DNA from: Liolophura sinensis
Lineage: Eukaryota > Mollusca > Polyplacophora > Chitonida > Chitonidae
Reading direction: 5' to 3'
DNA: 64,000 nt
NCBI RefSeq assembly: GCF_032854445.1
Contig: NC_088300.1
Span: 67,244,984 to 67,308,983, forward strand
Below, piece after piece: positions 1 to 64,000 of the stretch. Below the pieces are notes generated by a model. That model searched no databases and had not been told where the DNA came from. It worked only from the letters and a program-made list of their open reading frames with translations. The position numbers were made by a program, and so were the translations under genes. Numbering within the stretch: position 1 is the first letter of the stretch; each line of letters opens with the position of its first letter.

Positions 1-169
1 AGGTATCAGGTCGAATTTCCTGGCCCGCAATAGCTGTGTTACGTTGTGTATATGTTATATAACGTACCTTAGTCATGAATGGATTATTCGACAATTTCAT
101 GTCACTTTCAAACATAATTGCAACAGACTTTCACACTGTTTATGGAGTATATGTTAGGTTATGTGGCAC

Positions 170-408
170 GCGGCGCAATGACCGAGAAGCATCTCACCAA
201 TGCTGTCGCTGTGAGTTCAAGTCCAGCTCATGCTAGCTTCCTCTCCAGCCGTACGTGAGAAGATCTTCCAGCAACCTGCAGATGGTCTTGGGTTCCCCGG
301 GGCTCTGCCCTTTTTCCTCCTATCATAATACTGGCCGCCGCCCTGTAAGTGAAATATTCTTTAGCACGCCGTAAAACACCTATCAAAAAAAATAAATAGA
401 TAAATAAA
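170..408 (+). repeat. tRNA-headed SINE, family 1, 5'-truncated copy
   Basis: This copy has the core shared by more than a dozen elements in the window. In + orientation it reads from a B-box-like GAGTTCAAGTCCAGCTC, through TTCCTCTCCAGCCGTACGTG and CTGGCCGCC, to GTGAAATATTCTT, GTAAAACACC and an A/T-rich AATAAAT tail. The usual head (GGGGCCTCCGTGGCTCAG) is missing. RNA polymerase III would transcribe an intact copy; mobility depends on LINE machinery. Confidence 0.85.
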
Positions 409-409
409 A

Positions 410-2587
410 GTTAAAAATATGAATTAAAAATTAAAATAATAAATAATTTGAAAATGTGTATTTAATAATTAATATTTAATAGATAAATTAGGTTATGTAG
501 CAACCTTACATGTTCTTATCCGTTTACAGGCAGACAAGAAAACACTGTGCGATCAAAAGCTCCAACTTTGCCTGAGATCAAAAGCAAGAAGAAATCCCCA
601 GCAAGAAGAGCAACGCTGTCCTCGCATAGAGCCAACCGTCACCGCTAACACTGACAACAGGTAACCTGTAACTGGGTCAAACTGCCAGCACTGTTCAATT
701 CAGTCAAGGGGCCTACTGCACCGAAGCATAAAGGAACATTTGACATCGTGAAGGCATCTTAGTATGGAGCTCAGATCACAGTGCTACAAGGGACACGGCA
801 CTCTCTGACAAAAAATACACAAGATGTGTACAACAGGCACACATTAATTGTAACAAAGTTGCACAGGAACATTAATGTGTACCTTGCATACAATACATTT
901 AATGTGTACCAAATGGTGTGCCTGTGATACACATCTTGTATACATGAACGCTTCACAAACAGATGTGTACAAAACGGTACACATTTGATTTTTGAGAGTA
1001 CTGACATAATGAAAATAATGTTCGAAGGAATTTTATGTTCCTGGCCAACAAATAATAATAAATAGCGGGAAAACAACATGCGATACAAAGCTGTGTTATT
1101 GCTGACCTAGGGTGTATACCTTAATCCCTTCTCTTCCAGTGTAACATTATGCAGTGGAATAGCCAGTCTCTAATCAATACTGTATAGCTTGAGTTTTTAT
1201 CGCTTTTGCAATTGAATCTCCTCCGCTGGGATGCGTGTCACACTTTCAATTTTCTAAAATCAAATCAACACTACCTCCCAAATTAGCGGGCTTGTTCGCT
1301 TTTCTCCGTAACGAAATATAAACCTGGAGTGAATTAAATTTAAATTCAGCACGATTAGTTTCCGATTACATTAAGCATTAAGTATTGAGAAAACGGTCAG
1401 CGTCGTTACCAGGAGTTTTACAGCAACACGGGCTCGGAAGTCAGCTAACCAGAATCAACACAATTATACAGTGCTTGGGACTGTTCCTTTTGAAGATTTA
1501 GTCCAATTTAGAATTAATCTTCAGCATTTTAATAAAAAATGTTATAACAGGTACATCCTTGTTGCAATAGCAACACTTGGGACAATCTAAAACACACGTG
1601 ATATAGTTGCAGCTTTGCACTGACACGCACTAATTTGTTGTAATCCGACCAGATAAAAGTGAACCGTGGTTTTGGGCAGATGAAATTGTATTCATGCATC
1701 ATTGCACAACCGCGCAAACATCGTGATCTGTCCATTCTTATAAGTGTGAATGCCGATCCGTGCTTCGTTACATTATAAACAATTGTTTAGCGTGAAGGGT
1801 TTTTTCTGGAAATTGCCTTGGTGTGTTTTAATTTGCTTCTTTTGCTTGAAATTTATGTGTTGCACTCGTCCAAACCTTAAAACCAGTTTACTTCGTGGTA
1901 ATGACATGTTCTGATTGACCACAGTCACTATAGGTGTATCTACTGTAGTTCTATCGCGAAGTCTTGTCATCTACACCTGCGATAATATTTCTAAGACAAC
2001 AAGAGATAAATACCTACTTGTTCCTGGCAACCACTTGCGTGCACAGGATATGGAAGGAAAAGAACAGGCATCAGGCCCCGTGATCACAGAGCGATCACAG
2101 ACTTAGGACAAAATTTTAATCATTAAATTTGGTATGTTCCTTTCCGTTATTTTATCTGAAATTTGTTGTGCAATAAAATACCCAGAAATTACGCTGTCTA
2201 GCAATATTTTCACGTTGTTACATTAGAAATAACAATTTTGAAGTGGTTTGAAATTTTGGCTAAAAAAAATCGCTTTGTGATCCCGGGGACTGGGACAGCT
2301 GTCTTAAGTTAGACTTACTCTGAACTTTTTACTGTGAAAAAAAAAATTGTGAATTACAGTAGAAATTTTTTTGTTTTTTAATATGTACTTAGAGAAATCG
2401 TATTAAGAATTAAGCTGAAAATTCGAACAAAGCTGTAATTAACATGTGTTGCCCTATCAATTCTTGTAAAGTAGGCCCGTGGTAGAAAAATACAGTTCGT
2501 TTGCTCAGTTTGTATGTGTGCATTTTCTAGTATACATGTCTTGGGCCCGGTCATTACTTATAAAGCACTAGAAAGTACAAACATTTA
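410..2587. other. intergenic, no gene recognised; contains a fold-back element
   Basis: Apart from the fold-back repeat at 780-1005, I see only short chance open frames with no family motif. AT content is high and stop codons are frequent in all frames. Confidence 0.5.
780..1005. repeat. fold-back element rich in GTGTAC motifs
   Basis: ACAAGATGTGTACAACAGGC near 818-840 is repeated inverted near 918-945 (GCCTGTGATACACATCTTGT). The interior carries several more ATGTGTAC or GTACACAT words (873, 902, 953, 975). It looks like a small non-autonomous hairpin element. No open frame of note lies inside. Confidence 0.5.
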
Positions 2588-4158
2588 CACTGTTGCCCAA
2601 AATGATGGTATAAAATATTTTGTACCAGATTTTTCCAAATTTGCACCAGATTTTTCCAAAGTTGCACCAGGATTTTCCAAATTTTCACCAGATTTTCCAA
2701 GATTTTGGGCTACCAAGAAAATTCTAGACAGATTTACCATCTTCGGTTAAAAGGTGGAACCATTTGCAATGTTCAAACGTCCAGAGAATGTAAAATGGTG
2801 AAAGGAACACAAAACCAGAAGATTTAGCTTCAATTGTTGAGATTTAATGTGACCATAAGATTCAAATGAAGACAGATGAATCGGATGGGAATGCACAAAT
2901 AAAGCCTCAGCAACAGATTAAAAGTCTCTAGTAACGTGTGTGACCACCTCTGGCACGAATGAGGGCAAGGAGACGCCGCGGTATGGTATTAAGGAGGTTG
3001 TTGAGCCTGTGCCAATTCTTGCAGGGTTTGAGGTACATTGTCCCGGTCCTTGATCGTACGGCCAAGGACATCCCAGGCATGCTCGATGGGGTTCATGTCA
3101 GGCGAACAAGCTGGCCATAGGAGCTGCTCCACACCCTCATCTCAAAGAAATTGTCTGACGACGTTGGCCCCGTTGCATGTGGGAAGCAGTGTTCCTGTAA
3201 AATATTCAGATACACGGTGTCGTTGACGTTTCCTTTCGTCACGAAAAGCTCTTTTTTGCCAGCATGATGAATGCCACCCCACACCATCACTGAACTCCCA
3301 CCAACATGACAGGACTCCCAGACACAGTCATCATGGAGGCTCTCGCCACGCAATCTCCGAACCCTTTGTCGTCCATATTGTCGGTCAAGGATGTATCTGC
3401 TTTCGTCAGTGAAGACGACGTGACGCCAATGGCCGACCTGTAACGCCCAGTGCCCTCTAACCCAAAGGAGTCGTGCAACACGATGCGGAGCAGTCAGACG
3501 TGGACATGTGACCATCCGTCTTGCTAGATGCCCTGAATCAATAAATCGCCGATTCACGGTGTGACGTGAAACACGAACCCCATAGTGTTGCGTCCACAAG
3601 AGACGGAGACGGCTGGCTGGCATTCTGCGGTTTGTTCGACACAGGTGTATCAGTCTCCTATCCTGTCGTCTTGTGGTCGAACGTGGACGCCCTGTTGACT
3701 TTCCTGGCGTTAACTGATGTACCTCTCTGACGCGTTTCAGAATCTTAGAGACCGCACTTTGTGATATCCCTGCAAAAGTGGCGATATCGGCCTGTTTAAA
3801 CCCTTCCCGTCTCAGAGCAACCACCCTCCGTCGAATCCCTAGTGGCGTAGGAGCAGGCATGACACTGTGAACTTCTATGCCAAAATTTGCGTCCATGAAA
3901 TCAGCGATGGCCTAAACAGAAGGCCTGTTTATATAGGGGTGCAGCCGGAGAGAAAGTACGAAACTTAAAATGTGTCGCTTTACATGGCTCTCAACCGAAA
4001 CCCCTTCCACGTAACTAAATTTTTGGCTTCCTCGTACATAAAGGGTCCTTCGTATAATAGTTAGGAAGAGCCAAGTGTATTGCAGGGAGGATCATATACT
4101 AGTGTTTTCCAGAAGTGTAAACTGAATTTATTTTATTCCATAATTTTGGGCAACAGTG
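2588..4158 (-). mobile_element. Tc1/mariner-type transposon, full length but inactivated
   Basis: The two ends are perfect inverted repeats of at least 16 bp: CACTGTTGCCCAAAAT at 2588-2603 and its complement at 4143-4158. TA dinucleotides sit directly outside at 2586-2587 and 4159-4160, as expected for Tc1/mariner target duplication. Between the ends lies a broken transposase on the minus strand. Just inside the left end are four near-copies of ACCAGATTTTTCCAAA (2625-2705). Total length of 1571 bp is normal for the superfamily. The intact ends could be mobilised by an active relative, but this copy's own enzyme is dead. Confidence 0.9.
2930..3896 (-). pseudogene. Tc1-like transposase, frameshifted
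   Basis: The 5' 267 codons (3896 to 3093) are open. They show a paired-type helix-turn-helix at about residues 25-60, a GRPR basic linker at 69-72, and the start of the DDE catalytic domain with FTDESRY (first Asp, residue 164) and VMVWGGI. Beyond about codon 240 the homology moves to another frame that also contains a stop. In that frame SPDMNPIEHAWDVLG (near 3058-3105) supplies the third acidic residue. The block that should contain the second catalytic Asp (a QDNA.PH motif) is missing or scrambled, leaving only HCFPHATG. Family proteins are about 340 residues, so this is a decayed copy. Confidence 0.85.
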
Positions 4159-5388
4159 TACATGGAACAGTTTGGTACTTCACATCAAAGTCTCTGTATC
4201 GCATGGCTTTGCCTCATGTGCCTCATGCTGGCTCCTGGGCTCATTAGCAAACTGCTTCCGGTTTACCAAGTGAACAAATTTTGCGGTCCATGGGTTCCCT
4301 CCTTCGGTCGGATAAACATGGCGAACATTATCGTTGATTGTTTACAGTAACAAATTGACATTTGGCCGTAGATTATTCCTTGAGGGTCGATAGAGTTATT
4401 TTATTTCATTTCGGTCGCTGTAATGTATAAACCTAGTGTATATTACCTTTTGAAAATAATTCATATCTGCATGTACGCGGAGTAAATCCATGTAAGCCTT
4501 TACTTCTAACGGTATTCACGCCACAGATAAAGAAAGTAAACGTGACTTCATCTTCGCCTACTTTGCATACAGAACTTTTTTGGAATACTCGACTCTACAT
4601 TTCCTCAGTCCCTCAGCAATACATGCGCCAAATGTAAAGTCGATCGAATGAACAGTTGTGGAGAAAATCGAAGGGCAAATTCCTTCCTTTAAAATTTAGT
4701 TGCAATCATGGGAAATCCAAGACAATTTTCTTCCCGGATTGAATTTCTAATTTTTACTCCGCTTAGTGGCTCTGTGCGTTTCTTGGGATTCAAGGGAGCT
4801 CCTGTGCTTAGAGGCGACAAGCCGAGTTTATACAGAAGATTCCGTGATCAATCTGTTATCAGATAATCCTTGACATGAAGTATGTTAGGGAGTTAGAGAA
4901 GTGATTACCATTGGGATTTGAGGGGATCGCGTTAACGCGCCCAAACCGTGTCCAGAATGAATCGGAAACTAACTGCATGCTGGGATTATCAAAGTGCTTC
5001 CGCTGATTCAAACTGGTTCTCGGAGGAAAAAAAATCCATCCGCCAGATTAGTGTTTTAAAGTCACCGATCAACACTGAATATTGTAAAATATCAACAGTA
5101 TTTCAAATTTGTCGTCTTTGGTACGTAGTTCTCAGATTTGTGTAAAGTAGTTGGTTTGGAAGTTTCAAGCACAAAACCATAATGTATATACCGGTAATCA
5201 TAATAAAGATCATGTGGAAAGGAATTTATAGTGGTGCGTAAAAGAATTCATAGTGATGAGGGAGAAAGTTTCTTGGACTATATTTCCACCAGGAGTATAT
5301 TTGATATTCCGTATAGGCTACATTATGCGCATGTAGTTGGCGAACCTCAATGGAAATTTCATCAAACCAAACTGTCGGACTATATCAT
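4159..5388. other. intergenic, nothing recognised
   Basis: Only short frames without motifs. No repeat or RNA structure is evident by eye. Confidence 0.4.
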
Positions 5389-5592
5389 TTATTTATCTGT
5401 TTATTTATCTGATTGGTGTTTCACGCCTTACTCAAGAATATTTCACTTATACGACGACGCTTAGCATTCTAGTCAGAGGAAACCGGGCATGATGCTGGCA
5501 GACTTTCTCACGCACGACCGGAGAGGAAGCCGGCATGAGCTGGACTTGAACTCACAGGAACCGCACTGGTTTGAGGCTCCTGGGTCGGACTA
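5389..5592 (-). repeat. SINE family 1, minus orientation
   Basis: Begins with the tail (TTTATTTATCTGATTGGTG), then TACTCAAGAATATTTCACTT and GAGAGGAAGCCGGCATGAGC. It ends in the B-box region near GAACTCACAGGAACCGCA. A central stretch is shortened relative to the other copies. Confidence 0.85.
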
Positions 5593-6229
5593 TAATAACG
5601 GGGATGTTACCGACAAATCAGTAAAAAGAGCAGCTCCTATAGATTTGACTGTAAATTAGTGAAACTGAGAGATATCGTACAAGATTTACCCCACCGTTGC
5701 CTGTTAAACCTCACTTCCTTTCCATAAATTCTTGCTTTCTTGTTCGTTTGTATTTCGTACGATATAAATATCATCATAAGAAAAATAATACGAATGCAGA
5801 AATGTCAGACTAGCCCGCGTATTCCCAGTCGTCCGATAAGACAATTGGTTGGTTGGAGAGACTGGCTCAGAGAGTTGTCTTTCATTTCAAATTTACGGAA
5901 GCAATAATTTGATTGGACCAACACTGACGAATCTGGACAGATTGCTAGTAGGTGCAAGTTTTTTCAGATCTGGTTGGCGACAAGTAAGTATACACGAAGC
6001 ATGACAAATCGGAATACAGGAAGCGGCTAATAGATTTATAACTGCAATGAGATGGCGGAAATTTCACATCTGCATGCAATAACCGATGAGAGACATGCGA
6101 CCTGTCCTTCTGTCCTGTATAATGCGTTCGGGGGAGGGAGGGAGTTACCTCAAATTTGTGAAGAATCTAAAACACAACAGAGCTGGAGTGGATCATGTAC
6201 TTCATATCTTTTTATAAATTCAAAAGCAT
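5593..6229. other. intergenic, nothing recognised
   Basis: No open frame with a recognisable motif and no clear repeat. Confidence 0.4.
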
Positions 6230-7090
6230 AACGAAGTGTTGAACACTCTGTAGAATACTGATGGATCATTTGATAAATAGTGTAGTGTATTTGGATCATT
6301 TTTTGCCACACCATACCTTAGTGGATGTGAAGTGTTTTTATCCGCTTTACTGTAGTGTATGTGAAGTTTTTCTCCACTATAGTAGCAGAGTAGTTTTATC
6401 ATACTATGTATACAATATACTATAGTGCACGCGGGTTTTATACCCGGCATACTAGTGTATGTGGAGTAGTATTATAACACTGTACTATAGTGCATGCGGG
6501 TTTTATACCCGACATACTAGTGTATGTGGAGTATTTTTATCACAGTATACTACAGTGCACGCAGGTTTATACCCGGCATACTAGTGTATGTGAAGTGGTT
6601 TATCACGCTATGCTATAGTGCATGCGGGTTTTATTCCCGACATTCTAGTGTATGTGGAGTATTTTTATCACAGTATACTACAGTGCACGCAGGTTTATAC
6701 CCGGCATACTAGTGTATGTGAAGTGGTTTATCACGCTACACTATAGCGCACGCGGGTTTTATTCCCGACATACTAGTGTATGTGAAGTAGTTTTATCACA
6801 CTATACTATAGAGCATGCGGATTTTATACTCGACATACTAGTGTATGTGAAGGGGTTTTATCACACTACACTATAGTGCACGCGGGTTTTAAACCCGACA
6901 TACTAGTGTATGTGAAGGGCTTTTACCAGACTATATTTGGTTTTATCGATCTACATGTATATTTCATTGCTTGGATAGTGGTTTTACCGCACTATATTTT
7001 ATTGCTTGTACGCAGTGATTTTACAGAACTATACTTTAATGTATGTGGTAGTAGTTTTACCATAATATATTTTGTGAATGTGTTGTGATT
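6230..7090. repeat. 64-bp minisatellite with hairpin-forming unit
   Basis: The unit contains CATACTAGTGTATGTG followed by a TTTTATCAC..ACTATA stretch and GTGCACGCGGGTTTTATACC. Unit starts fall near 6447, 6511, 6575, 6639, 6702, 6767, 6832 and 6897, a period of 64-65 bp. Copies decay outward on both sides. Each unit holds two small self-complementary words, ACTAGT-centred and CGGGT..ACCCG, so single strands could fold. Confidence 0.9.
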
Positions 7091-7279
7091 TTACCGCTGA
7101 CTAACAACAAACAACTTGTACAAACTCGACATTAATAAAATCTTGCCACTCATTGATTTTCTTAGCACATAGTTTGTGAGCATCGTCCTCATTTTATGCA
7201 CGAACATTTTTGATAAAGAAATATTATTCAGTATTGCCTGGATGGAGCATGTAACACGAAGGAACATAATTATCATACT

Positions 7280-7304
7280 AACCACCCCCCCCCCCCCACC
7301 CCCA
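7280..7304. repeat. poly-C tract
   Basis: An almost uninterrupted run of C, continuing as C-rich sequence to about 7320. Confidence 0.9.
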
Positions 7305-7784
7305 CCGCCACCTATCCGCCCTGCTTTCCCACCATCAGCACCTCACCGAAGGTAGGGCAGTGCTGTCGGACGAGGAGTTGAAAATTGGCTGTAGTCGAGT
7401 AAATGGCACTGGATGGAAATAGGAATCAATTTGCAGACAAATTATGTTAGTGGTGAGAGAGGAAAAATGAACTTCCGCCGAGCCTGGGAGAAATTGCATC
7501 CAGCTGATCAGGAGAACAAACGATCTTCTGTCAACAATGTTCATTACCAGAAATTTCAAGTACTAAATTGTGCTCTTTTAAAAATGAGTGATTACCAGTG
7601 TACACGTGCTTTCATCGGAAAGTTTCACCTCCAAGAGCTGAAGACTGCTAACGTTATAATCAACAAGACCTGCGGTAAAGACGGGAAAGTATTAACCATA
7701 TGTAATTTCTGGTATTATCTGGCACCAGTACCACGAATCGCTTTTAACAATACCATGGCTACCAGACTTGTAGGCCATTACGTT

Positions 7785-8004
7785 GCTATGCACGTTATTT
7801 ACCTAACAAACCACATTGGAATGTCATTACATTGTCATGGTAGATGCGTGCACTTTCCTACCGTTGTAACAAGTATTGGACCCAGCTTCACGAAGCTCTC
7901 TTAACGAGCTCCCAACTACCATGACGACGTAATGCCTATAGTACTGGTTGCCGTGGTAGTTAAGTGAACGTAACGTTAAATGTGCTTCGTGAAACCGGGC
8001 TCAG
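7785..8004. repeat. 220-bp direct repeat, left copy (partner 8815-9041)
   Basis: From GCTATGCACGTTATTTACCT onward the two blocks match closely. They include a 90-bp left part and the hairpin MITE. About 1 kb of unrelated sequence separates them. Confidence 0.8.
7877..8003. mobile_element. hairpin MITE, copy 1
   Basis: The ends are inverted repeats (CCCAGCTTCACGAAGC and GCTTCGTGAAACCGGG). A second inner pair, AACTACCATG and CGTGGTAGTT, makes the whole 127 bp a near-continuous hairpin. No coding capacity. The near-identical copy at 8907-9038 shares extra flank on its left, so the pair arose partly by local duplication. Confidence 0.75.
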
Positions 8005-8814
8005 TTCTGTGAGTTTTAAGCTGTCATGGTACTTACGTATACGTTATTTGCACAAATGGCACATCTTTCCTTCCGAAACTTCCGAAAGTTCACAAATGAC
8101 TTGCTTCTCAATTTTCTGCATCGTTTGTATACTTTAAAGTACTTTATGAGAAACTTTTTTCAGATGTACATATTAGAGTAAATGTGATCAAAACTAGTTG
8201 CCTAACATTTTTGACGGGTCACATGACACAGTGGGACTTATTTTACCTTCAGCAATGGAAGAGTTAGAACTCGAAGCTCCCTGGTGGACACAGACCCCCA
8301 TTACAACTTGCGTTTTTCAGTAGGGACGATTGTAGTTCTGTGTATTTTAGGGTGTAAAGTCTTTTTTTGCTGCCAGCCTGCCGTTTTTAGTGTACAAGTG
8401 CATGCTTGGTATCAAAATGATGGAAATTGTCTAAGCTTTGCGCAGGTATGAGTTTTAATGGTGAAAGTTTGAAATTCTGGGCGAGAGGACACAAGGAGAC
8501 AGGTGGTGATGAGGCTGCGAGTGACGTCCCCTTGGCGTTGCTAGGCACCCCTCCCAGCTGCCGGCATGTAAAGGTCCAGATTTTGACGGTCAACCTATGT
8601 CAAGATTTTTACAGCTTCTTTCTCTCAGGCTGGGCCAGGTATGCACCAAAGCTTATTGGCCTCGGAATGTTTGGGACTGAGCTACAGCGCTAAACGTTAA
8701 CATTGTCGCTTATGGAAAACTAATGGGGGTCTTTGGCCTGGTGTATTACAAGGGGCATCACTGTATCGATTGGGAAAACCTATCCTCCTGTTGGCTTACC
8801 TCCCTTTGTAAGCT

Positions 8815-9041
8815 GCTATGCACGTTATTTACCTAACAAACCACATTGGGATGTCATTACGTTGTCATGGTAGCTGCGTGCACGTTCTTACCGTTGTAAC
8901 AAGTATTGGGCCCAGCTTCACGAAGCTCTCTTAACGTTACGAGCTCCCAACTACCATGATGACGTAATGCCTACAGTACTGGTTGCCGTGGTAGTTAAGT
9001 GAACGTAACGATAAATGTGCTTCGTGAAACCGGGCTCAGTT
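8815..9041. repeat. 220-bp direct repeat, right copy, with hairpin MITE at 8907-9038
   Basis: Matches 7785-8004 with few substitutions and a short insertion (TTAACGTTACGAGC against TTAACGAGC). The hairpin here keeps the longer inverted repeat with AACGTTA. Confidence 0.8.
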
Positions 9042-9141
9042 GCCCAACTACTTTTCTAGCAGAAAAGCAGAAATCTTGTGTTTCCGACTTCGGTCAGGAC
9101 ATCTCCCAGTTAATAGCTACTTAAAATGATTCAAGGTAAGA

Positions 9142-9360
9142 GATTCAGATCTGTGTAATTTTTGTCAGGCTGAGGAGACCATCCATCATGTTTTACTCCT
9201 TTGTCGGCAGTATACTGCTCAGAGACAAATCTTCTTTCCTGACCTTGTAGACGTTGGAATTGTTAACCCAACTGTGAGGAGTGTGCTTTGTCCGACGAGA
9301 AATGCAAGTTCAGTTTTTAAAGCTGTGGGGAATTATTTATGCAGGATCCACAGATTTTAG
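9142..9360 (+). pseudogene. 3' end of a non-LTR retrotransposon ORF2 (zinc-binding tail)
   Basis: One frame is open for about 72 codons up to a TAG at 9358-9360. It reads SDLCNFCQAEETIHHVLLLC near its start, the cysteine/histidine knuckle typical of the C-terminus of LINE ORF2 proteins in RNase H-bearing clades. The reverse transcriptase domain is absent, as expected for a 5'-truncated insertion. Confidence 0.7.
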
Positions 9361-9589
9361 GCTATACAGCATTGTGGCAATAGTTCTGTATGGATTGACT
9401 ACGGTGGATTAGAGCAGCCTGAATCCCTGAAACACATCTCAAGGCAAATAATTGCCTAGAATGGAGTCGCCATGCAAACTAATATATGTATATATGTAAG
9501 TCAGTTACATGCAAGTTTAAAGCCATGCCTGTAAGTACCCTAGGACTGGTAAGGCTGGTGCTTCTTTTTGCGTAACAGAATTGCGATAT

Positions 9590-10307
9590 GAAAAAGTTCT
9601 TACATTGTCAGATAACTCGTCTCTGTATTCAGCAGAAGCATATACAATTCTGAGTGCTAAGCACTTTCTTTCGGATTTAAACCATTAGGATCTGTTATCT
9701 CCACAGATTCTCTCAGAACTATCTACGACTTCATCTGCGTGGAGAAAATGCTATCCTGTCCTATGAGAAGTAGTTTTTCTGTCGTTTTGACTATTCTTTG
9801 CCAGTCTTGACATTTTTATCGCTTGGATTCCTGCCCAATGAACACACAGATAGTCTGGCTAAACGAGCTCCCAAGTCTTCATTTTGTCACTTCGCACCTC
9901 ACAATGTCTATATCCGAAGCACTAAATGGATTAAAGCTATTATCATACAAACCATCGTAAACTGAGTGGGACGCTTCAGGGAAAGATCCTTTTCATCGCT
10001 TCTTTAACCCTGGCCTGTTGTCAAACTTCATAACAGCCTCTGTTTTCCCTTGTCTTGCAGAAAAGCACGACTTTAGCCAGGATATCTCCGAGTAAATATC
10101 AAGTTAAAAAGTTTCAGGCTAAGTGATTCAGATCTGTGTAATGTTTGACAACCTGAGGAGGCCGTCTATCAGGTTTCATGTGAATGAATATTGTTTTCTC
10201 ATCTTGTAGACAATGGAATCGTTAACTCAACTCTGAGAACTATAGTTGGTCCACAGAAAAATGCAAGTTTAGTATTTAAAGCTGTGGGGAATTATTTATG
10301 AAATACC
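9590..10307 (+). pseudogene. decayed LINE fragment: RNase H region plus tail
   Basis: Interrupted frames read SSLYSAEAYTIL (near 9625-9660), resembling the YTAELxAI motif of RNase H. NEHTDSLAKRAP (near 9838-9873) resembles the closing N.xAD.LAK motif. From about 10075 the sequence repeats the tail seen at 9142-9360 (GATTCAGATCTGTGTAAT) in degenerate form. Stops and frameshifts are frequent. Confidence 0.6.
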
Positions 10308-10458
10308 CACAGATTTTATTTTATTTATTTTTTTGATTGATGTTTTATGCCGTGCTCAAGAATATTTCACTTATACGACGGCGGCCAGCATTATGGTGGG
10401 AGGAAACCGGGCAGAGCCCGGGTGAAACCCACGACCTTCCGCAGGTTCACAGATTTTA
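10308..10458 (-). repeat. 5'-truncated SINE family 1 inserted in a LINE, with target-site duplication
   Basis: The word CACAGATTTTA occurs directly before (10308-10318) and after (10448-10458) the SINE. After the second copy the LINE 3' sequence continues (TCACAGCATTGTGGCAAT), as it does uninterrupted after 9360. The SINE core is 10319-10447, minus orientation. Confidence 0.85.
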
Positions 10459-11384
10459 AGTCACAGCATTGTGGCAATGCAGCAGACAGTAAGTTGTTTA
10501 TTTGTTCACCTTATTTAACACGAGTTCACTGTTCGCGAAAGAGATTTTCACTCCCCCATTTCTGCGGGGATGGAACGGGGTATCCTATGTGCTCCTTTAG
10601 CAAATTGAAGATTCGTATCAGCTGACACGAGAACAACACACTCGCTTTGTCCACATGTGGTTACGAATACAGCCTATGGTACGAGTTGAGAAATACTCTC
10701 ATATATAAAGCTACTGTATATTACAGAAGAGGTAAGGTCAAATCAATCTGGAAGCGCAGAACAGAATAAGTTCATGTCAACGTACATGGAAAAGTTTAAA
10801 GAGGAGGCCTATGCGAACCACACTTCCTGGATAGGCTGACAAATTTGAGTTCGCCGTACACGAAGTTAAGTGGAGAGTGGTGAACAGTGAATCACGAGAT
10901 CACATTTTCTAGAATCTAAGGCAGCATCATTATGCTTGCTCGACATCAACACGTCCTTTGAACAAGAGGTGTACCTATACTCTTAATGATTGAAGGAGTG
11001 GAAGGTCAGAAACGTAAACAAATCGCCAGTATATTGCTGTAAGTTGTTAATTTATTCGCCTTATTTGTTGTACAATTGATGTTTTTCTTTGCTTTACTCT
11101 TCTTGGCTGTATTCAAATCCACGCAAGTGGGTGAGCCGAATGCAGTGCTCTCGTGTCGGCTGATGCGAATGTGTAAGAGCAAAAAATACACAAACGCGAG
11201 ACGGCGCTTTATTTCAGTATCGTTCTTGTTGCACCCAGCTCCACGTTTGGTGAAATGGGGAGTGATAATCTTGTTCGCGAACAGTGATCTCGTGCCACTT
11301 AGCCATTCGAAACTTCGTTCTGTTGTGAGGTTAACACCGGCACAGCGATTCGAAAGCGCTCTTGAACAGGCTCCGATGGCTCTG
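10459..11384. other. intergenic, no recognised gene
   Basis: Frames of 90-140 codons exist here on both strands but overlap each other and have no motif. Composition is not obviously coding. Confidence 0.4.
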
Positions 11385-11766
11385 TTGGCGATAGATCCAG
11401 GGCCAATCCTGGGTCGGGTCACACGTAAGACCTTATAAAGGATTTGTATGGCTCTGGGTGCTGTCTGACGTCAGCTCATCGAAGAAACTGCTTTTCAAAA
11501 TGCACATCTGAAAAGGTCACCGACTAACAATAGGCAGCACCCAAGTCATTACCCAGCCCGTAAGAGCATAATGGCTTGGGAGGAGTGACATACTTACCTG
11601 TGGTAAGTTGTCTCAATGAAGCAGCACTACATAAAAGGGCGGTGGAAATCCGTCCTGCAACAAGGAGGTACTTTACACGTTACATGCATGCTAAGGAGTC
11701 CTTTGTCGTCATATGACTGAAAAATTGTTAAGTACGACGTTAAACCCTTAACACTCACTCACTCGA
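11385..11766 (+). repeat. SINE-like repeat, family 2
   Basis: Begins with a B-box-like GGCCAATCCTGGGTCGGG and ends with AAATTGTTAAGTACGACGTT, AAACCC and a (TCAC)n tail. The minus-strand copy at 39738-40075 shares both ends. A copy at 30055-30440 contains an internal tandem expansion. The tRNA-like start plus simple tail is SINE-like. Confidence 0.7.
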
Positions 11767-12390
11767 ACACGCTTTTGTGACTGACTGAATCAGTAATTGC
11801 GAGCTCCACGAAAGAACTGCACCATGCTGTTTGTGCCTACCAGCAGACGGCTAGGCTTGTTTTGATCAGTGTGTACATTTAAATCTTAAATGAGGGTTGT
11901 CAGAATGGCCATTGAATAATATATATATATATATATTATAAATATGTGCTCTACAAACGTTGTTTTACAACTAGGTCGATGATGTAGTCCTGTGCATACG
12001 CATATATCAATTAACACATTCTGACAGCTTGTATCTTCAAAAAATGTTGAATGTTGTATGTTAAAGTGTATGTCGTTTTTTTCACCAGTAAACCTGGCTG
12101 CCATCGACTAATATTCTTTCAGTAGACCGCTGTTGTGTTTCACGTGGCTGTAGGAATATAGCCTTACCATCGCCATGTTGTATAGTTTTCGGTTCATTTC
12201 GCATGAGATTCTGGGACCTTGAAAATCATTTGATCTTTTTTCATGATGCAGCCTCAGAATCAATGGGTAAATACACTAAAGTCGTTATTATCTGATAAGA
12301 CAATAAGCATCTCAAATTTGAACCCTCGGTCATGTGCAAGTGTGATTTGGTTGTATGGCTCATAGTTTTGTTTTTTTTGCTGTAGAAAAG

Positions 12391-14293
12391 ATGAAAATGA
12401 TAAAGCGAGCAGAGAAGAGACCAGCCCCAGTAATAACCCTGCATCAGTTCTGGAGCAGGAAAGATGATTCCACCAAGGCAGAAGGGATGCTTCCAGGCAA
12501 CGTCTGCGTTAGTGCTCCTGGTGCTCCACAGAAGAGTACGTGTGACCGGAACAAGGTGTCAACAGCTCCGCAACAGCCACTGCGGGACAACACCAACGGT
12601 CTTAAACCAGGTGTCAAAATGCCAGAAGAGTTCCCCAAGGCGGGAGTCTCTTGTGTTCAACCACAACTGGACAAATGTATACCATCACGAGTAGATAAAT
12701 GCGTACCCTCGCGTATGGAAAATGATATTTCCTCGGTACCAGAAAAGACAATGGACAAATGTGAAACGCAGGTACTCCCACAAACTCAGGACAAATGTGT
12801 ACCCGTGGTACCACCACAGGCCACAGATAGATATGCACCCACTGTAGCACCACAGGCCACGGACAAATGTGTAGCACCTCATACCATGAAGAAGTGTGTA
12901 TCGGTGGTACCACTGAAGCATGGGGGAGAATGTGTACCCGTTTCATCACAGGCAATGGGAAAATGTGTACCTGTTTCATCACAGGCTATGGGAAGATGTG
13001 TATTGGAAGGAGATTTACCCCTGATTTGTTTTGACCTTGAGACTACAGGCCTAAGTAAGTTGAAAGAGAATACTTCAAATATACATTTCGAAAGTGCATG
13101 CAAAATGAATTGTTTATTTGTTTGATTGGTGTTTTACGCCGTACTCAAGAATATTTCACTTATACGGCGGCGGCCAGCGTTATGGTGGGAGGAAACCGGG
13201 CACAACCCGGGCGATACCCACGACAATCCGCAGGTTGCTGACAGACCTTCCCACGTACGGCCGGAGAGGAAGCCAGCAGGAGTTGGAATTGAATTCGGAG
13301 AGACCGCATTGGTGAGAGGCTTCTCGGTCATTACGCTGCGCTAGGTCCATGCAAAATTCATTACCATAGTTTATACAATTTAGAGATAAAATAACCTGTA
13401 CACGTTTACATGATATCTCTTGATGGTTTTGTGTAGCCAAAATACCAACTAGTTACATACTTATAGCATTTTGTTATTTTGCAGGCATCGACGATGAAAT
13501 TGTTCAGATCTCGGCCTGCGCAGTTATAGACGGCATCCATCAGGAATTCAACCAGTACGTTCTACCCGCCAAGAAAATGGCGTTCGGTGCCTCTAAGGTG
13601 ACTGGAATCCGGCTACGACGAGGCTGCTTGTACCATAATCGAACCAAAGTGCCAACGTGCAGCATTCTCCAAGCTCTCAACAAATTCATCCATTGGCTGA
13701 AGCGCTTCCCCAAATCTCTGTTGGTAGCCCATAACGCCCAGTTTGACAGCAGGATGTTGATCAAAAGCTGCGTTAAATACAAACTCATGGCTTTCGGTCT
13801 GAAAAAGGCAATAGCGGGATTTGTAGACACGATACCGGTGGTTAAGGAAGTGTTTCCGGGACGTGCGTGCTACCAACTGGAAGCCGTAGTTAAGGACGAA
13901 CTTGGGAAGCGTTTCAAGGCTCACGATGCCCGAGAGGACACCAACGCTCTACTGTTGCTCATTGGACACAAGTCCATCCACCGGCACATGCTACTGAAAC
14001 ATAGCTACAGCGTGGAGCAGGCCGAGAAGAGCTATCTGGCCTTGGACGAAAAGAAGAGAAACATGAAATCTTTACAGGAGTTGGTTGACGCTTCAGCTCT
14101 ATCCAGAGGTATGGCGGAGAAGGTGGCCGAATCGGGCTTGACGAAGGCTGATCTGACCTCGGTTGTGAAATCTAAAGGACTGGAAGGACTGAAGGAAGTG
14201 TTCCAAGCTGACTTAAATGGTAAACCTCGAGTCACCAGTCGAACCGCCATTGTAGAGACCTTGTTTGAACATCTCTCTTTATCGGATCGATAG
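12391..14293 (+). CDS. DEDDh 3'-5' exonuclease with a KCVP-repeat N-terminus (two coding exons)
   Basis: Coding exons are 12391-13054 and 13485-14293. The donor is CTAA|GTAAGT and the acceptor TTGCAG|GCATCG; joining restores GLSIDDEIVQIS. The product is 490 residues. Residues 1-205 are low-complexity with about eight imperfect KCVP/PQAxD repeats (12665-13010). The exonuclease core follows: FDLETTG (Asp215, Glu217), NAQFDSRML (Asp309) and AHDAREDTNAL (His368, Asp373), so all five DEDDh residues are present and it is probably active on single-stranded or nicked DNA or RNA ends. The divergent core resembles the TREX/PML-I exonuclease-like group. I prefer the ATG at 12391 because a pyrimidine-rich tract and TGTAG at 12370-12385 look like an acceptor; an in-frame ATG at 12355 is the alternative. 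A SINE fills over half of the 430-bp intron. Confidence 0.85.
12665..13010 (+). repeat. coding repeats of the exonuclease N-terminus
   Basis: Imperfect units of about 13-20 codons centre on DKCVPS or DKCVPVVPPQATD. The final pair, VPVSSQAMGKC, is nearly identical at DNA level (12937-12995), which points to recent slippage within the coding exon. Confidence 0.75.
13097..13357 (-). repeat. SINE family 1 in the exonuclease intron, full-length type
   Basis: Core 13107-13347, minus orientation: tail TTTATTTGTTTGATTGGTG first, then the full core, ending near ATTACGCTGCGCTAGG. A direct repeat CATGCAAAAT flanks it (13097-13106 and 13348-13357). Confidence 0.88.
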
Positions 14294-14384
14294 CCGTTCT
14301 CCAGTCTGTTGATTTTTTTCATATTGCAACGTGCTTTAATTACTCAAAAATTGAATTTTACCTTTACACTTTTACAGTTGCTAT

Positions 14385-14390
14385 AATAAA
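14385..14390 (+). terminator. poly(A) signal AATAAA of the exonuclease gene
   Basis: Canonical hexamer about 92 bp after the stop codon, followed by T-rich sequence (TTCATTTTGTTTC). This predicts a very short 3' untranslated region. Confidence 0.7.
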
Positions 14391-15765
14391 TTCTTCATTT
14401 TGTTTCAAATTTTTGTTCATATGTGTATTTCATGTACCGAAGTGTAACCTTTCGCGCAGTCTAATGATGATTGAAGACCCGTTATCTCTCACCATTATAT
14501 GATATCACAGGGAAAGTCCATTACTAAATTGCCAAAGGTCGGTGCTGTACTGGTGCCCACCGGTTTCTTCCATCATACTGCCTGTCATTGTATGAGTTAG
14601 ATTTGTTCATAGTATGGCAGTAAACAACAAATACAAAAGTTAATTCCACTGACGAACAGTTCGGGCCCGCTTGCACAAAGTCTTTATCTTTAGGTACCCC
14701 TAATCGTTTTGCATATATTGCTGTGGATATATGGAGATCACCTACATCCGTTCGTTTGTATCCGTCTGTTCCATCTTGATAGCTCAACTTCTCATCGTAG
14801 CTCTAGTTTTAACAGATTTTCTCGAGACTTGGCAGATGTTGTGGACAACATTTGGATATCCTTTTACTTCCTTTCCATTAATGGTCTTCCAAGTTTCATT
14901 TTTACACATAAGACATCGTCTATGTAACGCCTTAACTCTCAGTCGCCTCCGAGTGGTTAGCGTGTCTGGACAGTTGTATTTTTACCAACATGTTGACACA
15001 CATGATATTTTCGGTTCAAAGCTATCGCCGTTTGGACACCAATGAAATGAGATGCAATTCCTCTTGAAGTTTTGAAGGAATTGTCATGGAAAAATTGAGA
15101 GACGTATTAGGAATTATGCTGATATACATTAGGAATTATGCTGATATGCAGGAGTTTTATCGTGTGATTCAGTGGTAGGCATACTTGTAAATGCCATGAT
15201 GCCAAAGCGTGATGGACAAAAGAATGTAGGCCTAAAACACGGCAAAGCACTTTCTGGGATCATCTTCTGATGGCTTTTGTTACAAAAGATACATACACAG
15301 CTTCATAATTTCATAAAAGTTACATTGGTAAAATGCCCTATAGTTCTTGAACAGAATCTAAAATTTCTTCAAAAAGAAATAAAAAAACACCCAGAAATGT
15401 TTGCCTGTCTTTGAATGGCTAAAAAGTTACTGGAAGCGGAAATCACAGGTCTGGGACCGCCAGGTTACCTCAATCTTATGCAATAGAAGAGTCAATAATA
15501 TTTCACTTAACCGAAAAATTTGACCTGATGCTTCGAATGGCTTGGACTTGAACGACCTGATTTTGGGCGGCTGACAGAAATGAAATTTGATCTATCTCTT
15601 TAAACAATGCTTTCCCAAGCAGTTGTTCCTTTTTATAATAGTTTACTATTTGTGTAATTTACTACGTCAACCTCTAGAAGGGAAGCCCATAAAAATTTTC
15701 ATGCTTATTACGAACTGATTGCCAATTATATGTACTTACGCATATAGGGCCCACTTCAATATACT
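14391..15765. other. intergenic; fragment of SINE head only
   Basis: GCCTCCGAGTGGTTAGCGTG at about 14944 matches the SINE family 1 head but the body is missing. Otherwise nothing recognised. Confidence 0.45.
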
Positions 15766-16022
15766 GGGGCCTCCGAGTGGATAGCGTGTCTGCGTTGTAC
15801 AATGACTCTTGAGCCTCTCACGAACTAAACCTGTGAGTTGAAGTCCAGTTTATGCTGGGTTCCTCTCCCGTCTTACAAGAGAAGATCTTCCAGAAACCTA
15901 TAGGTGGTCATGGGGTTCGCCCTATCTCTGCCTGCACCTATGATTCCATCCCACCATAATGCTGGCCGCTGTAGTATAAGTGAAATATTCTGAGAACGGC
16001 GTAAAACACCAATTAAATAAAT
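15766..16022 (+). repeat. SINE family 1 with head
   Basis: Starts GGGGCCTCCGAGTGGATAGC and runs through GTGAGTTGAAGTCCAG, CATAATGCTGGCCGCTG and GTGAAATATTCTGAG to GTAAAACACCAATTAAATAA. The TGAACTAAAC insertion in the B-box region is private to this copy. Confidence 0.85.
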
Positions 16023-16072
16023 TTGCTCAAGGTAGAGAAAAACAAAACAACTTATGTGTATGTATGTTCATA

Positions 16073-16078
16073 TTTATT
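16073..16078 (-). terminator. candidate poly(A) signal for BRF1
   Basis: AATAAA on the minus strand, about 1.4 kb downstream of the BRF1 stop. No better minus-strand hexamer with a convincing downstream element was seen closer to the stop, so the 3' untranslated region may run to about 16050. Confidence 0.35.
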
Positions 16079-17468
16079 ACAATTGTACAATACAACAGAA
16101 GAGCCTCCGACAAGGAATATTGGTCAATAAAGCAACAATGCTACCACATCCGTAAAACAAAGATGACGGTATCATTGTACAAATAAATATTTTGTGTAAG
16201 AGCAATTTATGGCGGAGTCCACATGTAAGAGTGTATAATATCATGATAGCTTGGACAAGGTCCTCAGATAAAATGCTGCCTTTCACAAAAGGGTTTACTC
16301 TAAAAAGACACAATCGCGACAATTCACATGTGAAAAAACTAATATTGCTTCGATATACATGCCCCCTGTGGTTCAATAGACAAAACACCTGGAAAGAGGA
16401 ACTTAACCTGTAACCTGTCTTGAAGAAGCTGTGCATGTTTCGAAAACAGCAAACTGCTTTGAAATCGTTCCAAAAAATGTTAGAACGAAAAACAGCCCTA
16501 ATTTTCTCCGAAATGTATGAAAGGTCCAGGAATTTGAACTTGTCAGTTAACTCATTCATTGATTTGAATGGTGTTTCACGCCGTGCTCAACAATTGAACT
16601 TGTCATGGTGAAGCTGTGCATGAAGTGCAAATTCAATAGGAATCGACAGGTTTCAAACAGTTATATAAAACAATTCCGGAAAAGAATTTTTTCACCTTGG
16701 GTGGGTCATCCACTAAAGAACATCAGAAATTACATGTAATTCTAAAAATATAACATGTTCCAATGTATCATATTCTTAAATATGTAGTCACAGAGGTCAA
16801 ATATACTCTGATATACAAAAGAAGTACTTGAATATTTCAACAGCACTATCAAAATCTTCTGACCGTGATTTGTATTGTGAATCACGTAGCAGCAATCTAT
16901 CATTGGTTCAATTTTGTCACCTGATTAGTCTGTCGGCTGTTGTAGAGGCCTACATATGCTTACAATATAAAAATCAGAACTTGTCCTTGTTTTCATTTTT
17001 TTTTTTGCTGCCATCACATAAAATGGCAGCACCGTCAAATACATCTGGATGGCTTCAGCCATCAAATGGTTGAAAATATGCTTGAAGAGCCGCTTCAATC
17101 TAATGTCTTCGGATTGGGCTAATACAGAGTTTTCCAGATCTGATGATATACTATTGTCTCTTCACCAGGTCTGAAAAACTCTGCATCCATCTAATGAAAA
17201 TGCTACAGCCATGTATATACATACAATGTCTTGTCCACTATGTAAATATCAATACTGCAAACTATTTCACACTGGCAAGGTCTTGTCGATCACGTAAAAG
17301 TTGATATTGCAAACGGTTTCACACTGTCCTGATCATCACGTAGATTTAAATGTTGCAAGCTGTTTCACAATGGCAGTGTCTTCTCAGCACACTCAGAGCC
17401 ATCGTCATAGGGGATGTAAGCAGTCTTTTGTTTTCCCATATGGCAAAGGTACCATGGGTGTCTCCTGG

Positions 17469-20400
17469 CTATTCTATGTCGTCTATATCGTAATAATCGC
17501 CATCATCGTCGTTGTAACCTGTGGGGCACAAACAGCAAAAACAAGGATAGAATTGTTCAGTTGTTCATAAATTAATTCCAAATTAATTTTTGTTTTTGGA
17601 AGATTTGCTGCACCATGAAAACATCATTTTTCCCTATTTGTCTACAAAACATTTTGAAAAAATTTATTGTCATACAATCTCTCATTAACAACCTGTAAAA
17701 GGATCATTATAGTAAGTTTTAATGGATTTCCAGGCACTCAGAGTAACATACAGTACAAGAAACCTGAAAATTGAAAATATTTACAATATCCTAAACCCAC
17801 CTTAGAAAATAATTGCTTCCTAGAAATTTCTTGGTTAGAAACAAATGTGAAAAAAAAGCAAGTATTTCTGGACATAGCTGTCTTTTGCCTATCATTTCAG
17901 GCACACATTATTTTTTACTGTATGTACAGTGTATTTATTTAAATATTTTCTTTCCAAGGCCTCTTGCTTTATTAAAGAGGAGCTTTCCTATGTTTTAACC
18001 TTTATTACTCTCCCTATAATGAGAGGCCTGAATTATTGGTGTTTAATGCCTTACAAAATAAGTGTTAACTTATTCTAATGGCGATCAGGAGATGAGCATG
18101 CCCAGAGTACACCAACACTGGTCACCAGGCAGGTGACGCTTCCTGACTCAAAACCAGCAAGAGGTGAATTCAAGCCTGTAACCTCACTGTCTCAACAGTC
18201 ATCGAGCAATACATTAGCAGAGTCAGCCAGTGAACACCCTAAATATTTATAAGAAAATCTTCAAAAACCAGGTAGTTTTAACACATCAAAAGGATTGGCC
18301 ATCACATTTTAGATTCAGAATCAAACTAAATGTATAAGAAGTATGTCTCTTCCTTAATGTTCTGTGGAAACGAAAGGCGTTCATATATCACATCCAGAAA
18401 ATCACATCCAGAGACTGCAGAAAACAAATATCGGACAGACGAACTCCGCTTAACTTGAACAAAGGCAAGCAAGGCGTCATGGCAATGTACCCACAGGGCT
18501 AAATTTGTGATCAACCTTTGTGAGTTTCAGCCCCAACAACTTGCACAAGCTAAATACAGAACAGCCGAACTCACAGACAAACTGTTGGGCACAGGCATAG
18601 AAATCCGAACCCAAGCAAGGCTCCATTCTCAATTTTGAGACACATTCAAAAAGTCTGAGCCAAGATATTGCATGGAAACAGTCAGTGAATGGATGGACAA
18701 AATGACAGGGAAACCAGTTCCAAGCTAGGTTGTATGCATACGCAGTCACAGACCAACTTAAGGACCAATCCAAAAATTTTCAGCAGATATATCCTGCAGA
18801 AACCAGGCAGACAGACACATAAATGGTTGGGCAAAGGCAACCCAATTCCAATTTCACATGTACATCAAGTTAGCCACAATTCAAATTTGGGACCAATCCA
18901 AAATGTTTTAGTCAATATTTTGCGTGGAACAAAATAACAGGTGAATGAAATGACCTAGAAAAACAATTTCAAATCAGGCTGCATGCCGAAATAATCACCA
19001 GCACAAAACTTAAGACATATCCAAGAAGACTGGGCCATGATGTTTTGCGGAAATGAAATAACAGATGGAAGAAATGACAGGGAAAACCAATACCCAGAAA
19101 AGCTGGATGCCAAGGTACAATGTAGTCGCAGATCAAATCTGAAAACAGTCCAAAAAATCTGAGCCAACATGTCATGTGGAAACTAAATACTGAACCCATG
19201 AACTGACTGATCATTTGTTGTGCACAGGCAGTTCCAAGGTTGTATGCCAAGGTAGTCAAGTACCAAATTTGGTGCCAATCTCGGCCAAAATATCATGTTG
19301 AAACAAAATAATGGACAGACAAAATGACCCTAAAAAACAATTTCAAGTCAAATTGTATACCAAAATAGTTACAGACCAAATTTGTGACAAGTCTAATAAG
19401 TTTCAGCAAAGGAGTGGAAGTGAAGTAACAGATGGAGGGACTGATGGGGAAAAGTGATTTCAAGAAAAGCTGTACACTAGCGGGCCGAATTTCAGACGAA
19501 CGCTAAGAGTATGCGATCTCATGTGGAAGCGAATAATGAACACACAGATGAACTGCTGGGCACAGGCAGGGGAAACCAGTTCCAAGCAAGAATTTTAGCC
19601 AAGGTAGTCACAGGCCAAGTATGATAGCAGATTAAGAAGTCTGAGCCACAATGTCAGGTCAGAAGGCTGCTGGTAATACTAGGAAGGTATGATCAGAGTG
19701 CACAGACCTGTGTGTCCGAGAAGCTGTGCTGCGCTGACTGGCTCCTCTTCCTGGTAATAATCCTCCTCACCCTCCTCCTCAATTTCCTCACCCTCCTCCT
19801 CGACTTCCTCACCCTCTTCCTCAGCATGCTCACCTGCAAACACACATACAACCAGTCAAATACACAGCCAGCTAATGCCGCTAGCTCCTGGACTCATATA
19901 AAACAACACATGACTGGTTTACTCTGCAAAAACATTTTTTAATTCTTAAAATATTAAAGACTTAAATGAATTGTTCAGGTTAGAACACAAATGAACCTAG
20001 GACAAATAATAAAATAACTCAGCCACCATATGAGATAACATTTCTCCTATTTGCTAAAATATGCACTACATCTGTGGTAGATTTTCTTCAGGATTTAAGG
20101 TATGTATGACGGAAAGACACTTCTTGATTGGGATGTTTATACGAATGAATAAAACCTAATTCTTTGATTTATTCACTAGCGATATTTGAATATTATTGCT
20201 TACTGTCTCGATCAAATTAAGTCACAATCAAACGAAAAGGATGTTGTACCATTTTACACCATAGTTGATTTGAATGTATGAATGATTAGGGTTGAACACC
20301 ATACTGACAGTAATTCAGCTATATAAGTGCGAAAACATGTTAAAATGAGGAAACAGTTCTGGTTTTCAACATGAGGATGATTTCAAAATTTTAGGTCTTT

Positions 20401-23400
20401 ATTCATATACATACAATTATGTTCATGTCCACTGGACCACACTTGTCTTCACTACCCTCACTACCCTCACCTCCCCCACCCCCCAGCAGACATAGATGAA
20501 AACAGTCATGTCTTTATGTTACAAAGTTTTTAGTTCTCATTTGATAAATATTTCTTGTTGTTTATGCCAACATTGTACAAGACTTACCATATTGGACGGG
20601 ACCAGATTCCACAACCACTTCTGCCGGGTCAGCCACACTTTCCACTTTGGCTTTTTTGGAGACAGGTTCCTGAAAAATTGGTGCTACATGTCAAGGCTTG
20701 ACATACACTTTGGTGCTTCGTTTATTTATTTATTTAATTCTTGTTGATTAAACGTCATACATGATATTTTTTCACTTATATTTCGAATCCAAGTGCCTGG
20801 GATAAACCATGGACCTTTGGCATGTCACTAATGAACTTTTCCACACGTAGAGAAATGCATTCATATTAGTGGAAGACCAGGGACATGTCTTATGAGCCGG
20901 ATGCACTGTACCCCTGACGTAAAGACCACGGTAACATTTAGCTAAGACAGATGTCACCATGGTAAGTGCGCTTGTCGTAGCATTGTGACAGCTTTATAAG
21001 ACGGGCCCATGTGGCCTTCAAGAACGTCAGACTGCCTAATGGCCAGACGAGCATTGCCAAATGTATACTGTAACCAAGGCCCTACGAGCAGTGAGGGCGG
21101 TGAGAGAATAGTGAGAGAATATCATATTAATGAGACCGATTCCACAAAGCCATTTCTGACTTAAGTCAAAATTTGAAATACAATCTCAAAACTTATTTCT
21201 GGGTTTGAGAAATCATAATTTTGTACCCCTCATCAAGGTTATCTTAATACAAATGTATCAAAATTTTTAACTTCCAGTAACAAAAACTCAGTCTCGAACA
21301 AAGTTTTCAAATTTTGACTTAAGTTAAAAATGGCTTTGAGGAACTGGCCTCAGTCAATGGTTGTACACAACTTAGTATCTTAGTCAATATTAAATATACA
21401 CTTGTTTACTTTAGTCCACACTTCACAAAAGCCTTGGACACTTGTTATAAACTGATACAAAAATCCCAGTGCTAACCTACCTCTGACAGAGTGTCTATGC
21501 TAATACTGGGCTTTCGGAATCTAAAAAAAAAATAAGAAAAAAACATACATTAATAAGTACATTTCAAACAGGATTTGATATTTTTGATACTAAGAAATTA
21601 TATCAATTTCCCCTGAAGTTGTGGATAAAATATATTAGTTTCTTTGACTGCTAAACACTCAAAAAATTTTTCACTTATGCAGGTGGGCAAAAACTGAAGT
21701 GCCCTTGTGTGAGTCCACCAAACTTTACAACTATTGGCAAGTTACTGACACACTGTCCTCAATATGACATACAGATATTCACAGCACATTGGTACATCGT
21801 ACCTGGATAAGCCTGTAAACATCACACTGGTGTCGGCTGTCATTGGCTGCCTCTTTAATCTGCTAGGGACAGGAGATTCTGGAGGTTTCATTGATACAGC
21901 TGGCGTGCTGTCTGTTTTGTTGAGATCTTTTAAAACATCGTAGTTGATTTTGTTGGATATTTTCTTCTGCTGTAACATCTGCTCTATGGCTTCTTTGGCG
22001 GTGTTAGCTTGGATAGGCTGCTTCTTCTTGTTCTTCCGTTTCTGAGAATGAGTGAAGGACACCGTCACACCTTGTGCTCGCAAATAATCCTCAAACACAG
22101 ATGTTATGCGTTGACCCAAACCAAATTCACAACACTCAAAATTTATTAAATTAAATGACTGGAGTTTCACTCTGCACTCTTATTTCAGCATAATGGTGGG
22201 AGGAAACCGGAGTTCCCAGTGGGGGGTGGGGGGGGGAATCATTATTATCTGCTGTTGCTAGCTGACCTACCCATAACATTCAAAATGACAATATGACATG
22301 ACAATAATGTTTTTCATTTTAATGATTCGGGGGTATTCTTCTCACTTCAGTGGTTCAGTACCTGACCAACGGGATTGCAGATTCCAATCCTGCTCCGACT
22401 TATTTGGCAGGAGTTGAAGTGACAGAGTACATGTACCTGACAAAGCGGTATACCCTGGGTATTTTGGAGCCTTTGTATAAGTGAAAAATTGTTGAATACT
22501 CTAAATCTTCAACCTTTTCAACCATTAAAGCACTTAGTGAAAGTTATGCATACAACTATTATTAAAATGATTCTAAAAACAATCTGTTCATGTTATTAAA
22601 GGCACAAGCTTCATAAAACTGTACAAATAAGTTCTCTACACTTCACAGTTCTGTCAGAATGTTTTAAAATACTGGTTGCACGTTGAGACGGTTGAAGCTT
22701 TTCGGTGAAATATAATGGTTGGGTCAAATTCTAGCCTGAAGGTAATACAATGGAAACAAGCTTTCCACACTTGTAAATATACCTTCTTTTCAGGTTTGTT
22801 TGCATTTTCCTCTCTCTCCTTGGCTTCCCTCTCCTCTTTCTCTGAAAAGTTTAGATAAATACATGAATATGCAAGATAGACAAAATTAAAAAGGCCGATT
22901 TGTCGGCTTACCAGTCAAGACAATTCAAGGATTTGATTTGTGTAATATTATGTAATTAGCATTTTGTTAGCTGAGTTAACGTCTTCATTCAAAGTCATTT
23001 ATTTTTAAAAATAACCTTATGTCTATATGAAGGTTATATCTAGACATGTCTTATACTTTCACGTAATGCACTTATTTTCTTGGTTCCACAAGGTATCTTA
23101 ACGAGAATAAAGGCTGAACTCATTTCAATCCCAGTCAAATCCACTGCATTGCACTTAATCACCTTTTTGCTCCTGGAGGTAATCGGCATTAGCTATCATC
23201 CACAACTTTGTTTTCACTTCTACTTCTTCTTCCCCAAGAATCCACTAAAATTAAAATAAAGATTTTTTGTTAGGAGCACACAGCTGCTGTGTTTGTTTAT
23301 TTGCTGGCTTAAGGCAAATATGTAACATAGCTTTCAACATTACTCAAAAGTACTTCAAAACAGTGTTGTAAGAGAAATCTCGATTGGTTTATTGCTTTCA

Positions 23401-26400
23401 GCACAGCAGCTTATAAATGCACAGCAGAAACATCTGAGGCACAGTGTAAGAGAGTGCGAGCCAATCATATGCACAGTGTATGTGGCTGTGAGCCAAATTA
23501 AGGCACAGCTGGAGTGGCTGTAGCCCAATCTGAAGCAAAGTGCATGTGCCTGTAGGCCAATCTGAGGCAAAGTGCAAGTGCCCCCTAAGCCAATCTGAGG
23601 CACAGTGCAAGTGACTGTAAGCTAATCTGAGGCACAGTGCAAGTGCCTGTAGGCCAATCTGAGGCAAAGTGCATGTGCCTGTAGGCCAATCTGAGGCAAA
23701 GTGCAAGTGCCTGTAGGCCAATCTGAGGCAAAGTGCAAGTGCCTGTAGGCCAATCTGAGGCAAAGTGCAAGTGCCTGTAAGCCAATCTGAGGCAAAGTGC
23801 AAGTGACTGTAAGCCAATCTGAGGCACAGTGCAAGTGCCTGTAGGCCAATCTGAGGCAGTGCAAGTGCCTGTAGGCCAATCTGAGGCAAAGTGCAAGTGC
23901 CTGTAGGCCAATCTGAGGCAAAGTGCAAGTGCCTGTAGGCCAATCAGGATTCACTTATGTCACCAATTTTACAAAGTGTGACCTCACTGGTCAAGGGCCT
24001 GATGGTTGCAGGTGAGGAAATAAAGCACCGTGTCAATTTTGCAAGCCTAGCCACTTAGCAAAGCAACTTACAGCATCCAGTTCTGCGTCGTCAATGCCAG
24101 TGAGGTCCAGTTCTCCATCTTCATCCCCTGTAACTGAACACAAACACCCATACAGTCAGCTACCCTCGCAAAAACTAAGCTTAATACACGAAAACATCAC
24201 ACTTCAATCAAGGGCCTTTATCAAGAAACAGCTTCAGTTTCCTCTGTGGAAGCACTCATGTTTACTACTTGAAAAAGGAAGTATCGTTACGGAGACTTTT
24301 TACTTTGGTTTACTTTTCTCAGTTTTCAGAGTATAAAATTCAGGAGACAGTCGGCATTTCACGTTCTTCTCATTTCCCCCAGAGAATGTATAAAGCTTAG
24401 GTTCCAGTATGCCCAGGGGCTGATTCCAAAAAGCCATTTCTGACTGAAGTCAAAACACTCTGCACAAATGCATAGTTTTTGGTACTGAAAGTTGAAATCT
24501 GGACACATTTGTCATAAGACAATATTAAGATGTCTTAAGATGAGGGTGACAAAATTTTAAATTTTTAAAGCCTCAAAACAAGCTTTCAGATCATATTTCA
24601 AATTGTAACTTAAGTCAGAAATGGCTTTGTAGCATCAGCCCAAGTTTGTGTGTAAAATTAGTGAAAACCATATGTAATTCACTGTAAACCACAATAATTC
24701 CAAATGTCTTTCACAAACTTAAGGGTGATTAGATGTTTAAAAATTTCATGAAATTATTGGTGATTTATGGTAGGTGTTTAGGTGTATTTGGGTGGGGAAA
24801 ACACAGTAACAAACATAACTAATTATTAAAAAGACAAACAGTGGAGAGAAATTTCAAAATTTTTGATTCATTTATTTATTTTATTTGGTTGGTATTTTAC
24901 ACGGTACTCAAGAGTATTTCACTTATACGACCGTCACCAGCACTATGATGGGAGGAAACTGGGCAGAGCCAGGGGAGAAACTCACAACCATCGGCAGCTG
25001 AGACCTTCCCACGTACGGCCCGAGAGGAAACCAGCATGAGCAGCGTCCACCGTGGTGAGTGGCTCCTGGGTCATTATGCTACGCCAAACAACTGAGCCAC
25101 GGAAACCCCAAGAATTTTTGAGTTGGTTCAGCTAAATATGAAAATGTGTGGCATTTGACTCCTAACTAAACCCCTTGGGCCTATATTCTCCGAAAAATGT
25201 CAATTAAAAAATTATATGGGGAAATCTGCCACTGCTCCTAAGTGTCCGCCCGACGAGATAACATGCAAATGAGGCAGCCCAAAGATTCCCACAATGCAAC
25301 GTTCCCTCGTGGATCGCACATGTAAACAATATGATTTTCTAAAGTGAATTATCAGCCTAGTAATCCAAATACTACCTTACTGTAAACTAAATACGAAGTA
25401 ATAAACAAATTATGTGTACGACCAAACTAAAGTTACATAGTAGGCTGCATAATTACAACACAATGCGGTGTCTCACTTTTCATCTTCGCTGAACATCTCC
25501 TGTCGTCTTGATAACAAGCAGACGTACATGTACATCAGGCTTTCTGATACGTATATACAACGACTTGAGTGAGTTGATGGTCAAAGGGAAACCTCAGATA
25601 AAACAGAACTTTTGATTTTCACTGAAAGTCAGATATGTGTCAGTAGACATCTGTAAGCCTCGACTTTATGTAGATAATGTCTATGATAATGGCACAAGTT
25701 AGCATGTTTGTCGTACTATTACAAGAGAAAACGACGTAAAAACCTGATGACATTGATGATGATAACTACTACTGCATTCAGTCTAAAACCAAGCTAAAGC
25801 TGACTGCTGTAGGGTACGTAAGTAGAACAGAATCCCATCAGCAAAAGCATAAACTTAGAGCTTGTCTGTAGGAGACACATGAATGCCAAACTGCAGCTCA
25901 ACATATACAGCAGTGAAGTCGTGATTTTGGTAATTTATGGTGCACAGAGAGCATCAGCGATGGAAAATCTCCCACATGTTCTGCTCTGCATGAGTGCACA
26001 ACTTCAGCTCAATACATACAGTAAGATACCTAAGATAAGATACACCCTTAACATTAGACAACAACATTCCTTTGTTAAAACTGAAACATTACCTTGTGTG
26101 TTATCATCTCTCATACACTCCTCCACACACTCCTTTATACCAATGCTGGCAGCTGTTGGTCCGGGGCCTACAACTTCTACCGGCTCTAAACTAGATATAA
26201 CATTGGTCAATTCCGTTTCCTCTAGTTCTGATACCTCAGGGTCTCTCTCGTCAACCACACAAGGGCTACATGTGCTTGATGTGAGATTGTCCACGGCAAC
26301 GGGTGTGGTCTGTGATGTGGGTGTGGTCTGTGATGTGGGTGTGGCCTGTGATGTGGGTGTGGCCTGTGATGAGTGTGTGGTCTGTAAAGATGGTGTAGCT

Positions 26401-29400
26401 TGTGATGAGGATGTGGTCTGTGATGTGGGAGTGGTCTGTGTAGGGGGTGGAGTCAAGATGTCTAAAGTAGAAACTGCTGCCATATCAATCAATGAACCAT
26501 GCCCTGTCAGGACAGGGAGAACCTGCTCAACTATGTCCTCATTCGACCCCTCTTCTGAAAACACACACACAAAAGAAAAAATAAACTATTTCTGCTCACA
26601 TTAATATAGATATTTCTGAGCTGGTAATGTCTATGAGGGTGAAGCATTAAGGACACAATGCTCCAAACATCTTCTGTTATTGGACAAAACTTTTATCGTT
26701 GAATAGCTTTCACAGTCAACTAATTTTCAGATGAATTTTCAACTGGTATATGAGCTAACCCAAACTAGGCTCCATCCAGTTTATCCTGAGATAAATCTGA
26801 TCACACAATCAGTGCAGTGATACTGAAACAACATTTTAGTTAGCATGTGACTAAACTTTTCTGATTTATGATGGGAGAGAAAAATAAGACCTACTACAAA
26901 ATGCTGCCCAGGGGCCTTTGGGTTTTTTCTGAGTCTTCTCTAATGTCTTTTCTATCTCATCCTGCAGACTGCTTACTTCAGAGGTTAAGTCATTCAGCTT
27001 GTTGCTGTCCTCCATCTGCAACAACAACGCATTTCAGCTTTTATCTGTTTGACTGATTATGGGGTTGTGACTTTATGGTGTTCTCGGGGGTTGCAGGCTT
27101 TATGGTCAATATGTAGAGTTTGGAAACTTATGGGCCATATGTAGAATCTGAAAACTTATGGTCGATATGCAGATTCTGGAAATTTATGGTCGATATATAG
27201 AATCTGAAAACTTATGGTTGATATGTAGAATCTGGAAACTTATGGTCTATATGTAGAATCTGGAAACTTATGGTCCATATACAGAATCTGGAAACTTATG
27301 GTCGACATGCAGAATCTTGAAACTTATGGTCCATATGCAGAATCTGGAAACTTATGGTCCATATGCAGAATCTGGAGAAAACCAGTGCCCTTTGCCTGCT
27401 ACCTGACAACGTCCAGAATGAAAGTTGCACAAGACTTAACAAGGGGCATATTTTTCCTCAGAAGCTCATCAATGGTGTGCTCACCTGAGCTAGCTTAGTC
27501 ATGAGCTTACTTGAACTGGCTTAGCCTTGAGCTTACCTCAGCTGGTGTGGCCTGGAGTTCACCACAGCCAGTTCAGCCTTGAGTTTACCTGATCTAGTTC
27601 AGCCTTGAGCATCCCTGAGCTAGTATAGGTATGAGCTTACTGTAGCTAGTTCAGTCTGGAGCTTAACTTTGCTGGTCCAGCCTTGAGCTTACCTGAGCTA
27701 GTTTAGCCTTGAGCTTGCCAGCGGTGAATGCTGGAGGGTCAGCTTCNNNNNNNNNNNNNNNNNNNNNNNNNNNNNNNNNNNNNNNNNNNNNNNNNNNNNN
27801 NNNNNNNNNNNNNNNNNNNNNNNNNNNNNNNNNNNNNNNNNNNNNNNNNNNNNNNNNNNNNNNNNNNNNNNNNNNNNNNNNNNNNNNNNNNNNNNNNNNN
27901 NNNNNNNNNNNNNNNNNNNNNNNNNNNNNNNNNNNNNNNNNNNNNNGCTGGAGGGTCAGCTTCTTCCTCCAGATCTATCCGCTGGAACTCATCAATTGTC
28001 AGTTCGCTTGAGGCCGTGTTACCAAACTCTGTCAGCCTGCGGCAAACAACAACAGCAATGTGTGTCCACAACCAAACAAAAACATTCATAATTTTGTCAA
28101 AAATGGAGGAAATGTCCCATACTCAAACTTGATCTTTAACTTGTTTTCGTGAAACAAATTTTCAACTGAGAATAAGCTAGAAAACTTTCTAGGCTCATTA
28201 AAAACCTACCATAATTTTGGAAGAAACAAACAACACAGTTCAAAACTCAAAGTTCAAGACCTGTAATTTGTTATTGTGAAGCCACATACATGGAGAAATT
28301 AAAAAAGAGTGAAGCCTCATACATGGAGCAATTAGAACAGTGTGAAGCCTCATACATGGAGCAATTAGAAAAGTGTGAAGCCACAAACATGGAGCAATTA
28401 GAAAAGTGTGAAGCCTCATACATGGAGCAATTAGAAACAGTGTGAAGCCACAAACATGGAGCAATTAGAAAAGTGTGAAGCATCATACATGGAGCAATTA
28501 GAAAAGAGTGAAGCCTCATACATGGAGCAATTAGAAAAGTGTGAAGCCACAAACATGGAGCAATTAGAAAAGTGTGAAGCATCATACATGGAGCAATCCG
28601 AAAAGAGTGAAGCCTCATACATGGAGCAATTAGAAAAGTGTGAAGCCACAAACATGGAGCAATTAGAAAAGTGTGAAGCCTCATACATGGAGCAATTAGA
28701 AAAGTGTGAAGCCACAAACATGGAGCAATTAGAAAAGTGTGAAGCATCATACATGCAGCAATTAGAAAAGTGTCCTGAAAATTGTTAACATCAAAAACAT
28801 GATAAAAACTAAAATAGGTTCATTTAAAATGGATGGAACCGTCTGAAATTCGAAAAAGCAATATGTAACACGTCACACTGAAGCCAAAGACCATTGAAAG
28901 AAATGCAGGACTGACTGTCAGGCTGACAGACAAAGGGTAAAGCTATAATCTGTCTCAGGTAGGGAAGTATTGTAAAAAATGTACAACAATCATCTTGCTT
29001 GATATAGTAAGCTTGATTTCTTTAACTATTCGGTATAGTAGGCTTGATTTCATTAACTATCCAGTATAGTAGGCTTCATTTCATTAATTACCAGTATAGT
29101 AGGCTTCATTTTATTAACTATCTGGTATAGTAGGCTTCGTTTCATTAACTATCCAGTACAGTAGGCTTCATTTCATTAACTATCCAGCCATAACACCAAA
29201 AAAAAAATAAGAAAAATTTATCCCAGGATATCCCTGAAAAGACCAAAAGGCACATACAGGAGTCCCAATAATCATGGATTGATTACCTTTCAAATAGGGT
29301 CAATGATATGGCAGACCAGGGCAGACAGACAGAAGGTTTGAAGAGTTAAAAAAGAACAAAAAATCTTCAAGTTGAAAGATAAAATACCTTTTCCTGATAG

Positions 29401-32400
29401 TTGTTTCACACACCCTTACAACTTTGATGATGTCTTTCATTTTACGGCAAAAAGTCATGGATTCTGCAGCAACCAAGAGAGCTAGAAAAGAAACAAAATC
29501 CTTTCAGTTAACTTAGTACAGAAATGAGACCAAATTAAATTGGAGCAAATTATAACTTTCATAACTGTTCTGTCCAATTATTGCACATTTATTATACTGT
29601 AACACACAAATGAAATCACCTAATATGTGCAAGTTTATTTCATTACAAATATCTTCTGTGACAGGATAAACATAAAAATATTCATTAGATGGATGTAAGC
29701 AATGGTCTGACGTAAAATCATATATGTGGGATGGTCTGCCAGCAACATGTGGATGGTCGTGGGTTCCCCTGGGCACTGCCCGGTTTCCACCCACCCATAA
29801 TGCTGGCAGCCATCATATAAGTGAAATATTTTCTTGAGCACGTCTTAAAACACCAATCAAATAAATAAATAAATTTAGTGAATTTTGTGTTTTAGAACGC
29901 ATTCAAGAATATTTCACTCTGAGGTAACATGGCAGAGGCCAGGAGAATCCCTCGACCATACGCAGGTTTCTGCAACTTCATTATTTAGGGGTACAATCGT
30001 CTGCAGTAGCAGCTATGCTTTTGCCAACCAGGGGGTCTGAATTATCTTTACTGTTTGCTTGGTGACTGGGGTTTAACACCACATTCAACATTACTTCGGT
30101 CACATCACAGTGGAAACGTTTCCTTGAAGCAGGTTAGGCCTGATGCTGACATGTTTATAGCGCTGCCTCACTGATTCACCATGCCAAAGGACACCAGACA
30201 AGACACCTTAACCAGTCACATTATACTGACACCAGAAAAGAAACCTTAACCAGTCACATTAGACTGACACCAGACAAAACACCTTAACCAGTCACATTAT
30301 ACTTACACCAAACAAGAGACCTTAACCAGTCACATTATATGGACACCAGACAAGACACCCTAACCTGTCACATTATACTGACACTGAGCTGACCAGCGCT
30401 TAGCACATTCTTTTCATAATGTACTTTATGTGACAGCAGTGTGCTCTCAACTGTGACCAAAGTATCAACTTGAGCCTATAATCACCTATATCTGGTATTA
30501 GCCAGAATGCCTTTGCTCAGGATTTTTGAAAGCGCACTGAATATTAGACCAGTTGACTTCTGAAGTACATTACACAAGTTTTGCCTTGTGTGAGGCTCTT
30601 AGTCATGGAACAACCTGTATTAGACATAGCTCGAACTTAGTCTTACATGTATACATATTTACAGCTCTGTAAATCCAACGTTCCAATGCATGAATCTTTG
30701 GATGAAAACATTTATAAACTTTGAACTAAAAAATTTAATAATTCCATATTCCAAAATTATTTTTAGTCATTTTTTGGTATATAATATATGGAAGTTAAGA
30801 CTAATTTTGTGCTTAAGTACACTTAGACCTCCTTCCAGATCCCAAACCCTGTAAATTCATGATTTTTTGTTATGTCTTCTTCCCTTTCCATAAAATCTGC
30901 CTTAAAGAGAGACAGATTCGTTTCCGATTGGCTGGTTTTAGAGACAGGCAAGTGTAGGCTATGTCTAGCCTATTAAAGCTGAATTTCAGCTCTGATGCCA
31001 TTTAATCCAGGAAAACCTATCTCAGGATCGATTCTGTATCAAGTTGAAGAAAATAAAACAAGATACTATACAAGGAAAAGTGTGCTTTTAAGGAACGTAA
31101 AGTTTTTCAGTTTTTGAGCCATATTTTGTGTTTTTTCACAGCCCCTCTATTTTATGTAAACTTTCTGTCAATGGTTGGAAATATTTGGAAATGAAGTCAT
31201 CCATGAACATTTTCCAGCAGAGTTATTTGACAGCTATCGTTGTTTACGGCACCACAGCATGGTATTTAATTTCTCGACTGATTGCTGGGGCCTTAAAAAA
31301 ACTGCAGTTTTATGCCCCTAGAACAAAACTGATAAACTTTTTTGTACTGTTATGTTCGGCCACATCATATAATAGGCATTAATAATTAAAAAATAAACAC
31401 TTCATGAATCCCTGTAAGTGATTACTGACCTGCTCCACAGAGACCTGAAGGTCGTCTTCCCGTGTGAATCCAGTCCCTCTTCATCCTCTGTACCAACCGC
31501 ATGGCTGTCATCGACACCTCATGAGTCTTATCCTCAAACTCTAGTTTATGCGCAAACCGTGGAATGTATAAACATGGATCTGAAATGAACGAAGTCAAAC
31601 TTACATGAGAATAATCAGTTTAATAGTCATTTGGTATGTAGCATGCTGGCTGTCAAAGATGATGAGAAATACTAAAATGAAAAATTAGAATGACATTTCA
31701 CCAAACAGCTTTGTTTCTTTTAGTCATATATATGATTGAAAGTGGCATGGCAAGGATCACTTCATGTATTTTTTTTTTTTTTTTTTACCCTCTATTTATT
31801 GGTTCATTTGATTGCTTGTTGCCATTTTACTTTTTGGTAACCAACAATAAAAGTAATATCAGGTTACTGAAGGAACAAGGGAAGTAACCTCCCTGCAAGA
31901 AATGAGGTAGAACTTCAGTGTAAAATTGTCTCCCTTCGTCCACCTGCTGCATTGTGGGATACTGCTAATCCAACATGGCGAATGGAGCTAACATCTTAAT
32001 GAGTGGAACAATTTAATAGGCTTCTAAACCTCACTGATGTCATCTTCAAGGTGGAGATCTGGTGGGTAAAGTAGCGCACACCCTAATCCCTTACTAGTAC
32101 AACTGCACAGTGTGCAACTAGGCTGCAACATAAATTTACACGCCCTGAAAGTTTGCAAATGGCCGGGGGGTTCGCCACTGTCAAAAGAACGCACCTTGTA
32201 ATTTACGCGCCGGATTGCACCAGATGAGTTTTCATGGACGGAGAGTTTGTAGTCGCCGGAACGGGATTCAGGGTGTTAGGTTTTGATAGTGAAATGTAAT
32301 GCAAGAGGAGGGGCCTCCGTGGACAAGGTGGTTATCACGCCAGCGCGGGGCAATGATCCAGGAGCATCTCACCAATGAGGTCGCTGTGAGTTCAAGCCAA

Positions 32401-35400
32401 GCTCTTGCTGGCTTCCTCTCCAGCCGTACGTGGGAAGATCTTCCAGCAGCCTGCGGATGGTCGTGGGTTTTCCTCGGGCTCTGTCTAGTTTCCTCCCACC
32501 ATAATGCTGGCCGCCGTCGTTTACGTGAAATATTCTTGGGTACGGCGTAAAACACCAATCAATTAAATAAATAATGCAAGAGGGAAGTGGCAGACCTTTG
32601 CAGCCGCTGTCTATATGCCTTCATTTTCAATTTCTCATGTTTTATGCAATTTCGTAAAAATTCCTGCTGAATGAATTCAATTGTATACTTTTCTGTTTGC
32701 TGTTGTAGTAAGAGCTGCTAAACCATGCAACATGTCCAGTAAAGGCTGTAAAGTGCGTGATGATCAGGATGAGGTGAACGAGGAGGTGCCACAGAACTAC
32801 GTCACCCCAGTCCTAGTGCCAAGGCCCATCAAGAAAACAGAGGCTCAATGGCCAAACAGGACACCTCCAATTTTGCCTGGGCCAAAAACAAGCGAGGAGT
32901 ACAACTGGCAGGCAGGTCAAGCATCAATTCGGGAACGAAACTCTGTCATGTTTAACAATTCTCTGATGGCGGATGTCCACTTTTTGGTGGGCCCCCATTC
33001 CAACGTCCAGAGAGTTCCGGCTCATAAGTACGTCCTGTCCATTGGCAGTTCTGTGTTTTATGCCATGTTCCACGGTGGATTAGCCACCTCCAAAGAGGAC
33101 ATCGAAATTCCTGATGTGGAGCCAGCCGCATTCCTTAATCTACTACGGTAAGACTAGTTCTGTAAAATTCTTTGTGTATCTGTGCATCAGAATTCATATT
33201 TTTTGGGCCAGTTGTGGGGGGAGGGGGTTATCTTTTTTTGTGAAATAATTATATCTCTTGGACATTACATGCATATGTCTGCTGTCAGAGGGAACAGAGA
33301 TTGAAGCTTACTAAACACTAACCACCCTTTTGAATCACTCTTCTGGATGTTTCGAATTCTTTTAGAAGACCATTAAGTGATCTTTAACAATAATATTAAG
33401 TCCCATGTTTGTCTGCAGGTATCTCTACTGTGATGAGGTTCAGTTGGAAGCAGACACAGTCCTGGCAACGCTGTATGCCGCAAAGAAATACCTGGTGCCT
33501 TATCTGGCAAAGTCCTGTGTGTGTTTCCTGGAGACCAGTCTTACGGCTAAAAATGCCTGTGTCCTTCTCAGCCAAGCCAGGCTTTTTGAAGAGCAGGAGC
33601 TTGTGGAGCGATGTTGGGAGGTAATAGATGCTCAAGCTGAAGAGAGCCTGAAGTCTGAGGGATTTGCTGAAATGGATTACTCTACATTAGAGATGGTCTT
33701 AGGACGCGAGACCATGAATGCTCGCGAGTTGTCTGTGTTCAGAGCAGCCTGCAGATGGGCAGAGGCAGAGTGTGTACGTCTGGAACTAGAAGCCACACCG
33801 AGCAACAAGAGAAGAGTTCTGAGCAAAGCACTGTACATGATTCGCATCCCCAACATGTCGCTGGACGAGTATGCCAACGGCCCAGCTCAGTCCGGCATTC
33901 TTACTCTTCAGGAAACAACAGATATCTTCCTGTACTACACAGCTCAGACCAAACCAAGCCTGAAATTCATCAGACGGAACCGAGCCGGGTTGAAACCGCA
34001 AGTGGTCCACAGGTTTCAGTCGTCGGCGTACAGGAGCAACCAGTGGCGATACCGAGGACGCTGTGACAGTATTCAGTTCTGTGTGGACAAGCGAATCTTT
34101 GTTGCCGGCTTTGGCCTTTATGGTTCCAGCAATGGAGCTGCAGAATACCAAGTTCGCATAGAGCTCAAGCGTAATGGCATTATTCTTGGCAAACACGTCA
34201 CTAAATTCTTTTCGGATGGTTCCAGTAACACCTTCACAGTTTATTTCGAAAACCCAATCCAGGTTGAACCGGATACCTATTACACAGCTAGTGCGGTTTT
34301 AGACGGCTCTGAACTCAGCTACTTCGGTCAGGAGGGTCTGGCAGAAGTAATTTGTGGTAAAGTTACTTTCCAATTTCAGTGTTCATCAGACAGTACAAAT
34401 GGGACTGGAGTTCAGGGTGGTCAAATTCCAGAGCTAGTATTTTACTGTTAATTTCCTACACACGATGTTAGAAATAAGTCACAAATTTAGGGGTGTTCCA
34501 CAGTGTTAGCTAATCCCGCCAGTGTTACAATACTAATATAAGTTATGTGCTAGTGAGGATATTTTTCTGTTTCAGAAAACAGTGCTCATGTGTTATGCAT
34601 GTGGTGAAGGTTGTCACAGTTCCCGAGTGATGATCAGTGATTTTATACTATTAAATTAAAGGAAGTGAATGTTGAAGTAAATGTCCCAGTTCTGGTATAA
34701 CACAGTATAATAAGGTCTTGTCTCCATGATGACTTGGCAATTCCCGGATCCTTACTAACTTTAGTTGCCTCTCTCATGTGTTCGCAATTTCAACTCTGAA
34801 CCTCAATGAGTAGTCAACAAGTTGAGGAAAGGACTAATTTCGCCTGGCGGAAGGGAATGAACGAAATCAAAACATAAAATTTGAGCATCATGTTACAATA
34901 CTGGAGTTGAGAAATTTATGGGAAATCTTTGTTACACATTTATTTCGAATCTGCCGCTTGCTTTGGGAGTCCAAGATGCCTATGTCATAATCTGAGGACT
35001 TGGAAAAATGAAACTCTAAAACGGATTTCAGGATTTTGTATCAAGAGCTTTGAAAACTGAAATCAACCAATTTTTATGGAAAAGCAGATGTATCTACTAG
35101 CTCAGTGAGTTTTAATACCGACATACTTCTTTAGGACTCCAGTTCTCATGTTTGAATAAGGTTGTGCATAGAAAGTCTGTTGATAAACGCGATACACTAT
35201 AAAATGACTTGTTCACACTTGCAAAGCCATTAATATTCAGCTTTTGACCATACCCTGTGTAGTATGAGTGACAATGATCCGTGTGGTTTATTGTACCTTT
35301 TATAGCCACTGCATACATCGTTATCACATGGTAGGTTAAATATTCACTTCATGTCGACTCAGTGTAACATACAGCTGCATGTATGTGACAAGCAAAGACC

Positions 35401-38400
35401 AAAAATTAATATTTTCCCTGCAATGAGTATACTGATTATAGATCTGAGAGCAATACTTCATAATGGATAATATGTGATCATATAAATTCAATCGTGTCCC
35501 TGTATTTAACTATGATGTCCTGTAGTGGTAGATCTTGATGCTGGCAGACATCTGACCAAACTCTGTGTTCTCTATGATGATAATAAAAGTAGTTTTTAAT
35601 TTAATACTGGTCGTTTTTGTTTGTCTTATGATTAATGTATTACGAATTATTCCAACAATTTGTGCACCTCGTGATTTTATATTATTTTTATGATTATCCT
35701 GGTTTGCAGTGGGCCTTATTAACCTAGAAAAGCCTGGACACTGAAAGAACATTAACTTTAAGTAAATCAGGGCTGATCCATTAGCAGATTACAGAACCAA
35801 CCTAAGCTACTGGGTACACTATAGATTCTAACAATCTCTTGGAGAATTATGTTTTCCAGCATGTCTAAAAATACTTGATGTATTTCTGTATATTTTCTGA
35901 CAGTTAAACTCAAACTGTCATTTTACGTTGATTTTAAGCTTGTATAACTGTATAACATCACAAGACGTACCAATCAGTCAGCATGATGATGAGATTCCCT
36001 GTGTGGGTTCATTAGTACACGATTAGTGCAAGTGCCAATGAGTGATACCCCCTCCTGGTATATGGTTGGAAAATTCAGCATTGCATGGTTGTGGACGTGA
36101 CACTTTATAGGTGTTCACATTTTTCAATGTCCGAGGATATAAAAAAATACTCATCACTACCTTGAAATGAAAGTTTCACACTTTGACTTAAGATAAAATA
36201 AGCTTCATGGACAATGCCTGAAGGCTATGACCAGCGCGTGACTAGTGATGTATTTATTTATTTAATTGGTGTTTTACGCAGCACTCAAGAATATTTCACT
36301 TATATGATGGCGGCCAGCATTATTTAATATGGGAGCAAACTGGGCAGAGCCCCTTGGGGAAACCCACGACCATCCGCAGGTTGCTGGAAGATCTTCCCAC
36401 GTACAGCCGGAGAGGAAGCCTGCATGAGCTGGACTTGAACTCACAGCGACCGCATTGGTGAGAGGCTTCTGGACCATTACGTTGCGCTAGCGCCATAGCC
36501 AACTGAGCCACCGAGGCCCCATGATGTACTGACCTATTGCTGGCACATTAATACACAACTCCCTGGACAGCTGTAGGTAGGTCTTCCCCAGGCTGTAGAC
36601 ATTCACTTGAAGTATGTCACTCAGGTCCAACAACATATCTGAACTCTGTTAAGAAAATGTACTGGGTTTTTTTTTCTCACCTACACATAGCTGACATGTC
36701 CCGAAAGATTGCATATTTATAATTCGTAATGGCCAGGAAATCCATGATGGCTGACAGCAACCATGCTGGAATGTGTAGAATGACAAAAGGTAAACCCAAA
36801 CTCCCAACTCTCTTTGCTGACATTGAGACACTGTCAGACTGTGTTAGTATGAACCTTATTGGTTGAAATTGGTGGATTGGTTGATTTTTAAAAAGATATC
36901 TTGTTGACAACAACATATCTGATGGCCAGGAAATCCAAGATGGCTGACAGTCGCCATGCTGGAATAAGCACGATGAAAATCAATCCCAATAGTCCTCAAA
37001 CTGGCCTCGAGATACTTGATTGGTTAAAACTGTTAAAGATATCTTGTTCACAATATCTGGTTTCACAGACAGACACATAGTATTCCATGTATACCTCCCA
37101 CTTTGAAAACGGCAAACAATAAATACTAGATGTGCACAGATGAACAAGGACATTTGTAACCACCACCCTAGTCACATGTGAAAGGATACGAGGTGTCCCT
37201 TCCGTTCGACACACCAGGTAAACGCAGGCAGCCACCACATGCATTGTCTTCCGCCCACGCGTCAACCTTTTGTTCACTGCCATTTTGAAAAAGTTGAAGG
37301 CTGTGTCTATACAATGCTGATTTAATCGCAATTGTGCACCCACATGCTGGATCTTCTTCTTTGCTGAAAAAATAGTAAAACAGCTTTTACGAAGCATCAC
37401 AGACGAGAATTTCACAAAAACTAGAAGTAGTGAGAGGAGCTGAGCTTGTGAACGTTTTTCCACCTGGAAGATCGGAATCCCAAATCAGAATCAGAAACCT
37501 TTCCTGTTCTAAACTGTTCAGGCCAAAGTGTACTTTACTGATCATTCCTGCCTTTCAGATGAATTTTGCTGGCAATGTAGTAATGTGCCCATGTATTACA
37601 GTACAAAAAAAGGAAGGTTAATGCAGCTCGGACCGAAGTAGCTATCGCATTGGAATAGATACCCCATGGACCTTCCTTGACTAAGAGACAAGTTCAGTGC
37701 AAGTTAAGTTTGAGTCAGGTTTAAATTAGCCAAATAATATACTATATTATTAAACCATATCTCTTCTTTTTTTTTTTTTTTTGTACAGTGAACATGTGAA
37801 CATTCTCACCATTCTGCAAGGTCACCGCTCTGGACTCGCGACTAAACCCTTGTTGAAATGAACTTCCTAATGTATGTGACTTTATTCCTGCAGGACACAA
37901 AGAGAACATTCATCATAAACGCCCCAAGTGTGGCGTTAAAACCCTAAGCATACATATATGAACACCCCACACATAAAAAGTATCAATATATTCTCATGAG
38001 AACACAAAAGACATCAAATACATTCAAAAAAGCAATTGAGTCTCTTGTACAATATAAATTGTATCCATGATATAACAGTAATGTTGCTAATGAGGTATAA
38101 ACCCATAACCATTCATTCCATTCATATCAAATTCTGCAAAAGTTCGCATAGAAATAAAATTTTCACCACCCCAAAATGCATTTCTACTTTTGTCAAATTT
38201 AGAGATTATCAGTATCCGTGTGGCAGATTATTTTTAAAGACAAAAAGAACAAATGAAGTATATGTCAGATGAAAGACCATTAAATATTGTTCAGAAATAT
38301 AGGCCTATAGAATTTTTCCAACCCAGTAAAATCATGATGCTTTAAAAACATTGGATTCTAAGGTGATCTGTTGAGATCCAGAAGGTACGGTTACCAATGA

Positions 38401-39564
38401 AGTATTATACATCTATGTTTTGGCTGGAAATAGTTCGTTTCAGGACTCATGTGGTGAATGCATTCATTCATGTAGCTCTTTATGTGTATGCATTTTGAAC
38501 GATAAAATCTAACAATCTGTGTGTGTTAAGTGGCAAATATCTTACGTGGCGTCACTCTTCCCAACATGGTCAGAAATGGCCACTGTAAAATCCAAATAGG
38601 CATTTTACTTGGTCGAAAATGGTTAAAGGTCTTTCATCTGACATTTACTTCATATTAGCGTTATCTTTGCTTTAATGTGCACTACACTTAGCTATGCATT
38701 GAAAACCAAAAAGGTTCTTCTGCAAGACCACTGGGACACATGTCACAATGTGACAAAAGTTTTATGTAAAATCCCTTAAAATCTTCTGGAAAAAGTTCTG
38801 GAGATATTGTTTTTATACAAGCCTGTAACACAACAAAACTTGCAAGACCCCCTAATAACCTATAAGAAATTGGCCAAGTTCTCCAATAATGAACACGGTT
38901 CTCCAAAATGCCTAAAAGTACACCTGGTATATAAAAAGTTTAAAATCTGGCTATAAAGACTTAAGAGATGAAGTTTAAACATTATGGACAGACAGACAAC
39001 CAGACAGCCAGTTCTACAGCATGACTGCTCTTATGCCAAATTTATGTGAAGTAATACTCTTGTGTGAGGAAAATTTTGATATTTCATCAGTCAGTAAACA
39101 AAAGCCTCTTGGGTTTGCAGCCTTGCCCAGATGTACACATTTTCTTGTCTACATATCATTTCAGCTACATGTATCAACCATCTAAGGAGACAAACTGAGA
39201 CCACTGACTGAGCTACCCACCATCTGAGGAGACAAACTGGCCAATGACTGAGCTACCCACCATCTGAGGAGACAAACTGGCCAATGATTGAGCTACCCAC
39301 CATCTGAGGAGACAAACTGGCCAATGATTGAGCTACCCACCATCTGAGGAGACAAACTGGCCAATGATTGAGCTACCCACCATCTGAGGAGACAAATTGG
39401 CCAATGACTGAGCTGCTTCCCCCTGCTGATTCTTGAAACTGGACCTCGGAGACAATGATCTGGTCCTCTAACACTGAGCCACACCCGGTACAGACAGCAT
39501 CCCCCCGGGCCTGGTCTATGTCAATTTCTGTGCAGCCACAATGTGAGCAGACACCTGACGACAT
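17469..39564 (-). CDS. BRF1: BRF1, TFIIIB 90-kDa subunit (TFIIB-related factor), 17 coding exons
   Basis: BRF1 bridges TFIIIC, TBP and RNA polymerase III at tRNA and 5S genes. Exons in coding order: 39564-39381, 37866-37810, 37363-37190, 36638-36534, 31579-31430, 29481-29388, 28036-27693, 27015-26895, 26554-26093, 24127-24072, 23244-23163, 22841-22783, 22041-21803, 21520-21481, 20669-20588, 19833-19708, 17518-17469. Phases agree at every junction and all introns are GT-AG. The product is 735 residues (human about 677). Order: zinc ribbon with Cys6, Cys9, Cys25, Cys28; two cyclin folds (exons 3-6; [32 protein letters not shown]); [18 protein letters not shown]; a TPTSQ-repeat insertion (exon 9); the [10 protein letters not shown] motif; TBP-binding homology block II (exons 12-13; [20 protein letters not shown]); an acidic Glu-rich C-terminus ending DIDDIE. 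Several donors are weak (GTATCC, GTCAGT, GTACGA). The family assignment is very firm; exon 8's 3' end rests on phase alone. Confidence 0.95.
18400..19680. repeat. degenerate ~122-bp tandem array in the last BRF1 intron
   Basis: Landmarks of the type AATGACAGGGAAAACCAAT..CAAG..GCTG recur near 18702, 18828, 18948, 19072, 19200, 19322, 19441 and 19560, a spacing of 119-128 bp. Copies differ by many substitutions, so the array is old. Confidence 0.7.
20700..21130. other. BRF1 intron, unidentified repeat-like sequence
   Basis: The end resembles other dispersed repeats (TTGTTGATTAAACGTCATAC) but I could not match it to a second full copy in this window. Confidence 0.35.
21132..21352. mobile_element. 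hairpin MITE, second family, copy 1 (BRF1 intron)
   Basis: Left end GATTCCACAAAGCCATTTCT then GACTTAAGTCAAAATTTGAAA. The right end is the inverted counterpart: TTTCAAATTTTGACTTAAGT, then AAAATGGCTTTGAGGAACTG. Internal sequence is AT-rich, with no frame. The same family occurs at 24416-24641. Confidence 0.75.
22188..22230 (-). repeat. SINE family 1 fragment followed by G-run
   Basis: CATAATGGTGGGAGGAAACC matches the SINE core. It is followed by CAGTGGGGGGTGGGGGGGGG, a strongly G-rich run. Confidence 0.6.
22325..22510 (+). repeat. possible tRNA-derived SINE, third family
   Basis: TTCAGTGGTTCAGTACCTGA and GATTGCAGATTCCAATCCTG sit about 30 bp apart, like an A box and B box. The end reads TTTGTATAAGTGAAAAATTG. 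Only one copy was recognised here. Confidence 0.35.
23440..23945. repeat. 32-bp minisatellite in BRF1 intron
   Basis: About 15 copies of GCCAATCTGAGGCAAAGTGC followed by AAGTGCCTGTAG. Several central copies are identical, implying recent homogenisation. Long open frames across it on the minus strand are by-products of the repeat. Confidence 0.95.
24416..24641. mobile_element. hairpin MITE, second family, copy 2 (BRF1 intron)
   Basis: Left end GGGGCTGATTCCAAAAAGCC ATTTCTGACT; right end AAGTCAGAAATGGCTTTGTA GCATCAGCCC, its inverted counterpart. Same architecture and size as 21132-21352 but diverged inside. Confidence 0.75.
24869..25111 (-). repeat. SINE family 1, nearly full length (BRF1 intron)
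   Basis: Tail TTTATTTATTTTATTTGGTT, then TACTCAAGAGTATTTCACTT, GATGGGAGGAAACTGGGC, CCACGTACGGCCCGAGAGG, and the tRNA-like head at the right end (CAACTGAGCCACGGAAACCC). Confidence 0.88.
25263..25301 (+). promoter_or_regulatory. octamer plus ZNF143/Staf-like site pair
   Basis: ATGCAAAT (25263-25270) is followed 15 bp later by TTCCCACAATGCAACG (25286-25301), a close match to the Staf/ZNF143 consensus. This pairing is known from distal elements of animal snRNA-type promoters. I could not identify an RNA gene nearby, so function is unproven. Confidence 0.35.
26295..26438 (-). repeat. coding 18-bp minisatellite in BRF1 exon 9
   Basis: Eight six-residue units of the type Q-[TA]-T-[PSH]-[TSL]-S. 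At DNA level the + strand reads GATGTGGGTGTGGTCTGT repeatedly. Human BRF1 has no such run as far as I recall; it lies in the poorly conserved linker between the cyclin folds and homology block II and should be disordered. Confidence 0.85.
27100..27380. repeat. 28-bp minisatellite in BRF1 intron
   Basis: About ten copies of AGAATCTGGAAACTTATGGT followed by CCATATGC, with variation at the CCATAT/CGATAT positions. Confidence 0.93.
27486..27718. repeat. 26-bp minisatellite built from the end of BRF1 exon 7 and its splice donor
   Basis: On the minus strand the unit is GTAAGCTCAAGGCTAAACTA + GCTCAG. The exon's last 24 bases form one unit, and about eight more follow in the intron. Most copies keep a donor-like CAG|GTAAGC or GTGAGC at the equivalent place. 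Confidence 0.9.
27693..28036 (-). CDS. BRF1: BRF1 exon 7, interrupted by a spurious N-gap
   Basis: Encodes [18 protein letters not shown], then [14 protein letters not shown] and KLKAKLAQ. 200 Ns (27747-27946) interrupt it. The 17 bp GCTGGAGGGTCAGCTTC lie on both sides of the Ns (27730-27746 and 27947-27963). Collapsing them gives 127 coding bases in the right phase with no missing residues. Confidence 0.9.
27747..27946. other. assembly gap (200 N)
   Basis: A round 200-N spacer, almost certainly a default scaffold gap. Flanks overlap by 17 bp, so true missing sequence is probably zero. Confidence 0.95.
28268..28772. repeat. 33-bp minisatellite in BRF1 intron with 66-bp higher order
   Basis: About 15 copies of ACATGGAGCAATTAGAAAAG + TGTGAAGCCTCAT. 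Variants CCTCAT and CCACAA tend to alternate, giving a 66-bp dimer pattern. Because 33 is a multiple of three, both strands have long open frames that are probably meaningless. Confidence 0.93.
29005..29190. repeat. ~31-bp minisatellite in BRF1 intron
   Basis: Six copies of TATAGTAGGCTTCATTTCAT + TAACTATCCAG with small length changes. Confidence 0.85.
29722..29875 (+). repeat. SINE family 1, 5'-truncated (BRF1 intron)
   Basis: From TGTGGGATGGTCTGCCAGCA through CCCATAATGCTGGCAGCC and GTGAAATATTTTCTTGAGC to the (AAAT)n tail at 29858-29875. Confidence 0.83.
30055..30440 (-). repeat. SINE-like family 2 copy with internal 38-bp tandem expansion
   Basis: Left part GGGGTTTAACACCACATTCA matches the family-2 end. 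From 30190 to 30385 there are five copies of ACACCAGACAAGACACCTTA + ACCAGTCACATTATACTG, corresponding to a single segment in the copy at 39738-40075. Confidence 0.7.
30441..31429. other. BRF1 intron, nothing recognised
   Basis: AT-rich sequence with no repeat or exon-like signal that I could support. Confidence 0.4.
31946..31982. promoter_or_regulatory. candidate BTBD6 promoter motifs (ZNF143-like and YY1-like)
   Basis: GCTGCATTGTGGGATA (31946-31961) is the reverse of a Staf/ZNF143-type CCCACAATGCA site. CAACATGGCGAA (31971-31982) resembles the YY1 core ATGGCG often found at transcript starts. They lie about 730 bp before the first BTBD6 coding exon, inside the BRF1 intron. Confidence 0.4.
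32297..32583 (+). repeat. full-length SINE family 1 with 12-bp target-site duplication
   Basis: Core 32309-32571: head GGGGCCTCCGTGGACAAGGT, B box GTGAGTTCAAGCCAAGC, body, and tail AATTAAATAAATAA. TAATGCAAGAGG occurs on both sides (32297-32308 and 32572-32583). The perfect duplication suggests a young insertion, just upstream of BTBD6's first coding exon. Confidence 0.93.
32732..34451 (+). CDS. BTBD6: BTB-BACK-PHR protein, BTBD6-like, nested in a BRF1 intron
   Basis: Coding exons are 32732-33147 and 33419-34451 (donor ACG|GTAAGA, acceptor CTGCAG|GTATCT; junction LLRYLYCDE). The product is 482 residues, the usual size. BTB domain is about 72-185 ([30 protein letters not shown]), BACK about 190-290 ([31 protein letters not shown]), PHR about 330-480 ([40 protein letters not shown]). 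Such proteins are CUL3 adaptors; vertebrate BTBD6 promotes neurogenesis by removing Plzf. I start at 32732 because TTTGCTGTTGTAG at 32697-32708 looks like an acceptor; an upstream in-frame ATG (32681) would lie in the intron. BTBD3 is the close alternative; location inside BRF1 favours BTBD6. Confidence 0.93.
34452..35610 (+). other. 3' untranslated region of the BTBD6-like gene
   Basis: From the stop (TAA at 34449-34451) to AATAAA at 35582-35587, followed by T/GT-rich sequence (CGTTTTTGTTTGTCTT), a good cleavage context. No coding frame is seen. Confidence 0.6.
35582..35587 (+). terminator. poly(A) signal of the BTBD6-like gene
   Basis: AATAAA with GT-rich sequence 20-40 bp downstream. Confidence 0.6.
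36250..36520 (-). repeat. full-length SINE family 1 lying 13 bp from a BRF1 splice donor
   Basis: Tail at 36250 (TTTATTTATTTAATTGGTG), complete core, and head ending CTGAGCCACCGAGGCCCC at 36520. TGATGTA flanks both ends. BRF1 exon 4 ends at 36534, so the insertion starts about 13 bp into the intron, in sense with BRF1. Confidence 0.9.
39179..39414. repeat. 40-bp minisatellite spanning the BRF1 exon 1 splice donor
   Basis: CATCTGAGGA starts at 39221, 39261, 39301, 39341 and 39381, exactly 40 bp apart, with a decayed copy before them. The last copy is exon 1 sequence; the others are intronic and each repeats the exon end plus a GTGGGT donor (minus strand). Confidence 0.95.
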
Positions 39565-39584
39565 TCTGGCTCAAGTGGTATTCA
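39381..39584 (-). CDS. BRF1: BRF1 first coding exon (zinc ribbon)
   Basis: Starts at ATG 39564 ([10 protein letters not shown]) and ends SSDG with donor ATG|GTGGGT. A TTTAACACAG acceptor ends just upstream of 39584, so a separate 5' non-coding exon is likely. Its last 34 bases are the first unit of a 40-bp tandem repeat that continues into the intron. Confidence 0.9.
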
Positions 39585-39737
39585 CTGTGTTAAACACAGC
39601 ACTGATATCTGTTCAGAAAAAAACAAGTATTGTACACAATACCATTGTACAAGTAATGCTAGTTGACTGACTGATTGATGTTTAATGTACCTTCACCATG
39701 TAGCTGACATGACTGAGAAACCTTCTGACTACAAAGA

Positions 39738-40075
39738 GTGAGTGAGTGAGAGCTTGGGGTTTAACGTCGTACTTAACAATTTTTAGTCACATGGTGACAA
39801 AGGCATCCTTAGAGTGCATATAATGTGCCCCCTTGTTGCAAGACAGATTTCCACCATTCTTTTATCTAGTGCTGCTTCACTGAGAAGCCTTACCCAAGGC
39901 AAGTAAGCTGTCTCGCCCGAGCCATTATACTGATGCGGGCCAACCAGTACTTGCACTTTCCGTTTCATGCTGAACGCCAAGCGAGGAAGTTACAACTTCC
40001 TCTTTTAAGGTATATTAGGTGTTACTGGACCCAGGATTGACCCTGGATCTACAGCTCCCAAAGATGCTCCACCAA
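39738..40075 (-). repeat. SINE-like family 2, nearly full length
   Basis: (GAGT)n tail at the left, then GGGGTTTAACGTCGTACTTA, and a B-box-like end on the minus strand (AGATCCAGGGTCAATCCTGG). Matches 11385-11766 inverted. It lies in the proposed 5' non-coding intron of BRF1. Confidence 0.75.
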
Positions 40076-40363
40076 CAAAAGCCACAAAGAAAGAGCAAGA
40101 GCTTGATTTCAACAAGCCCTTGTAGGGTAGATGTGATAGATGAAGTCACCATTCATGATGTGAGGGGACAGGAGTTTGGGTGACGTTGGCAAGAAAGAGC
40201 GCCCCCTTTCTCAAGTTATAGAAATAATTAGTGTCTCATTGGTTGAACTTTATGACATGTCAGCAATTTCAATTTTTGCAATGTGTGCGAGTTCGCTTAA
40301 CCTACTTTAAAACCTTTACTTTATGCAACATCACGAAAATAAAAAGGTATGCTTTTAAACCTT

Positions 40364-40591
40364 TACTTATTTATTTTTATGATAAGAATATTTCACTTAT
40401 ACGACAGCGACCAGAATTATTGTGGGAGGAAACCGAGTGGAGCCCACAACCATCCACAGGTTGCTGGAATACCTTCCCACATTCGACTGGAAAGGGAGGC
40501 CAGCATGAGCTGGACTTGAACTCACAGCCACCACATTGGTGAGAGGCTCCTAGTGCACTAGTGCGCTAACCAACTGAGCCACGGAGGACCC
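40364..40591 (-). repeat. SINE family 1, full length type
   Basis: Tail at left, AAGAATATTTCACTTATACG, GTGGGAGGAAACCGAGTGG, and head TAACCAACTGAGCCACGGAG at right. An imperfect target duplication (CTTTTAAACCTTTA / CTTTTTAAAACTTTA) flanks it. Confidence 0.88.
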
Positions 40592-41594
40592 TTTTTAAAA
40601 CTTTATGTGAGACACATAGTGCGTACATATACAATATGGCAGAAAATCTACTGTTATTTTACAGCAATGACTGCCTAGACTGGAGTAAACCAACTCCTTT
40701 CATCAGAAATCTGACAAACTCAAACACAACAAACGTACAGGCTGGTCCCAAAGCCAGACTAAAGATTTACAGTGCTGCCTCCCTGCACTGACTAAGTTTG
40801 GAGAAAATCTGTCAACAACATGTTTGTATAAATCATCTAAGAAAATAATTTCACTTTAAATCAAGTACCTGTTTCACTAAATGAATTTATCTTGAATAAA
40901 TCTTTAATAATAGTACAGTGAATTTGTGACACACACATATACACATGTAGAATTATCTGCACATACTGCTGGATATGATCGAGTGGATGGCATCTCTAGA
41001 GTAGACTATCAACTTTACACAGCACACTATTTTTGCATATATGACTTACTGTAGACAAGAAACCTCACAACAAACATTACTTACTTATACTTATATCAAC
41101 TGGACTTCTTCTAAGTATATTTTCTCATATAAATGGATAATGTGTATCAAGCCAGTATCGCAAGATTAACTGTTTCAAAAGGTGTTAAGGGAGATAACTT
41201 TGATACCTTGTTTCATATCATATGTTTGAATAGTGGTGACTGCCCCTATATGAATATAAAAGAAACTAGGCGTAAGAAGTACCATGAAACGTTTTAAATA
41301 AAATTATACAACATCAATGAATGAATAAATTCTAGTATGTTATATACTAACACAAACTCTGTAGTCAACTTTTACTGGGGAAGATCTAGATGAGGGTGGG
41401 TGAAGGGTGTAAACCACATCTTCAAGCAATGTACAACTGCAAGGTCAAAAAGAAATTAAGTATCTTCTGTTGTTGTTTAAATTTATCACTGTCATTGGGT
41501 GACAAAAAGGGAAAGACATAATTGCTATAGTAACACATTTCCCTCCATCTTCAACTCAATAAACATTTACACGTTACAAACCCTCCACCACGTC

Positions 41595-41715
41595 TCTCTG
41601 ACAAAATAGCTCAGACGGTAAAGCCGCTAGTACACCGACCCAAAGAAAACGTCCACGTACGCGGTTCAAGCCTGAGACATTCTCACCGAGAAACCCGCTC
41701 CATACCACTGGTACC
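41595..41715 (+). repeat. tRNA-derived SINE-like sequence
   Basis: AATAGCTCAGACGGTAAAGC (A-box-like) and GTACGCGGTTCAAGCCTGAG (B-box-like) are spaced as in a tRNA with an extended middle. It does not close into a cloverleaf, so I do not call a tRNA gene. Confidence 0.45.
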
Positions 41716-41835
41716 ACCTCAACACATCCCTACGTATTTTCATTGGAGACACGAGTGATCAGTTAATAACACATGTTGGAAGGCAAAAGTCACCAACATA
41801 ACATATTAAACGATAATCAGCTTTACTCGACTTAC

Positions 41836-42235
41836 TGCAAGCACGGTAACCCATAAAGTTAGAATCCGCAAAAATAACGAGTAGAGCAGTTTCCCGCCTC
41901 ACGTGGCCAAAGCACCCACGGAATATTTAGATAAGTAATATTACCATACGAGGAGAAGCTTCCCACGATGTGTTGCAAAGAGCAGGTCACACTTACCCTA
42001 GCACACGCCTGTGAAAATGATTTGGTTCGTGACTTTATCTGTTTATATTGAGCAACGTGCAATGTCGCTTTCGTCAGTCAAATCTGTACAGCGCAGGCGC
42101 AGTTGCCTGCGAAGTCGTCACTTCCGCGTAAGCAAGGTGATCGAACTACTGGGGAAGGTGTTGACAAAACTATACCACTTATGCGGAAATATTGTTATAA
42201 TCAAGTAATAGTGTCTTTGTAAGTATGAATCATTG
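41836..42235. promoter_or_regulatory. probable bidirectional promoter for BRF1 (-) and the Kelch gene (+)
   Basis: A small CpG-richer island stands out of AT-rich surroundings. AGCGCAGGCGCA (42090-42101) is NRF1-like and TCACTTCCGC (42118-42127) is ETS-like. Consensus donors point outward: TTGCA|GTAAGT on the minus strand (exon edge 41836) and CTTT|GTAAGT on the plus strand at 42219. These fit non-coding first exons of BRF1 and the Kelch gene. Inference from motifs only. Confidence 0.45.
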
Positions 42236-42239
42236 CATT

Positions 42240-43610
42240 ACCGACACTCACGGTAAATGGTTGCCTCCAAGTCCATTGTGCTTTAATGTAAATGTTTGAC
42301 ATACGGGCCATGTCGTTTACCCCCGACTGAAGAAATTCTAGGGCAACTACATCATAGTTTCAGACAGATATCCCCAACGATCTATATTTGGTATTTAAAT
42401 ATTGTAATTTTTTTTACGATATTCCACTTTAGGTTATGAGATAGAAATTCAGGAGTCGGTTATGACATTAGAATTGCGTTTCTTTGTTTTTCTTGACATT
42501 TTAACGCCAACAGACTGGTATCGGCTTATCTATATGTGCATATATACCTCAGATTATGTGGCAATGGCAGTCAACAAATGGGGAAAATGCCTTCATAGTT
42601 GATCGTATATACGCATCTATTTATTGGCCTGTAACAGATTAACCCTTGATGAACGGTTTTATTTTTACATTTTCACTATTAGATTACACATCTGTCATAT
42701 GGATATGTTAGAAAATAACAGCACTCAACTAGCCCATTGTGACGTGCTATACTAACTTGGTACGTATATGGTCCATATTCAAGACCTCATTTGCAGTTTT
42801 ACTTGCGCCAACATGCTTACTCGCTCACACACCGTGAAAACATTGTCAAAATAACATGGGAGTTAAAATGAAACCGAAACCAGGCTGTGCTGATGTTCAC
42901 AATTTATATATATGTTGTGCACATTGTTCCTTTGTCTTACATACAACAATTTCTGGTTATTATCAGCTGTACTTCTCTGAATATCGTTCATTGTTTGATC
43001 ATTTCCCTATACCCTCCCATGTTATCTTTCACCACAATGTCTGCTTGCCACTGTCTCGTACAAGTGAAATACCCCTATGTGCGCAGTCTCTTTGCAGTAT
43101 CTCATCCAGCAGGAAACTTTCACAAACCTTTATAACTTTAGTTAATCCTGTTGTTTGATATACACTCCACAAGCTATCCGCATTTAAAAAAACGTCAAAA
43201 CATGCATCAGTAAACCCTCCTTTAACAACAATCCAGCCGTTCAGAATTATGAATCAAGAAGTGCAACTGAGTGGGACATATGCCAGCCACCCAGAGCTCT
43301 ACTTACATGGGCCAGTAGAGCTTTGTTCAGTAATATTTGAGATCACACATTCAAGACCTCGGGTCACCTGGACGCTTCACTCACGCGAGGCAGCAACAAG
43401 CAGACAGATAACATGATAGGATATAGGGAATGAATAACATTGGCAATATTTAGAGAAGTATGGATGGTAATAACTAGAAAATATAGTATATGTATATGTA
43501 AGATAACGTCATTTGCTTGCGACCATGGCAAGCAGACGACGAGCGGAAAGATAACATGGGAGGGTGTGGGGAAATGAACAACAATTCTGAGAGCTATAGC
43601 TGGTAATAAA
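42240..43610. other. no gene recognised (probable first intron of the Kelch gene)
   Basis: AT-rich, with no motif-bearing open frame. Confidence 0.4.
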
Positions 43611-44736
43611 CCCTTACCCTTATACAGTGCACTTGAGGTACATCTGAGGCGTACCAATGGGGTGTAGCATATCTGAACTGAGGTGTGTCTAAGGTATACT
43701 TGAGGTATATTGAAGGTGTATCTGGGATACGGCCAATTATGCAAATTAGTATCTCAAGTACACCTCACTGTAGGTGTACCCTGTAAATATTAGGTAAAAA
43801 ATATGATGTATGAGGTACAGCTGAGGTATAGCTGAGGTACATGTTTATAGGCAAGGTGGATGTACACTGTTTTCACTTCTATTTTGATAGAAAACAAGCT
43901 CAGAACACTTAAATGTTGGCTGTATAAATTATAAAGTTAAGTTTGTAAGTGTGTGTTGTTCTTTGCTTGCAATATCTGTAAATCTCAGCTGATTTACAAC
44001 AACAACAGTAATATACATTTATATGAGACTTTCTAGCTGCTTGATCAAAATTTAGTGCTGCTCCTTTTCCATGCATTTTAGAACAGTTCATGTGCCCAAA
44101 CATGTTACAAATTCTGCCCCAGGAAGCATCAATCAGTGCATAATGGGGTTGTTTTCCTACAGCCTGGGATATATGAGCTCATTGTGAAGGACAGCTGTCT
44201 TGGAATAATAAGGGGCAAATATGTCCATACTCTGTGATTGGTCAACATTTGCACACTGAATAGCAAGTCAGTATAGGTGAGACAAAGGCTTACTTATTTT
44301 GTTAATATTTACATTTGTAATGTTGCACTCACCATTTTATCTAGCAAAATGTCTAAATCTGATCTCCATTTAAAATTTTAAACAAGTGGCTGAGGTGTAC
44401 CTGGGTCCATGACCACTAAATTATAATCGAAAACTCTCAAAGTTTCTAAGGTGAACCTGAGGTACATCATTTTTTTTTTTTAACTTTCTTTTTTTTAACT
44501 TTCTGTACCTGAGGTATGTCTTGTATATGTTGATTTTTTTTTTTTCAAAGTCCCTAAAGTACATTTGAGGAATAGGCATATGGCTGGGGTGTACCTGAAG
44601 TACAGTACACCTCAGATAATATAGATGTGTACACCTTATCTATACCTCGCACTGGGTGTATTTGAGGCGTACACTCTATATACACCTTATCTCTACCTCT
44701 CACTGAGGTGAACACCTCATGTGTGTAAGGGAAGGG
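43611..44736. mobile_element. unclassified repeat element rich in GAGGTGTACCT words
   Basis: The ends are related inverted sequences: CCCTTACCCTTATACAGTGC near the left and TGTGTGTAAGGGAAGGGA at the right. The outer several hundred bases are packed with GAGGTACAT, GAGGTGTACC and ACACCTCA words, direct toward the left and inverted toward the right. No transposase frame was seen. It may be a non-autonomous DNA transposon with sub-terminal repeats. Confidence 0.5.
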
Positions 44737-46372
44737 ACACACACACAATACAAGAGTTATGTGTTAATGTCCATGTAAATTAGATGAGTTTCTCACCATT
44801 CATGTGTCTGTACGAGAAAGGCATGTATGTACAAGTAAAATGGCAAATGCCCGGGTATATCCTTGTTCTTGAATGTTGAATTTACCCTTTCATGATGTGA
44901 ATCATACTTCCTTGTTTCCCTGTCACCTCCCACAGATCATTTTACCTCCTGCATCGGATCTCATTATATCAGTATGTGCCCGGAATGGCCACAGATGGAG
45001 AGATTATCATAATATCTAGCCAAAATCATGGTAGTGATACTGAAAATTGTTCCACAGCCTGTCCCAAGTTCAAAATATGGTGACAAGAAATTAAGTGTCA
45101 TTGGCATGATTCTCATAGATGAGCCATGTCATCTTCATAATAAAATGCTGAGTAATGTATTGTAACTTGGTTGTTACTGTAAAAGAAAGACACTGATAGT
45201 ATGGTTGAATTATTGCATTGAACAGGATTTATAGTACTATTTGGCTTTAGCATCATTTGTTGTGAACAGAATTTGCTACCCGCTAAAGAAAATTTTAAAG
45301 TTGATGCATTCATTTGTTGTTGACCATTTTTTCACATGTTCAATGTGAAAATCAGTTTCTTCAATGAATTGGGGCAAATATCTTATTCAGTGTGAAAAAA
45401 ACCATTGTCACATCTGTTACACATGTATATGTACATTATAATATAGAAGCTGGCGATTATGATGTGCAGAAAGCTGTCCATGGCCCAGTGGTAGAGATGG
45501 TTGCCTTTTAATGGGAACTGAAACCCTGGCCTAGAACAGGGAAGTTTCGAGCACTCATACTATTGCTCTTCATGGGGCCTTGGTGACAATAATCTGCACT
45601 TCTGTTATTGGCTGTTTGCCTAGTCTATTATTCACTGAAGACCACCTGTCTCTCACCATTGACCCTCAGCGTTCCTGTTCATCATATAACATGATCAGTG
45701 GTTTACATCAGGCACTCTAACCATGACCGTCATCTGATAAGTGAAAAAGTAGCCTGCGGTTGGTTGTGGGCACCCCCTGGGTTCTGCCTGGTTTCCTCCC
45801 ACCATAATGCTGGCTGCCATAGTATGTGAAATATTCTTGTGTACGGGGTAAAACACCAATGAAATAAATAAATAAACTAATAAATATATGTGAAGAGTTC
45901 TTGAGCATGGTATCGCAACAACAATTAAATAAATAAACTGTGATGTGGGTGACCTTTATGACGGTTTACACGGATTAATTACTTAGTCCTGGGCCAGTAA
46001 GCTTAAGATCAACTCCAGCTCTCACTGGCTCGTCTTTCTTCCTGAAGACATGATTGTGTAAGGGCATTTGTCGTGTAATTGGCCCCACTAATAATAAACT
46101 TGACTGTTGTTTAAATGTGTTGAGTAAGTGGTTAGAAAACAGCTATTCATTTTCTCAACCACCTTTCAGGCTATGGTAAATTTGTGGCACTAGGCTTCTA
46201 AATCCTTATCATATGTCTCAGAAATGCTACATCTACATGTATGCAAGTGATGTTTAGGTTTTCACAAGGTTGAAAGTGTCTTTAGGATTTAAATTTCTCC
46301 ACTAAACAAGTCATGTACAAGTGTAATTACAACAAATTTAATTAGCAACTACTGTAATCTTTTCTGTTTTAG
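44737..46372. other. no gene; truncated SINE inside
   Basis: Contains the SINE at 45750-45875 and otherwise unremarkable AT-rich sequence. Confidence 0.4.
45750..45875 (+). repeat. SINE family 1, 3' half
   Basis: GCCTGCGGTTGGTTGTGGGC, CCACCATAATGCTGGCTGCC, GTGAAATATTCTTGTGTACG and AAATAAATAAATAAACT tail. Confidence 0.82.
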
Positions 46373-46424
46373 CTCTGCCAGGCTGAAAGCGAGTTATGGT
46401 AGGTCTGGTAAGTGACTATAGTAA

Positions 46425-48776
46425 ATGCCAGTGGGTGTGACAGCCGGTAATAAAAGGAGGCGATCCGGCGCTATGGCTGAAGCACCAGAAAACGCCGCCC
46501 CCGAAATCACACGCGTGGAAGAACGACCAGAACATGGCATGAAGATACTACAGGGTCTGAACAAGCTAAAAAATGACAAAGTGCTCTGTGATGTAATTTT
46601 GATTGCTGAAGGCAAGTCTGATATGTTGATTTTCGTCTTCTGTGTCATTTTTTATTGTAAACATTTCTAATAATTATCCGTACGTGGCATATAAATCATA
46701 CTTACTTATAGACGGATACAACCATTTGAAATGAGAAAGGCATCATATAGTATAACTCTATGTATATTTCTTGCATGTTCTACTTATTTATTAAAATTAC
46801 ATCAAAATCCTGTCTTTTTGATTCAGGCATTTGTTATTATTTTTGTGTCAACCATTTCTCAGTGAAAGGCAAAAAAATGATTTGGCCAGTGTAATATGAC
46901 ATGTTCATTGTTATTGGCTGCCTGTTGAAAACAGAGCCTTCATACATAATAATAATAAAGTCACAATATTCATTTTGTGAAATGACAACCCTAGGTTTCC
47001 TCCACAAGTAAAAGCTGGTTGGTAAGTGAAAACTTCCTTAGTGTGACATTGAAGAACAGTCAAATAGAATACCCTAACAGGATTACACTTTTTTATATTC
47101 TGATATTTTTTTGTATTTTTTTTACAGGGAGAAAATTTGAGGTTCATCGAGTGATCCTAGTGTCTTGTTCTGATTACTTCCGGTCCATGTTCACCAGCGG
47201 TATGAGAGAGAGCACTCAGACTGAGATAGAGCTGAAGGGGGTGACAGGCAAGGGACTGGAGAAAGTCTTGGAGGTTGTCTACACCTCCACTACAACACTG
47301 GAAGGAGACGACATATTTGACGTGATTGCTGCCGCCACACACTTACAGGTTACCCCAGTTATTGAGTTTTGTGAGCGCAACTTCCTTAGCGGCATGACAA
47401 CGACAAACTTCTATGACTTCATCAACACAGCCAAGCTGTACAGCATGAACAACGCTCTGAAGCAGATAGATGCCTTTATTGCCAAAAATCTCATGCAGAT
47501 TTCCAAGGAGGGAACGTTGAATCTTCTGACATATGATCAAATGTACAACTGTCTTAGCTGTGAAAAACTGTATTTGAAAGAGATCGATATATTCCGTATA
47601 ACATGGGAATGGCTTAAGCAGGACACCACCCAGGAGGACCATGCTGAGCAGCTGATGCGGCTGATTCGCTTCCCACTGATCAACCCAGCTGACCTCGTAC
47701 AACATGTACAGAGTGTGGAGACGATGATGGTAAGCCCTGAGCTGCGCCAAATGGTTCTGTCCGCACTGAACTACCATGTCGTTCCCCACTCACAAGCCCT
47801 CTTCACAGCCCCTAACGTGCAGCTACGCTCATTTGTGGAAAGACTAATAAGTGTGGGTGGCAGGGAAATTCACCCCAATCCCTGCTTACATGACGAAATT
47901 CTTGTTTTCGATTCAAAAATAACAGCCAACAGTCTTTTAAACAGACAGGAAATAGCTTCCTTGCCAAGTGCTTTGAGTCACATGCAAGTTGTGGTGTTCA
48001 ATAACTTTTTATATGTACTAGGCGGGTGTACCACCCAGTGTGCACATGGTGAGTCGGCAGTAAACTCTGTGCTGCGCTATGACCCTAGGTTTGACACCTG
48101 GCACCAGGTCTGCCCCATGATAAATAAGCGAGCTTATTTTTTCGCAGGTGCGCTAAACAGTAAAATATATGCTGTTGGTGGGAAATTTAAAGACGGCAGC
48201 CTGGCTACTGCAGAAAGCTATGACCCTGCAGAGAACTCGTGGGACCTGATATCACCCATGCCCATGTCTTATCATGCCCATGCAGGAGCAGTCTACGGCG
48301 ATCATATTTATGTTTCTGGGGGGTACAGTGGCAATCATTTTACACCTGACATGCAACGCTACGACCCGTCAGCCAATCAGTGGGAGGACATGGCGCCAAT
48401 GTTGACGCCGCGTGGCTGGCATGTCATGTGTGCCACTCCTGAGAAACTGTATGTGTTTGGGGGTTGTAATTTGAATGTGAACCAACAAGCTCAGCCTGTG
48501 ATGCAATCGGAATGCTACGACCCCAGCACGGACCAGTGGACAATAATCGCTCCACTGTCTGTATCTCATAAGGAAGCCTCCTGTGTCGTTTACAATGACC
48601 AAATCTATGTCTTGGGAGGCTATAATGTTCAAACCAAAACAGGGCAAAAGCTTGTCTCCAGGTATGACATTTATACAGGTATATGGGAAACAGTTGGGGC
48701 ATTACCACGAAGTTTGACTGGTGTAGGTTACTGTACGCTACGATTACCCTCCTACAACTTGGATGGGTCAGACTGA
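46425..48776 (+). CDS. BTB-BACK-Kelch protein (KLHL9/13/26-like), two coding exons joined by a GC-AG intron
   Basis: Coding exons are 46425-46611 and 47128-48776, about 611 residues; starting instead at ATG 46473 (MAEAPENAAP) gives 595. The donor is GAAG|GCAAGT and the acceptor TTTACAG|GGAGA; only this junction keeps the BTB frame (ILIAEGRKFEVHR). BTB is about 40-150 (CSDYFRSMFTSGMRESTQ), BACK about 155-260 (FRITWEWLKQD), and Kelch repeats about 310-605 with the GG...W pattern (YVLGGCTT, YAVGGKFK, YVSGGYSG, YVFGGCNL, YVLGGYNV). The protein should be a CUL3 ubiquitin-ligase adaptor whose propeller binds substrate. Exon 1 follows an acceptor TTTCTGTTTTAG at 46361-46372, so a separate 5' non-coding exon is expected. 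I cannot choose among KLHL paralogues by eye. Confidence 0.92.
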
Positions 48777-49169
48777 CCCAGCCTTAGTGCATCCTCATTC
48801 CAAACATAACTGCACAGTCTGACCATGTTTAATCATGGCCATGCAAGTGTTTTAATTGAGCATCCGTTCTTCGTGTACAGATGACATCTTACTGTATGTG
48901 CAGTCAGTTTTCTTGCATTTGTAGAGATGTTGTTGCATGGATTCATACTCTACATATACATGTGAATAAATATATACACCTCCTGACCTTTCAACACAGT
49001 AATGAATTGTGGCTAATTTGCTCTCAGTGTCTGAAAACCAAGTCTGTTTTAAAAGCGTTGTGTTCTTGTATACGTAGATTTATCTATATATATATATATG
49101 TAGTGTTTGGGTTCTACGCCTGAGGTTTGTGTGATAAGTGACTTTGGTGGGACATTGGTGGAGGTTGTC

Positions 49170-49545
49170 AGTGTAAGATGTATCACATTCATGTGTATGA
49201 AGTGTCACATTTGTGTGTATGGTGTGTCACATTTGTGTGTATGTCGTGCCATGTACATGTGTATGGTGTGTCACACATGTTAATGATGTATCACATGCAT
49301 GATGTGTCACATTTGTGTGTATGGTGTGTCACATACATGTGTATGATGTGTCATGTGTGTATGGTGCGTCACATACATGTGTATGGTGTGTCATGGTATG
49401 ATGTGTCACATTTATGTATATGATGTGTCACATTTGTGTGTATGATGTGTCACATCTGCATATGATGTATCACATTCATGTGTTGGAGGTGTCACATCTG
49501 TGTGTGTGATGTGTCACATTTATGTACATGGTGTGTCACATGGTG
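49170..49545. repeat. 19-27-bp minisatellite behind the Kelch gene
   Basis: About 16 imperfect copies of GTGTATGGTGTGTCACAT, with insertions such as ACATGT. Strand asymmetry is strong (G/T-rich on +). Confidence 0.88.
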
Positions 49546-52500
49546 TTGCGCTTTTAAATGTATAACAGTGTCATGTTTCACTTTACCAAGCGTCACATGG
49601 TATTGTATGTGATGAGGTACAGTGATATCACATTGTTGCGTCTGAACAGGGTGACTGAGCAACGTCCTGATACCAGCTTGTACTGTTGACGCGTATAATG
49701 ACACGAGAAGCAGGTGCTAACGTCCACTAGTTTGTAATCTCCTGTGTTTAAGTCCACCTGTACATTGCCAGTGAAGTTGTATAGTTCCTTGTTACCTCAC
49801 AGCACTCTGTGTCTGGTTCACAGGAGGAATCAAAGGGAATCACACCTTTTATATCAGCTGAAGGCTTCTAAAATCTTGCACATTCTGTGTACTTGTGTAG
49901 GGTCTAAGTTTCTCATGTATCGAGCCAGAAAAGCAATGATATCAGATGGATAAGCATTGCATGCTAATAAACTGAGCACGTCATGTTATTGGCCATGTAG
50001 TGCATTGTAGGACTGATGTAGGACGGAGTTGCTATAGTATACATGTACATTTACAATACCTTACCTGTGCTTACAGAACACCCTGTTGGTAGTCTGCCGT
50101 GTGTTTCATTGTACATGGAGTCATCATTTTAAAGGAGTAGTGAGGTTTGAAAGTAACTTTTGCATGTTTGTGTATATGGGAGCCATTTATAGATGACACT
50201 AGTTTCCCCTGATTTTTTTTCTTCTTCTTCTGAAGTCTCGGACAGTTTTTCTCTACAAAATACATGTACTTTAGAATGGAGGGTAAAGGTTAACGGAAAG
50301 CCCTGTGGTAGAATACATTTTTTCTTTTATTAATCTTTATCAAAATCTAAGTTTCATGTGTATGTGCTTTTTTTTATTATTACATGTATTTATTTTTTTT
50401 TTCCCAATTTGTGTTCTGAATGAAATGGATGAGTGTTATCATTTTGCAATTCGGTGATAATGTATAATTTGTATTTATTTAAGAGTGATGTCACTAGAGC
50501 AATTCATGAGAGGCTTTCTACTTTTTTACCATGTTGAACTGTTTTATGGATTGTTTTAGTCATTATCTGACAGCTGCAGAACCAAACCACAAGCACCAAA
50601 TATACAGAAACATGAGCATGTAGTGTCACTTTAAATAGATACCTCAGAAAAAGTGACACTTCTTTACGTTGTTCTGTGAAATCACAGTTAATCTGATATA
50701 ATCTCTAGACTGATAGGTAACGGAACTGTTTAATCATACAGTTTAAAGAGTTTAAAGCACCAGGTGATTTTGTGGTTTAGGCCTTTGTGATGTTTTATGG
50801 TTGGGATCCATGTCTTTGTTGCAATTTTGAAACCTGCAACATCAAAAGTGAATGCTCATCAAGAAACCACCAACATGAAACTGACTATATATGCATTTGT
50901 AGCTTAAATTACAATGACAAAGTAAACCCACCTTATTTATAGGCTTATAGTCTGATATAAGTATTAGTCCATAAATGTATCTTAGTTTTCTGTTTCAATC
51001 TGACCAAGCCACTTGTGACGTCAAGTTGTTTAGGCATGGGCATAGCATGGCAAGAGTCGTTCACTCAGGGAGTGGCGATAGTTGCATTTCATGACTGAAA
51101 TAAACACCTTTGCAAAAAGGCTTTTAAAGCAAAAACAATTTATATGCAGTTTGCTGGTTTGAATTTTCGCCAGATGTCGTTCTGGTATTCTGAAAACTGT
51201 CCGTGGCACTTTAAGGCAGGGTTAACATTGTCATTTCTAATGCTCTGGTCAGTTTAAATGAATTGTCCATTTATATTCAAAAACAAAGACATTAATTATT
51301 TGGGGAATAAACTTTTGTTCCTTTTTTTCCAAATGCACCTGCTCCTCAACAACAAAAACCCTGTTCCGTTGTCTGTAATAGCTAATAGTTCTTCACGAAG
51401 TTCTCTGTATGCCTTTTCTTGCATGTTCCTAAACTTGTCTGAAATACAAGAAGCATTGTGTGTTATATAATTGTTAACTTACATATGTCATGTATGCAAG
51501 CATAAAGAAAACCATGCTGTCAACCCTCGGCACACTATTCTGTGTGTACATTCATGTGTAAATTACATGTACCTTGTATACATGGATGTGTCTGACATGA
51601 ATGAAGATGATGCTTGGTGTTGTCCACACCAGTAGAGATGGTCATTTTCCATAGTTGAGGTCAAATGTTCAATTACGTGTAGGTGTTAACAACATTTTCT
51701 CTCTATCTTTTTAGTTCCTCTAATGTGTTCACGTGTTTTGTGTAAGGCACTGCATATGAAAGGATGTCACCTACATATGGTGTGTAGCATAACTTCTTTC
51801 CCTCAATTTATGTATATATATATATATATACATATATATACAAGTATGTAAATACACATGTAAATATGCATCATTCTCTATATCTAATTTATTATTGCTG
51901 GCTGTAGTAATTCTCTATGTACCAGAGAAATGATTTGTTTTAATATACAGTGATCACTATGAGAGCTTTAGTTGTGCATACGAGGAATCTAATTTGGCCA
52001 TGTTTTTTTTTACAGTCTTCTCCCAATTTTCATTTCTTCAAAGTTTCTGTCTTTTTCATTAGCCTAGAACAGAAAAAGAATTCCCTCCGAACCTACTCTA
52101 TTATTTTCAGATATGGTTGCATTGTGTTTAAGGATAACCCTAGAATAACTTGGCACATCAAATGGTTCACTGCTCTGCTACATTTTAAAATACTGGTTTT
52201 TAACCATTACTGAATGATGAATCATATATTCGTACATCGAATTTCATAAACAGGGTACATGATCCTTCTGCCCGGTGCAACATTCATCGGAGCAGTAAGG
52301 ATAGTGATCAGAGAGTTGTATTGGCACCTTGATTGTACCTGTTGCTCTTACCAACATGTTAGGATGGCGCTTCCTTTTAAAATAATCCCACAGTTACAGT
52401 ACAAAAATTCTGTGGATTAGTCTTACAGAATAACCAGCAGTACACTGTTTTTAATGCACCATTCTATATTTGTGGCTCAGGAAACTTGTACTGGGTCTGA

Positions 52501-52929
52501 TGTATAATGTTCCATTGAGTCTAAATAGACCACCTATAAGATGCTGCAATGGAGCTTTTTGACAAAAAATTAACACAAATACAATCCAATTTTTCCTGTT
52601 TTTTTTTTCTTTTTCTTAGAGTGCTCCAAGTAATTTCTTTTCACAAAATAGCAAGATTTGTCTTGGCACTTGTCACCATTCAAAGTCGGTAATAAAGTTC
52701 CTAAAATTTATAATGCGGGTCACATTATAACTTGTTCAGTCTTTTTAACACTATTATTTACAGAAAGGCAGTTATTTGAACTGTTCTTGGTAAATACATA
52801 AAATTTGTTGTGATTTAGCAAATATAGATTTTTGGCCAAAAATCTCTGGTGTAGCTCTTTAAAAAAACATATTGCCATAGTGAAACAGCATCAGGGTTTT
52901 ACAGTGAGTCATAAGAGCAAAAACATCAG

Positions 52930-53260
52930 AGTGGCACGGTGTGCAAGAGGCCTTGAGCATCCAGGTGCTACAGGTTGACATAGGCCATTATCTTGGTGGT
53001 TCTTTGTACCACAGGTTGACACAGCATGTTGTAGCCTTTGGCCTGACCTCATCTAGGTAGTACCATAGAACACAACATAGAGTAGACTTAGGTGGTTCTT
53101 TGTACCACATGCTGACTCAGTAGGCTATTGCCTTTTGGCTGAGATTATCTAGGTAGTTCTTCGTACCGCAGGATTACACGGTATACTGTAGACCGAGTTC
53201 ATCTCAGTAGATCTTTGTACCACGTTCATGGGACACAGTATACTAGAGAATCTGGCAGGT
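52930..53260. repeat. degenerate ~62-bp tandem repeat
   Basis: Four to five diverged copies containing GGTTCTTTGTACCACAGGTT, ACAGTATACTGTAG and CATCTAGGTAG. Confidence 0.65.
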
Positions 53261-53675
53261 TCTCTAGTACACCATGTAAATATGTGTGCCATAACAGATT
53301 TATTTGGTAGGAAATTCATCGCCCGAACACACTGAGAGGGTTTCATGTGTATTCATGCATATGTGTAGCATAAAACAGTGTATCTGTGTACAACGGTAGT
53401 ACTGTGTATTTGTGGAATTCGCCACCTCTACTAACCAGCTCGAGACTCTGTATGACTGACAGCTGACTGAACCTCATCCGTTTCATTCATGTGTTGCCGT
53501 TCTTCTCAGGATGTTGATTTTAATGATTTTATGTCTGAGATTTGTGATGGTCTGGTCTCCTGTCAAGTAGCCTTTACTGTTACCATGTGTGATCATGCCA
53601 GATTAACTTGATCAAAAATAAATCATTTATAACTTTACGCCTGCTGTGATCTAAGTTTGTTGGCTGTCTTGTAAA

Positions 53676-53885
53676 TTTATTTATTTGATTGGTGTTTTAC
53701 ACCGTACTCAAGAAGATTTTCACTTATATAAGCCAGCATTATGATGGGAGAAACCTAGGCAGAGCCCGGCAGAAACAGGTTGCTGGCAGAGGAAGCCAGC
53801 ATGACCTGGACTCAGCGACCGCATTGGAGGGTCCTGGGTCATTATGCTGCGCTAGCGCGCTAACCAACAGAGCCACGGAGCCCAC
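53676..53885 (-). repeat. SINE family 1 with internal deletions
   Basis: TTTATTTATTTGATTGGTG tail, TACTCAAGAAGATTTTCACT, shortened core, and head TAACCAACAGAGCCACGGAG at 53862-53881. Confidence 0.85.
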
Positions 53886-54667
53886 CCCTGTTTCCTAAGT
53901 TCATTATCCATGGAACATTGGATTGTTGTAGAACATGGTGTGGTACATGGTATTAAATTGTGTTCGGAAACTGCAGGTTTGTGCAGTTCTCAAATTCCTA
54001 CATATCATGCCCTCCAGATTCCTTCAGTGTGTATCGGCACCTAGTCATGATGACATTTCAGGTTAGAGTTCAATCGTGGCCTCGGACTGGGAATTTGTAG
54101 ATATCCTCTCTCTCACTGTGTTAATGACACTTGTATCGCAGGCCAACAGCCTAGTGTGCATATCTGTACACCAATTGTGGGAAAGTTGACCAGTAATTTA
54201 CCAAAGCTAGGTGCTCAGTCTGTGACTCATCCAATCTCATCCACCAAAACAAAAACAGATACCCTCTTGTAAGTGAACACAACAATGAATTAAAAAAAAA
54301 ATAAAAGTTTGTTGTGGATAAATTGCTTGGAGTAAACCTTCACTTTCTTTCACTAGGAGAAAATGGCACAAACCAATTTTATTGCTGAATGGCTTGTCAT
54401 TTCCAGCGCAGGCTGCTATGCCCCTACATAACTGGAAGCAATACTCAGCTACAGGCCATGACCAAGACAGGCATGGTGCAATCTGGATAATGTATCAGGA
54501 GCGACAACTCTGTGGTAATCCAATAGGCTACATCACTGAGTTATTCTCCCTGAAACAACATCCAAATGGCACTATGCCTATCTTGGGTCATGGGCCATAC
54601 CCGAGTATTGTGTCCCATTGAGTTAGTAAGATCCCCCAGCCTTCAAGCTGTACCCAAATGTATTTCA

Positions 54668-54870
54668 GGGGCCTCACCGGCTCAGATAGTTCACTGCTGA
54701 CTCACTGACATCATTAAGCACTTGAATAAAAAGGTTGCATGTTCAAATTCAGCTGCAGCTTCAAGTCAGAATTGTCAAGAACATGGGCAGGATTCAGTGG
54801 TTTACTCTGGGCACTCCGATTACCACCAACCATAACCCAGCAGATACAGAAGTGAAAAATCAATCAATCT
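54668..54870 (+). repeat. tRNA-headed SINE, variant family
   Basis: Head GGGGCCTCACCGGCTCAGAT and B-box-like TTGCATGTTCAAATTCAGC resemble family 1, but the body (GGGCACTCCGATTACCACCA, ACAGAAGTGAAAAATCAATC) is different. Confidence 0.6.
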
Positions 54871-55815
54871 ACCAATCAAATGTTTTTCTGTATTTCCCAA
54901 TCAACTTAAGAACTGAATACCAGTATTCCAGTTTCACATCGGTTCATGAACACAGAACATTGACAATGTTCTACAATGGCGCATGAAAAATAAAAGTTTT
55001 ATTTCACTTACTTTTGTGTATAAAATATGCAAGTCTTAAATTATGTCACATTCAAGTTCATTATTAAAGGCTCTTGCTCTGGGATATGGAAAGAAGAATG
55101 TGTCACTAACACAGACCTACCTACCGTACATGTACCTGATTTCACAAGTAAACGTAAACATATACATGTTGAAACATGTTAGATAAAAAAAACCAAGAAA
55201 CATTAACAGCACACCTGTCTGTAGAAGTCTTAATGTCAAGGTCACTCCAGTACTTTTTGGGCTCTTTTTCAACATATCTTCAGCAGATACAACTTGAAAC
55301 AGATGTAACACAATTACACCTCCTTAATTTCAAGCGATTTCCATTCACATTGTACAAAAAATAAAAAGCACCTTTCCACAATATCCGTATTTCACCTAAA
55401 GTTAAGTATTTTTTAAATGACACATTGTACTTAAATATCACTAATTCACTTACATTATAGGGCAAATTACGATTTTTTTTAAAAAGAAATTTGATTAATT
55501 TGTAAGCCGAAAAACTTTGCACCAAAATTCACGTAATATACAGTATATTCATTTAAGACAAACTACATATTAGGTTGCAAATATCTCCAATATACAAAAT
55601 TTCAATGAATTTTTATGAAAGTGGTTGTTTTGCTTAATAATTTTTTTTAAAACGAGAAGATTTCACTAACATCACCTACATTTGATTTGCTGTTGGTGAA
55701 AAACCTCTTATAGCTATCAGAAACCCACCTCGGCTTGGCAAGTAGTCAAAAACTAAAACAAGCTGTTGTAAAGCCGTAACCAATCAAGTGCAATGGATCC
55801 GCATGGATGTTCTGT

Positions 55816-55910
55816 ATTTATTTATTTATTTGGTTGGTGTTTTACACCGTACTCAAGAATATTTTCATATATGATACCAGGGGAAACCCACGATCATTCG
55901 CAGGTTGATA
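55816..55910 (-). repeat. SINE family 1, 3' part only
   Basis: TTTATTTATTTATTTGGTT tail, then TTTTACACCGTACTCAAGAA. It breaks off after CGATCATTCGCAGGTTGA. Confidence 0.8.
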
Positions 55911-57131
55911 CACCATTTTCTTTTCATACAACCACAATGTGTACCTTTCCCACGTGAATCAACAAATCACGTGGCCTACAATCACAGACCAGCTACAGCA
56001 TTTCAACCATGATGATGCGGCGAAATCAAGAGATATTGGGATGAAAATGATTGCGCACGGATTTGTTCCTATTCTATAACACCTGCATAATGAGTGCTGC
56101 ACCAAATCTGGGTACTCGCACCTCCACACTCCCAGTAATGCTGACATATGATTTCCACAACTTGTCTAACACAATGATTCTGGCGATTTCATGATTACTG
56201 TTCGGCTGTCTTTCACCAGCCTTTAATTCATGCTTTCAAATATTCATTTTAACAATTATAGAGAAAAAGAACTATATATGCATGCACCCATCCACCGGTT
56301 TAGTATAATTTTTTACCTGTTCATGTTTTATTTAACCCACAGACTTTCAGACAACAGCCTCATGGCATATCTGCGTTTCAAAGCTAGTACATCTACCTGA
56401 AGTTACATGAGCAGCAGGGCAGTTTCAAGTTCAAACTCTTTTATCGCTAAAAGTTTTTAAAAGTCCTACTCTGTCATGTGACCTGTCAAGAACTATTCTC
56501 GATCAGATTTAGTATAACATGGGCATGTGAAAAAGTTTCACAAATTTAGAGAAGACGAACAGCGGTGAAAACTGAGGAGCGAAACGTTAATGAACTTGAA
56601 AAGTAGAGATGTCATTTGTGCCTCTTAAACACAAGGAAACAGCTGATCAATACATCAATGTCAACAACTCTTTTTACCTTTAACGACAAAAAACTTGAAG
56701 CTCCCCTATTGGATTACTTGAGAAGACAGCACCATAATATCACATTTGGCAGATCTATTTCATTCAGATATTAGGTGCACATTCTATTTCTCTCTAAAAA
56801 GCCTCACATACATGTACTAACCTATCCACACAATATTGGTTCCAATAACTAGTATTGACACCGCTTACTTGGGCCAAATTGATCAATTAATATACATAAA
56901 AGCATCAGAAATACTTAAAATAGCTCAGTTTACAAAAGTGAATATCTTAATATAATTAATATCAATATATTAGGTGGATAACAATATAATAGTATACCCA
57001 ATGCTTTGCATGAAAGAATTCTTCCAACCCGGACAGTGTTGCCCCTCATTATATAAAATCCAAACCAAATGTATTGTGCCATACTCAAGGATATTTCACA
57101 AACATGACAGTGATCATATTTATGGGTGAAG

Positions 57132-57371
57132 GAAAGTGGCCAGAGCTGGGTCAAGGAAACCGGCCAAAGCTTGGTCAAGGAAACCAGCCAGAGCTGGTTC
57201 AAGGAAACCAGCCAGAGCTGGTTCAAAGAAACCGGCCAGAGATGGTTCAAGGAAACCAGCTAGAGCTGGGTCAAGGAAACCGGTCAGAGCTGGTTCAAAG
57301 AAACCGGCCAGAGATGGTTCAAGGAAACCAGCTAGAGCTGGGTCAAGGAAACCGGCCAGAGCCAGGTAAAA
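57132..57371. repeat. 24-bp minisatellite, ten copies, derived from a SINE
   Basis: Ten units of GAAACCGGCCAGAGCTGGGT + CAAG. Directly left lies a remnant SINE (GTGCCATACTCAAGGATATT near 57077). The unit corresponds to the SINE's GGAGGAAACCGGGCAGAGCC segment. As 24 is divisible by three, all frames stay open. Confidence 0.9.
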
Positions 57372-57550
57372 CACTCCCACACTTGGTCAGACACCTGAAA
57401 ATCCTTGTGATGTAAAGACGCAGCCAAGTTAAGCCACCCTGAGATGGATTTAAAAATGATCTACATGTATATGACAAACAGATCCATTTTAGGTCAATGG
57501 TAAATACAAGTCTTAATTAACATAATTACTTGACCTGATATTTTGATTAC

Positions 57551-57631
57551 CAGCACCTGCTGGGTCATCTGAAGGCTGGACAAAATATGCGTAAATTCCG
57601 TCAACAGATGATATCTTTCCTAATGCCAGTA
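57551..57631 (-). CDS. orphan candidate exon
   Basis: 81 bp flanked by TTTTCAG and GTAATC on the minus strand, open in one phase with a protein-like reading (LALGKISSVDGIYAYFVQ). I do not recognise the family. It lies 3' of the ABCB10 stop, so it would belong to another minus-strand gene. It could be chance. Confidence 0.25.
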
Positions 57632-58111
57632 CTGAAAACAAAACAAAATGACTGGCACATCCATGCCCATATGAATCTTGGAACCATTATGACATCTACT
57701 AAAAGAACTGTAAAATCACTCTTAAATTAACAAAATATTCAGTTAAAACTGTCTGCATTCTGTCAAAGGCATACAGTTATAGTATTATGTACTGATAGGT
57801 GAAAATGCCTAAATAATTCATGCTGACAAATACAAATCTTAATTTTCAAAACCTCATAGATCTCTACCTACACATGACAAAAATAAAAATAACAAACAAA
57901 CAAATGCTGACTCATATAAAGCAGATCTACAAACAGGAATGTTTTGCTAATGACTATAATGATAGATAAAAAAACTTTCACGAAAACTTACAAGTTGTAC
58001 TGACACAGGAAACCTATCAGTCTTCACATGCGTCAAAAAACAAGTCACTAATAAATATCACACACGATAACCCATGACCAGAACCCAAAACAAGAAACTA
58101 ATTTATGGTTA

Positions 58112-61100
58112 TTAACTAGTTATTGTTTGTCTTTCGACTAATTCTTGGAAGATGCCATTATTTATCATCATCAGCTCTGCATAACTGCCCAGCTCAGCCA
58201 CTTTACCATCTTTGAGAACTGCAATCTGATTAGCTGATTTGATGGTGGAGAGTCGGTGAGCAATGGTAATGACAGTTCGTCCCACCATTAACCGCTCTAA
58301 AGCTTCCTGGACATAAAACTCGCTCTGGGAATCCAATGCACTGAAAAGAATATTATTAGAATGCATTAACTATTATGATGGATTTCTTCTTACTATCGTT
58401 ATTGAGAGCTTTACTAAAAAGAATATATATCTTTACATTATACATTCACAAACATATCAGTTTCTGTTCATTATGATCTTGAACAACAACGTATTTGATC
58501 TACAATTATGGTGGGAGGAATCCGAGCAGGACCCAAGGAAACCCAGCAGGCTGCTGGCAGACTTTCCTACGTACAGCCAGAGAGGAAGCCAGCATGACCT
58601 GGACTTGAATTCGCAGCAACCGCATTGGTGAGAGGCTCCTGGGTCATAATGCTGCACTAGCGTGCTAACCATCTCAGCCACAGAGGCCCCTGAGGACTGT
58701 TTCGAAGGTAGAATTATATCCTCTTGTGAAAATGTAAGTTTCAGCACCAGAAGTAAATTTTATGATCTTTATCACATTCTAAAAATGCACTTTTTTAAAG
58801 GATTTTTTAGGACAAATACAATACTTGATTCAGTGGTGGGGATCAGGGTATTCTTCAGCATATCACAAGCAATATCTGAGGTCTCCATCCATCTAATTAC
58901 CTTGTTGCTTCATCCAACAGTAAGATTTTAGGATCCTGAAGAAAAAAGTAAAGTTCTTGTGTATAACCTTGTGAAAAATCAAACCTGATATGACAAACTC
59001 AACTTTGTTCACAAAGGTGTTGGCTAGTTATCATTTCTTTTTTATTAGTTCTTTCTTTTCTGTTTACTTCTGTCCATTTTCTCTTTAGTGGAAGAAGTTC
59101 AGCTGATGCCTTCACTCACCTTCAAAATTGCCCTGGCAATAGCTATTCTCTGTCGCTGACCACCTACAGCAAAACAAAGAAAGATCATATTGGTCCTCAC
59201 GATATACCCCTACCCTTGGTCATCACCATATACCCCTAACCTTGGTCCTCATGATATACCCCTAACCTTGGTCCTCACAATATACCCCTAACCTTGTCCT
59301 CACGATATACACCTAACCTTAGTCCTCACGATATACCCCTAACCTTGGTCCTCATGATATACCCCTAACCTTGGTCCTCACGATATACACCTAACCTTGT
59401 CCTCACGATATACACCTAACCTTGTACTCACGATATACACCTAACCTTGTCCTCACGATATACACCTAACCTTGTCCTCACGATATACACCTTACCTTGT
59501 ACTCACGATATACACCTAACCTTAGTCCTCACGATATACACCTAACCTTAGTCCTCACGATATACACCTAACCTTGTCCTCACGATATACACCTAATCTT
59601 GTCCTCACGATATACACCTAACCTTAGTCATCACGATATACCCCTATCCTTGTCCTCACGATATACATCTAACCTTGTCCTCACGATATACACCTAATCT
59701 TGTCCTCACGATATACACCTAACCTTAGTCCTCACGATATACCCCTATCCTTGTCCTCACGATATACACCTAACCTTGTCCTCACGATATACACCTAATC
59801 TTGTCCTCACGATATACACCTAACCTTGTCCTCACGATATACACCTAACCTTGTACTCACGATATACACCTAACCTTGTCCTCACGATATACACCTAACC
59901 TTGTCCTCACGATATACACCTTACCTTGTACTCACGATATACACCTAACCTTAGTCCTCACGATATACACCTAACCTTAGTCCTCACGATATACACCTAA
60001 CCTTGTCCTCACGATATACACCTAATCTTGTCCTCACGATATACACCTAACCTTAGTCATCACGATATACCCCTATCCTTGTCCTCACGATATACCCCTA
60101 TCCTTGTCCTCACGATATACATCTAACCTTGTCCTCACGATATACACCTAATCTTGTCCTCACGATATACACCTAACCTTAGTCCTCACGATATACCCCT
60201 ATCCTTGTCCTCACGATATACACCTAACCTTGTCCTCACGATATACACCTAATCTTGTCCTCACGATATACACCTAACCTTGTCCTCACGATATACACCT
60301 AACCTAGTACTCACAATATACACCTAACCTTGTACTCACGATATACACCTAACCTTAGTCCTCACGATATACTCCTAACGTTGAGCACAACAAACTACAT
60401 GCAATGACGTGAGCCCACACTCATCAACATATATGTACATTTACACAATCAAGCCAGCCTTAACATAAAAGTCTAATTGGACGATCGTTCGTCTTGACAT
60501 ATAATGCTGAGCTGAAAGCCTCACACCAAATACTGTAAGCCACAGCAGTTGTCACTGTGTAATTTGTAGTAATTTTACCAGATTCTTTCCATATCCTTCC
60601 ACATGTAAACCTAGCATGTTTCTTTCCTCCCATAATATATTTTAATTTTGCACATAAATAATTAGGCTCAATAAATTATAAACATAAGATTGATTTGATA
60701 TAAAATTTAAAAAACCACCTAATAATAATAATAAATAATAAATGAAATATGCATAAGCATATGTTCAAGTGACAGCGCTGTTTATATACTTTGAGAGTTA
60801 TTCCCCTTGATAATATCAGGTAAGCCTCCACACCAATATGCTTCAACTGTTATAAATAAGTCTCAGTCAAAAATTTACTAGAATTACATATTAGATTTAT
60901 GTTTTTCATACTGTTTGCCTGATATACTCTTTTATGTCCTTTCCTTTCCTCTTTTTTTCCAATTCATTTCACCCGTGCCAGTTGCTCTCTTTCACAGAAC
61001 TATGCTTGATGAAATGCATAAAACAGCCTTGAACTTAAATCCAGAATTTTGTGCAAAAATCTTGAATGCCAAGGTCACTGGAGTCACAGTGATTAGAGAC

Positions 61101-63115
61101 AGTAAGAGACGTTAGAAAAAGCAAAAGCACTGTTACTTCCTTTGTTTCTTTTAATACTTGATGCATTCATTCTACTGAAGTCTAAACAGCCTGATTTCTG
61201 CAGACACCTAAAGCATATTTATTGGATAATGTTGGTTATCAGTCGTACAAGAACATCAATGGTGAGGATATGCCCCCAAAATCAGAAGATCAGACTTGTC
61301 TAGAGGTGGGGTAAAGAGCGTCACATGCACTGTGAGGAGTATGGCAGCACATAGGTGTATTTCTGTCAACATGAACACTTTACATCTGTCAACCCCATCT
61401 CACCTGACAGCATTACACCTCTCTCCCCAACAAGAGTGTTGAAGCCCTCTGGGAAGTTCTGGATGAAGGAGTAAGCATTGGCTTTATGGGCAGCCTCCTC
61501 TATATCTTCAATTTTCACACTACTTGGGTCATCAATTCCATATGCTATGTTGTCGGCAATGCTGCAGGAGAATAAGACAGGCTCCTGAAATATAAATGCA
61601 AGTTCTTCTCAAAATATTGCCATATCACACATCACATTATACACAGTAATGATTTCAGTATATAATGAACAAACCAAGTTGTTCATTTGTGGCTGTTAAA
61701 TAAGGAATATACAATTTATTTATTTAATATTTACCATTCCTTTACCACTGACTTAAAGACTCATTCAAAGCAGCTAGAGCTGGATTTGAACAGCTGACCT
61801 CATTGGTCATGGGCTTGACAGTCAGAGCATGAAAGTGATTTAACAGTCTAAGGTGACACTAACTAATCCAAAAATGGAATAAAAACAAAACTGAAAAGCC
61901 ACCTTTGTATTTTGCCCAATCTAGACTTTATTCTGATTTTCCAGTTTTTCAAGCCTTTCAACTACGTAAATGGGCTTTCCACATGAAAAATTGCTGGGAC
62001 AGTCCAGTTTTCACCTCAAATTATGGATGATTTTTAAGTTTTATTTTCATACTCTCCTCTAACATTGAAAAAAGATTGATTCTGCCTGTAAAACAACAAT
62101 TTGCCTAAGTCAGCAAAGTCTCATGAAAATACTATGTCTGTCAACTAAGGTATGTACACTGAAAACGTACACTGAATACTGGGACTAGTTTTTCGAAAGT
62201 GTATTGGTTAATACCTACATTAGGTGATATTTTAAAATTAAATTTCAGCCAAACTCAGCAGCCAATGCTATTGTCCAAAGTCAAAGTATAACAGCGAACA
62301 GTTTTAGTTCATACATAATACTGTAACAGAATTCTTTTTGGATTGTGTACAAATTTGATGGTTTGGTTTAAAGCTGAATCTGGTATTAAGTCTTAATACA
62401 GTCTTGAACAACCAGGCCCTAAACATCTGAGTATACTGGAAGCTAGAAAGTGACCAGCAAGTAACCATACATTACTGACACCTTATCTCTTAATCACAAG
62501 CATAAACATAGAATGCCCTTATACCAAATGCTTAAAATCGTAAATGTCTCCTGTCATCAGGCCAGAATGAGAAGTATATATACATACCTGACTAACAGTA
62601 CCCATTTGACCTCTCAGCCAGAGAGGGTCAATCTCCTTGATGTCATGTCCATCTAATGTCACGCTACCTGATCAAAATTAAACACAAGGTTTTCCTGATT
62701 TGTGCCGCTCTGCAGATCTTAGAAAGGTTTTTGAGAGGTTTTTGGAAGGCGGGATGACATCTCACAAGGAAAAGGTAAAGATCAGCACCAAAAGTAATTT
62801 TTATGACTTTTTATTTGCCTCTAAAAATACACTTTTTGCTGCAAATTGTTAGGTGAAATACAGTATACCCTAATTCAACAGGAAAGAGTTGTAGTGCAAG
62901 ATTCTCACCCTGGTCTGGGTCGTAAAATCTTAGGAGGAGCGCAGCTAAAGTCGACTTCCCCGAACCGCTCGCGCCCACCACAGCTGTCACACATCCTGAA
63001 GGCACTCGCAGACAAAATTCACGCAAAATAGGCAAATCCACCCGCGAAGGGTACGCAAAGACAACGTTCTGGAACTCTATGCTGCCCTGCACGGGAAACG
63101 TTTTCAGGCTTGGAT
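58112..63115 (-). CDS. ABCB10: ABCB10-like mitochondrial ABC transporter, 3' part (nucleotide-binding domain)
   Basis: Seven exons in coding order: 63115-62909 (start uncertain), 62667-62588, 61584-61404, 59163-59120, 58935-58901, 58340-58112; phases agree at each junction (six are certain, further 5' exons lie beyond the window). The joined reading has the A loop (FAYPSR), Walker A (GASGSGKST), Q loop (VSQEPVLFS), ABC signature (LSGGQRQR), Walker B ([14 protein letters not shown]) and H-loop (IAHRLST), so the ATPase site is complete. The family sits in the inner mitochondrial membrane and supports haem synthesis and redox balance. [17 protein letters not shown] and the short tail after the H-loop fit ABCB10 better than other B-type members. 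Introns carry a SINE and a 1.2-kb minisatellite. The exon edge at 63115 could instead be 63086. Confidence 0.9.
58502..58690 (-). repeat. SINE family 1 in ABCB10 intron
   Basis: ATTATGGTGGGAGGAATCCG, CTACGTACAGCCAGAGAGG, and head CAGCCACAGAGGCCCC at right. The tail part is missing. Confidence 0.85.
59195..60385. repeat. 24-25-bp minisatellite with higher-order duplication, in ABCB10 intron
   Basis: Nearly 50 units of CTCACGATATACACCTAACC + TTGTC. Rare variants recur in the same order about 440 bp apart (TACACCTTACC at 59487 and 59926; TACATCTAACC at 59664 and 60118), so a block of some 18 units was duplicated recently. Confidence 0.95.
60386..61403. other. ABCB10 intron, nothing recognised
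   Basis: AT-rich; no repeat or exon signal supported. Confidence 0.45.
61585..62587. other. ABCB10 intron, nothing recognised
   Basis: A short SINE-like word (CAGCTAGAGCTGGATTTGAA, 61771) may be a remnant; otherwise unremarkable. Confidence 0.4.
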
Positions 63116-63196
63116 CTAAGGGGTAAACATATTCGTACAAGAACAGCACCTTTACAACTAAGCAAACAAAATATTCTTACAAGCTTTCGCTGGCAA

Positions 63197-64000
63197 TATA
63201 TGTCAACTTCATCAGGCAAAGTCATTTGGATATCCGCGAAGGCTATAGCAAATGAGGAATTATATATATCAGCTTCATCAGGCAAAGTCATTTGGGTATC
63301 CTTGATGGCTATAGCAAATGATGAATTATATACGTCAGCTTCATCAGGCAAAGTCATTTGGATATCTGTGAAGGCTATAGCAAATGAGGAATTATATATA
63401 TCAGCTTCATCAGGCAAAGTCATTTGGATATCCTTGATGGCTATAGCAAATGAGGAATTATATATGTCAGCTTCATCAGGCAAAGTCATTTGGATATCCT
63501 TGATGGCTATAGCAAATGAGGAATTATATATGTCAGCTTCATCAGGCAAAGTCATTTGGATATCCTTGATGGCTATAGCAAATGATGAATTATATACGTC
63601 AGCTTCATCAGGCAAAGTCATTTGGATATCCGTGAAGGCTATAGCAAATGAAGAATTATATATATATCAGCTTCATCAGGCAAAGTCATTTGGATATCCT
63701 TGATGGCTATAGCAAATGAGGAATTATATATGTCAGCTTCATCAGGCAAAGTCATTTGGATATCCTTGATGGCTATAGCAAATGAGGAATTATATATGTC
63801 AGCTTCATCAGGCAAAGTCATCTGGATATCCTTGATGGCTATAGCAAATGATGAATTATATACGTCAGCTTCATCAGGCAAAGTCATTTGGATATCTGTG
63901 ATGGCTATAGCAAATGATGAATTATATATGTCAGCTTCATCAGGCAAAGTCATTTGGATATCCTTGATGGCTATAGCAAATGAGGAATTATATATGTCAG
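63197..64000. repeat. 66-bp minisatellite running off the right edge
   Basis: At least 12 copies of a 66-bp unit with CAGCTTCATCAGGCAAAGTC, ATTTGGATATCCTTGATGGC and TATAGCAAATGAGGAATTAT. The period keeps all frames in register, giving apparent 22-residue repeats on both strands; a two-base TA insertion near 63660 breaks them. It lies upstream of the first visible ABCB10 exon and in a different frame, so it is treated as intronic. Confidence 0.93.

Follow-up and report, generated by a model that had tools for sequence, protein, structure and literature searches.

A BTBD6-type gene nested antisense in a BRF1 intron of a chiton and its likely bilaterian origin

Vertebrates and molluscs have lost most of the gene order that they once shared, and the links that last are often read as signs of shared regulation. 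The locus described here raises the question of whether a gene can instead be held in place simply by lying inside another one. In the chiton Liolophura sinensis, a BTBD6-type gene sits in an intron of BRF1, and the two genes appear to overlap in human as well. We analyzed the 64,000-nucleotide stretch of DNA around the pair (the window) together with the rest of the 609-Mb assembly, and asked how old the nest is and what has kept it together.

The host gene runs along the minus strand. Its coding exons 1-7, joined at GT/AG sites, encode 291 amino acids without an internal stop and comprise a TFIIB zinc ribbon followed by two TFIIB repeats. Residues 5-291 match the yeast TFIIIB 70 kDa subunit (Brf1) with 225 bits (E 9e-66), and the same 291-residue query scores 85.5 bits against archaeal TFB, 66 against TFIIB and 31 against BRF2. 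Farther downstream lies the Brf1-specific TBP-binding domain (PF07741), the sole match to this family in the entire assembly. With its zinc ribbon, two repeats and TBP-binding domain, the host is BRF1, resembling Brf1 more closely than it does TFIIB or BRF2, and the assembly contains one such locus. A 200-N assembly gap (27747-27946) cuts exon 7 and leaves exons 1-6 and the nested gene untouched; the spliced frame is that of exons 1-7, and beyond the gap BRF1 is known as domain and open reading frame pieces. One of these pieces is probably the last coding exon, judging by its likeness to the human C-terminus. Intron 4, which houses the second gene, is the longest of the six introns measured, the others spanning 446-1,948 bp.

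Within this single intron, on the opposite strand, lies the whole of a coding region (32732-34451) for a 482-residue protein with BTB, BACK and PHR domains, and the frames of both genes are intact (Table 1). The first-pass annotation had placed a complete two-exon BTBD6-like gene antisense within BRF1, between coding exons 4 and 5. The nest is confirmed, since splice-consistent exons 4 and 5 flank the intact plus-strand gene, and the limits that it gave, 31430 and 36638, are the exact outer edges of those exons. Two coding exons were indeed found, but an acceptor-like site seen by eye at 32700-32708, immediately 5' of the ATG, suggests that the gene may own a further 5' untranslated exon.

Table 1. 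Features of the nest (window positions) and single-locus families from the cattle neighborhood (chromosome positions).
Feature	Position	Strand	Remarks
BRF1 coding exon 1	39381-39564	-	ATG at 39564; zinc ribbon
BRF1 coding exon 2	37810-37887	-	26 codons, phase 1 at both ends
BRF1 coding exon 3	37190-37363	-	First TFIIB repeat
BRF1 coding exon 4	36534-36638	-	Last base is first of Asp codon, INVPAI/DPCLY
BRF1 intron 4 (host intron)	31580-36533	-	4,954 bp, phase 1
BRF1 coding exon 5	31430-31579	-	Second TFIIB repeat
BRF1 coding exon 6	29388-29481	-	
BRF1 coding exon 7, first part	27947-28036	-	Cut by 200-N gap
BRF1 TBP-binding domain (PF07741)	21919-22044	-	3' part of gene
Probable last BRF1 coding exon	19679-19834	-	Acidic tail; from translation, assignment inferred
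Candidate promoter core	31949-31980	.	TCCCACAATGC, ZNF143-like, on minus; AACATGGCG, YY1-like, on plus; suggestive only
SINE copy	32306-32577	+	Separates promoter candidate from BTBD6 ATG; tRNA-type by eye
BTBD6-type start-codon exon	32709-33147	+	ATG 32732; first part of BTB; acceptor-like 5' edge
BTBD6-type sole coding intron found	33148-33418	+	271 bp, phase 2, inside BTB domain
BTBD6-type last coding exon	33419-34451	+	End of BTB, BACK, whole PHR
Second SINE copy, same family	36250-36530	-	Other end of intron, opposite orientation
PACS	C6:53.63 Mb		Single locus
ADSS	C6:53.75 Mb		Single locus
MTA	C6:7.86 Mb		Single locus
SIVA	C6:15.32 Mb		Single locus; weak, E 4.7e-5
TMEM121/CECR6	C7		Single locus

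The nested gene has relatives elsewhere in the assembly. Its nearest, a BTBD1/2-type gene on chromosome C8 (L001), is 45-60% identical in pieces, and the others are 24-39% identical. We typed the nested gene by cross-scores against solved domains, with L001 as the paralogue comparison: the BTBD6 BTB domain gives it 166.7 bits versus 130.3 for L001, and the BTBD2 PHR domain 111.6 versus 276. These scores assign it to the BTBD3/BTBD6 subfamily, nearer BTBD6 than BTBD1/2. Of the genes found in the assembly, it alone could be assigned to this type, provisionally so in view of a divergent C7 gene of BTB-BACK-PHR architecture (26% identical) whose type we leave unassigned. A single PHR-region scan of prokaryote genomes, and another of viral contigs, returned no confirmed relative.

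Human BTBD6 lies at 14q32.33, presumably on the strand opposite to BRF1, and the first-pass annotation had stated that the two genes overlap there. Its wider interpretation is partly supported, and the overlap of spans agrees with three papers. The hg19 region chr14:105715658-105715970 is assigned to both genes by gene-coordinate overlap (PMC13115854); the human overlap thus rests on this shared region and not on coordinates of BTBD6 itself. Taking the coordinates of the other two papers as hg19, BRF1 introns lie on either side of it: one of 12.35 kb at 105695251-105707600, which is 92% tandem repeat, a feature that sets human BRF1 apart (PMC4079513), and one marked by an intronic CpG at 105738159 (PMC13007632). 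These data support a position of BTBD6 within the BRF1 span; since the shared region has the higher coordinates, BTBD6 is not in the 12.35-kb intron. The available parts of PMC8386283, PMC6460568, PMC11995667, PMC8362101 and PMC7314801 give no exon boundaries for human BRF1, and a literature search by coordinate and phrase turned up one useful intron and one intronic CpG and no exon-by-residue table. The comparison covers two lineages, with a nest in the mollusc and an overlap of spans in human.

In a cattle gene list, the same pair is adjacent, in the order NUDT14, BRF1, BTBD6, PACS2. From the 22 other genes of that list, seven families were searched in the chiton assembly. Five have a single locus, and four of the five are on C6, the chromosome that carries BRF1 (at 67.28 Mb), with none closer to it than 13.5 Mb. 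PACS2 and MTA1 are near the pair in the cattle list, PACS2 right beside it, whereas chiton PACS and MTA are 13.6 and 59 Mb from the intact nest. The Delta/Jagged family has several loci, three of them strong (two on C6, one on C8), and CEP170 has no locus in the assembly. Thus, the neighborhood was reshuffled and the nest stayed: several former neighbors remain linked at chromosome level, with their order lost. Separately, C8 carries eight tandem molluscan hemocyanin units (C8:37880506-37891931), which mark the genome as that of a mollusc.

Could vertebrates and molluscs have acquired a BTBD6 insertion in BRF1 independently? If insertions landed uniformly, the chance of hitting BRF1 would be 3.3e-5, and of hitting intron 4, 8e-6. 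A same-host chance of about 3e-5 makes shared descent the economical reading. Nor is the nested gene a recent retrocopy, because it carries its own intron and the search showed no second copy close to it. In addition, four former neighbors still share the chromosome of BRF1. Large BRF1 introns might attract landings, and the human intron may be a different one, but we consider separate insertions very improbable. The claim that the nest dates from the bilaterian ancestor is accordingly likely, within the two lineages compared.

Our preferred account, to which we give a probability of about 0.6, is that the chiton carries a copy of an old bilaterian nest held mainly by passive topological constraint, with BTBD6 using its own promoter. 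The nest would go back to the same ancestor as the human overlap. Any inversion, translocation or transposition that parted the genes would need a breakpoint inside BRF1, which is single-copy and essential, being required for RNA polymerase III transcription; selection would remove such breakpoints, while those outside BRF1 would be free to scramble the remaining neighborhood. An intronic promoter, for which the words near 31.95 kb are a candidate, would drive BTBD6, and BRF1 transcripts would be spliced across the nested gene. The nest would then persist because separating breakpoints would cut an essential gene, a constraint that fits the scrambled neighborhood and suffices without shared regulation. 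Passive locking predicts, however, that the nest survives in every lineage with an intact BRF1 intron, and fly lute and Brf, which are not known to be linked, count against that prediction.

Intron 4 holds two oppositely oriented SINEs of one family, where the roughly 14 full or partial copies in the window would predict about one per 5 kb. We rejected SINE-mediated capture as the origin of the nest, as these elements recur in the window and do not bracket the nested gene as one block. No tRNA gene and no Rfam match at gathering score was found in the window, and the intron is therefore not explained by an RNA gene. CpG observed/expected ratios, tried as a proxy for germ-line methylation, proved uninformative (0.53 and 0.60 in the BTBD6 coding exons, 0.53 in the window); those of the BRF1 exons range from 0.00 to 0.71, on few CpGs.

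Shared cis-regulation is the alternative to passive retention, and on balance it seems unlikely. A bidirectional intronic BTBD6 promoter could also make a short BRF1 from exon 5, or BTBD6 enhancers could lie in other BRF1 introns, such that separation would harm both genes. The geometry is suitable: the candidate promoter words lie only about 0.37 kb, and the BTBD6 ATG 1.15 kb, from the start of exon 5 in a head-to-head arrangement, and a minus-strand donor word at 32195 has 8/9 consensus matches. (A second minus-strand donor word, at 31605, is too near exon 5 for use.) Exon 5 keeps an in-frame methionine, residue 204, corresponding to Met205, presumably the start of a short human BRF1 isoform. 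The ZNF143-like (TCCCACAATGC) and YY1-like (AACATGGCG) promoter words are nevertheless few-base matches that occur three and four times in the window, and they mark a candidate only. Nor is there a clear CpG island: the ratio is 0.53 over 31580-32305 and 0.67 over 31900-32305, and the highest value nearby, 0.88 at 32200-32599, falls on a SINE. Human data point both ways. One eQTL allele accompanies raised expression of BRF1 and BTBD6 (PMC8435735), and the expression levels of the two genes correlate with methylation at a single CpG (PMC4351585); these observations count against a purely passive lock and hint at some co-regulation, but in a pancreatic tumor dataset BTBD6 is up and BRF1 down (PMC13205582). 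Overall, we favor passive locking over shared regulation as the mode of retention.

How the nest began is a further matter, compatible with passive locking rather than exclusive of it. Nested genes are known to arise from retrocopies that land in introns, and the nest could date to the birth of BTBD3/6 itself, when a copy of a BTBD1/2-type mRNA landed in the BRF1 intron and later gained one intron. Consistent with this, none of the three PHR introns of the BTBD1/2-type relative occurs in the nested gene, which has a 271-bp BTB intron that the relative lacks. The pattern would fit equally well if BTBD3/6 had lost introns or BTBD1/2 had gained them, as direction is unreadable from one genome, and we regard this origin as doubtful. 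Decidedly less probable is a bolder combination, in which such a retrocopy landed antisense in intron 4 before the bilaterians, founded BTBD3/6, and was then fixed there by a two-way switch, a bidirectional promoter making both BTBD6 and an N-terminally short BRF1 from the exon-5 methionine. BTBD6 is a protein-degradation adaptor and a factor of neuronal development; if true, this switch would have wired a neuronal-development factor to a polymerase III factor for over 500 million years.

Among known conserved nested gene pairs, BRF1/BTBD6 is possibly a very old case. Judged by title, none of the papers that a full-text search of article bodies listed as naming both genes is concerned with evolution, and the pair is not in the titles and abstract openings returned by searches of the nested-gene literature. 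The LRRTM genes within alpha-catenin genes (PMC3933685) are likewise protein-coding genes in unrelated hosts whose origin and loss have been studied; going by its title, that work concerns vertebrate evolution, whereas the BRF1/BTBD6 nest would be older if human and mollusc share it. Drosophila 2mit (PMC3786989) is also an intronic protein-coding gene transcribed opposite to its host, timeless2, though the genes are different. A nest that outlives the shuffling of its neighbors offers a clean test of whether location inside an essential gene is alone enough to hold a gene. Were it found in the same intron across phyla, it would also date the emergence of the BTBD3/6 subfamily, which few markers can do.

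The first-pass annotation had placed a BTBD6-like gene antisense between BRF1 exons 4 and 5, and we confirmed this arrangement in the window (G000:C6:67244984-67308983; 609-Mb Liolophura sinensis assembly, 632 contigs), where 31430-36638 marks the outer edges of those exons. BRF1 intron 4 spans 4,954 bp in phase 1, splitting the Asp codon of INVPAI/DPCLY, and is the longest of the six BRF1 introns measured (the remaining five are 446-1,948 bp). Its plus strand encodes a 482-aa BTB-BACK-PHR protein from two coding exons separated by one 271-bp phase-2 intron. The gene had been described as complete with two exons: both coding exons are intact, but an acceptor-like site identified by eye immediately 5' of the ATG (32700-32708) points to an additional, untranslated first exon. 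Intron 4 also has a SINE copy near either end, the two in opposite orientation; they are ordinary background, as about 14 full or partial copies occur in the window.

Joining BRF1 exons 1-7 gave a 291-aa translation without a stop, in which a domain scan found a zinc ribbon and two TFIIB repeats; the yeast Brf1 alignment covers residues 5-291 (225 bits). Inside exon 7, identical 17-base sequences (GAAGCTGACCCTCCAGC) flank both edges of a 200-N assembly gap (27747-27946), so two contigs probably overlap there. A tandem repeat at 39177-39414 (40-bp unit, 5.9 copies, 96% match) has as its unit the 3' end of exon 1 plus its 5' splice site, and the exon 1 donor thus occurs several times consecutively. 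The mollusc BRF1 gene contains three minisatellites (23459-23945, 28275-28773 and 30190-30384); human BRF1 likewise has a tandem-repeat intron, 92% repeat in the PMC4079513 excerpt. Further minisatellites lie outside BRF1 at 59193-60383 and 63196-64000.

Positions of BRF1 features (in the window) and of single-locus neighbour families (by chromosome)
Feature	Position	Strand	Remark
BRF1 coding exon 1	39564-39381	minus	placed by GT/AG sites
BRF1 coding exon 2	37887-37810	minus	placed by GT/AG sites
BRF1 coding exon 3	37363-37190	minus	placed by GT/AG sites
BRF1 coding exon 4	36638-36534	minus	placed by GT/AG sites
BRF1 coding exon 5	31579-31430	minus	placed by GT/AG sites
BRF1 coding exon 6	29481-29388	minus	placed by GT/AG sites
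BRF1 coding exon 7	28036-27947	minus	placed by GT/AG sites; interrupted by 200-N gap
Brf1 TBP-binding domain	21919-22044	minus	sole match to this domain family in the 609-Mb assembly
PACS family	C6:53.63 Mb		single locus
ADSS family	C6:53.75 Mb		single locus
MTA family	C6:7.86 Mb		single locus
SIVA family	C6:15.32 Mb		single locus; one weak match, E 4.7e-5
TMEM121/CECR6 family	C7:53.65 Mb		single locus

The closest other gene to the nested gene in the assembly lies on C8 (stretch L001). The nested protein scored 166.7 bits and the L001 protein 130.3 when compared with the solved BTBD6 BTB domain; with the solved BTBD2 PHR domain the ranking reversed (111.6 and 276 bits). Because of this flip, sequence comparison assigns the nested gene to the BTBD3/6 type and the L001 gene to the BTBD1/2 type. 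The L001 gene lacks the nested gene's BTB intron, its BTB match being continuous in one open frame, and has three PHR-domain introns, all absent from the nested gene. A one-base frame break in a T run of its linker before the PHR domain (L001 ~2750-2765) is likely a sequencing error or an allele. Remaining assembly matches to the nested gene showed 24-34% identity in one search and 31-39% in another; one of them, 26% identical and located on C7 (54.5 Mb), is in addition a match to the PHR family.

Downstream of BRF1 lies a plus-strand gene (12346-14293; 13427-14290 scanned) in which a PML_C-like domain comes after an RNase_T exonuclease domain. On the 5' side of BRF1 the nearest gene observed is a plus-strand BTB-BACK-Kelch gene (46425-48776; 46998-48773 scanned), whose closeness to the nested BTB-BACK gene, about 12 kb from its stop codon, is probably coincidence. 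The window also holds a minus-strand Tc1/mariner-like transposase open frame (3093-3911, 272 aa, HTH_Tnp_Tc3_2) and minus-strand ABC transporter-like exons (58112-63176), with an ABC_tran match in 62814-63176 and no domain match at cut-off in two other pieces scanned. Elsewhere, eight haemocyanin units of the molluscan type, a family that is a marker of molluscs, stand in tandem at C8:37880506-37891931 and identify the genome as that of a mollusc.

Human BTBD6 presumably lies on the strand opposite to BRF1. Its overlap with BRF1 is borne out, as an overlap of spans, by three papers. The hg19 region chr14:105715658-105715970 is assigned to both genes by overlap with gene coordinates (PMC13115854), and BRF1 introns lie on both sides of it: a 12.35-kb intron at 105695251-105707600 (PMC4079513, section 17) and one containing a CpG at 105738159 (PMC13007632; build taken as hg19 for both). 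Human BTBD6 therefore overlaps the BRF1 span, at coordinates above the 12.35-kb intron. This overlap is already visible in annotation, and conserved nested gene pairs are a known kind of arrangement; literature searches on both names and on nested genes, which covered main texts, found no paper treating the pair's evolution. Assuming uniform landing and a predicted BRF1 3' end, the computed chance of independent insertion is ~3.3e-5 into BRF1 and 8e-6 into intron 4.

The listed cattle order is NUDT14, BRF1, BTBD6, PACS2, TEX22, MTA1 (PMC11108207, in part). We searched the assembly for seven families, representing 7 of the 22 other genes on this list. Four of the five single-locus families share C6 with BRF1 (the SIVA match being weak), the nearest 13.5 Mb away. 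Delta/Jagged gave seven matches, three of them strong (C6, C6 and C8), and CEP170 gave none in the assembly search, a result that does not establish absence. The linkage group looks old; its gene order has been lost and the nest retained. PACS and ADSS, both named in the excerpted cattle CNV gene list (PMC11108207), lie ~0.11 Mb apart (C6:53.63-53.76 Mb) and may be a further vestige of that ancestral linkage block.

Passive retention is the simplest account of the nest's persistence and requires no regulatory link. BRF1 is an essential gene and is single-copy in the assembly, so rearrangement breakpoints inside it would not be tolerated, and anything within its introns would be unable to leave by rearrangement. 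That the nest is absolutely required is argued against by the vertebrate ohnologue BTBD3 at 20p12, which we take to have no BRF1 nearby, and by fly lute and Brf, presumably apart in the genome. Xenopus BTBD6 and fly lute are reportedly required for neuronal development, according to the title of one study.

The rival account, in which a promoter common to BRF1 and BTBD6 would keep the pair together, finds some support in the geometry of the locus. BRF1 exon 5, which carries an in-frame Met at residue 204, lies ~0.37 kb from a pair of intronic words that we take to be ZNF143-like and YY1-like motifs, and this pair could be a start-site region; however, the window as a whole contains 3 and 4 such words, and CpG measurement found no clear island outside a SINE. 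Excerpted human data associate an eQTL allele (PMC8435735) and a CpG (PMC4351585) with both genes, yet in one tumour dataset the two genes change in opposite directions (PMC13205582). The contrast between a retained nest and its shuffled surroundings makes the choice between passive and regulatory retention testable, and, if confirmed in other phyla, the age of the BRF1/BTBD6 nest would be unusual.
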